A stretch of DNA of 34,388 bases from a virus, in IMG/VR virus record IMGVR_UViG_3300029319_000214, positions 1 to 34,388 of that record. One strand, 5' to 3'. Of the stretch, positions 1 through 34,388 are shown piece by piece (the first letter of the stretch is position 1; each line of letters opens with the position of its first letter). The position numbers were made by a program, and so were the translations under genes. Below the pieces are notes generated by a model. It saw only the letters and a program-made list of their open reading frames with translations, was not told the origin of the DNA and made no database searches.

Positions 1-630
1 GTAGAGCGTGAGTATAGTTTCTACAAACCTCGCACGTTTGATGATGGGAAAGATGCAGAGGAACACCAAGAGATACGCCAACATATACACTCAACCGCAG
101 TACAGGCAGATAAAGGGTTGAAAGAATACTTTGGCAGACAAACATTTGAAGGCGAGAAAAAAGAGTTCTTTGATGTGGATGACATTGATGTACCAACCAT
201 GTATCTGATTGACTATCGCTCTAAGAAAAAAATGATAGATTTAAAAACAAGTTGGTCTATTCGCAATCCCATGAAAAAGGATGGCACTCGAACATGGCGT
301 ATACCCAAACCAGCCAAAGAGCCAAGCATAAGTCAAGTCTGTCAGCAAGCAGTATATTGGAAAGCAACAGGCTTAACACCAGCCTTGTTGTTTTGCACCG
401 CAGATGGGTATGAGATAGCCACACCAGAGACTACTGACTTGCTGAAAAAAGATAGCCTAGAGCATCACTTTAACGTAGTAAAACAACGATGGCTTGTGAT
501 TCAAAACATCATGAAAAAATCAAAAACTTTTGATGAAGCATTGCAGTTTGTATCGCCAGACCTTGAAAGAATAAAAAGCTATCAGGGAAATGATTTTGTA
601 AAGATAGCAAAAGTAATATGGAGAATATAA
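1..630 (+). CDS. PD-(D/E)XK exonuclease, 5'-truncated (allele A)
   Basis: The reading frame is open from base 1 to the stop at 628-630, giving 209 codons that correspond to residues 80-288 of the complete gene at 33472-34338. It keeps the probable nuclease core: an Asp in the 'YLIDY' stretch, then 'MIDLKTS' (the D-x-K signature), then 'QQAVY' (a Q-x-x-x-Y motif as in RecB/Cas4-type nucleases). Only about eight residues differ from the other copy, including a cluster reading DLLKKD here and DKLSNE there. The missing N-terminus reflects the window edge, not gene decay. The stop overlaps the next start (TAATG). The role is inferred to be 5'-3' resection feeding the annealing protein downstream. 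Confidence 0.75.
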   Translation, partial: VEREYSFYKPRTFDDGKDAEEHQEIRQHIHSTAVQADKGLKEYFGRQTFEGEKKEFFDVDDIDVPTMYLIDYRSKKKMIDLKTSWSIRNPMKKDGTRTWRIPKPAKEPSISQVCQQAVYWKATGLTPALLFCTADGYEIATPETTDLLKKDSLEHHFNVVKQRWLVIQNIMKKSKTFDEALQFVSPDLERIKSYQGNDFVKIAKVIWRI

Positions 631-680
631 TGAATCAAGAATTACAACAACAAATAGATGTTATGGATATAAAACTATCT
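1..680. repeat. Left copy of the end overlap (allele A)
   Basis: Aligned at a constant offset of 33,708, this stretch matches 33709-34388 without any indel. I count about 51 substitutions (about 92.5% identity), mostly at third codon positions. Positions 1-77 and 604-680 are identical to the other copy, so the identical flanks are 77 bases each. The pattern fits the two arms of a strain bubble in a k=77 de Bruijn assembly of a circular genome better than it fits a physical repeat. Confidence 0.9.
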
Positions 681-803
681 AAAATGGCAAAAGAGATGGA
701 TGATTTAACTGAAAAGTTACAGGCATTTCTTACACTTTTCAATGAAAACAATAAATTAATGAGACAGCAAAATGAAAAAAAGACAGATACCACAACATCT
801 TAA
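630..803 (+). CDS. Small coiled-coil protein (57 aa)
   Basis: I do not recognise this protein. It starts at the ATG overlapping the exonuclease stop (TAATG), which suggests translational coupling, and it ends inside the next gene, a 32-base overlap. The sequence is polar, with heptad-like spacing of Leu, Ile and Met through about residues 5-45 (MDIKLSKMAKEMDDLTEKL), so a coiled coil is likely. An upstream in-frame ATG at 618 would add four residues, but the overlapped ATG is the better fit. Its position between exonuclease and annealing protein suggests an accessory or bridging role in recombination, which is inference only. The same gene starts again at 34338 at the other end of the window. 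Confidence 0.6.
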   Translation: MNQELQQQIDVMDIKLSKMAKEMDDLTEKLQAFLTLFNENNKLMRQQNEKKTDTTTS

Positions 804-1476
804 AGAATTAATAAAGTCGGTTGGCATGAGCGAACAAGAGGCTACTTGGGATTGTCATGGTACACCAGTCATTTATCACGATGCACTAGAGCGCATATCA
901 AGTCACATTGGTATTCAGTTTGAAAAACCAGATGTTATAAAAAACAATGTAGAAGAAGGTTTTGTTGCTATGTGTGTAACAGGTACGGACGGAGATAAAA
1001 CAGAATGGTCTTTTGGTGAGGCAAGTCCTTACAATTCAAAGAACAGCTATCCGTTTGCGATGAGTGAGAAACGTGCCAAAGACAGGGTAATCCTCAAACT
1101 TATCGGTGCGTCTGGATTTGTATATTCAGAAGAAGAAGCAGAAAGTTTTAAGAACCCTAATCGTCACGTTGAACAAAAGCAGCAAGTCAAACAAGAAGAA
1201 CCACCACCGTTTGAGCCTGACCCAGACTCTGTATCAATCTTGAAACAAGACTTAACAGATGACCAAATGCGTGACCTGAGTAGAGATGAATATCTTATGG
1301 TACAAATACCAACACAGATTAGTAAATTTATTGATGCACAAGATGCAAATACTTGGCTCAATAAAAACAGTAAGTTATTAGAAACAATTAAACAGAACTA
1401 TTCAGCGGATTATAAAATTATAAGTACCTTATTTAACAAAAAGTTAGATGATTTAGAAGGAGTAAATAATGGCTAA
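772..1476 (+). CDS. Probable single-strand DNA annealing protein
   Basis: This 234-residue protein has a conserved central stretch, 'WSFGEASPYNSKNSYPFAM' followed by 'SEKRAKDRVILKL' (about residues 83-115), and then 'VYSEEEAE'. I know this block from phage proteins often mislabelled tRNA delta(2)-isopentenylpyrophosphate transferase and thought to be Rad52/DdrA-like recombination proteins. It has no P-loop and no isoprenyltransferase signature. The C-terminal 100 residues are charged and Pro-rich (EEPPPFEPDPD), as expected for a flexible tail. Its location directly after a PD-(D/E)XK exonuclease supports a two-component exonuclease/annealase pair like lambda Red or RecET, but the family assignment is from memory. 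The start ATG overlaps the preceding gene and the stop overlaps the next start (ATGGCTAA). Confidence 0.55.
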   Translation: MKKRQIPQHLKELIKSVGMSEQEATWDCHGTPVIYHDALERISSHIGIQFEKPDVIKNNVEEGFVAMCVTGTDGDKTEWSFGEASPYNSKNSYPFAMSEKRAKDRVILKLIGASGFVYSEEEAESFKNPNRHVEQKQQVKQEEPPPFEPDPDSVSILKQDLTDDQMRDLSRDEYLMVQIPTQISKFIDAQDANTWLNKNSKLLETIKQNYSADYKIISTLFNKKLDDLEGVNNG

Positions 1477-1774
1477 AACATATGAACCAATCCTACAACA
1501 AACCTTATTTGAACCAGATAGAAATAGTGATGACCCTAACGCACCAAACCAAGCGATGTGCCAAGTTATTACTACGTTAGGCGATTGGAATAACACAACA
1601 AAAAGTATTGATTCGCGTGAAATCGTGTTGAAAAAAGACCAAGAATATTCAATACAAATATATAAATCAGACTATAAAACAGCCAGAGGTCGTGATAAAT
1701 ACACGATGCGTATATCTGAAGTCATAGATGATGGGCAAGGTTTGCCAGTCAAACCAGCGGTACGAAGACTGTAA
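1469..1774 (+). CDS. Unknown 101-aa protein of the recombination unit
   Basis: Not recognised. It starts at an ATG overlapping the annealing protein stop by eight bases, after a good ribosome site (GGAG), so it is co-translated with that gene. The N-terminal half is polar; the C-terminal half alternates charged and hydrophobic residues (EYSIQIYKSDYKTARGRD, then YTMRISEV), consistent with a small beta-rich domain. There are no Cys pairs, membrane segments or catalytic signatures. Position suggests a DNA-binding helper of the recombination module, possibly SSB-like, but nothing in the sequence proves it. It is followed by a strong inverted repeat. Confidence 0.6.
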   Translation: MAKTYEPILQQTLFEPDRNSDDPNAPNQAMCQVITTLGDWNNTTKSIDSREIVLKKDQEYSIQIYKSDYKTARGRDKYTMRISEVIDDGQGLPVKPAVRRL

Positions 1775-1782
1775 ACAAAAAA

Positions 1783-1818
1783 CCCTGTGTAGGAAAGAGC
1801 GTGAAAACCTACACAGGG
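1783..1818 (-). terminator. 11-bp perfect inverted repeat, probable terminator of the late unit
   Basis: CCCTGTGTAGG (1783-1793) is perfectly complementary to CCTACACAGGG (1808-1818), with a 14-base loop. Read on the minus strand the stem is followed by TTTTTTGTTT, a typical U-rich release tract. Read on the plus strand it is followed by AGTTTC, a poor tract. It therefore looks like a rho-independent terminator for the minus-strand late transcript, placed about 230 bases past its last gene and in front of the last plus-strand gene. Confidence 0.65.
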
Positions 1819-1839
1819 AGTTTCAATGGGAGGAAATTC

Positions 1840-2049
1840 ATGAGTAACATTTCGCTCGATAAACCATACGATGAAAATTCAGAAAAAGATATAACAAAAT
1901 TAACACCACAAGAATTTCGTAAAGAACTCAAAAGAAAAAAAGATGAGTTAATTAACTTTCAACCACCAAAACCTACACGTCAGACAAGAGCAAAAACAAG
2001 TTCTAAGGTAGCTAAAAATGTAAGTGGTTGGAGAAGAGGATTCTTCTAA
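1840..2049 (+). CDS. Unknown basic 69-aa protein
   Basis: Not recognised. I place the start at the ATG at 1840 because GGGAGGAAATTC gives a good ribosome site. A GTG at 1801 in the same frame would lie within the hairpin and lacks a site. The protein is rich in Lys, Glu and Gln, has a helical middle (PQEFRKELKRKKDELINF), and ends in a basic Gly/Trp/Arg tail (SGWRRGFF). Its stop codon directly abuts the stop of the convergent minus-strand gene (2049/2050). A small DNA-binding protein is possible. Confidence 0.5.
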   Translation: MSNISLDKPYDENSEKDITKLTPQEFRKELKRKKDELINFQPPKPTRQTRAKTSSKVAKNVSGWRRGFF

Positions 2050-2166
2050 TTACATCTTTTTCTTTTTAGGCTTCTTCCCAGCTTTTTTCATAGCCATCGC
2101 AGTCGCAGCTTGCTTCTTGGCTTTCTTGGTTTTCTTCATCATACCACCACCATAATGTCCTGGCAT
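2050..2166 (-). CDS. Very short Lys-rich protein (38 aa), last gene of late unit
   Basis: The start is the ATG at 2166, preceded by AAGGAG at ideal spacing; a longer frame upstream would overlap the 95-aa gene and has no such site. The peptide begins MPGHYGGGMMKKTKKAKK and ends KKPKKKKM, so about 40% of residues are Lys. I recall similar tiny 'MPGHYGG...KK' proteins in marine phages, function unknown. Together with the other short basic genes here it may be a DNA-associated or packaged peptide; this is inference. Confidence 0.5.
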   Translation of the reverse strand: MPGHYGGGMMKKTKKAKKQAATAMAMKKAGKKPKKKKM

Positions 2167-2209
2167 ATCAATCTCCTTTTCTTTCTTTCCTTTGAGGTAT
2201 TCAACCTCT

Positions 2210-2497
2210 TTACTTCTTGGCTTTATTGCGTTTGCTAATTGCTCTAGCTTTTGCTCTAGCATCCGCTTTACTACTTGCACCCCACGCACGAAGGCTAAGT
2301 AATAATCTCGTAGGTTTTCCCTTACTGTCACGTTCTGGCCCTTTCATATTGCCCATTCTTGCTAAAAAACTTGCACGTCTTGGATTATCCCCAGACTTTA
2401 CAGGACGTTTTAAATTAGCTCCTGTAGTGCGCTTGAAGTGCGCTCTACCAGCCGCATTCAATCCACCTTTAGGATTCTGAAACCGTTTGGCTACCAT
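2210..2497 (-). CDS. Small basic protein (95 aa), marine-phage conserved type
   Basis: The sequence opens MVAKRFQNPKGGLNAAGRA, contains 'NPRRASFLARMGNMKGP', and is strongly basic throughout. I remember this 'KGGLNA..GR.....NPRR.SF..R.GNM.GP' layout from a domain of unknown function in phage and marine metagenome proteins, possibly listed as DUF6321; I cannot verify the number. There is no membrane segment. It overlaps the end of the lysozyme gene by 29 bases, so it is part of the same transcript. The function is unknown; a nucleic-acid-binding or virion-internal role would suit the charge. Confidence 0.6.
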   Translation of the reverse strand: MVAKRFQNPKGGLNAAGRAHFKRTTGANLKRPVKSGDNPRRASFLARMGNMKGPERDSKGKPTRLLLSLRAWGASSKADARAKARAISKRNKAKK

Positions 2498-2936
2498 CTA
2501 CCTGTCTCATTCTCTCAACTAAACGTCTTGCTCGGTTTGGTACTTGTGTGTACCACTTTGAATCTACCATTTCATCCGCAGCACTAGGCCAATCTCGTGC
2601 ATCTACATTTGCTTTCATGCCCTTAAATTTAGATAGTCTTGGATATCCCAGATTAAACATCATGTTTGCTATAATTAACTGTGCTTCCTCTGGTAGTTCG
2701 TTGAAGTCTTTGTATAGTCTGTGACAATCTTCTATCGTAACAGTAATATCTAAATTAAAAGCAGACTGCACACGACTCTGTTCAATCACTGTACCGACTT
2801 GCATATTGCATTCTGGATCGTCTTTGGTAATCAAATGTCCAATACCAAATGTAGGCAACCCCAGATGGTCAAGATATATCTCGTATTTACAGCCTTCGTC
2901 TTCGGCTAACTGCTCTCGCAGTTTATCCACGTCCAT
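2469..2936 (-). CDS. T4-type lysozyme (endolysin, GH24)
   Basis: This is a 155-residue muramidase that cleaves the glycan strands of peptidoglycan at lysis. Starting from the ATG at 2936, the catalytic triad of T4 lysozyme is spaced exactly as in the prototype: Glu14, Asp23 and Thr29, within 'DEGCKYEIYLD' and 'LPTFGIGH'. The C-terminal part has the expected helices (EEAQLIIANMMFNLG, NRARRLVERM). The T4 enzyme has 164 residues, so this one is full length. There is no signal peptide, so it should need a holin; four small membrane-protein genes lie upstream in the same transcript. An upstream in-frame ATG at 2975 adds 13 residues with no better ribosome site. Confidence 0.9.
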   Translation of the reverse strand: MDVDKLREQLAEDEGCKYEIYLDHLGLPTFGIGHLITKDDPECNMQVGTVIEQSRVQSAFNLDITVTIEDCHRLYKDFNELPEEAQLIIANMMFNLGYPRLSKFKGMKANVDARDWPSAADEMVDSKWYTQVPNRARRLVERMRQVDGSQTVSES

Positions 2937-3048
2937 TTTTCTTTTTGCCTTTTCTAAGTTTTTTAAAATCAGCACCTGTAATTTTATCTCTTGGTGATGC
3001 TACTCTGGCTATCTTCATTTGTTTTGGTGATAGTTTTTTACCTGGCAT
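2923..3048 (-). CDS. Short basic protein (41 aa)
   Basis: ATG at 3048; translation begins MPGKKLSPKQMKIARVASPR, continues DKITGADFKKLRKG and ends KKKNGRG. It overlaps the 62-aa gene upstream by 11 bases and the lysozyme downstream by 14 bases. I recall near-identical peptides in marine cyanophage and pelagiphage contigs, always in a run of small genes. The middle could form a helix-turn-helix-sized unit, but the function is unknown. Too short for most gene callers; the overlaps and family resemblance support it. Confidence 0.55.
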   Translation of the reverse strand: MPGKKLSPKQMKIARVASPRDKITGADFKKLRKGKKKNGRG

Positions 3049-3226
3049 TTTTCTTTGCTTTCTTTGCTACAGTTTTAGGTTTGGGTTGTGGTTTTACAGA
3101 CAACTCTTCTATTCTAAATATACGTTTGCTTGTTGTACTATGTGTTTTTTCTGTAAAAACACTACCATCTTCTACTTCATGTGTATCGCCTGTATATGGC
3201 GCACCATTTTTATAATAATACGTCAT
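3038..3226 (-). CDS. Short protein with MTYYYK-type N-terminus (62 aa)
   Basis: It starts at the ATG at 3226 that overlaps the upstream stop (TAATG). The N-terminal half (YYYKNGAPYTGDTHEVEDG) resembles a family of small aquatic-phage proteins with 'Y.Y.G..Y.G.TH....G....G..H' spacing; the C-terminal half is Pro/Lys-rich (VKPQPKPKTVAKKAKK). There is no membrane segment or known catalytic motif. The beta-like N-terminus could be a small structural or binding module. I know of no function. Confidence 0.6.
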   Translation of the reverse strand: MTYYYKNGAPYTGDTHEVEDGSVFTEKTHSTTSKRIFRIEELSVKPQPKPKTVAKKAKKNAR

Positions 3227-3351
3227 TACTTTTTACCTTTCTTTTTCAACAAAGATTGTAATGTTTTGGCTTGTCCAGCGTGTGAACGTGATGCTTTACG
3301 CAAGCCTGATGCTACCTTTTTGACCTTTGCTTTTTGCTGTTTCGTCATCAT
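3226..3351 (-). CDS. Short Lys-rich protein (41 aa)
   Basis: The frame from the ATG at 3351 (or the next codon, 3348) reads MMTKQQKAKVKKVASGLRK and ends with LLKKKGKK. The start overlaps the upstream stop and the stop overlaps the next start (TAATG). The sequence is basic and helical, with 'SRSHAGQAKTL' in the middle. It belongs to the run of tiny basic genes between the lysis proteins. The function is unknown. Confidence 0.5.
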   Translation of the reverse strand: MMTKQQKAKVKKVASGLRKASRSHAGQAKTLQSLLKKKGKK

Positions 3352-3590
3352 TTCTTTTTCGCCTTTTTCTTTTTGCCACCTCTAATTAAATCCGCATCTG
3401 CTTTTCGTGCGCCACCTTTACCTGTTGCAAATGACCGTACTCTTCCAGCAGCCCATTGATGCGCTGATACTTTGGGTCTACTACCAGCAGAATAATATGC
3501 ACCTAGCCCTCGTTGATATACTTTGCCTAATGTTGCTTTTGATATACCAGATGACTTAGAATACTTTGCTACAACGGCTGCTTTGCTCAT
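3348..3590 (-). CDS. Small basic protein, DUF5824-like (80 aa)
   Basis: The central part (ISKATLGKVYQRGLGAYYSAG, then SRPKVSAHQWAAGRVRSF) is a conserved block I associate with DUF5824, found in phages and giant viruses; the name is from memory. The protein ends 'ARKADADLIRGGKKKKAKKK', a polybasic tail. It starts at the ATG at 3590, overlapping the upstream stop by four bases (ATGA). Its role is unknown; the basic tail suggests association with DNA or with the virion interior. Confidence 0.65.
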   Translation of the reverse strand: MSKAAVVAKYSKSSGISKATLGKVYQRGLGAYYSAGSRPKVSAHQWAAGRVRSFATGKGGARKADADLIRGGKKKKAKKK

Positions 3591-3766
3591 CCTTTGCTCC
3601 TTATCTTGCTAATTCTATCCATCATCGCTGGTGTCAGTTTACCTTGTCGATACAGTTTAGCAGTACGCTTTATTTCTGCTTCTCGTGCCTTTGGATTCTT
3701 TGCACCTCGTACATACTTCTTTGGTACACCACCTTTTGTCTTTGGAACTTTGGCAAACTTTCTCAT
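3587..3766 (-). CDS. Small basic protein, DUF5872-like (59 aa)
   Basis: The ATG at 3766 overlaps the stop of the membrane protein gene (ATGA). The N-terminus (MRKFAKVPKTKGGVPKKYV) is followed by 'GAKNPKAREAEIKRTAKLY' and 'GKLTPAMMDRISKIRSKG'. I recall this 'VPKTKGGVPKKYV.G.KNPKAR..EI..T..LY..GKL' layout as a small phage family (DUF5872 from memory). The helix at the end looks like a short zincless DNA-binding or packing helix, but the function is not known. Confidence 0.65.
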   Translation of the reverse strand: MRKFAKVPKTKGGVPKKYVRGAKNPKAREAEIKRTAKLYRQGKLTPAMMDRISKIRSKG

Positions 3767-4128
3767 TCTTTTGGTTTCCTTCGTATTGATTCAGCTAACC
3801 CACCGCCAAAATAAAAACCAATTATCAATAACATAATTTCACCAATATAAAAATCATCAAGAATGCCTCTTATTAAAAATGTATTGCCATATCCTAATAA
3901 AGTCATTCCTAATACAAGGAAGAAAGATAAAAGAAATGTACCACCAAACATCAAAGCAAGGTATCTCTGTGCAATTTTAAATGGTGCATAATTTTTTAAT
4001 AGCTCTACTTTTTGAGCCGTCTTTGCTTCGATTGCTTCTGTTTCAGAAGTGTGCATAGAGTCAATCAAATCCATGCCTTTTGCTAAGACTTTATCTGAAC
4101 CTAATATTTTACCTACAATAGATAGCAT
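3763..4128 (-). CDS. Small membrane protein, holin candidate (121 aa)
   Basis: Residues 1-50 are amphipathic and soluble (MLSIVGKILGSDKVLAKG, then a charged helix). Two hydrophobic segments follow at about 55-80 (YLALMFGGTFLLSFFLVLG) and 93-113 (IGEIMLLIIGFYFGGG), and the tail is basic (ESIRRKPKE). Size and topology fit a holin, and the lysozyme lies about 0.8 kb downstream in the same transcript. Three other membrane proteins are encoded immediately upstream, so which of them is the holin cannot be decided. Starts at a TAATG overlap. Confidence 0.6.
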   Translation of the reverse strand: MLSIVGKILGSDKVLAKGMDLIDSMHTSETEAIEAKTAQKVELLKNYAPFKIAQRYLALMFGGTFLLSFFLVLGMTLLGYGNTFLIRGILDDFYIGEIMLLIIGFYFGGGLAESIRRKPKE

Positions 4129-4457
4129 TACTTTTTACTCATCCATGCGGAAACACCCATGTATGCTCCTACGATACCACCGCCTGTTATATATAGCAAG
4201 TTTGACAAGTCGGTCAGCAGTTTGATGCGTGTATCTGGAATGAACGGTGCGAACATCAACAAAGTATAGATTGCCATAAAACATAATACGGCTGTTGCCA
4301 TGCGTCTTTGTGCAGTAAGTTTTCGTAGTTGTGCATTTTCTTTTTTATCCTGCATTTCCATTTCATGCAAACGCATTTCATCATCATCAACTATACCATC
4401 ACCATCGGCATCTAAGTAACTGTATTTACTATCTTTTTCTAATTTCTTCTGTATCAA
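4128..4457 (-). CDS. Membrane protein with an EF-hand-like loop (109 aa)
   Basis: Residues 16-27 read DADGDGIVDDDE, matching a canonical EF-hand loop, with acids at positions 1, 3, 5, 9 and 12 and Gly at 6. A charged helix (RLHEMEMQDKKENAQLRKL) follows, then two membrane segments at about 52-74 and 80-106. The gene appears to start with TTG at 4457: it overlaps the upstream stop (TTGA) and has AGAGG eight bases upstream, and no ATG is nearby. I recall similar EF-hand plus two-membrane-span proteins in marine phages. A calcium-responsive membrane or lysis function is possible but unproven. Confidence 0.6.
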   Translation of the reverse strand: MIQKKLEKDSKYSYLDADGDGIVDDDEMRLHEMEMQDKKENAQLRKLTAQRRMATAVLCFMAIYTLLMFAPFIPDTRIKLLTDLSNLLYITGGGIVGAYMGVSAWMSKK

Positions 4458-4933
4458 AATGAACCTCTATTATGCCAAAGATAAAAAATAAATATAAAAA
4501 ACCCAGCAACTGTTAACACAAGAAAGATAATGCTAATAACCTCTACAAACTGTTTTCTGGCTTCTCGTTGTGCGTACAATGTTTCTTTGCGTTGTTTTCT
4601 GATATCAGCTTCCATACGCAGCAATTCTTGCCAGGCATTTGGCCCACACATACTACTTATTAAAACCCTGAGTTGGTCTCTTTGGTTCTCTAATTGTTTC
4701 TTCTGAGTGAATAATTCTATCGCTTCTTCTTCAACACTTTTTGCATTAAATATTTTCTTAAATATCGGTGGGTTTTTGGCTTCGTGATGCGCTCTGTCTA
4801 TGTCTGACACCGCACTCATCCACTGCGAAAGACTTTTGCCCATCGACTCTATATCTCTGCCTATGCTTACGCCCTTTTTTAGTGTGTTAAAAGCTGCTCC
4901 AGCTATTGCCATTGCACTTACTGGGTCAACCAT
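4454..4933 (-). CDS. Tail-adjacent helical protein with C-terminal membrane anchor (159 aa)
   Basis: The start is the ATG at 4933 (MVDPVSAMAIAGAAF), which overlaps the upstream stop (TAATG); a longer frame to 5014 would run through the 55-aa gene. The protein has a helical body with 'GRDIESMGKSLSQWMSAVSD', 'KNPPIFKKIF' and a long charged helix (WQELLRMEADIRKQRKETL), then one membrane segment at about 130-153. This layout is common beside fibre genes in marine T4- and T7-like phages, where its function is unknown. The C-terminal anchor preceded by a long helix is reminiscent of an inner-membrane spanin or lysis accessory, an inference only. Confidence 0.6.
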   Translation of the reverse strand: MVDPVSAMAIAGAAFNTLKKGVSIGRDIESMGKSLSQWMSAVSDIDRAHHEAKNPPIFKKIFNAKSVEEEAIELFTQKKQLENQRDQLRVLISSMCGPNAWQELLRMEADIRKQRKETLYAQREARKQFVEVISIIFLVLTVAGFFIFIFYLWHNRGSF

Positions 4934-5100
4934 TACACTATCAGCGTAACAACCGTTACGGCTGCTCCTACAACAGCAATTGTTGATACCATTGTCAATC
5001 CTTCTAATCGCCACATACGCTTGTTCATATCTTCTAGTTTCTCAACCAAACCTCTGTAACGCTCTTCGCAAATCATCTCATGTGCTGTTAACTTATCCAT
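4933..5100 (-). CDS. Tiny single-pass membrane protein (55 aa)
   Basis: From the ATG at 5100 the translation is MDKLTAHEMICEERYRGLVE, a charged helix (KLEDMNKRMWRLEG), then one membrane segment (about residues 36-55, STIAVVGAAVTVVTLIV). It overlaps the fibre gene stop by eight bases (ATGGATAA) and its own stop overlaps the next start by one base (TAATG). It fills a gap that would otherwise be empty in an otherwise gapless operon. This N-in helix plus single span is a frequent small phage protein near lysis genes; holin or antiholin is possible. Confidence 0.6.
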   Translation of the reverse strand: MDKLTAHEMICEERYRGLVEKLEDMNKRMWRLEGLTMVSTIAVVGAAVTVVTLIV

Positions 5101-8100
5101 TTTTATTCTCTAAATCAGCAACTCTTGCTCTTAAATCTTTAATTTCTTTTAACAACACAGGAACGAGCTTGCTGTAATCAATGCCAAGATAGCCTGTCTC
5201 TGGGTCTTGTACTGCTACACAGTCAGGAAATACCTCTTGCATCTCCTGTGCTACAACACCGAAATCCTCATGCTTGCCATCTTCTATCCAGTCGAATTGA
5301 TAGACATTGATATCATCTATTTTCTGTGATGCAGATTGTGCTTGTTCTATGTTTTTCTTTAGGCGTCTGTCTGATGAACTGGTAACTTGAACAGTGCCAG
5401 AGGCATCGGGTAATGTTATGGTGCGAGAAGAAGTTGGGTCGGCAACAGTCAGTGTGGTTCTTACGCCATCAGATGTTGCCCCCTCAAATTGGAGATTTAT
5501 ACCTGATGCTAAAAGAACCTCTCTGTGAAATTGATTAAAACCAAATCCTGTTGAATAATGAGTTATCAATGAGCCGCCTGTCATGGTATTGATAACTAAT
5601 CTACCATCTTCTGTACCATCAGAGGCATCAATCAATCTAGATTCTATTTCATTGTAAATAACTTTTTGGTCAGCATCGTTTTCGCCTGAGAAGTGTATGT
5701 GTCCTAGTACATCATTATCGGCTGGACTAGCACTGTTTCTATACAAATCTAAAGTTGGGTTTTCTGTAGCACCAGCGTCACTACTCTCTATCAAAACGTC
5801 TTTATGAAATTGATTTACCCCAAAACCTATTTGATAATAAGTTGTACTGCTTCCACCTCTAATTGCGTTAAATTTTACGGAACTATCCTCAGTTCCATCA
5901 GTTTCATCAGTAATTATTGTTTCAATTTCTGCATAAGTAGTTTTTTGACTAGCATCATTTTCACCAGAAAAAGTAATGTGTCCTATTACATCATTTACTG
6001 CTGGACTTGCGCTGTTTCTAAATAGGTCTAGTGTGGGGTTTTCGGTAGCACCAGCGTCTGTTGATGTAAGGGTGAGGTCGCCATTCAAAGTGGCATTATT
6101 AGATGTGTCTATTTCTAAAATATCATTTGTACCGATTGTTTCTGAGCTAGATATTTTAAATTTATTCGAATCTGAATTATCTATGCCTATGCTGTAACCT
6201 TTAGTACCAACTAATGCAAAATTAATACTAGCATCACCTGTGCCACTTTGTTGAATAGATACCAAACCAGCACTTGAAGTGTTGTTTGCTTCAGCTTGTA
6301 AAGTGCCAGTGACTGTCGCACCGCTTGATGTGGTTTCTAGCTTCTTGCTGTTGTCGTGATAAAGTTCAAACGCACCGTTTCCAGTACCTTTAGCTAACAC
6401 CTCACCAGTTGCAGTTAAAAGCTGAATATCTCCAGTGCTAGTGCCTTTGATGAATAAGTTATTAACACCATCGAAACCTATATACGCATTAACTAGACCC
6501 CCATCTTGGCTAAGTTGAAGTAATGCAGTATCACTTTCATTTACATTATCTGTGTCAGCCTCAATAATAAGAACACCATCACCAGTTCCACCTGTTACCT
6601 TCGCACCAGTGCTAGTCGTGATTAATCTTGCAGAACCATTATGGAATAATGTAACTGCTCCACCCTCTGTTGCAGTAATATAATCATTGGAAGAGGAATC
6701 ATCTATGTTTATTGCTGTTCCTCTAATGAATAGCCCACCAGTCCCTTGGTCTATTATTGCACTGTTTGACCCATCGTGGAATATCTCTAAATCTTGAGAT
6801 GCTCCTAGTCTCAATTTCTCATTATCGCCTACATCAACGCCATCGGCAGTAAGAACTCCTGTTACTGTCGCACCAGTCGAGGTTGTTGCTAATTTTAAAT
6901 TTCCATAATTGTATAATTCAGATGCACCTGTTGACCCATCAGCCTTAAAGTATAATGCTGTACCACCACTTCCATCATCTGTTCTAATATCTACATCTAA
7001 ATCATTTGCAAAATTTGTAATTTGAATACCACCAGTAGTTTCAAATATTTGTAAATTAGAGCCAGTATGTCTTATTGCGCCATCCTGAGATGAACCTAGT
7101 CTTATCTCTTCATTATCATCTAAGTCTACACCATCAGCTACTAACGTACCTGTTACTGTCGCACCAGAAGATGTGGTAAAAAATTTAACAGCTCCATCAT
7201 GCATGAGTGTGACTGCACCATTTTCTGCAAATGTTGCCATATTTTCTCTTGATGACTCACTTGGGTTATTTTGAATATTAACTTGAGAAGACCTTATGAA
7301 TAATGAACCAGTTCCCCTATCATCTATTAAACTTGAATTTCCATCGTGGAATATCTCTAAATCAGGTGAAGATGTATCACCGAACGTAGCTTTGACATTA
7401 TCACTAAAATGTAAATTACCAGAGGTCTTGGTATCTGCCGCATCACTGCGTAGGAATGATGTACTGTCTAGGCTATCAAGGGTGGTTGCGTTTACGTTAG
7501 TAAGGCTAGAACCATCTCCATCGGCAAGCAAAACTGTACCTGTCGCATTTGGAAGCGTGATTGTTCTATCAGCCGTTGGGTCGGTAATCGTAAGCGTAGT
7601 CTCATGAGCGTCAGCCGTAGCACCCTCAAAAATGATAGCATTGGCTGCGTTCATCGTCACTGTATCAACGGTTGTAGTTGTACCAGCAACTGTTAGCTTC
7701 GGTACAAGTAACTCCCCTGTCGATGGGTTGTATCGCAATGCACCAGTATCATCCAATAATCCATTGGACTCATCGTGAAACACAACAGGAAAGTTTGTAT
7801 TAGCTGTGCTATCACTTACCGTTGTTGTGGATGCAAGCGTAGCAGTAGCAGCATTGCCAGTAATATCAGAGGATATGGACGCTGGTAGTCTTGCGTCTGC
7901 AACCGTGCCAGATAGTTGTGATGCATCAATGGTTTTGTTTGTCAAAGTATCCGTAGAACTTGCTGTAATACCGCCAATGTCTGACAATACTTCCGCAGCG
8001 GAACGTCCTTCTATTGCTGTGCCGTCTACTTTAAGAAAATCATTATCTGCTACACCGCTCGTAAACTTAGGAATATTTGTATTCGATATGCCTGTGTCTA

Positions 8101-9181
8101 ACGTAGCGGCCGTACCAAGTCCTAGTGATGTTCTAACCGTAGCACCAGTTTCAAGCACAAAGTTAGAGCCATCTCCTACAATAAATCCACCATCTGTAAC
8201 CGCCAAACCAGCTACATCTTGTAGTTGTGCGTCTAGTCTTGCATTTGCTATTGTACCTGATAGCTGAGAAACATCGATTGTTTTGTTGGTCAACGTAGTT
8301 GTGCTATCAGCCGTAATAACCCCTAAGTCACTTACTACTTCTGATGCGCTCCTTCCTTCAATAACACTACCATCTACTTTCAGAAAGTCATTGTCAGCAA
8401 CACCTGATGTAAACTTTGGTATGTTATTGTTTCCAATACCGACATTCAGTGTTGCCACTGTGCCAAGACCTGAGAAGTTACTTGCATCCAGGTAATAACT
8501 ACCTTGTTGACCATCTAGCAAATCTGCATCCAATCCTGATGATGCACCATCCACTGTTTTGATAGCACTTAATATTTCAGATGCTGTCTGGTCTGTTGTG
8601 GCACTTGCTTCAATACCATCAAGTTTTGCCTTATCACTGCTAGACATCAATCCATTTGCTGATGAGGTGGCAACATCTGTAAGACTACTATCTGCTTCTG
8701 GCACACCACTACTTGAATTAAATTTTAACACACCACCCTTGAGGTCTATATTATGTGGTAATGCACCAGATGTAGTATCGGATTCTGGTCTGAGTAAGGC
8801 TCGGTCTAATCGTCTGCTTACTTGCTGTATTTGCAAAGCCATTCGGTCGAGTGCATTCTCGTGTGTTTCTGCTGGAAATGGGTCATTGGTTCTGTAATCG
8901 GTAGGCTGTGTAAATGCCATATTACGCATCAAAAATACAGTTTCACTTGCCGTAGGCGCAGTCACAAACGTAACTGTACCACCATTAACATTACCAGTGC
9001 CTGTTACTGCATAGTTTGTACTTCCTGTTCCTATAGACCTAACAGACTCTACACCTGTAGCCGTTGTGACCACAATGACTTTGATGTCTGTTGTTTCTAA
9101 TATCTCAAAGGTAAAACTAAATGCAGTAGTTGTACCATCGCCTGTATATGTATTTGTTGTTGTCGTTGTTGTAACTGTCAT
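5093..9181 (-). CDS. Large tail fibre with S74 self-cleaving chaperone domain (1362 aa)
   Basis: Receptor-binding fibre or spike. Residues 1 to about 130 form a virion anchor like the N-terminus of T7 gp17 (TYTGDGTTTAFSFTF ... GGTVTF ... LMRNMAFTQPTDYRTNDPFPAETHENALDR). The shaft is repetitive: two 'NIPKFTSGVADNDFLKVDG' units near residues 250-430, several 'LEIFHDG...GTG.LFIR' units at about 590-920, and a pair of near-identical modules containing 'DAGATENPTLDL' at about 1040-1220. The end, from about residue 1265 (SDRRLKKNIEQA through VLLKEIKDLRARVADLE), is a Peptidase_S74 intramolecular chaperone; the Ser before Asp-Arg-Arg and the Lys pair are present, so trimerisation followed by autocleavage is expected. 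The gene starts four bases after the shorter fibre gene ends. Confidence 0.85.
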   Translation of the reverse strand: MTVTTTTTTNTYTGDGTTTAFSFTFEILETTDIKVIVVTTATGVESVRSIGTGSTNYAVTGTGNVNGGTVTFVTAPTASETVFLMRNMAFTQPTDYRTNDPFPAETHENALDRMALQIQQVSRRLDRALLRPESDTTSGALPHNIDLKGGVLKFNSSSGVPEADSSLTDVATSSANGLMSSSDKAKLDGIEASATTDQTASEILSAIKTVDGASSGLDADLLDGQQGSYYLDASNFSGLGTVATLNVGIGNNNIPKFTSGVADNDFLKVDGSVIEGRSASEVVSDLGVITADSTTTLTNKTIDVSQLSGTIANARLDAQLQDVAGLAVTDGGFIVGDGSNFVLETGATVRTSLGLGTAATLDTGISNTNIPKFTSGVADNDFLKVDGTAIEGRSAAEVLSDIGGITASSTDTLTNKTIDASQLSGTVADARLPASISSDITGNAATATLASTTTVSDSTANTNFPVVFHDESNGLLDDTGALRYNPSTGELLVPKLTVAGTTTTVDTVTMNAANAIIFEGATADAHETTLTITDPTADRTITLPNATGTVLLADGDGSSLTNVNATTLDSLDSTSFLRSDAADTKTSGNLHFSDNVKATFGDTSSPDLEIFHDGNSSLIDDRGTGSLFIRSSQVNIQNNPSESSRENMATFAENGAVTLMHDGAVKFFTTSSGATVTGTLVADGVDLDDNEEIRLGSSQDGAIRHTGSNLQIFETTGGIQITNFANDLDVDIRTDDGSGGTALYFKADGSTGASELYNYGNLKLATTSTGATVTGVLTADGVDVGDNEKLRLGASQDLEIFHDGSNSAIIDQGTGGLFIRGTAINIDDSSSNDYITATEGGAVTLFHNGSARLITTSTGAKVTGGTGDGVLIIEADTDNVNESDTALLQLSQDGGLVNAYIGFDGVNNLFIKGTSTGDIQLLTATGEVLAKGTGNGAFELYHDNSKKLETTSSGATVTGTLQAEANNTSSAGLVSIQQSGTGDASINFALVGTKGYSIGIDNSDSNKFKISSSETIGTNDILEIDTSNNATLNGDLTLTSTDAGATENPTLDLFRNSASPAVNDVIGHITFSGENDASQKTTYAEIETIITDETDGTEDSSVKFNAIRGGSSTTYYQIGFGVNQFHKDVLIESSDAGATENPTLDLYRNSASPADNDVLGHIHFSGENDADQKVIYNEIESRLIDASDGTEDGRLVINTMTGGSLITHYSTGFGFNQFHREVLLASGINLQFEGATSDGVRTTLTVADPTSSRTITLPDASGTVQVTSSSDRRLKKNIEQAQSASQKIDDINVYQFDWIEDGKHEDFGVVAQEMQEVFPDCVAVQDPETGYLGIDYSKLVPVLLKEIKDLRARVADLENKNG

Positions 9182-9185
9182 GGTT

Positions 9186-10487
9186 TTAGGTCTTTATAAT
9201 ATAGTTGAGAATAATTGTTGGTTGTACGTTGTTGTGTGCTTGTCCACCACCTGTAGAACCTGTGCTACCACTTGAAGTAGAGGTAATTGGTCTCGGTGCG
9301 CTTGAGCTTGTAGTTGTTTGATATCTATCCCCAGTGCTTGAACCTGTGAGTACACCACTATGAGCATGAGATGGAATTTGGTCTACTGTTAGTGTGTGTG
9401 TCTCAGCACCACCTGTATCACCTAATGTATCACCATTTAAACCACCTGTTTGGTCAGTTAGACGGTTAGCAGATGAGCCAGACATATCATCTTTACCAGC
9501 AACAACACGTCCCTGTAAGTCTGGCAAGTTAAATGTGGTAGTTGCGCCTGACTGGTCAGTAACACCTGCATTATATGCATCGCCACCATAGGTATTGGAT
9601 ATAACAGCGTGTAAATCTTTATAGGTAAATGTGTTTACAGCCTGACCACCACACAATAAAAAGCCAGTAGGAGCAGATGTACCAGCAAAAGGTATTACCA
9701 TACCAGAAGAAAAACCAACCGCTAATGTAGTATAACTAAACGAACCATCTCCATCTGAGGTGATTGCCTGACCAGATGTGCCATTGCCAGATATATTCAA
9801 CTCACTTGCTGTAACAGCATTCGTATCGATTTGTGATGAGCCTACGGTATTAAGGGTTGCTAAATTACCTAAACCTATTGTGGTTCTTACCGCAGATGCG
9901 CTGGTGTCATCTACGATTGTAGCAGCAAACGTGGATATTGGTGTAACATCGGCTGTTCCAGACACCGCAATCACATCACCATTTGTATCAAACCCTAAAT
10001 ATTTACTAGCTCTTTCTGTGGAAGTCGGAATGGTTATTGTGCCTGTATCGGTTTGTGCAAACTTAAATGTTCTATCTATTTCTTCTTGCTGTTGTTGTTG
10101 AATAAAGGTTAGTTTATCTAGTGCTTCCTCATGCGCTGCTGCTGGGAAGCTATCATTGGGTGTATAGTCTGTGTTTTGCGTAAGTGTCATTACACGTTTT
10201 AACAACACCGTCTCACCGCTTTGTGGTCTTCTGTCTGTTGTATCGTAGTTACTATCGCCTGAGTTGCCTGTATCAAACTTAAAGGTAACTGTACCACCAT
10301 CGGACTCACCAGCATTGCTTACAAGATAATCGGTATTAATGGTTTTAGTTACTTCTGCACCAGTGCTATCTGTTCTGACAATAACAACTAAATCACTATC
10401 ATTAAATATTTTGAAGCTATAGGCAAAAGCAGAGGTAGTGCCATCACCACTATAGCTGACTTTTGTTGTAGTGCTACTGACTGTCAT
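9186..10487 (-). CDS. Tail fibre with phage collar domain (433 aa)
   Basis: The N-terminus (YSGDGTTSAFAYSFKIF ... GGTVTF ... LLKRVMTLTQNTDYTPNDSFPAAAHEEALDKL, residues 10-130) is homologous by eye to the anchor of the larger fibre downstream. A short Gln-rich coiled coil (FIQQQQQEEI) leads to a 'LGLGNLATLN' shaft. Residues about 270-345 form a tail-collar domain (GMVIPFAGTSAPTGFLLCGG, then TTTFNLPDLQGRVVAGKDD). The C-terminus ends in a metal-site-like 'QIPSHAHSG' and 'HNNVQPTIILNYIIK', typical of microcin-like collar fibre tips. It should bind the tail and a surface receptor. ATG after a good AGGAG site; separated from the ejection protein gene by 51 bases. Confidence 0.85.
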   Translation of the reverse strand: MTVSSTTTKVSYSGDGTTSAFAYSFKIFNDSDLVVIVRTDSTGAEVTKTINTDYLVSNAGESDGGTVTFKFDTGNSGDSNYDTTDRRPQSGETVLLKRVMTLTQNTDYTPNDSFPAAAHEEALDKLTFIQQQQQEEIDRTFKFAQTDTGTITIPTSTERASKYLGFDTNGDVIAVSGTADVTPISTFAATIVDDTSASAVRTTIGLGNLATLNTVGSSQIDTNAVTASELNISGNGTSGQAITSDGDGSFSYTTLAVGFSSGMVIPFAGTSAPTGFLLCGGQAVNTFTYKDLHAVISNTYGGDAYNAGVTDQSGATTTFNLPDLQGRVVAGKDDMSGSSANRLTDQTGGLNGDTLGDTGGAETHTLTVDQIPSHAHSGVLTGSSTGDRYQTTTSSSAPRPITSTSSGSTGSTGGGQAHNNVQPTIILNYIIKT

Positions 10488-10538
10488 ATCTACTCCTACT
10501 TACTTTCTTATACCTTATTTTTATGTGTCAGCAAAGTT

Positions 10539-13064
10539 TTAGTACCTGTTTACAAACTGACTTGGTGGTATGTAAAATTCTTGACCTGTTTCTCTTTCCA
10601 TTCTTTTTTCCATACGTTTTAAATACCCTGGGTTTGCAAATTCTTGCAATTCATAAACAAATAAATAATCTAATGCCAATTTTGTATAAAATAAATTTAT
10701 AAATGGTGTATTTCTCAAAGCCAATCTTACTGTAGATGCAGAAGCATCATCACCATCTCTAAATTTTGCAAATATTTTTAAAATATCAGCAGCTGTTCCC
10801 AGTGTTGGACCAGCAAATGTTTCAAGAGGACTTTGACCATAACGATTAAATTCGCCAAAAATAAAATCCCCATAAATACCAGCACCGCCACCTTGCACAA
10901 AAGCTCGTGTTAGTGTTTCTGTGTTAAGTGTATAATTCTCTCCAAACACTTCTTGAGGGTCTCTACCTTTCAAAACATCTTTTGTAGCATTGGCTAAATA
11001 TCCCATCATTGTTGTACCAACCATCATTTTTGCTAAACCAACTATGCCGCCAGTAGCAAGCTGCCTACTCATACCCTTAGTAATATACGTTATTGGAAAT
11101 CCTTTGAGTTGCATAATTAATCTGATTGCCTCTCCGCCAACCGTTCCTCGTGGCAATCCTTGATTCATAATTGCTCTTTCTCTTGCCCCAGGTGTAGGTA
11201 TAGCTGTATCTGCACTATCCGTTAGATAAGAAGCAAATTTAGTTCTTAAATCATCTTTAAATTGCACTCTCATTTTGTCTGTAATATCTAATGTATTTTC
11301 TCTGTCCCTTATAATTGGGTCTATACTTTGATTTGATAAATTATCAATTTCTTTTGGGATAAGATATTTCTTACCATCCAATGCTTTCATATCTAATTGT
11401 CTTACCAAACTCCAATCATCTCTTCCAATATTGTAAAGTCTGAGTAATCTTTGGGTTTCTGGTGGTATTTTATCAAAACTTTTATTTGCATAATTTGCTA
11501 AGTCTGCTGATAACATTCTTGCGATACCTGTTTTTTGTGCATTGTTCCACCAAGTCATTCCATTTAATTTAAAAAATGTTTGATGTAATTTAGCAATTTT
11601 TCCAGGTCCGCTGTCATTTGCACCAAATCGTGCGTGAACATCACCTAACATATTTTCAACACCCACATTCAAAAGATAAGCTAATTCTTTTTGTTCTTTA
11701 GTTTCAAACATTCTAAACGTATCAGCGAAGGCTCTCGCATACGAACCAAATATACCTCTTTGTGTATTTGAATTTATAAAAGCTGCCTTTGTTCCTAAAT
11801 CAGAGATTGACGATATGGTTGCAAAACCTAGTTTTGCCATGTTTTGAACCATTCTTACACCAGCAGATATTCCTGCAAAATCTACATTTAGACCCCAAAC
11901 TGGTTGACCTGCTCCTCTTGCTCTTGTTGTGCCATCTAATTCTGCAAATTGATTTTTTAAAATTCTATCGTTGATTTTACTAAATATTGCTGGGTTAGAT
12001 TTTGCTTCAGATTGCATATCGCTTAATACTTTTTTAAACATATTTTGTGGGTTTGTACCAAAAGTTTCAAGCAATCCAATAGATTGTGCATCATGGGTAA
12101 TTGAATTTATTACTGCTTCTGAAAATGTCATTCGAGTATATTTGTTTGCATAAGCAAAAGCAGATTTGCCATCCCTAAAATGCAATATTCTTTCGCTGCT
12201 TAATTTTTTTGCTAAGTTTCTTGGGCCTGTAAACTGAGACAACTGGTCTATTATGCCGTCATCACTATAAATAGCATCTGTTTTTTGGTGGTTTCCTGTA
12301 ACTAAATTATCATAAATATTGCCAAGAAACTCATCTTCACCCATTCTCGGTGGTTTATGTTTGAATGTTTGCTCTCTATTGATAAAATTTTTAACGTCAT
12401 TTATCCAGTTTTGTTTATCAACCGCTGTGCCCTTTCCTCTTATAAGTATTGGGTCATGTGACTGACGAACAACATAATTCTCTAATTCACCAATATTTGC
12501 ACCATTTCTATTTTTTCTATCCAGTAATCTTTTTTGAATTTTTCGCACCGCTTCTGCTATTTGCCTTGCTTCTTTACTGCCACTTGAACCAAGCCCATCA
12601 AACAATTCTCTATATATTTCTGCATCTAATTCATTAGCTTGAAACAATTTAATCAAATCATTTCTTTTAAGTTCTGCTGCCAGTATTCCTAAATGGTCAG
12701 ACATGATAGCCTGTTGTTTTGCATCTACACTATATAAACCACGTCTTGCATCTCCGACCATTAAAGCTGATAATGCCTTTCCTGGGTTGCTTGGCTCTGT
12801 GCGAATGACGTTCATTATATTTCTATATGCTCTGGCGTTAATTAATTGATTTCGTTTTTGTATTGCAGCAGATATTTTTGCTTGTTTTGTGATTTCTATT
12901 GCTTCTGCATATAAATCTTTCAGTGTTTCGTCTCCGATAACGCCACCACGCTTTTCAATTCTTTGTTCCATTACATCTAAGATATCTTGCAATTCTTCTT
13001 TCAATAACGGAAAATCGTATTTTTTTGATACTTGCTGAAGATTTGTTAAACATATTTTTGTCAT
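10539..13064 (-). CDS. Large internal virion (ejection) protein, gp16-like part 2 (841 aa)
   Basis: I infer an ejectosome role from position: in T7-like phages the internal core proteins lie between tail tube B and the fibre, and this is the last of five such genes. The sequence is mostly helical, begins TKICLTNLQQVSKKYDF, and has hydrophobic stretches such as 'LGFATISSISDLGTKAAFI' and 'MVGTTMMGYLANATKD' that could insert in the host membrane. No transglycosylase signature is visible. T7 gp16 has about 1,300 residues; this gene plus the upstream 579-aa gene add up to 1,420, so the two may be a split equivalent. It overlaps that gene by four bases (ATGA). Confidence 0.6.
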   Translation of the reverse strand: MTKICLTNLQQVSKKYDFPLLKEELQDILDVMEQRIEKRGGVIGDETLKDLYAEAIEITKQAKISAAIQKRNQLINARAYRNIMNVIRTEPSNPGKALSALMVGDARRGLYSVDAKQQAIMSDHLGILAAELKRNDLIKLFQANELDAEIYRELFDGLGSSGSKEARQIAEAVRKIQKRLLDRKNRNGANIGELENYVVRQSHDPILIRGKGTAVDKQNWINDVKNFINREQTFKHKPPRMGEDEFLGNIYDNLVTGNHQKTDAIYSDDGIIDQLSQFTGPRNLAKKLSSERILHFRDGKSAFAYANKYTRMTFSEAVINSITHDAQSIGLLETFGTNPQNMFKKVLSDMQSEAKSNPAIFSKINDRILKNQFAELDGTTRARGAGQPVWGLNVDFAGISAGVRMVQNMAKLGFATISSISDLGTKAAFINSNTQRGIFGSYARAFADTFRMFETKEQKELAYLLNVGVENMLGDVHARFGANDSGPGKIAKLHQTFFKLNGMTWWNNAQKTGIARMLSADLANYANKSFDKIPPETQRLLRLYNIGRDDWSLVRQLDMKALDGKKYLIPKEIDNLSNQSIDPIIRDRENTLDITDKMRVQFKDDLRTKFASYLTDSADTAIPTPGARERAIMNQGLPRGTVGGEAIRLIMQLKGFPITYITKGMSRQLATGGIVGLAKMMVGTTMMGYLANATKDVLKGRDPQEVFGENYTLNTETLTRAFVQGGGAGIYGDFIFGEFNRYGQSPLETFAGPTLGTAADILKIFAKFRDGDDASASTVRLALRNTPFINLFYTKLALDYLFVYELQEFANPGYLKRMEKRMERETGQEFYIPPSQFVNRY

Positions 13065-14800
13065 CGTTTATAATTCCTGTTCATACATTCAGCAGCAAGT
13101 CTTGTAATTTCTTCAAAATTTTCTGACTTAGAAATTAAATCATCTGCCGCTTCTATCTCTCTTGCAAACTCGCTGGGTATTGGTATTTCTGAATTTTCTA
13201 AATCTCTCAGTAGAAGTTCTGATTCTGCAAGTAATTCATTTAACGCTAACTCTTCAATGGCATCAGAAGCAGCGTCCATTTCTTGCAAAACTTCTTTTTG
13301 GTCCACCATATTCCCAAGATTATAATCTTCCGCTAAGGCTTGGTCCCTCAAATTGTAAAATTCTTGTTCTGTTAAATCGCCTTGTCTTTGTGCTGTAGCA
13401 AAGTCAATTCTTTCTTGTCTGTCTATTGATTCAGACAAAACAGTTAGAAAAGTTTCATCCGTCATTCCTGCTGGGTTTATTTTATAAAAGTCAGCTAAAT
13501 CTAAAAGTTCTTTTGCTTTTTCAAATTCTAAAACTTGAGCGGAATCAAATTGTGAAAAAACAGAACTTGAATGTAAATCTTCTGATAATAAATCTAAAAA
13601 ATCCGCCACAGAAAAATCATCTATATCTCCATCAAATGACTCTGGGATATACCCTTCTTCTCTCGCTCGTGTAATTAATTCTTCTAATTTTTTTCCGCCT
13701 TTTGCTTCTGTCTTGGCGATTGAAAAATAATTTTTATCAAAAATAGATTTTACATCCCCAATATTAGGATCCTTTGTTGATATTCCTCCTTCACTTTTGA
13801 CGAATTGAATAAGTGTTTTTGGTTTCTTTACTTTTAGGGTTTCTGGTAGTGATTTTCCTTTTGTTTTAAAAACCGATATCTCTTCAATACCAGGAGCATC
13901 ATCTTTAACAACTATTTCTGCTTTTACATTTCCATCTTTATCAAATGTTCTTTCAACAGAACGAACTGTTGGGTCTACATCTTTTACTCTTTTTGCTCTT
14001 CTTATAATATTTTCTGTTGCAAGATTTACGGTTGCTTGATGTAAATTACCTCCAGATATCTCTTGGTCATTGACTGCTTGAGCAACAGATGTTGTTAAAG
14101 CCTGGTCTCGTATTTCTTGCTTTGATGCGTTTATTCTATCAGATAATTTTCCAAAACCTACGTGAAGCCCTCCTCCCATAACACCGCCAAATGTAACATT
14201 AAGAAAACTATCCATAAGACCGTAATCATTATCTTGTTCATAATTGGCTTGTAAGTTGATAGGTATTTCTAATAACGAAGCACCAACAACACCATCTGTC
14301 ACACCTGTTGCAAATCTACCGCCAGTTTTTCCATAACGAGCAGCAAAACTTGCAGCCCTAGCTGTACTGACAACAGGCAAAAACGCAGCTGCAATATTTA
14401 TGGGGTCAAGTAAACTTGCTGCTATTCCTGTTGCGAATTGTAATGCACCTAATCGAAAACCCCCTCTTGACCTACTTAATGTCAAATTAAAAGCATCTCT
14501 TTTGTCTTGTCTTTCAGCAAGCAGTTTTGCAACACCCTCTTTCATTCCTTGAGGGCCAACTTCTATCCCTGGTCTATAATATTCACTCTCTTTATACTCA
14601 TCTGGAGATAATATTTTACCTCTTTCTATTTCTGCTTGTCTTTGTTCAAAAAACCTATCAGCAACATTCAATGGGTTGTAATAGAAGTGTTGGTCTAATG
14701 TTGCACCCAAAACATCTAGCGAACCCACTTTTGTTGTGCTGAAATATTTTTCAGATATATTTGGGTCATATTCTTGTTCTGGAATATATATCTCAACCAT
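13061..14800 (-). CDS. Internal virion (ejection) protein, gp16-like part 1 (579 aa)
   Basis: The N-terminus (VEIYIPEQEYDPNISEKYF) leads to a helical region and then a hydrophobic stretch at about 118-150 ('FATGIAASLLDPINIAAAFLPVV'-like) and a Gly-rich 'NVTFGGVMGGGLHVGFG'. The 'SLLDPINIA..F.P' block is one I associate with large internal proteins of podoviruses. The second half is acidic and coiled-coil-like, ending with repeated Glu/Leu helices. No enzymatic motif is seen. Start overlaps the upstream stop (TAATG), stop overlaps the downstream start (ATGA). The role is inferred to be part of the trans-envelope DNA ejection channel. Confidence 0.6.
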   Translation of the reverse strand: MVEIYIPEQEYDPNISEKYFSTTKVGSLDVLGATLDQHFYYNPLNVADRFFEQRQAEIERGKILSPDEYKESEYYRPGIEVGPQGMKEGVAKLLAERQDKRDAFNLTLSRSRGGFRLGALQFATGIAASLLDPINIAAAFLPVVSTARAASFAARYGKTGGRFATGVTDGVVGASLLEIPINLQANYEQDNDYGLMDSFLNVTFGGVMGGGLHVGFGKLSDRINASKQEIRDQALTTSVAQAVNDQEISGGNLHQATVNLATENIIRRAKRVKDVDPTVRSVERTFDKDGNVKAEIVVKDDAPGIEEISVFKTKGKSLPETLKVKKPKTLIQFVKSEGGISTKDPNIGDVKSIFDKNYFSIAKTEAKGGKKLEELITRAREEGYIPESFDGDIDDFSVADFLDLLSEDLHSSSVFSQFDSAQVLEFEKAKELLDLADFYKINPAGMTDETFLTVLSESIDRQERIDFATAQRQGDLTEQEFYNLRDQALAEDYNLGNMVDQKEVLQEMDAASDAIEELALNELLAESELLLRDLENSEIPIPSEFAREIEAADDLISKSENFEEITRLAAECMNRNYKR

Positions 14801-17376
14801 TAAAATAATTTTCCGATAAACTGCAATGGATTATTAATAAATTGTCTATCTGCTGTCCCTGGGTTTAAAATTTTTGATAACTGTTGTTGTTTTTCTTGTA
14901 ACTGGGTAGCACCGCTAATCAAATCACTAAATTTAACTTCAATAAATAAAAGTTGATTATCAGATTTTCTGCGAACAAGATTACCTGTTTTATCAATAAG
15001 ATACACACCAGAGTTATCTGTTGTTGTTACCCATCTTCCCTCGTTAATAATATCTGTAATATATTCCTCATCTGTAATAGATTCTTGAATCCCTACTTGC
15101 GTTGGAACTTCAATAATATCAAGCAAGTAATTCTTTTCTAAATCACCTATCGATTTTTCTAACAAAGTTCCTATTTGTTCTTTGAATCCATCTAAGCCTT
15201 TTTTTAATCTTACAGAATTATTTTTGACTTGAATGAAAGAATATTGGCTATTAATTACAGCATCGGCTGCTTTTTTTGCTGCTTCTTTTGGGTCAATATC
15301 CGAAATCGACATATAGTAAAAAGCTGTATTTTTAACAACATCTCTCATTGCAAACACATGAGCAGCCCTTTTATCAGTAGCCGTTCTTTGAAGCACATCT
15401 TCAAAACCTCCACCAATAATACTTCTTGAATAATCACTTAATTCCTGTCTTACTGCTTCTGTTGTGGCATCTCTTTGGTCCGTTGTAAGTTCTTGTTTAA
15501 ATCTTTTAACAGACTCAACAGAATTTGCTGCATCAACATCAAACATATATGCGTTATTTGGATTAGCTATAATAATGTTATCAACGATTGTAATAACACC
15601 TCGGTTCATCATGTTTCTTAAAACCATTGCGCTATTTTCTTCGCCAAATGAGTTGATGAACTCATTTCCAATTCGTGACTTTTCATTGTAATCTTCAGCA
15701 GAATCATATTGATTTTTAAATACAGACATTTCGGCATCTGTCGTAAGTCGTATGTCTATTTCTGCAATACCTAATTGTCTTTGAAAACTAATTCTTTGAA
15801 ATGTATTAAGCTCTCCTTTTTGTTCTTGTAAGTATCTTACAGGGTCAGTCGCAATTGCTTGATTTCTAGTTTCTAGCATATTACCCAGAATTTTTATCGT
15901 ATTTAATTTTTCCGTTACTCTTTCTGGATTAGTTTTTGCAAGCTCCCTTACTTCTTGATTAAGTTCATTAATGGTTCTATTTATGTCGGTTGTGTTTGAA
16001 AACTCAATATCTTTAAATAAACTTCCAGCTTCTTGTGCCGACAATATGGTTTTTCTAAATGCTTCCGCACCTTCTGTATCTTCCATTGAAATGTAAAGAT
16101 TTTCCGTTTCATTAATAATTTCTTTTAATTCTTCGCTAATACTTCCTTTTGAAATTGAAAGACTATCAATAATATTTTTTTGATTTACATTTATTTGTTC
16201 TTTTACTTTATCTTCTTTTTGATTTAATTCTGAATTAATGATTGCAAGAGCTTTCGTTCTTAAATTATCATCGTCGTTTCCTTGAAATAAACCTGTGTTT
16301 TGAATTACATTGTCCTTTTCCGCATTAAGTTGAGCAACCGATGCCCCATCTACAATTTGTCTCAAAGAAGTTAAGATTTGCTCTGTATTTTCTGCTTTTA
16401 TACTTGATTGTTCTCTTTTAATTCTTGTAACTAATCTATCTCTTTCTGGTCCTTCAAGAACACTAAAATCAATAGCTCCAAGCTGCTCACCTTTTATTAT
16501 ACGGTCAAAAAGTTCTTCATCTGCCTTTAAAATTAAATCATCAGGCGCATCTGCTATCGCAGTAAAAAACTGCTCGACAACTTCTTTTTTTAGTTCTGTT
16601 TCAACTTTTGTTTTCTTTACATTAACTAGATTTCTAATTTGTTGTTTTGCAGTCGAGCTAATTGTATTGTCTTTTTCATTTTCTTTCAAAATAGCATCTA
16701 ATTCTTGAGGAGTTGTGGCGGCTGCAATCGCTGCTTCTGTGTTTCCTTTTTTAATATCTTGGAATACTTTTGTTTCGTCATATTTAATTTTTAATCCTTG
16801 AAGTCTAAAATCCTCAAATGCTTTTTTTAAAGATGACTCATAATATGTATATACTGCGTCTTGTGGATTCACAGAACGCATCAATTCCATGTGTGTTTCA
16901 ATATCTTTGTTGGCTTTATTTGCTCTATTAGCTTGTTGCCTTGTGAAAGCAATGTTTGCTCCTGCCGATGAAAAACCTAAAGATAACTCATCAAATGTTC
17001 TTGATAATTCAGATTTTTGTTTGGGTGTAAAGTTTTCATAGGAACTAAAAAGTCTTGTTTTCAAATCTTTCTGAAAATCACCTGCAAAGTTTTGATAATC
17101 TGAAACAGTTTGTGATTTATCATTTCTGTTATAAGTTTGCCATTCTTCTTTAAGAGCGATAGTCATATCACTTTTTGCTTCTGTAGTTTGGGCATCTTTT
17201 TCAGCTAATGCAAAGTCAGCAGCTACCTTTCCTGCTTTTGATAATGTTTGCTGAAACCCTGCAAAGGCTCTGCCTGGTGCGGTAAAGGCTGATGTACTTG
17301 CTCGTGGTGATAACTGACCAGCAGCTAATCCTTGTGTTGGCCCTGTTCCTTCATTATATAACGGTATTTTAGGCAA
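14800..17376 (-). CDS. Internal virion protein C-like (gp15-like, 858 aa)
   Basis: A long, almost entirely helical protein with an N-terminus typical of podovirus core proteins (PKIPLYNEGTGPTQGLAAG, then RASTSAFTAPGRAFAGFQQ). T7 gp15 is 747 residues, so the size is comparable. It probably forms the middle tube of the ejectosome, between the gp14-like and gp16-like proteins. The start is a TTG at 17376: it overlaps the upstream stop by eight bases (TTGCCTAA) and AGGAG lies nine bases upstream, while the next in-frame ATG is about 70 residues further in. The assignment rests mainly on gene order, size and helical content. Confidence 0.65.
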   Translation of the reverse strand: MPKIPLYNEGTGPTQGLAAGQLSPRASTSAFTAPGRAFAGFQQTLSKAGKVAADFALAEKDAQTTEAKSDMTIALKEEWQTYNRNDKSQTVSDYQNFAGDFQKDLKTRLFSSYENFTPKQKSELSRTFDELSLGFSSAGANIAFTRQQANRANKANKDIETHMELMRSVNPQDAVYTYYESSLKKAFEDFRLQGLKIKYDETKVFQDIKKGNTEAAIAAATTPQELDAILKENEKDNTISSTAKQQIRNLVNVKKTKVETELKKEVVEQFFTAIADAPDDLILKADEELFDRIIKGEQLGAIDFSVLEGPERDRLVTRIKREQSSIKAENTEQILTSLRQIVDGASVAQLNAEKDNVIQNTGLFQGNDDDNLRTKALAIINSELNQKEDKVKEQINVNQKNIIDSLSISKGSISEELKEIINETENLYISMEDTEGAEAFRKTILSAQEAGSLFKDIEFSNTTDINRTINELNQEVRELAKTNPERVTEKLNTIKILGNMLETRNQAIATDPVRYLQEQKGELNTFQRISFQRQLGIAEIDIRLTTDAEMSVFKNQYDSAEDYNEKSRIGNEFINSFGEENSAMVLRNMMNRGVITIVDNIIIANPNNAYMFDVDAANSVESVKRFKQELTTDQRDATTEAVRQELSDYSRSIIGGGFEDVLQRTATDKRAAHVFAMRDVVKNTAFYYMSISDIDPKEAAKKAADAVINSQYSFIQVKNNSVRLKKGLDGFKEQIGTLLEKSIGDLEKNYLLDIIEVPTQVGIQESITDEEYITDIINEGRWVTTTDNSGVYLIDKTGNLVRRKSDNQLLFIEVKFSDLISGATQLQEKQQQLSKILNPGTADRQFINNPLQFIGKLF

Positions 17377-17845
17377 TTAAAGTTGCTCCTGTTGCTGCTG
17401 CATCGGTAAATCCACCGAGTAGTGATTGTTGTCCTTGTATTCGAAGTGCTTGGGCTGTTGCTTGTCCTTCAAGCCGTGATAAGGTTGCTTCAGACTCTTT
17501 TTGCATCTGCTGAATACTCGATGCATATTGTATTCGTGCTGCATCCTTCTCAGTGTTGAAATAAGCGTCTGCTAGTGCTTGTAATGGACTGCCTGACATT
17601 CTGATACCAGAGGTAGCTGTTGCCACTCTTTGTGTGCTTATAAGCCTGTCTGACTGTCTTCTAAGCGCAGCTTCTTCTTCTCTTTTCTGTCTTGCTAAAA
17701 GGATTGCTTCGTTTTCAGCAAGCTGTGCATTATATTCAGCTACCTGTTGTGCAGCACGAGCAGCAGCTTGGTTTCCCTTTGAACCCATGATACCGCCAAG
17801 ACCTTGACCACCTACGGCTAATGCTGTTAATCCACCATCAGGCAT
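17369..17845 (-). CDS. Internal virion protein B-like (gp14-like, 158 aa)
   Basis: The sequence begins with a Gly-rich segment (MPDGGLTALAVGGQGLGGIM), then a long Ala/Gln/Arg helix (AAARAAQQVAEYNAQLAENE and EAALRRQSDRLIS), the conserved-looking 'SGIRMSGSPLQALAD', and a second amphipathic helix ending 'GGFTDAAATGATLIA'. This Gly-helix-'G..MSGSP'-helix layout is what I expect of the gp14 family, which forms the outer-membrane ring of the ejection tube. T7 gp14 has 196 residues. Its start overlaps the acetyltransferase-like gene by one base. Confidence 0.7.
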   Translation of the reverse strand: MPDGGLTALAVGGQGLGGIMGSKGNQAAARAAQQVAEYNAQLAENEAILLARQKREEEAALRRQSDRLISTQRVATATSGIRMSGSPLQALADAYFNTEKDAARIQYASSIQQMQKESEATLSRLEGQATAQALRIQGQQSLLGGFTDAAATGATLIA

Positions 17846-18267
17846 TACTTTATCCTCGCCATGCGGTAATAATCACCGCCATCTACACCATATTGTCTCA
17901 TCAAACCCTCATTTTCAAAGCCCAACCATTTTGCAAATCGTATAGCTGTTGGGTCATCTGCTGAAACACTTGCCTGTATTCTATCCAATTCATTCTCTGT
18001 TTCAATCACATCAAACATATAATACGTGTGTTTTACTACTGACTTGTATTTTATCTTACCTTGCTTTGATATAAAAAACCAACCTTCTGCAACTCTTCCC
18101 CACATCTTGTGAATACCACCCATGCCTAATATTACATCATCATCAGTTAATGTATAACCATGCACCTGGTCTGGCGCAACAAATGCATCTTTATGTTGTT
18201 TTTCAATAACAAAGTCTAAGTCTATGTTTTCAATATCTTTTTTATCAAAAGTTCTTAATTTAAGCAT
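17845..18267 (-). CDS. GNAT-like protein at the internal-protein-A position (140 aa)
   Basis: Residues 90-140 (ELDRIQASVSADDPTAIRFA, then KWLGFENEGLMRQYGVDGGD) match the C-terminal half of GNAT acetyltransferases, where 'A..FA.WLGF..EG..R.YG' forms the last strands and helix. The N-terminal half has 'LGMGGIHKMWGRVAEGWFFI'. Similar GNAT-like proteins sit between tail tube B and gp14 in many podoviruses, in the place of T7 gp13 (138 residues), and may be packaged. Whether it still acetylates anything is unknown; the usual Q/R-x-x-G-x-G/A acetyl-CoA loop is not obvious. Overlaps the upstream gene by eight bases. Confidence 0.65.
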   Translation of the reverse strand: MLKLRTFDKKDIENIDLDFVIEKQHKDAFVAPDQVHGYTLTDDDVILGMGGIHKMWGRVAEGWFFISKQGKIKYKSVVKHTYYMFDVIETENELDRIQASVSADDPTAIRFAKWLGFENEGLMRQYGVDGGDYYRMARIK

Positions 18268-21200
18268 CGAATGTATTAGACCTTCTCATAATCGCCAGTA
18301 TCGTCATAGGCAATGGTTGATTTTGTCGTATGATGACTTGGGCATCATTATCATATCCAGATGGAAAAAATATTTCTTTATCGCCATTGAACAAAGGTAT
18401 TGCTCCATCCATAGGCATACTACTATCACGAAATGGCATACGGTCAAGATTATTTAAGTCTGGCCCTGTTTCTGCTCCAACGGTATCAATGAATCGTGCC
18501 GTTACACCATGTATGCGTTTGATTTTTCCTTGTGATATACCATCATCTGCACCAGCTTCCATACGCAATGTTTCAACCAATGAGTCAAAATTATAGCCCA
18601 CATGAATGACACCACCACTTCTATCAAGTGTAATGTTACCATTTGTAACAGTCTTATCCGCATGGCTTGCTCCATCTACTAATACCGCTACGGTTTCACC
18701 TTCTAAGTGATTGACTCCTGTAATAGACGATATTTTTTTGCGAACTTCACCACCTGATATGTAAGTTGTAAACGGTGTGCCGTTGGTTGCTTTACGCACC
18801 ACACCACTATTAGGCAAAAATACCAAATCAGCATCATCGGCTATCGCCCCTGTTGTGCCAGTAGATAAGGTAATTTTTGATTGACCAGCCAATGCAACAA
18901 CCGTTGTTCCAGAAGCTATGTTTGTGCCTGTTACCACCATGCCTGTTGATATTGTACCTGAAACAGTATCAATATCAATCACCGTAGCACCGCTACTGAT
19001 GCCACTTCCATTATTTACTTTTGCTGATGGAAAACCACTTGCTGCACTTAAATCAACACCAATCGTAAAATTATTATCATCTACTTTGGTAACAATAACA
19101 CCTGTGTTATTAACGGTTGTCATGCCTACAATATCAAAAATTGCTATTTGGTCATTGGTCGCAAAACCATGATTATCAATATTGATGTTAGCTGGGTTTG
19201 CTTTAGTAATTGATTTGATGCTTTTAGTTGCTGGGTTTGCTAATTCAAAAGTATTTGTTTGTGAATTAAACACCGTAAAACTATCACCATTCAGTTCTGT
19301 CATGCCTACGACATCTTCAATAATCACCGTATCTCCATTGCTAAATCCATGAGAGGAGGATGTAACCGTCAGTGTTTGATGGTCGATGGTAACACTGCTT
19401 ACTTGGTCGGTTGACAGAGACACACCTGTAATGGTTTTAGCGGTATTCTGAAACGTAACCCCTGAATCTAAAAAGAAAGCATTTCGTATTTTTTGCTCAA
19501 AATTAAATGATTTGAGATACACAATGTGTCGTACCGTAGAGCTATTGATGGTGCGCTTTACCGATAAATATACTTGGTCTTCTGTGCCACTGGGTATGGA
19601 TGTAACACTCTCAACAACTCCTGAGTTTCCAAACGGATGCTGATGCCATCCAACTGTATTGTTTGCAGGGTCATAACTGAGTCCTATCAAAACACCATCA
19701 GAGCGCACAAACCATAAAATCAATTCTGGCTCTTGTTGCCATACCATATCAATTAAGCCACCTTTGGCAAGATGTTCTCCTAATATGGTTAAGTCTCTTC
19801 CAACCAGACCATCCGTATTTAAATCAAAGGTAACTTCTTTTACTTTCTCACCACTTTTTTGCACTAGTATTGTGCTTGCTCCTGCTCGAAGTGGTCGTAC
19901 ATTTGATGTACCGAATGTGGTTTCTCGTAATACATTTACCGATGTGGGTGTCACCGCAGCCCCTTGCGTACCACCTGATAAGGTAAACTCTGCGCTGGTG
20001 GTAAGGATTTGCAAGAACCGTCCTGGTATCATGTGCTTGATAACATTTACTTGGTCAGATGCAATCGTAACATTAATGGCATCATCATCGTTTGTGCCAG
20101 GACTATGATTGGTAAAATCATCTGTTACTGACCCAAAAATACTTTGTGGCTGTGCGGTTGTACCAGCAAAAAACAATCTTTCTTCATAAAACGCAACCGC
20201 TCTTGGAAATCCATTTCGACTGCTAAATGCACCTCGTGACCATCGTGTTGTTCCATCTGTTGCATTTTTTGGCAAGACAAGTGTATTAATATTGCCATTG
20301 ACCGAATTGTTTTGCACTACAGCAGTTGCTGATGTAGCACTTGCTACGGCTGTAATTTTAACAAACCCTGTGCCACTATGCTGAAACTGCCATGTATGAT
20401 TTCCATACACCTCTGAGCCAGATGTATGAACAGGTGCTTGCGCTCCTGTAGATTCTCCACTTCCTGCATCTGTTTTCTTATACACATTACCATTATGTCG
20501 TACTAAATCATTCTGTGAATAATTATCAGACGTAGACCATGCATCATGTTGCACTTCAACAATATCTCGGAATCGGAACAATGAGCCTACATCCGATGAT
20601 GCAAATAAATCAGCCGAAGCGGTAAGTGTGACTGTTCCTGTATTCGCATCTGATGTGATGGTTGTTGTTCCAATATTCTCATCTTCGTATGGGCCATCTA
20701 CAAAGTCTACATCCGCTAATGTAAAAGACGTAGCTGTTGTTCGTGTAAGCTGTGCTGGTGCATGGCTGCGATGGGCAATAAACATCACATCTGCTGATTG
20801 TGCAAAGGTAAGTTCTTTGACCTGTGCTACGGTATAGGTAGTGGTTATCTCAACGATTTTTCCAGACGTACCGCCTGAAGAATAGGCTGTAAAGGCAGAG
20901 CTATCAATACCTGATAATTGAAAAGTGTTTGTTGTTGCTCCTGCTACAGTAAATTCTCTATTATTGAGTTCTGTCATACCCACAATGCCTTTGATAAATA
21001 CTCTATCACCATTGCTGTAGCCATGAGAAGAAGCGGTGACTACCGCAGGATTTGCTGCTGTAATTGCAGATATGGATTTTGTTGCTTCGGTGAGTATTTC
21101 CTCATCATTGTAAAAACGAATATAGTTGAGACCAAACTCCAACACATAGGATACAGGTTCTTCCGATGCGGTATCTGCACCAAACTCAAAGTTTACCAGA

Positions 21201-21397
21201 CGTACTTCACCGCCATCTTTGGATGAATGTACATAATAACTTCCTGTTCTTCTGGTAATACCTCCTTGAGGGAAGACCACCATATTCTGCAAGGTTTGAA
21301 CCCCTGCATTATATTTTTGTAAATCAACTCTTCCTTCTAATCTGGGTGTCAACTCACCTGATTGGAAGTTGGTAACAATGGTTGATACTCGTGCCAT
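18260..21397 (-). CDS. Tail tubular protein B (nozzle) with inserted E1-FCCH-like repeats (1045 aa)
   Basis: The N-terminus (VSTIVTNFQSGELTPRLEGR, YNAGVQTLQNMVVFPQGG, RRTGSYYV) is the signature of the podovirus nozzle family (T7 gp12), which closes the tail and attaches fibres. Mid-protein family features follow, such as 'SRNGFPRAVAFYEERLFFAG'. T7 gp12 is 794 residues; the extra length comes from inserted beta modules. Three units share 'HG(Y/F)..(G/N)D...I..(I/V)VGMT..N...' at about residues 108-172, 655-720 and 727-790, like the FCCH domain of ubiquitin-activating enzyme E1. It lies directly after tail tube A (one intervening base) and overlaps the next gene by eight bases. Confidence 0.85.
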   Translation of the reverse strand: MARVSTIVTNFQSGELTPRLEGRVDLQKYNAGVQTLQNMVVFPQGGITRRTGSYYVHSSKDGGEVRLVNFEFGADTASEEPVSYVLEFGLNYIRFYNDEEILTEATKSISAITAANPAVVTASSHGYSNGDRVFIKGIVGMTELNNREFTVAGATTNTFQLSGIDSSAFTAYSSGGTSGKIVEITTTYTVAQVKELTFAQSADVMFIAHRSHAPAQLTRTTATSFTLADVDFVDGPYEDENIGTTTITSDANTGTVTLTASADLFASSDVGSLFRFRDIVEVQHDAWSTSDNYSQNDLVRHNGNVYKKTDAGSGESTGAQAPVHTSGSEVYGNHTWQFQHSGTGFVKITAVASATSATAVVQNNSVNGNINTLVLPKNATDGTTRWSRGAFSSRNGFPRAVAFYEERLFFAGTTAQPQSIFGSVTDDFTNHSPGTNDDDAINVTIASDQVNVIKHMIPGRFLQILTTSAEFTLSGGTQGAAVTPTSVNVLRETTFGTSNVRPLRAGASTILVQKSGEKVKEVTFDLNTDGLVGRDLTILGEHLAKGGLIDMVWQQEPELILWFVRSDGVLIGLSYDPANNTVGWHQHPFGNSGVVESVTSIPSGTEDQVYLSVKRTINSSTVRHIVYLKSFNFEQKIRNAFFLDSGVTFQNTAKTITGVSLSTDQVSSVTIDHQTLTVTSSSHGFSNGDTVIIEDVVGMTELNGDSFTVFNSQTNTFELANPATKSIKSITKANPANINIDNHGFATNDQIAIFDIVGMTTVNNTGVIVTKVDDNNFTIGVDLSAASGFPSAKVNNGSGISSGATVIDIDTVSGTISTGMVVTGTNIASGTTVVALAGQSKITLSTGTTGAIADDADLVFLPNSGVVRKATNGTPFTTYISGGEVRKKISSITGVNHLEGETVAVLVDGASHADKTVTNGNITLDRSGGVIHVGYNFDSLVETLRMEAGADDGISQGKIKRIHGVTARFIDTVGAETGPDLNNLDRMPFRDSSMPMDGAIPLFNGDKEIFFPSGYDNDAQVIIRQNQPLPMTILAIMRRSNTFDA

Positions 21398-21398
21398 A

Positions 21399-21995
21399 TC
21401 ACACTCTTACGTCAATAAACTCGCTCGATGTTAATCTATCTGGTACACCTTCCATTGCATCCATAGCTTTGGCTTCGGATAATCGTGCTTGGTATAACTG
21501 AAATATCTGACCTGATAGCGATGCACTTCCTGTTATGGCATAGGCAACTTCCGATGCCAGTTTGTGTGCTATCGTGCTTGAGAGCAAACTATCATATTCT
21601 TCGGTATCGGTTACTCGTGCGACATAGATAATTTTACAGGCTGTTTCATCTGATAATACTTTTCTTCCTTCTATTTTAAACATGACCTGTGTTTCGTAGG
21701 CAGCAATGTCTTGATTAATACTGTCAGTAAAGAATGATAAGACACGCAAACAAAATGGGTCAGTAGGAAGGGAAAACTGATTGGTAAATCCAAATGCTGG
21801 GGTAGCAGAGTCTTTAGCAAGAGTTGCTCTTCGTATCGCTGAGTTCCAAGGGTGAGAGCGTAATACTTGGTCTCTTACGGTAGTAAATCTTCGATTGCAG
21901 AGTTTTGCTTCTTTGGAGTTTTCATCAAGAGATGTAATGGTAGCTGCCCCTAATAAATCCATAGCTTCATTACAAATATCAACAACAGAAGACAT
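21399..21995 (-). CDS. Tail tubular protein A (head-tail adaptor, gp11-like)
   Basis: A 198-residue protein, the same size as T7 gp11 (196). It begins SSVVDICNEAMDLLGAATI, followed by 'CNRRFTTVRDQVLRSHPWNSA', the hallmark block of the gp11 adaptor family (a bundle of helices attaching the tail to the portal), and later 'LASEVAYAIT' with a C-terminal helix. Located between the terminator after the capsid genes and the nozzle gene, the standard order. Strong ribosome site (AGAGGTGAG) upstream. It forms the ring between portal and nozzle. Confidence 0.85.
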   Translation of the reverse strand: MSSVVDICNEAMDLLGAATITSLDENSKEAKLCNRRFTTVRDQVLRSHPWNSAIRRATLAKDSATPAFGFTNQFSLPTDPFCLRVLSFFTDSINQDIAAYETQVMFKIEGRKVLSDETACKIIYVARVTDTEEYDSLLSSTIAHKLASEVAYAITGSASLSGQIFQLYQARLSEAKAMDAMEGVPDRLTSSEFIDVRV

Positions 21996-22018
21996 ACTCT
22001 CACCTCTTAGTAAAGGAA

Positions 22019-22036
22019 GGGCAGATTGCTCTGCCC
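22019..22036 (-). terminator. Intra-operon terminator after the capsid genes
   Basis: GGGCAGA (22019-22025) and TCTGCCC (22030-22036) form a 7-bp perfect stem with a TTGC loop. On the minus strand it is followed by TTCCTTT, a moderately U-rich tract, and starts nine bases after the stop of the 169-aa gene. It would partially stop transcripts after capsid genes, allowing their higher expression, as the terminator after T7 gene 10 does. Confidence 0.7.
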
Positions 22037-22044
22037 CTCACAGT

Positions 22045-22554
22045 TTAGTTTACAACATACTCAATCACGAAAGATAAATCACCAGCCGTGTCTCCTGCTG
22101 CATCGAACAATAATCCGATGAACAAGTAACCACCTGGGTCTGATGTTTGACCAGCATCTTCCCATACTCTCTGACCTGTTGTGTTTATGTTTCGTGCTTC
22201 ATAGGTAACATCTGTTCCAACACCACCTACGGCTGCACGAAGGTCAGTGATTGCAGACGCATAGGCATCATCATCCAGTGCGGTAAATGTTCCGTTACTT
22301 TCCGAATACACACCTACGTCACAAGTGTTTGTTGTACCAGAATCCAAGTCATCGTTAAATAACTTGATGGTTACAATTGCTGCATTTGAAGGAATAGGAG
22401 CAAGCATCACTGTATCTGTGGCAGATAAATCACCAGCAGCTAGTGCGATTGTTCCCATTGCTACTCGCTTCACGCCATGCAAAGTCCTAGATGGGGATGC
22501 CACCTGGGGCAATGCCAACATGTTGGAAACGAGGGTTGTGTTTACATTAGCCAT
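22045..22554 (-). CDS. Virion protein following the capsid, possible capsid decoration (169 aa)
   Basis: Not firmly recognised. The sequence is low in Lys and rich in Ala, Val, Thr and Asp with alternating hydrophobics (ATDTVMLAPIPSNAAIVTIK, GDLSFVIEYVV), indicating a mostly beta fold. It follows the major capsid gene by 17 bases with a good AGGAG site and ends just before the terminator, so it is made at the same high level as capsid. Position and composition suggest a capsid decoration or head-associated protein; this is inference from context. Confidence 0.6.
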   Translation of the reverse strand: MANVNTTLVSNMLALPQVASPSRTLHGVKRVAMGTIALAAGDLSATDTVMLAPIPSNAAIVTIKLFNDDLDSGTTNTCDVGVYSESNGTFTALDDDAYASAITDLRAAVGGVGTDVTYEARNINTTGQRVWEDAGQTSDPGGYLFIGLLFDAAGDTAGDLSFVIEYVVN

Positions 22555-22571
22555 TTTCTAATCTCCTACTC

Positions 22572-23450
22572 TTAATCTGGTGTTTCATCACAGAAGATTT
22601 TAACGACTTTGGACTCTTCCATCCGCACCGCGCCAATGTCCATACAATAGTACACTTGAGTTGCATAACCTTTATCGTTACGCTCATCAATTCGTGCAGA
22701 GACATCTTTGCCAATACCAAGTGTAAGCCCATCTTCAGCCCATGCAAAGCAGGAACGAATATCATTTGAATCAACATCTAGGCGATTTGTCATGATAAAT
22801 TCAAAGCCTAAGAAGGAATTTACATCCCCTTGAGCTAATGCTTTTACCGTGTTGAAGTCTGAACTGGTCACCTGAGTTGTGCCTAGTAAATCTTCAATTT
22901 GCTTTGGCCCTACTGCAATGTAACGTGGTATTGAAGGGTCAACATCATTTAAATCCAGCTTACGTTTTGCTTCAAGCAATTTGGCTATGGTCAAACCATC
23001 ATTTGATGATGCTGAACCTACCATATTGTTTGTTGCGTCAAGTGTTGCTGAACCTGAACCTGTTTCACCTGTTGATGCTGTACCAAGTGCTGCATCGATA
23101 ATCACATCATCCATTGCACGACCCATAGCTGCTGCTGCGGCTTGTGCATAAAAAGATGTTGGGTCAATTAACATACGCACCTTATCTTGGTCATCGATTA
23201 AATCGGCATACTCATAGGATGCTAAACTTAATCTACGTCTTGCATGAGGGGTATCAAGTTGTGGTGTATCGGCATGGCGAGATGTACGCAGTTGCGCTGT
23301 TGCCTTACCTATTTGGTCTATAAATGCGTTCTTACCGACAACATTCTCAATGCGAACTGCATCACGCAGACGGCTGCCCATCTGTTGTGACAGCATTTGC
23401 ACATTGGCAGAATACTGTTGTACGAACGCGGTTGTGACTTGTGAAGACAT
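22572..23450 (-). CDS. Major capsid protein (292 aa)
   Basis: A 292-residue protein located between scaffold and tail tube genes. It begins with 'SSQVTTAFVQQYSANVQML', consistent with the N-arm and early helix of HK97-fold capsids, followed by 'RRRLSLASYEYADLIDDQDK' and 'AAAAMGRAMDDVIIDAALG', which resemble the long spine helix region of podovirus capsids. The 'GLTLGIGKDVSARIDER' and 'YATQVYYCMDIGAVRME' strands near the end match the last beta strands of the family. Strong AAGGAG site 7-8 bases before the ATG. Some T7-like capsids are about 340 residues, so this is a compact version. Confidence 0.85.
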   Translation of the reverse strand: MSSQVTTAFVQQYSANVQMLSQQMGSRLRDAVRIENVVGKNAFIDQIGKATAQLRTSRHADTPQLDTPHARRRLSLASYEYADLIDDQDKVRMLIDPTSFYAQAAAAAMGRAMDDVIIDAALGTASTGETGSGSATLDATNNMVGSASSNDGLTIAKLLEAKRKLDLNDVDPSIPRYIAVGPKQIEDLLGTTQVTSSDFNTVKALAQGDVNSFLGFEFIMTNRLDVDSNDIRSCFAWAEDGLTLGIGKDVSARIDERNDKGYATQVYYCMDIGAVRMEESKVVKIFCDETPD

Positions 23451-23478
23451 ACTATACTCCTTCTTTCACAAATTGCGT

Positions 23479-23718
23479 TTATACTGTTGTCGATGTGCTA
23501 CCCTTACGGACACCTCTAGGCTTTTTAGTTGCCATAGAACTATCGTCTATCCGATTGTCTTCAGGACGATGTAAATCGCTACCCTTAACAACCCAACCCC
23601 AAAGCACGTCTGCTTTGTCTTTTAGCTGGTTCGTATCTAAAATATCTCTATTTGCACAGGTTTGCAAGAGATTACATATTAATTCGTTTCTGGCTAGAAC
23701 AAATGACTCTTTATCCAT
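23479..23718 (-). CDS. Unknown 79-aa protein between scaffold and capsid
   Basis: Not recognised. It begins MDKESFVLARNELICNLLQT, a helical segment, has 'DKADVLWGWVVKG' in the middle and a basic Thr/Ser-rich C-terminus (MATKKPRGVRKGSTSTTV). It overlaps the end of the scaffold gene by eight bases (ATGGATAA) and lies 28 bases before capsid. A head-assembly accessory is likely from position alone. Confidence 0.55.
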   Translation of the reverse strand: MDKESFVLARNELICNLLQTCANRDILDTNQLKDKADVLWGWVVKGSDLHRPEDNRIDDSSMATKKPRGVRKGSTSTTV

Positions 23719-24547
23719 GTACCATTTCCATCAATTCACTTACACGAGATATGGCTCTTTGTCGTGCCACATAGTTCTTTTTATCGGTATATTCGGGTGA
23801 ATTCATAATTGCATCAATTTCTGCTTGTGCTTCAACAGGAGTTAGCTTGCGTGTTTGTGTTGCATCCGCAATTGTATCCTCACTTGTAGATTTATTTACA
23901 AAGTCTGCCATCTGCGAGAAGTATTTTATCACTCGTGGGTCATCGCCAAACTTCAAACCGCTTGCTAGTTGTAACTCATAAATATCAGAATCACCAAACT
24001 TACCAAGCAATCCTTTGACACCAGCCAGTTTATCTTCATACGCCTGACCCCATTCTTTTTTCAGATTGGTAATGGTTTCTTCTTTGAGACTTTCCTGTTG
24101 TCGGCTAATCTCTTCTTGTGATGTATTTACAGTCGATTTGTAATACTCCATCACACCGTTTACCTGATTAGGTGTTAGATTAAGTTTATGTGCTATACCC
24201 TTAAAATTACTAGCAATTTCTTCTGTTACTACGTTTCCATCTACGACAACATCGTACTTGTCGGCTGTTTCTGGTACACCTAGATACTGATGTATTTTAG
24301 TGAGTTGTTCTTCGGATGGGTTTTTGGGGGCTGCTAGTTTATCTGCACCGATGAGTTGTTGTGCATTCACATAGGATTTAGCAAGATTACCCACATCTTT
24401 TATGGGTGACAGGCTTGGATGTGAGCGTAATTCTTCTGGTAATTGGTTTAAGAAATCGTTACCAGAACCGCCTTGTGCTACCTCTGCTGGTGTTTCCAGT
24501 GTGGGTGTAGATGGCTGGTCTACCTGTTCGACTGCTTGTTCTTCCAT
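23711..24547 (-). CDS. Capsid assembly scaffolding protein (278 aa)
   Basis: Acidic, Gln/Glu-rich and mostly helical, with a low-complexity N-terminus (VDQPSTPTLETPAEVAQGG) followed by 'FLNQLPEELRSHPSLSPIKD', 'NLAKSYVNAQQLIG' and 'YLGVPETADKYDV', all typical of podovirus scaffolds. The C-terminal third holds a 'SPEYTDKKNYVARQRAISRV' helix that would contact capsid. T7 gp9 is 307 residues. It should form the transient core around which capsid assembles and then be lost. Placed between the portal-linked gene and capsid as expected; starts two bases after the upstream stop. Confidence 0.85.
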   Translation of the reverse strand: MEEQAVEQVDQPSTPTLETPAEVAQGGSGNDFLNQLPEELRSHPSLSPIKDVGNLAKSYVNAQQLIGADKLAAPKNPSEEQLTKIHQYLGVPETADKYDVVVDGNVVTEEIASNFKGIAHKLNLTPNQVNGVMEYYKSTVNTSQEEISRQQESLKEETITNLKKEWGQAYEDKLAGVKGLLGKFGDSDIYELQLASGLKFGDDPRVIKYFSQMADFVNKSTSEDTIADATQTRKLTPVEAQAEIDAIMNSPEYTDKKNYVARQRAISRVSELMEMVHG

Positions 24548-24549
24548 TT

Positions 24550-24801
24550 TTACTCCTTATTTATCATGTTTTTAATATGTAAGAAAACAGCACGTTTTCC
24601 TTCTTCAAAGGCAGATGCGTTGGCATCTCCTGATACATAGGTCGTTGTCATTGCATGACATCGATTGGCTAAATCATTAAAGACTTTTACACCGTTTTCG
24701 GATGTAAATGTCTGAGTATACATATCTCTGAGCTGTTCAATTTCTTGTTGTCTTCGCTCTTGTGTATAGGCTTCATTCTCAGTTTGCTGTGTTTCTGTCA
24801 T
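24550..24801 (-). CDS. Small head protein, Bbp19-like (83 aa)
   Basis: After a Gln/Glu-rich N-terminus (TETQQTENEAYTQERRQQE) comes 'FNDLANRCHAMTTTYVSGDA' and 'ASAFEEGKRAVFLHIKNMI'. This 'F..D....C........GD.....F.EGKR.V..HI' layout matches my memory of the Bbp19 family (from Bordetella phage BPP-1), small proteins coded between portal and scaffold, function not established. Its ATG overlaps the portal stop (TAATG), so expression is coupled to portal. Confidence 0.6.
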   Translation of the reverse strand: MTETQQTENEAYTQERRQQEIEQLRDMYTQTFTSENGVKVFNDLANRCHAMTTTYVSGDANASAFEEGKRAVFLHIKNMINKE

Positions 24802-26396
24802 TATTTGCTTACCATTCTTACTGCTTGTGCTGCTTGAGCGGTATCGGCTACATCTTGTGATAATGCTTCACGCTCTTGCATTGCTTGTTGCATTTCCTGA
24901 CGCTGTTGTCTCATCGCATCTACTTCACGTTGAGATTTCAATGTCATCTTTGGAACACCCAGACTATCGGTAATGTGTCTTACCAATCCATCTGGATCAA
25001 TATGGTCACCTACAGGCAGTGCCTGTGCCAACGGCATTAATATCTCTAATGCCTTCATAGTATTGTTCAAGCTGCTGGATTTTTGTGCCATAGCTAGTGG
25101 GGATACATATTCAATATCTACATCTCTTCCTTGTATTAATGCTGGTGCTGGTTGCAACATATCGGCTCGTAGCATTAAAGCAAACACACGGTCTATCAAT
25201 GGACGTAGCATTTCATTCATTAATCTTCCAAGAACAGGGCCAATGACTCGCATCCGCTCTTCTTGTCTTTGTATGACTTCGGTTGCTGTCATGTTTGGAG
25301 AACCACCAACGAGTATCTGGTCTACATAAAAGGCAGAGCGAATGGCCTGTCTTCGTTGTTCTTCCATACTTAAACCTACATTGGTATTGCTACCTGTATT
25401 CAAAGGCGTGATGGTATCTCGTGTGCCAGAGCGGTAGAAGTTTAAACCGCCAGGCTGTGTTCTAACAGGCAACATAAAGCCATCATCAGGAACAAGCAAC
25501 GGTGGGTCGATTTGTTTTTGCGCTGCCTGAATGATTGTTTTGCTCATCAGGTTTAACATTTTTACATCTGGTAATGCCGTCATCGCAGGAGAACGCCCCA
25601 TGATTTCACCTGTGCTTTTGAGGAATCTGGGTACGATGAACGGCATTTCTTCAAAGCCACCTTCGGATAATATCATCTGTGTTTTATTGCACACATACAC
25701 CGAAGCAAATGGCATATTCACATTATCTCGTTTAGTGATATCTCGTGTCATACGAGGGGTTACAATATGCAATATCTCAACTGGTTCTTCTGGATTCTTT
25801 TTAAATACCTTTGAAATATGCTCTCCGACATTCTCTTCTCCAAATCTCTGCACTGCTGCTTTGGCAGAGGATTCATACTTTCGATACACGGTATCCACCA
25901 TACCATGTAAATCTTCTTGTATGTAAAACTCAGAGATATGTCGTGTGGAACAACGAAGCTGATTATCTTCCCCCATTTCAATAAACATACAGCCTGTGCC
26001 AAACACAACTAAATCAACATATAACTCATGTACTTCAGTTTCAAAGTTTGATTGATTGAACAATCGCATCATCCGCATAGATGTATCTTGCAACCATTCT
26101 CGTACATCATCATCACGATTTATATCGGTTTCTTTTACATCCAGATGAAACCAAGGCGATGCACCGCTCGTCAGCATACCATGCAGAGACGATGCTAATA
26201 AATCAACCGCTTGCAATGCTGTTCCATCGAATATCTGTTCCATACGCTTTTCGCCTTTGGAACGCTTTTTAACAATCTCTGCTTTTCTGGGAAGCATGAA
26301 GTCAGCGAGTTCTTGGTAGTGCGTGTTCCATGTATCACGCTGGTCTTCTACATAATCAAACCGCTTGAGTAATGCTTTTAATTCTTCATCAATCAT
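24801..26396 (-). CDS. Portal (head-to-tail connector) protein (531 aa)
   Basis: Length and sequence match the T7 gp8 connector family (T7 gp8 is 536 residues). The N-terminus has 'ELADFMLPRKAEIVKKRSKG' and 'IFDGTALQAVDLLASSLHGM', then 'SGASPWFHLDV', the standard family blocks; later 'PFIVPRFLKSTGEIMGRSP' and 'EVIQRQEERMRVIGPVLGRL'. The C-terminal tail is Gln/Met/Ala-rich helix, as in other connectors. Twelve copies form the vertex through which the terminase packs DNA and to which the tail attaches. The start overlaps the polyproline gene by four bases (ATGA). Confidence 0.92.
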   Translation of the reverse strand: MIDEELKALLKRFDYVEDQRDTWNTHYQELADFMLPRKAEIVKKRSKGEKRMEQIFDGTALQAVDLLASSLHGMLTSGASPWFHLDVKETDINRDDDVREWLQDTSMRMMRLFNQSNFETEVHELYVDLVVFGTGCMFIEMGEDNQLRCSTRHISEFYIQEDLHGMVDTVYRKYESSAKAAVQRFGEENVGEHISKVFKKNPEEPVEILHIVTPRMTRDITKRDNVNMPFASVYVCNKTQMILSEGGFEEMPFIVPRFLKSTGEIMGRSPAMTALPDVKMLNLMSKTIIQAAQKQIDPPLLVPDDGFMLPVRTQPGGLNFYRSGTRDTITPLNTGSNTNVGLSMEEQRRQAIRSAFYVDQILVGGSPNMTATEVIQRQEERMRVIGPVLGRLMNEMLRPLIDRVFALMLRADMLQPAPALIQGRDVDIEYVSPLAMAQKSSSLNNTMKALEILMPLAQALPVGDHIDPDGLVRHITDSLGVPKMTLKSQREVDAMRQQRQEMQQAMQEREALSQDVADTAQAAQAVRMVSK

Positions 26397-26593
26397 TTTA
26401 TCATCGTGTTGCGTGTACCAGTATCCTGATTCAGTAATCCAGCCACAATGGTAGAGCCTCTGCCAACACGCCCTGCTCGTTGTCTTCTAACCCCTTCTTC
26501 AGCAAGGGCTGCGCCTAATTCCATATCTGGCTCTGGTGGTGGGGGAGGTGGGGGAGGTGGTGGTGGCGTACGAGGTGGACTTAGAAAACTCAT
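26393..26593 (-). CDS. Polyproline-containing small protein (66 aa)
   Basis: The protein starts MSFLSPPRT, continues with 11 consecutive prolines, then EPDMELGAALAEEGVRRQRA and a Gly/Arg-rich C-terminal half (GRVGRGSTIVAGLLNQDTG). It lies between large terminase and portal. The 'RR..G..G..ST...' C-terminus resembles small proteins found at this position in other podoviruses, with no known function. The proline run would stall ribosomes unless relieved by EF-P and may tune portal translation, as the gene's stop overlaps the portal start. I see no other function. Confidence 0.65.
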   Translation of the reverse strand: MSFLSPPRTPPPPPPPPPPPEPDMELGAALAEEGVRRQRAGRVGRGSTIVAGLLNQDTGTRNTMIK

Positions 26594-26604
26594 TTACTTT
26601 CTCC

Positions 26605-27894
26605 TTACATGGCAAAGGGATTATATTCATTGACAGCAACGGTTTGTGGTGGTCGTACCATTCGTGTTCTTTGCTCTAGCCCAGTTGCCAGATATCGAAA
26701 CGCATCGGCTGCATGAGATGTGTAATCATGTCGTGGATGGTCACGAAACACTTTCTTCTTATCATCCCACTCTTGTCGGTACTGTCGTAACATATCTAAA
26801 CCATCCTGTGTTTTATCTCTATCAAAAAAACACTTCGGTAGCAACATCCTTGTTGCATTGATACCATCTGCTACTTTCATGCGAGGTACTACCTTAAACC
26901 TGATACCCAGCGATAAAGCCGTCTCCAGACGCGATTTACCAGACCCAAGTTCTCTGACTTCGATGTCGTGTGGTGCGAGATGGTCACCGTATACGAAGTC
27001 TTTCCTGTTAAGAACTTCCGCATAGTGGTCGAGACCCACTCCACTGTTCTCGTAATAATCAATAATATGTATCGCACCACCACGATACGTCTGAGCAAAC
27101 CAAATAGCAGTCGCATCATTCACTCCTAAATCCCATGCTGTATGCACTGGCATTGAAGGGTCATAAGGCACTTTTGTTACTCTATCACTCTCTTCTGCCT
27201 CTGCAATCAGCTTTCCATAATACGCACCAATAATACTGGCTGTAAAGGAACATTCGTATTCTTGCTCAAACTGCTCCTCTGTCATTTGCTGTTTAGCAGC
27301 TTTTAACTCTTCGTCCTTTACAATACCACTCTCAGATGCCTTCACCGTTTTCCAATACCACTTGTCCGAGCCTTCTTCACATTCATTCTTTGCCTGTTGC
27401 AGTAAATCAAAAAAATGATTATGACCAGCAGGAGTTCCCAAAAATACAGCTGCCCCCTCTCTGTCAGACAAGGCTGGTCGTACTACCTCCCCCCATACTC
27501 TTGGATTCTGCATTCCATATTCATCAAAGATAGCCAAGTCTAGATAAATACCTCTCAAGGCATCTGGGTTCTCAGCAGACAACAACATCAGTCTTGCACC
27601 GTTGGGGAAATCTACTCGCAGTTCGGTTTCATTAAAGGCTACGCCTGGTATTACACTGGCATAATATTTTACATAATCCCACGCAATTCTCTTAGCTTGT
27701 GTAAATGTAGGGGCAATAAAAGCAACCCTTGGTCTGGGCAATGGACAGGTCAAACATTCTTTAATTAAATGATTAATTGCAAAAACAGTCTTGCCAAAAC
27801 GTCTGTGCATGACTAAAACATTCCAGCGTCTCAGGCTGTTATGCATTTCAGCTTGAGACGCACGAGGTTTATACGGTATCGTTACCTGTGCCAT
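26605..27894 (-). CDS. terL: Large terminase subunit (packaging ATPase/nuclease)
   Basis: The motor that pumps DNA into the procapsid and cuts the concatemer. ATPase domain: Walker A-like 'HRRFGKT' (residues 30-36) and Walker B 'LAIFDEYG' with Asp124-Glu125, then the coupling motif 'FLGTPAG' (about 151-157). Nuclease domain: 'HTAWDLGVND' with Asp255 and the last acidic residue in 'SHAADAFRYL' (about Asp397), as in the RNase H-like fold of terminase nucleases. The 429-residue length is on the short side of the family (T7 gp19 has 586). Overlaps the small subunit gene by 26 bases. Confidence 0.93.
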   Translation of the reverse strand: MAQVTIPYKPRASQAEMHNSLRRWNVLVMHRRFGKTVFAINHLIKECLTCPLPRPRVAFIAPTFTQAKRIAWDYVKYYASVIPGVAFNETELRVDFPNGARLMLLSAENPDALRGIYLDLAIFDEYGMQNPRVWGEVVRPALSDREGAAVFLGTPAGHNHFFDLLQQAKNECEEGSDKWYWKTVKASESGIVKDEELKAAKQQMTEEQFEQEYECSFTASIIGAYYGKLIAEAEESDRVTKVPYDPSMPVHTAWDLGVNDATAIWFAQTYRGGAIHIIDYYENSGVGLDHYAEVLNRKDFVYGDHLAPHDIEVRELGSGKSRLETALSLGIRFKVVPRMKVADGINATRMLLPKCFFDRDKTQDGLDMLRQYRQEWDDKKKVFRDHPRHDYTSHAADAFRYLATGLEQRTRMVRPPQTVAVNEYNPFAM

Positions 27895-28276
27895 CTGTCA
27901 TCCAAGCAATGTTAATCTCAGTATCTCCATTCTTCAACTGCATCATGGCTTTTGAAGTATCGCCAAACTCTTCTGGGTTACACTTTGACTCTAACCATCT
28001 ACTATGTACACCCATCTCCTTCAAAGCTATCACATCCACTTTAGCCGTACCAACAACAGCCCCAACCAGTAATTTCTCATAGTCACTTCTAAACTCAGAA
28101 GAATAACTACTCCTAGCCAATTGATATGCTTCCTTCAAATCCTGATTATCATTTAAATACTTGTAAAAGGTAAACCGACTTATACCCATACCCTTACATA
28201 TACTTGTAACCGTTATCCCATCCGATATCATCTTTAAGATAATATCTTCCTTCTTAGCTAACTTTCTCTTAGGCAT
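27869..28276 (-). CDS. terS: Small terminase subunit (DNA recognition)
   Basis: A 135-residue protein directly upstream of terL. Residues 8-45 form a helix-turn-helix (KEDIILKMISDGITVTSICK, then GMGISRFTFYKYLND), as in the DNA-binding domain of many small terminases. A helical oligomerisation region follows (AYQLARSSYSSEFRSDYEKL, then DVIALKEMGVHSRWLESK), and the tail overlaps the terL start. First gene of the late unit, with AGGAG six bases upstream of the ATG. It would select phage DNA and deliver it to TerL. Confidence 0.8.
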   Translation of the reverse strand: MPKRKLAKKEDIILKMISDGITVTSICKGMGISRFTFYKYLNDNQDLKEAYQLARSSYSSEFRSDYEKLLVGAVVGTAKVDVIALKEMGVHSRWLESKCNPEEFGDTSKAMMQLKNGDTEINIAWMTDGTGNDTV

Positions 28277-28425
28277 AGTTACTCCTGAGTGTGTGTTGGA
28301 TAGTATTGATTAACACATATACAGAGAGGTAGCGCAGGTCAGGGTGCATAGGTCTAAAACATACCCCCACTAGGCCTAAACTACAGATTGTGTGTGACTT
28401 TGTAAGGCCTGTCTGATGATATTTA

Positions 28426-28454
28426 TTTATAATACAACACATAAAAAATCTAAA
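28426..28454 (-). promoter_or_regulatory. Candidate late promoter
   Basis: On the minus strand TTTAGA (28454-28449; four of six matches to TTGACA) is followed by a 17-base spacer and TATAAA (28431-28426; five of six to TATAAT). It would start a transcript about 145 bases upstream of terS. The fit is moderate and such matches are common in AT-rich DNA. No phage RNA polymerase is encoded, so host sigma-70-type promoters are expected. Confidence 0.3.
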
Positions 28455-28525
28455 ATCTAATCCAGACAACAAAAACCTAATACCTGCATAATCCTATATA
28501 TCTATATTAACTATCATATATAATG

Positions 28526-28613
28526 TTGACAGTAAACATATATATTTAATTTATATTGATGTAAAAATATTTTACTCATAAGTGTTGACAATATGTTTTT
28601 AATGATATATCTA
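28526..28613 (+). promoter_or_regulatory. Candidate early promoters with two TTGACA boxes
   Basis: Perfect -35 hexamers occur at 28526-28531 and 28585-28590. Behind the second, TATATC at 15-base or TATCTA at 17-base spacing could act as -10. The second box lies in GTTGACAATATGT, identical over 13 bases to the element in the divergent promoter at 33422-33434, suggesting common regulation. It would drive the 44-aa gene at 28649 and the genes following it. Confidence 0.45.
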
Positions 28614-28648
28614 TTGTAAAATAACTTTACATGAAAGGATATAATACA

Positions 28649-28783
28649 ATGGATAGATTTTTAGTATTTTACACATATAGAGGACAAGAGCATAAAATTG
28701 TTATTTTAGCTAACAGTAAAAAAGATGCTCTTAAAGCTATGGATTATTACGACGTAGTAGATGCTTTTAACTTAGATGATTAA
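28649..28783 (+). CDS. Unknown 44-aa protein, first of the early unit
   Basis: ATG at 28649 after AAAGGA. The translation is MDRFLVFYTYRGQEHKIVIL, then ANSKKDALKAMDYYDVVDAF and an acidic end (NLDD). It looks like a compact beta-beta-alpha fold: two hydrophobic strands followed by an amphipathic helix. I do not recognise it. The ribosome site, position just after the candidate promoter and balanced codon use support it as real. Small first-expressed phage proteins of this size are often host inhibitors, but there is no direct evidence. Confidence 0.6.
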   Translation: MDRFLVFYTYRGQEHKIVILANSKKDALKAMDYYDVVDAFNLDD

Positions 28784-28810
28784 ACAACAAACAATAAAGG
28801 AAATAAAACA

Positions 28811-28894
28811 ATGAAAGATATACATTTACTTATCGGCGGCTCTATTACTATTCTTGGTTGGATGCTAGGCCTATACGTTTTAATAGTAATATAA
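28811..28894 (+). CDS. Tiny membrane peptide (27 aa)
   Basis: ATG at 28811 preceded by AAAGGAAATAAAACA, the same leader style as its neighbours. The peptide is MKDIHLLIGGSITILGWMLG followed by LYVLIVI: one membrane-spanning segment from about residue 5. Its very small size makes the call uncertain, but ribosome site, spacing and a clean hydrophobic profile favour it. Confidence 0.45.
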   Translation: MKDIHLLIGGSITILGWMLGLYVLIVI

Positions 28895-28962
28895 GGATAT
28901 AATACGAAGATAAAACAGAAATATTTTACAATTAATTTTTAAAACAATGAAAGGTAAAAACA

Positions 28963-29844
28963 ATGAAAAAAGATAGATACCAAATAATAACAGATACAGT
29001 CATTGAACAAATGGAAAACTTGGGAAGTGATTGGATGAAATCATGGTCAACTAATGCCATGTCAGGACATCATAACATTGTATCTAAAAAAGCTTATCAG
29101 GGAACAAATACTTTTTTAACGGCTATAAGTAGTTTCAAAAATGGGTTTCAGTCTAATGAGTGGGGAACTTATAAGCAATGGCAATCTAAAGGTCATACAG
29201 TTAAAAAAGGTAGCAAGGCAACTGATATAATCTTTTTTGATAAAATCAAAATAGAAGATGCAGAAACAAAAGAAGAAAGATTTATACCAATCTTAAAAGG
29301 ATTTTCTATTTTCAATGCAGACCAGATAGACGGTTACCAAACTCAAACACCAGAGATAGTAAAACCAACATTCAACCATGAACAAACAGAACAACTCATT
29401 GCTAATAGTCAGGCAATAATTAAACATGGTGGTAATCGTGCATTTTATACGACCGATGCAGACTTTATTCAAATGCCACATAAAACAGATTTTAAAGATG
29501 TTGACGGTAGCAATGCCATGCAAAATTATTACTCAACATTACTCCATGAACTAACGCACTGGACGGGCCACACTTCTAGACTAGACAGAAAACTAGCTAA
29601 TAAATTCGGTAGCAATGCGTATGCGTTTGAGGAATTAGTTGCAGAAGTTGGAAGTGTGTTTCTTACCGCTATGCTAGGTATTGAGAAACAACCGCAACCT
29701 AACCACGCCAAGTATCTTAATAACTGGTTGGAAGTATTAAAACAAGATAAAAGAGCAATGGTGAAAGCGTTTGGATTGGCCCAAAAAGCAAGTGACTATA
29801 TTCTTGCCTATCAAGATAGCAATAAATTGCAGGCCGCAGAATAG
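28963..29844 (+). CDS. ArdC-like antirestriction protein (zincin metalloprotease)
   Basis: Residues 1-125 match the ArdC N-terminal domain (single-stranded DNA binding): 'WMKSWSTNAMSGHHNIVSKK', 'YQGTNTFLTAI', 'WGTYKQWQSKGHTVKKGSKA', 'IFFDK'. The C-terminal part has the zinc motif HELTHWTGH (His195, Glu196, His199), then 'RLDRKLANKFGSNAYAFEEL' and 'VAEVGSVFLTAMLGI', as in the DUF1738/ArdC peptidase domain. Plasmid ArdC protects incoming DNA from type I restriction. This would defend phage DNA on entry, consistent with its early location. The length (293 residues) is full for the family. AAAGGT ribosome site upstream. Confidence 0.85.
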   Translation: MKKDRYQIITDTVIEQMENLGSDWMKSWSTNAMSGHHNIVSKKAYQGTNTFLTAISSFKNGFQSNEWGTYKQWQSKGHTVKKGSKATDIIFFDKIKIEDAETKEERFIPILKGFSIFNADQIDGYQTQTPEIVKPTFNHEQTEQLIANSQAIIKHGGNRAFYTTDADFIQMPHKTDFKDVDGSNAMQNYYSTLLHELTHWTGHTSRLDRKLANKFGSNAYAFEELVAEVGSVFLTAMLGIEKQPQPNHAKYLNNWLEVLKQDKRAMVKAFGLAQKASDYILAYQDSNKLQAAE

Positions 29845-29854
29845 CTTTTATAAG

Positions 29855-29885
29855 TAGACAGGTAGTTATCCATACTATCTGTCTA
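29855..29885 (+). terminator. Hairpin after the ArdC-like gene
   Basis: A 12-bp stem, TAGACAGGTAGT against ACTATCTGTCTA with one G-T pair and a 7-base loop, starts ten bases after the stop codon. It is followed by TGTATAAG, not a U run, so it may be a weak terminator, an mRNA-stabilising 3' end or a processing site. It precedes the repeated leader described at 29891. Confidence 0.5.
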
Positions 29886-29890
29886 TGTAT

Positions 29891-29952
29891 AAGTGCTAGT
29901 CAGTGCTTAAAACGCCAACAATGGCATAACTAAAAGAAAGGTAGAAACAATG
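29891..29952 (+). repeat. Repeated gene leader, copy 1
   Basis: This 62-base stretch ends at the ATG of the 89-aa gene and resembles 30261-30322, which ends at the ATG of the 75-aa gene. The core shared blocks are GCTTAAA, CGCCA and AATGGCATAA, followed by A-rich sequence and GAAAGGT. I estimate roughly 80% identity with one internal shift. It covers the ribosome site plus about 50 bases of 5' untranslated sequence, so a shared translational control element is plausible. Confidence 0.6.
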
Positions 29953-30219
29953 AAAGTCAGAAACATGAAATCAATTAGCGGTTCAACAATTAAGAATCAG
30001 TTTATCATTTTAGATGGTGAGTATGAATACTTTCAATCTTACAGCTCAGTAATTGCACAACGTCATATATCAAGCGGTGTTGTTAAGTTAGACAAAAACT
30101 ACTGGGATTATTCTATAACGACTGGCAAGTATCGCAACCAGTTTCTAGGTATGGATAAAAAGACCACCGAAAAAGCTATCAAGAATAATGAAATCATTTT
30201 AACAGATTTAAACGCCTAG
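29950..30219 (+). CDS. Unknown 89-aa protein, DUF8033-like
   Basis: The translation has 'MKSISGSTIKNQFIILDGEY', 'YFQSYSSVIAQ', 'VVKLDKNYWDYSITTGKYRN', 'QFLGMDKKTTEKAI' and 'EIILTDLN'. I remember the 'NQF.I..G...FQSY.S.I......V.LD...WDYS.TTGKYRN.FLG' block from short phage and plasmid proteins (DUF8033 from memory), which have no known function. It looks like a compact beta-rich domain. Preceded by the repeated leader and a good GAAAGGT site. Early-unit membership suggests host interaction. Confidence 0.65.
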   Translation: MKVRNMKSISGSTIKNQFIILDGEYEYFQSYSSVIAQRHISSGVVKLDKNYWDYSITTGKYRNQFLGMDKKTTEKAIKNNEIILTDLNA

Positions 30220-30231
30220 TGTTTATGATTG

Positions 30232-30253
30232 CCCCTAGTTTTATAGCTAGGGG
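30232..30253 (+). terminator. Hairpin after the 89-aa gene
   Basis: CCCCTAG (30232-30238) pairs perfectly with CTAGGGG (30247-30253) around TTTTATAG, 12 bases after the stop codon. No U tract follows (TAACGATAAG). Its position matches the hairpin after the ArdC-like gene, each standing just before a copy of the repeated leader, so hairpin and leader may form one repeated unit. Confidence 0.5.
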
Positions 30254-30260
30254 TAACGAT

Positions 30261-30322
30261 AAGCACCAGACGGAGCTTAAATCGCCACTAATGGCATAAT
30301 TAAAAAGAAAGGTGAGACAATG
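30261..30322 (+). repeat. Repeated gene leader, copy 2
   Basis: Counterpart of 29891-29952. Shared blocks GCTTAAA, CGCCA and AATGGCATAA are followed by an A-rich stretch with GAAAGGT just before the ATG of the 75-aa gene. One extra A before GAAAGGT shifts the alignment by one base near its end. Confidence 0.6.
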
Positions 30323-30547
30323 AATAATAAATTACTTAAATTAGTCGAACAATTACAAAAAGAAAAAACAGGACAAAGTAATCATCTAAAAATTTTAGAT
30401 ATTTGTTTTCAGATTTTTGGAATTGTAGGCGATGAAAAAATCGATAATGGATATTTCCATTTGAAAGAACTGGTTAGATCGCAAATAAAAATTAGTGAAA
30501 GAAATCTTATTGAATATTATAGAGAGCAAGCAGATGACAAAGTTTAA
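30320..30547 (+). CDS. Unknown 75-aa helical protein
   Basis: Starts MNNKLLKLVEQLQKEKTGQS, continues with 'LKILDICFQIFGIVGDEKID', then 'YFHLKELVRSQIKISERNLI' and a charged C-terminus. The whole protein is predicted helical by eye and could be coiled-coil in places. No known motif. Good GAAAGGT site in the repeated leader. The end overlaps the next small membrane gene by 14 bases. Confidence 0.55.
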   Translation: MNNKLLKLVEQLQKEKTGQSNHLKILDICFQIFGIVGDEKIDNGYFHLKELVRSQIKISERNLIEYYREQADDKV

Positions 30548-30692
30548 TATATTTATATCAATAGTTATCATGTTATTAGCAGTAGCCTTAATAGATTTTA
30601 TAATTATCAATTGGTTACTAGGATGTAACACTTGGGATAAGTCTTTGTGGACGGAATACAATAGCTGTTTTAATCCGTTTGATTTGTTCTAA
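30534..30692 (+). CDS. Small membrane protein (52 aa)
   Basis: Starts at the ATG at 30534, inside the end of the 75-aa gene. The N-terminus is a membrane segment (FNIFISIVIMLLAVALIDFI), followed by a Trp/Cys-containing outer loop (NWLLGCNTWDKSLWTEYNSC, then FNPFDLF). The stop overlaps the next start by one base (TAATG). I do not recognise it. Two Cys in the loop could form a disulphide if the loop is periplasmic; superinfection exclusion would be a reasonable guess for an early membrane protein but is not shown. Confidence 0.5.
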   Translation: MTKFNIFISIVIMLLAVALIDFIIINWLLGCNTWDKSLWTEYNSCFNPFDLF

Positions 30693-30895
30693 TGGCAAGC
30701 TATGAGGATGCTAAAAGAGAATACCTATATTTTGTAAGCCAAGATATGGGTATCGCTGCGATAGCCAAGCTTTTAGATATTCCAAGAATACAAATAGACA
30801 GTCCATTCAGTGAGAGAGAGGGACTTCTAACAGAAGAATATGTAATTAAAGAGATACAAAAACTATTAGAGAAAGGAAACCTAAACAATGAATAG
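30692..30895 (+). CDS. Unknown 67-aa protein
   Basis: The translation begins MASYEDAKREYLYFVSQDMG and has 'IAAIAKLLDIPRIQID' in the middle, then an acidic helix (EEYVIKEIQKLLEKG). The 'IAAIAKLLDIPRIQI' stretch has helix-turn-helix-like spacing, so a small DNA-binding protein is possible, but the fit is weak. It is coupled to the membrane gene (TAATG) and overlaps the next gene by eight bases. Confidence 0.5.
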   Translation: MASYEDAKREYLYFVSQDMGIAAIAKLLDIPRIQIDSPFSEREGLLTEEYVIKEIQKLLEKGNLNNE

Positions 30896-31028
30896 ATATC
30901 AAGAGAAAGATATTCAGGAAAACTGTGAATGTGGAATGGATGAAAATAACACATGGGATGACGATGTTTTTGATAGATTCGGATGTGATTGCAGAAACGA
31001 TACATTAATAAAGGAACAAAACGAATGA
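30888..31028 (+). CDS. Acidic 46-aa protein with two CxC pairs
   Basis: From the ATG at 30888, preceded by GAAAGGAAACCTAAACA, the translation contains 'ENCECGM' (Cys13, Cys15) and 'FGCDCRN' (Cys33, Cys35), separated by an Asp-rich stretch (NNTWDDDVF). Four Cys in two CxC pairs would suit a small zinc-binding fold. It overlaps the gene before by eight bases and the HTH gene after by four (ATGA). Not recognised; the frame is too short for most gene callers, but ribosome site and overlaps support it. Confidence 0.5.
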   Translation: MNRYQEKDIQENCECGMDENNTWDDDVFDRFGCDCRNDTLIKEQNE

Positions 31029-31201
31029 CTAAAAAACAATTCATGGAAATGAGAGAGAGTATGCAGCTTACTCGTATGCAACTAGCAGAGAAACTGCAAC
31101 TCACTCGAATGACGATATTCAATTACGAATATGGCAAGTATCCAATACCCAAGTCTGTAGAGTATGCACTAAGATACTTATCTTTAGAACTAAAGAAATA
31201 A
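31025..31201 (+). CDS. Small HTH regulator (XRE-type, 58 aa)
   Basis: Starts at the ATG at 31025 (overlap ATGA, with AAAGGA upstream); an in-frame ATG at 30989 lies inside the previous gene. Residues about 10-45 fit the XRE helix-turn-helix: 'MQLTRMQLAEKLQLTRMTIF' with Ala in helix 2, then 'NYEYGKYPIPKSVEYALRYL'. At this size it is a bare DNA-binding domain, like Cro. It may shut off early promoters; the palindrome at 33423-33437 and the related motif at 28584 are candidate operators. Confidence 0.75.
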   Translation: MTKKQFMEMRESMQLTRMQLAEKLQLTRMTIFNYEYGKYPIPKSVEYALRYLSLELKK

Positions 31202-31332
31202 GATTGTGCAATCTATATAGATTAGGTCTATACAGATAAGGTCTTGAAGATAAGACCCAGGTAAATAAGCAACCCAATCGCCTTTTTGATAGGCTCTGGG
31301 TTACTTATTTATAGAAAGGATGCGCACAATCT
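31201..31332 (+). ncRNA. Candidate structured RNA: closing stem around three hairpins
   Basis: AGATTGTGC (31201-31209) pairs perfectly with GCACAATCT (31324-31332). Inside lie hairpin A (31213-31221 with 31227-31235, one A-C mismatch), hairpin B (GGTCTT 31240-31245 with AAGACC 31252-31257), and the long hairpin C (31262-31311: outer TAAATAAG/CTTATTTA, one mismatch, AACCCA/TGGGTT, inner GCCT/AGGC). No U tract follows on either strand and no gene fits. It is not a tRNA: stem lengths are wrong and there is no T-arm sequence. It lies just after the HTH gene, between convergent units. The plus strand is a guess. Confidence 0.45.
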
Positions 31333-31422
31333 GACTAAAAGCCAGAGGATACAAACAGGAACACCCTATTGCACGCTACAATGAACTTAGTGACTATCAT
31401 ATTTTTTGTTGACACGCAAGCC

Positions 31423-31809
31423 CTAGAGAGAAAGGAGGTTTACCCAAGATTCTAGGGTAACAATCGCCACATCATTACCCTTATATTTATTGTTGATATG
31501 TTTAAGATAGAGAGCGCAGCGTATCGGTTGATGGTCAAACTTAAATATCAATACAGGCTTGTTTTTAGCCGCATCAGCCGCCTTTACTACCTGTTCCCAC
31601 CATTCCCTGCGGAAAAATCCGTTTGACGATTCTGGACGTTTATATCGCTTGCATTCGATTGTCCATCCGTCAACCCCAAGTAAGTCACCTCTATCAGCTT
31701 GTCTATATTGTTCGATATCTCTTTTGATATCTTGGAGAGAGAGGTGCAGTTTTAAATAGTTTGCAACCTCTCTTTCAAAACTAGCTCCTTTGTTGCGACC
31801 ATTAACCAT
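31423..31809 (-). CDS. Small PD-(D/E)XK nuclease, Holliday-junction-resolvase-like (128 aa)
   Basis: The fold signature is visible in order: 'NKGASFEREVANYL' with Glu in helix 1, 'RQADRGDLLGVDGWTIECKRY' with Asp of 'GDL' and the E-x-K of 'IECKRY', then 'EWWEQVVKAADAAKNKPVLI'. This matches Hjc/RecU-type resolvases and related phage endonucleases. It could resolve branched replication intermediates before packaging, which suits a phage relying on recombination. Alternatively it is the endonuclease partner of the adjacent methyltransferase. The start ATG overlaps the methyltransferase stop (ATGGTTAA). Confidence 0.75.
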   Translation of the reverse strand: MVNGRNKGASFEREVANYLKLHLSLQDIKRDIEQYRQADRGDLLGVDGWTIECKRYKRPESSNGFFRREWWEQVVKAADAAKNKPVLIFKFDHQPIRCALYLKHINNKYKGNDVAIVTLESWVNLLSL

Positions 31810-32878
31810 GATTTATATCTACAAACAAAGGTGAATCTTGATACAATCTATTATCAGCAATAGAAATATAATTTTTATTTAATTCTATTATTGTAGATTT
31901 TCTACCTAACCTATCAGCTACTAATGCAGTAGTACCAGAACCACCAAAAGGGTCAAGAACAGTGCCATTTTTAGGACACCCAGCTTGTATGCAAGGCTCT
32001 ATAAGTTCGGTAGGAAAAACTGCAAAGTGTGCTTCTTTATATCCTTTTACTGGTACAGTCCATACAGACCTTTTATTTTTTGTTTCATAAGATTTTTCAA
32101 GACCGCTATGCGGTTGCAACCCAGTACCTTCATTGTGATACTTGCCATTAACTCTGTCTCTTGTACCCCAATCAGTTGCCTTTTCTTTGATTGCTTCATT
32201 GTCGTAATAATAATTCTTATTTTTACTCAACAAAAATATATACTCATGTGCTTTAGTACATCTATCTTGCACACTTTCAGGCATTGGATTAGGTTTGTGC
32301 CAGATAATATCTTGCCTTAGATACCAGCCATCAGCTTGCAATGCAAAAGCCACTCGCCAAGGTATGCCGATTAAGTCTTTTTGTTTTAAACCCAATATTT
32401 TATTATTAACTGCGTGTTTTTGACCATTTCTGCCTTTGTATTTTGGGTCTATATGATTTGCCTTGTGACCAGTTCCACAATATGTGTCACCAAGATTAAG
32501 CCACAAAGTACCTTCATCTTTTAATACTCTTCTTACCTCTCTGAATACATTAATGATATTTTTTGTGTATTCCTCTGGTGTTTCTTCTAAGCCAATTTGT
32601 TTATCTTTTCTGATTGCACCACACTTTGGGCATTTTGTTTTATAAATTGCGTCAGATACAACATTACCTTGCTGTGCCATAGCTTTATGACCTGTAGCAG
32701 TATTCTTAGATATTTTAGTTGTTCTCATGTGTAAACAGTCTGAGTCACCACCTTCCCATGTGCCTGTTTGATAATCCCTTAATCCCCAATAAGGGGGAGA
32801 TGTTACACAACAATCTACAGATTTATCTGGCAATGTTTTTAATACATCTCTGCAATCACCAATTTTTATATCAACCAT
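31802..32878 (-). CDS. DNA amino-methyltransferase, beta-class (N4-cytosine or N6-adenine)
   Basis: A 358-residue enzyme with the catalytic motif SPPY at residues 27-30 ('CVTSPPYWGLRDY') and the AdoMet motif 'VLDPFGGSGTTALVADRLGR' near residue 313. Motif IV preceding motif I defines the beta order. SPPY is more usual for N4-cytosine enzymes, though phage N6-adenine enzymes have it too. An insertion after motif IV carries C48-x-H50 and C83-x-x-C86 (TKCPKCGA), like a zinc ribbon. The start is the ATG at 32878, overlapping the HTH stop by eight bases (ATGGTTGA); a longer frame to 32917 would run over that gene. It probably protects phage DNA from host restriction. Confidence 0.85.
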   Translation of the reverse strand: MVDIKIGDCRDVLKTLPDKSVDCCVTSPPYWGLRDYQTGTWEGGDSDCLHMRTTKISKNTATGHKAMAQQGNVVSDAIYKTKCPKCGAIRKDKQIGLEETPEEYTKNIINVFREVRRVLKDEGTLWLNLGDTYCGTGHKANHIDPKYKGRNGQKHAVNNKILGLKQKDLIGIPWRVAFALQADGWYLRQDIIWHKPNPMPESVQDRCTKAHEYIFLLSKNKNYYYDNEAIKEKATDWGTRDRVNGKYHNEGTGLQPHSGLEKSYETKNKRSVWTVPVKGYKEAHFAVFPTELIEPCIQAGCPKNGTVLDPFGGSGTTALVADRLGRKSTIIELNKNYISIADNRLYQDSPLFVDINHG

Positions 32879-33059
32879 GATAGAAATCATCCGCAGTAAC
32901 TTCACCTTTTGTGGCAATAAAGATTTTGGTAAGTGTTTCCTGACTTGGTTTGCGTTTGCCTTGTATTAACAAAGTAATCGTTGAGTTATCTAGCTTGGCT
33001 ATTTTAGCAAAATACCGTCTACTAATACCTCTTTTTTCTATGTAATCTTCTAGTTTCAT
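32871..33059 (-). CDS. Cro/CI-type HTH regulator (62 aa)
   Basis: The 62-residue protein (MKLEDYIEKRGISRRYFAKI ... NSTITLLIQGKRKPSQETLT) is a single helix-turn-helix domain of the Cro/CI type; 'SRRYFAKIAKLDNSTITLLI' would be helices 2 and 3. The start at 33059 overlaps the winged-helix gene stop (ATGA) and has AAGGAAG upstream. It sits directly before the methyltransferase, as controller proteins do in some restriction-modification systems and as Cro-like regulators do in phage switches. The divergent promoter region with its palindrome is the likely target. Confidence 0.8.
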   Translation of the reverse strand: MKLEDYIEKRGISRRYFAKIAKLDNSTITLLIQGKRKPSQETLTKIFIATKGEVTADDFYHG

Positions 33060-33376
33060 TGCTGTTCTTCCTTGTAATATTCTGTTGCCCAATGAATACG
33101 CTGTTGTCTATTTGAATACACACCCTTGCGAGTTCTACCATCTACCTTAATAAATCCTTTTTCAATCAAAGGTTTAAATCGTGGTGAGATACTACCTATA
33201 CGCAGTTTTGGTAATACAATATCCACTTGATCCATTGTAGCACCTGACTCACCAAAATGCCTGACCGCATTTAAAACTTCTTTCTCAAGTTTCGTTGGGT
33301 CTATTGATATAGCTGCATCGATAGATGTATCAGGGTCAGTAGTTCGTACCATTTTATATGCGTCTTTGTTTTCCAT
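33056..33376 (-). CDS. Winged-helix-like protein, first gene of the MTase unit (106 aa)
   Basis: I start it at the ATG at 33376 because AGGA lies eight bases upstream; earlier ATGs at 33382 and 33412 are too close to the site or fall within the promoter. Residues 20-85 look like a winged helix: 'DPTKLEKEVLNAVRHFGESG', 'MDQVDIVLP', 'GSISPRFKPLIEKGFIKVDG', 'RKGVYSN'. The recognition helix would be 'SISPRFKPLIEKG' with a wing after it. It is coupled to the Cro-like gene (ATGA). Probably a transcription regulator or a DNA-binding accessory of this unit. Confidence 0.65.
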   Translation of the reverse strand: MENKDAYKMVRTTDPDTSIDAAISIDPTKLEKEVLNAVRHFGESGATMDQVDIVLPKLRIGSISPRFKPLIEKGFIKVDGRTRKGVYSNRQQRIHWATEYYKEEQQ

Positions 33377-33405
33377 TTTCATTGTCCTCTCTGTTAGTTG
33401 ATGCG

Positions 33406-33451
33406 TTGACAATAATAGATGGTTGACAATATGTCAATAGTGTGAGATTGT
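33406..33451. promoter_or_regulatory. Divergent promoter and operator region
   Basis: Two direct TTGACAATA copies (33406 and 33423), the second part of the palindrome TTGAC-AATAT-GTCAA (33423-33437). On the minus strand TTGACA (33437-33432), a 17-base spacer and TATTGT (33414-33409) make a promoter for the winged-helix gene. On the plus strand TTGACA (33423-33428) with GATTGT 17 bases on, or the box at 33406 with ATATGT, would drive the exonuclease. The two promoters overlap, so one protein bound to the palindrome would control both. Confidence 0.6.
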
Positions 33452-33471
33452 ATGAAAGGAAGGAGAAAACA

Positions 33472-34338
33472 ATGACTGAATATAGAAAAGCATTTGGCAG
33501 TAGAGCCATGCACAACTCAGCATCTGGTGGTACACAACCACTCGATGAATACTTTTTAAAACTGTATTGTGACCATCATATGCAATTACCGTTTCCATCA
33601 TCAGCTAAGATGACCGCTGGTAACGCTGTACAACGACTCGTTGATTTATCTTTGGGTCTTACCTTTGATAAGAAAGAACCCATAGAGTTTGAAGAAGCAC
33701 AACGAATAGTAGAGCGTGAGTATAGTTTCTACAAACCTCGCACGTTTGATGATGGGAAAGATGCAGAGGAACACCAAGAGATACGACAACACATACATTC
33801 AACCGCAGTACAAGCACACAAAGGATTGAAAGAATATTTTGGCAGACAAACATTTGAAGGCGAGAAAAAAGAGTTCTTTGATGTGGATGACATTGATGTG
33901 CCAACCATGTATCTGATTGACTATCGCTCAAAGAAAAAAATGATAGATTTAAAAACAAGTTGGTCTATTCGCAATCCCATGAAAAAGGATGGCACTCGCA
34001 CTTGGCGTATACCCAAACCAGCCAAAGAGCCAAGCACAAGCCAAGTCTGTCAGCAAGCAGTATATTGGAAGGCAACAGGCTTAACACCAGCCCTATTGTT
34101 TTGCACCGCAGATGGCTACGAGATAGCCACACCAGAGACTACCGATAAACTATCTAACGAAAGTCTAGAGCATCATTACAATGTGGTGAAACAACGATGG
34201 TTAGTGATACAGAACATTATGAAAAAATCAAAGACCTTTGATGAAGCATTGCAGTTTGTATCACCAGACCTTGAGAGAATAAAAAGCTATCAAGGTAATG
34301 ACTTTTTAAAAATAGCAAAAGTAATATGGAGAATATAA
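33472..34338 (+). CDS. PD-(D/E)XK exonuclease (288 aa, allele B, complete)
   Basis: Start ATG at 33472, with AAGGAAGGAG just upstream; a longer frame begins at 33442 without such a site. Nuclease features: 'AGNAVQRLVDLSLG' (about 48-61), Asp150 in 'YLIDY', Asp159-Leu-Lys161 in 'MIDLKTS', and Gln194-x-x-x-Tyr198 in 'QQAVY', the Q-motif of RecB/Cas4-type exonucleases. It should resect DNA to give single strands for the annealing protein coded downstream across the contig join. It is the first gene after the divergent promoter. The truncated copy at 1-630 is about 92.5% identical and most likely another allele of the same gene. Confidence 0.8.
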   Translation: MTEYRKAFGSRAMHNSASGGTQPLDEYFLKLYCDHHMQLPFPSSAKMTAGNAVQRLVDLSLGLTFDKKEPIEFEEAQRIVEREYSFYKPRTFDDGKDAEEHQEIRQHIHSTAVQAHKGLKEYFGRQTFEGEKKEFFDVDDIDVPTMYLIDYRSKKKMIDLKTSWSIRNPMKKDGTRTWRIPKPAKEPSTSQVCQQAVYWKATGLTPALLFCTADGYEIATPETTDKLSNESLEHHYNVVKQRWLVIQNIMKKSKTFDEALQFVSPDLERIKSYQGNDFLKIAKVIWRI

Positions 34339-34388
34339 TGAATCAAGAATTACAACAACAAATAGATGTTATGGATATAAAACTATCT
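33709..34388. repeat. Right copy of the end overlap (allele B)
   Basis: Counterpart of 1-680 (offset 33,708). The window stops 77 bases after the last mismatch, as it starts 77 bases before the first. The substitutions are spread over the exonuclease gene, with 18 of about 51 in one 60-base stretch (34129-34188). Confidence 0.9.
34338..34388 (+). CDS. Coiled-coil protein, 3'-truncated (second copy of the gene at 630)
   Basis: The first 17 codons (MNQELQQQIDVMDIKLS) are identical in DNA to 630-680, and the start again overlaps the exonuclease stop (TAATG). It is cut by the window end. On the inferred circle this is the same gene as 630-803, not a separate one. Confidence 0.8.
   Translation, partial: MNQELQQQIDVMDIKLS

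Follow-up and report, generated by a model that had tools for sequence, protein, structure and literature searches.

A phage contig with two nuclease alleles at its ends, very probably a circular genome opened at a strain bubble

Short repeats at the ends of assembled viral contigs do not necessarily correspond to physical termini: in the CheckV paper, terminal repeats of 55, 77 and 99 bp were considered likely assembler k-mer lengths (PMC8116208). In a related manner, COBRA makes use of the end sequences of length maxK found at contig breaks for metaSPAdes and MEGAHIT, within-population variation having been studied as one of their causes (PMC10914622), and microdiversity or strain diversity is known to fragment the assemblies of HTVC010P-type pelagiphages (PMC6487183). 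The locus described here, on an ocean phage contig, the IMG/VR record IMGVR_UViG_3300029319_000214 (34,388 nucleotides, the whole of which is hereafter the window), resembles all three. Like the k-length repeats of CheckV (PMC8116208, Extended Data Fig. 3; circular templates), its ends share one assembler k (77) and would belong to a closed genome with no physical repeat; unlike them, it has, in the stretch bounded by the shared k-mers, two alleles that diverge from each other, and its ends are not an exact repeat. With the COBRA breakpoints (PMC10914622) it would share the cause and the overlap-length rule, but COBRA joins separate contigs, whereas the window holds both alternative arms in a single one. 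The fragmentation of HTVC010P-type assemblies (PMC6487183) concerns a related phage group and has coexisting strains as its driver, although in our case the genome would be nearly closed, with one unresolved bubble, and not fragmented. Terminal overlaps of length k are already documented by CheckV and COBRA, to which the form with diverged arms adds a minor variant, or a small extension. Nonetheless, it is a form that a test for exact repeats between start and end is expected to miss.

Our reading, to which we assign a probability of roughly 0.94, is that the contig follows an arm-backbone-arm path in the k=77 de Bruijn graph of a 33,708-bp phage genome, circular or circularly permuted, for which two nuclease alleles exist. 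The sampled population would carry two alleles of one nuclease gene, which differ by 51 substitutions over 526 bp and would give rise to a two-armed bubble in the graph, each branch point being a shared 77-mer. The path of the assembler would then run from arm A through the 33,182-bp backbone into the other arm, halting at a branch 77-mer that had already been used. The two gene copies would be alternatives from different phage genomes, and not two genes or terminal repeats of one molecule. We infer that the assembler was of the SPAdes type with K=77, that it chose a different arm at each end, and that both alleles co-occurred in one sample. The features on which the argument is built are the following:

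1..77, + strand: left branching 77-mer, identical to 33709-33785
1..630, + strand: 3' part of the nuclease gene, allele A, 209 codons (ORF, codon comparison, relatives)
78..603, + strand: proposed bubble arm A, spanning the variable region of the nuclease gene in allele A (end alignment, codon analysis, haplotypes of relatives)
604..680, + strand: right branching 77-mer, identical to 34312-34388
604..33785, + strand: shared backbone unitig, 33,182 bp, from branch k-mer to branch k-mer (de Bruijn graph)
772..1476, + strand: downstream ORF, 234 aa, with no Pfam or PHROG match, in the same position as a Sak-like annealing protein in C72C1
33442..34338, + strand: probable PD-(D/E)XK nuclease gene, allele B, complete, 298 aa (ORF, conserved residues, structure model, weak Foldseek matches)
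33709..33785, + strand: left branching 77-mer, second occurrence (end alignment, graph)
33786..34311, + strand: proposed bubble arm B, spanning the variable region of the nuclease gene in allele B (end alignment, codon analysis, haplotypes of relatives)
34312..34388, + strand: right branching 77-mer, second occurrence, and contig end (end alignment, graph)

When aligned end to end, 1-680 and 33709-34388 (680 bases each) show 0 indels and 51 mismatches, i.e., 93% identity, just as the initial annotation had described (no indels, about 51 substitutions). Its claim of identical flanks of exactly 77 bases is equally exact, since the first mismatch falls at position 78 and the last at position 603. 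Within the 526 bp of the variable stretch the mismatches (33 transitions and 18 transversions) are clustered, with 22 of the 51 lying in 401-500. By codon position, 41 are third, 6 first and 4 second, so that the description of the substitutions as nearly all at wobble positions is right about the majority and slightly strong in its wording (80%). Between the two copies there are eight amino-acid differences in 209 codons, the very number that had been estimated, with dN ~0.02, dS ~0.35-0.41 and dN/dS ~0.06. On these codon-level grounds, and with the variants being common to natural relatives, we agree with the earlier view that the differences reflect natural divergence under purifying selection and not error. 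That two unrelated contigs were fused into a chimera, or that the differences are sequencing errors, is extremely improbable: no point in its support was found, 80% of the substitutions are at third positions and common to natural relatives, and the backbone is colinear with those relatives on either side of the join.

Only two exact 77-mers are repeated in the whole window (1/33709 and 604/34312), and no 99-mers are. The end match is the only long direct repeat in it, the others being short, intragenic and located at 5.6-7.2 kb. Under a simple geometric model with a local divergence of 1-10%, flanks that both measure exactly 77 would arise by chance with a probability of ~1e-9 to 2e-5.

To examine the assembly reading, de Bruijn graphs with k = 55, 77, 99 and 127 were constructed for a pair of 33,708-bp circles, each carrying one of the alleles. 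At k=77 the graph branches at two vertices and consists of three unitigs (680, 680 and 33,182), and the path formed by A, the backbone and B equals the window letter for letter. The paths at k=99 and k=127 are longer and do not equal it, and the graph at k=55 differs, with nine unitigs and no reproduction of the window; among the four values, therefore, 77 is the only one that reproduces it. The window is exactly what the k=77 graph of two allele circles permits, which supports the proposal that a k=77 de Bruijn assembler would emit such a contig via a two-armed bubble. This equivalence is not fully independent evidence, as it follows largely from the 77/77 flanks. Together with the colinearity of relatives across the join, it agrees with the earlier claim that the genome closes at 33,708 bp and is circular or circularly permuted. 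The closed sequence is presumably a composite of strains and not one haplotype, given that the bubbles at other variant sites would have been collapsed.

The relatives provide a different line of evidence. For all 13 related marine IMG/VR loci found with the nuclease protein (~70-93% identity), a single unbroken alignment spans the predicted join, and each of these contigs has the nuclease gene once; in the circular record of phage C72C1, a relative of the nuclease is likewise followed by the downstream genes with no break. Among 23 larger relatives, one copy is present in 21, none in one, and in the remaining one (G015) the gene is split over both contig ends. This last record, IMGVR_UViG_3300022074_000207 (32,304 bp), has nuclease residues 11-101 at one end and ~232-297 at the other, the middle being missing, and looks like a nearly closed circle too.

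The most divergent block between the copies, 435-471, is informative about their nature: 11 close relatives carry there either the haplotype of the start copy (L004 and L007-L011, six relatives) or that of the end copy (L003, L005, L006, L012 and L013, five relatives), and never both, which indicates that the copies are segregating alleles and not a tandem duplication. In an exact search of IMG/VR, the haplotype core of allele A was matched only in the contig of L004, and that of allele B had no exact match in IMG/VR contigs, in a search that may omit the window's own record. If the nuclease gene had truly been duplicated within one genome, in tandem or at the termini, and its copies had later diverged, this would account for the purifying-selection pattern, which is what two functional copies would show. 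Nevertheless, such a duplication has very little chance of being the right explanation: the start copy is without the first 89 codons (which correspond to 33442-33708 once the sequence is circularised), two copies occur in no relative (13 loci and 23 larger relatives), the relatives have one haplotype or the other, and a duplication does not predict exactly 77 identical bases on both outer flanks.

A linear genome with physical direct terminal repeats, 680 bp long and diverged between the ends, is an even more improbable explanation. Such repeats are normally kept identical via replication through concatemers, whereas the ends here are only 93% identical; moreover, they cut through a gene that is uninterrupted at that place in the relatives. 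There is the precedent of a 125-bp direct terminal repeat reported for some HTVC010P-type isolates (PMC10504331), but that repeat is said to lie at TerL, and TerL in the window (26605-27894) is ~6 kb from the join. The tandem duplication, the physical terminal repeat and the chimera were thus rejected on copy counts, haplotypes, colinearity and the 77/77 flanks. Likewise, the claim of the initial annotation that the apparent terminal repeat is not physical is upheld by the 13 relatives, colinear through the join and with one gene copy each, and by the k-sized flanks.

Four-gamete incompatibility is extensive among the aligned relatives (Rmin 52 among 115 sites), a pattern that recombining alleles would be expected to produce. 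This recombination in the wider population would be compatible with terminal heterozygotes, in which co-infection and headful packaging of recombinant concatemers give real linear molecules whose one end has allele A and whose opposite end has allele B, a plausible outcome for a terminally redundant, circularly permuted phage. However, only a minority of the molecules would be of this kind, and they would give no contig ends exactly k bases away from the variable stretch; we regard them as a very unlikely source of the window in comparison with an assembly path through a bubble. As for the origin of the alleles, the haplotypes at residues ~236-246 (LLKKDS..HF vs KLSNES..HY) might be an old polymorphism shared across the lineages of the phage group, which recombination has disseminated and selection has perhaps maintained, e.g., by the host or a partner protein, although we hold this to be rather unlikely.

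The product of the gene is probably a RecB/Cas4/RecE-like PD-(D/E)XK nuclease, as judged from its motifs and its structure model. Residues E141, D160, D169-x-K171, Q204 and Y208 are invariant in 24 aligned sequences and make up the RecB-like pattern E...D...(D/E)xK plus QxxxY; the eight amino-acid differences between the alleles are all outside these motif residues. The AlphaFold2 model has a pLDDT of 91.7, and the top Foldseek matches are Cas4 (SSO0001), AdnA/B, RecE, RecBCD and MGME1, every one a member of the PD-(D/E)XK superfamily. The phage protein is like the exonucleases of the RecB/Cas4/RecE type in its motif residues and probably in its predicted fold, and unlike them in that it matches no Pfam or PHROG family and in that the Foldseek matches are weak (E 0.005 or weaker, TM <0.5); no relative turned up either when PDB sequences were searched with a profile. 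The name "exonuclease" for this product is reasonable and unproven. For the neighbouring ORF at 772-1476, an identification with the Sak-like annealing protein of C72C1 was considered and found no sequence support.

Ends of this kind are not exclusive to the window. Within 21 near-complete related contigs of 29-39 kb, the comparison of both ends gave five exact repeats (22, 99, 99, 115 and 123 bp, those of 99 in G007 and G016), nine imperfect overlaps and seven contigs with none. G002 has diverged ends (860 bp, 90% identity) with a left flank of exactly 77 and another of 95; in G011 the right flank is exactly 77 and the other 93; and G020 and G021 have flanks of exactly 127 and 55, respectively. 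The values 55, 77 and 127 are standard SPAdes k values, and the same kind of artefact recurs in the relatives, with a looser fit than in the window, as the opposite flanks are not all k-sized. The breaks with k-sized flanks fall in genes other than the nuclease, and no break hotspot was detected in the nuclease gene itself (6-8 of 37 contigs end inside it vs 4.4 expected, Poisson P 0.08-0.28). With nine imperfect against five exact end overlaps among these 21 relatives, a test limited to exact repeats may overlook many closed genomes. Virus catalogues could be screened in a simple way for imperfectly matching ends with exact k-mers shared at their outer edges. For the present record, which counts the nuclease gene twice and conceals the completeness of the genome, our reading amounts to a correction: a complete genome of ~33.7 kb, and not a 34.4-kb fragment with a duplicated gene.

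One of these relatives, G011 (IMGVR_UViG_3300030380_001480, 39,423 bp), has two structurally different large-protein cassettes, at 1-6424 (L254) and 33545-39423 (L255), which are bordered by the tail-fibre gene and by a conserved gene for an internal virion protein. They encode proteins of 1091 aa (phrog_342, internal virion protein) and 991 aa in one case, and of 1226 aa (phrog_9854) and 671 aa in the other. Here the same artefact seems to have brought together, in one contig, two virion-protein cassettes that are alternatives within a single population. The corresponding region of the window, 10539-17376, has a GC content of ~0.32-0.36 vs ~0.40 around it and contains three large genes (841, 579 and 858 aa), the first two being virion proteins by PHROGs.

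Regarding the phage itself, the best matches of TerL are Pelagibacter phages of the HTVC010P type (50-52.5% identity), which suggests a distant relationship to these pelagiphages; megablast of 20001-34388 against phage records gave no match. PHROGs identify terminase, portal, capsid, tail and internal virion proteins on the minus strand. The gene at 28963-29844 (+) has the N-terminal domain of ArdC-type antirestriction proteins (Pfam ArdcN) together with a metallopeptidase domain of the zincin-like type (Pfam MPTase-PolyVal), and at 31423-32917 (-) a RusA-like resolvase / PDDEXK endonuclease gene adjoins an N6/N4 DNA methylase gene. Finally, the 1362-aa tail-fibre gene contains internal direct repeats at 5603-6058 and 6591-7200.
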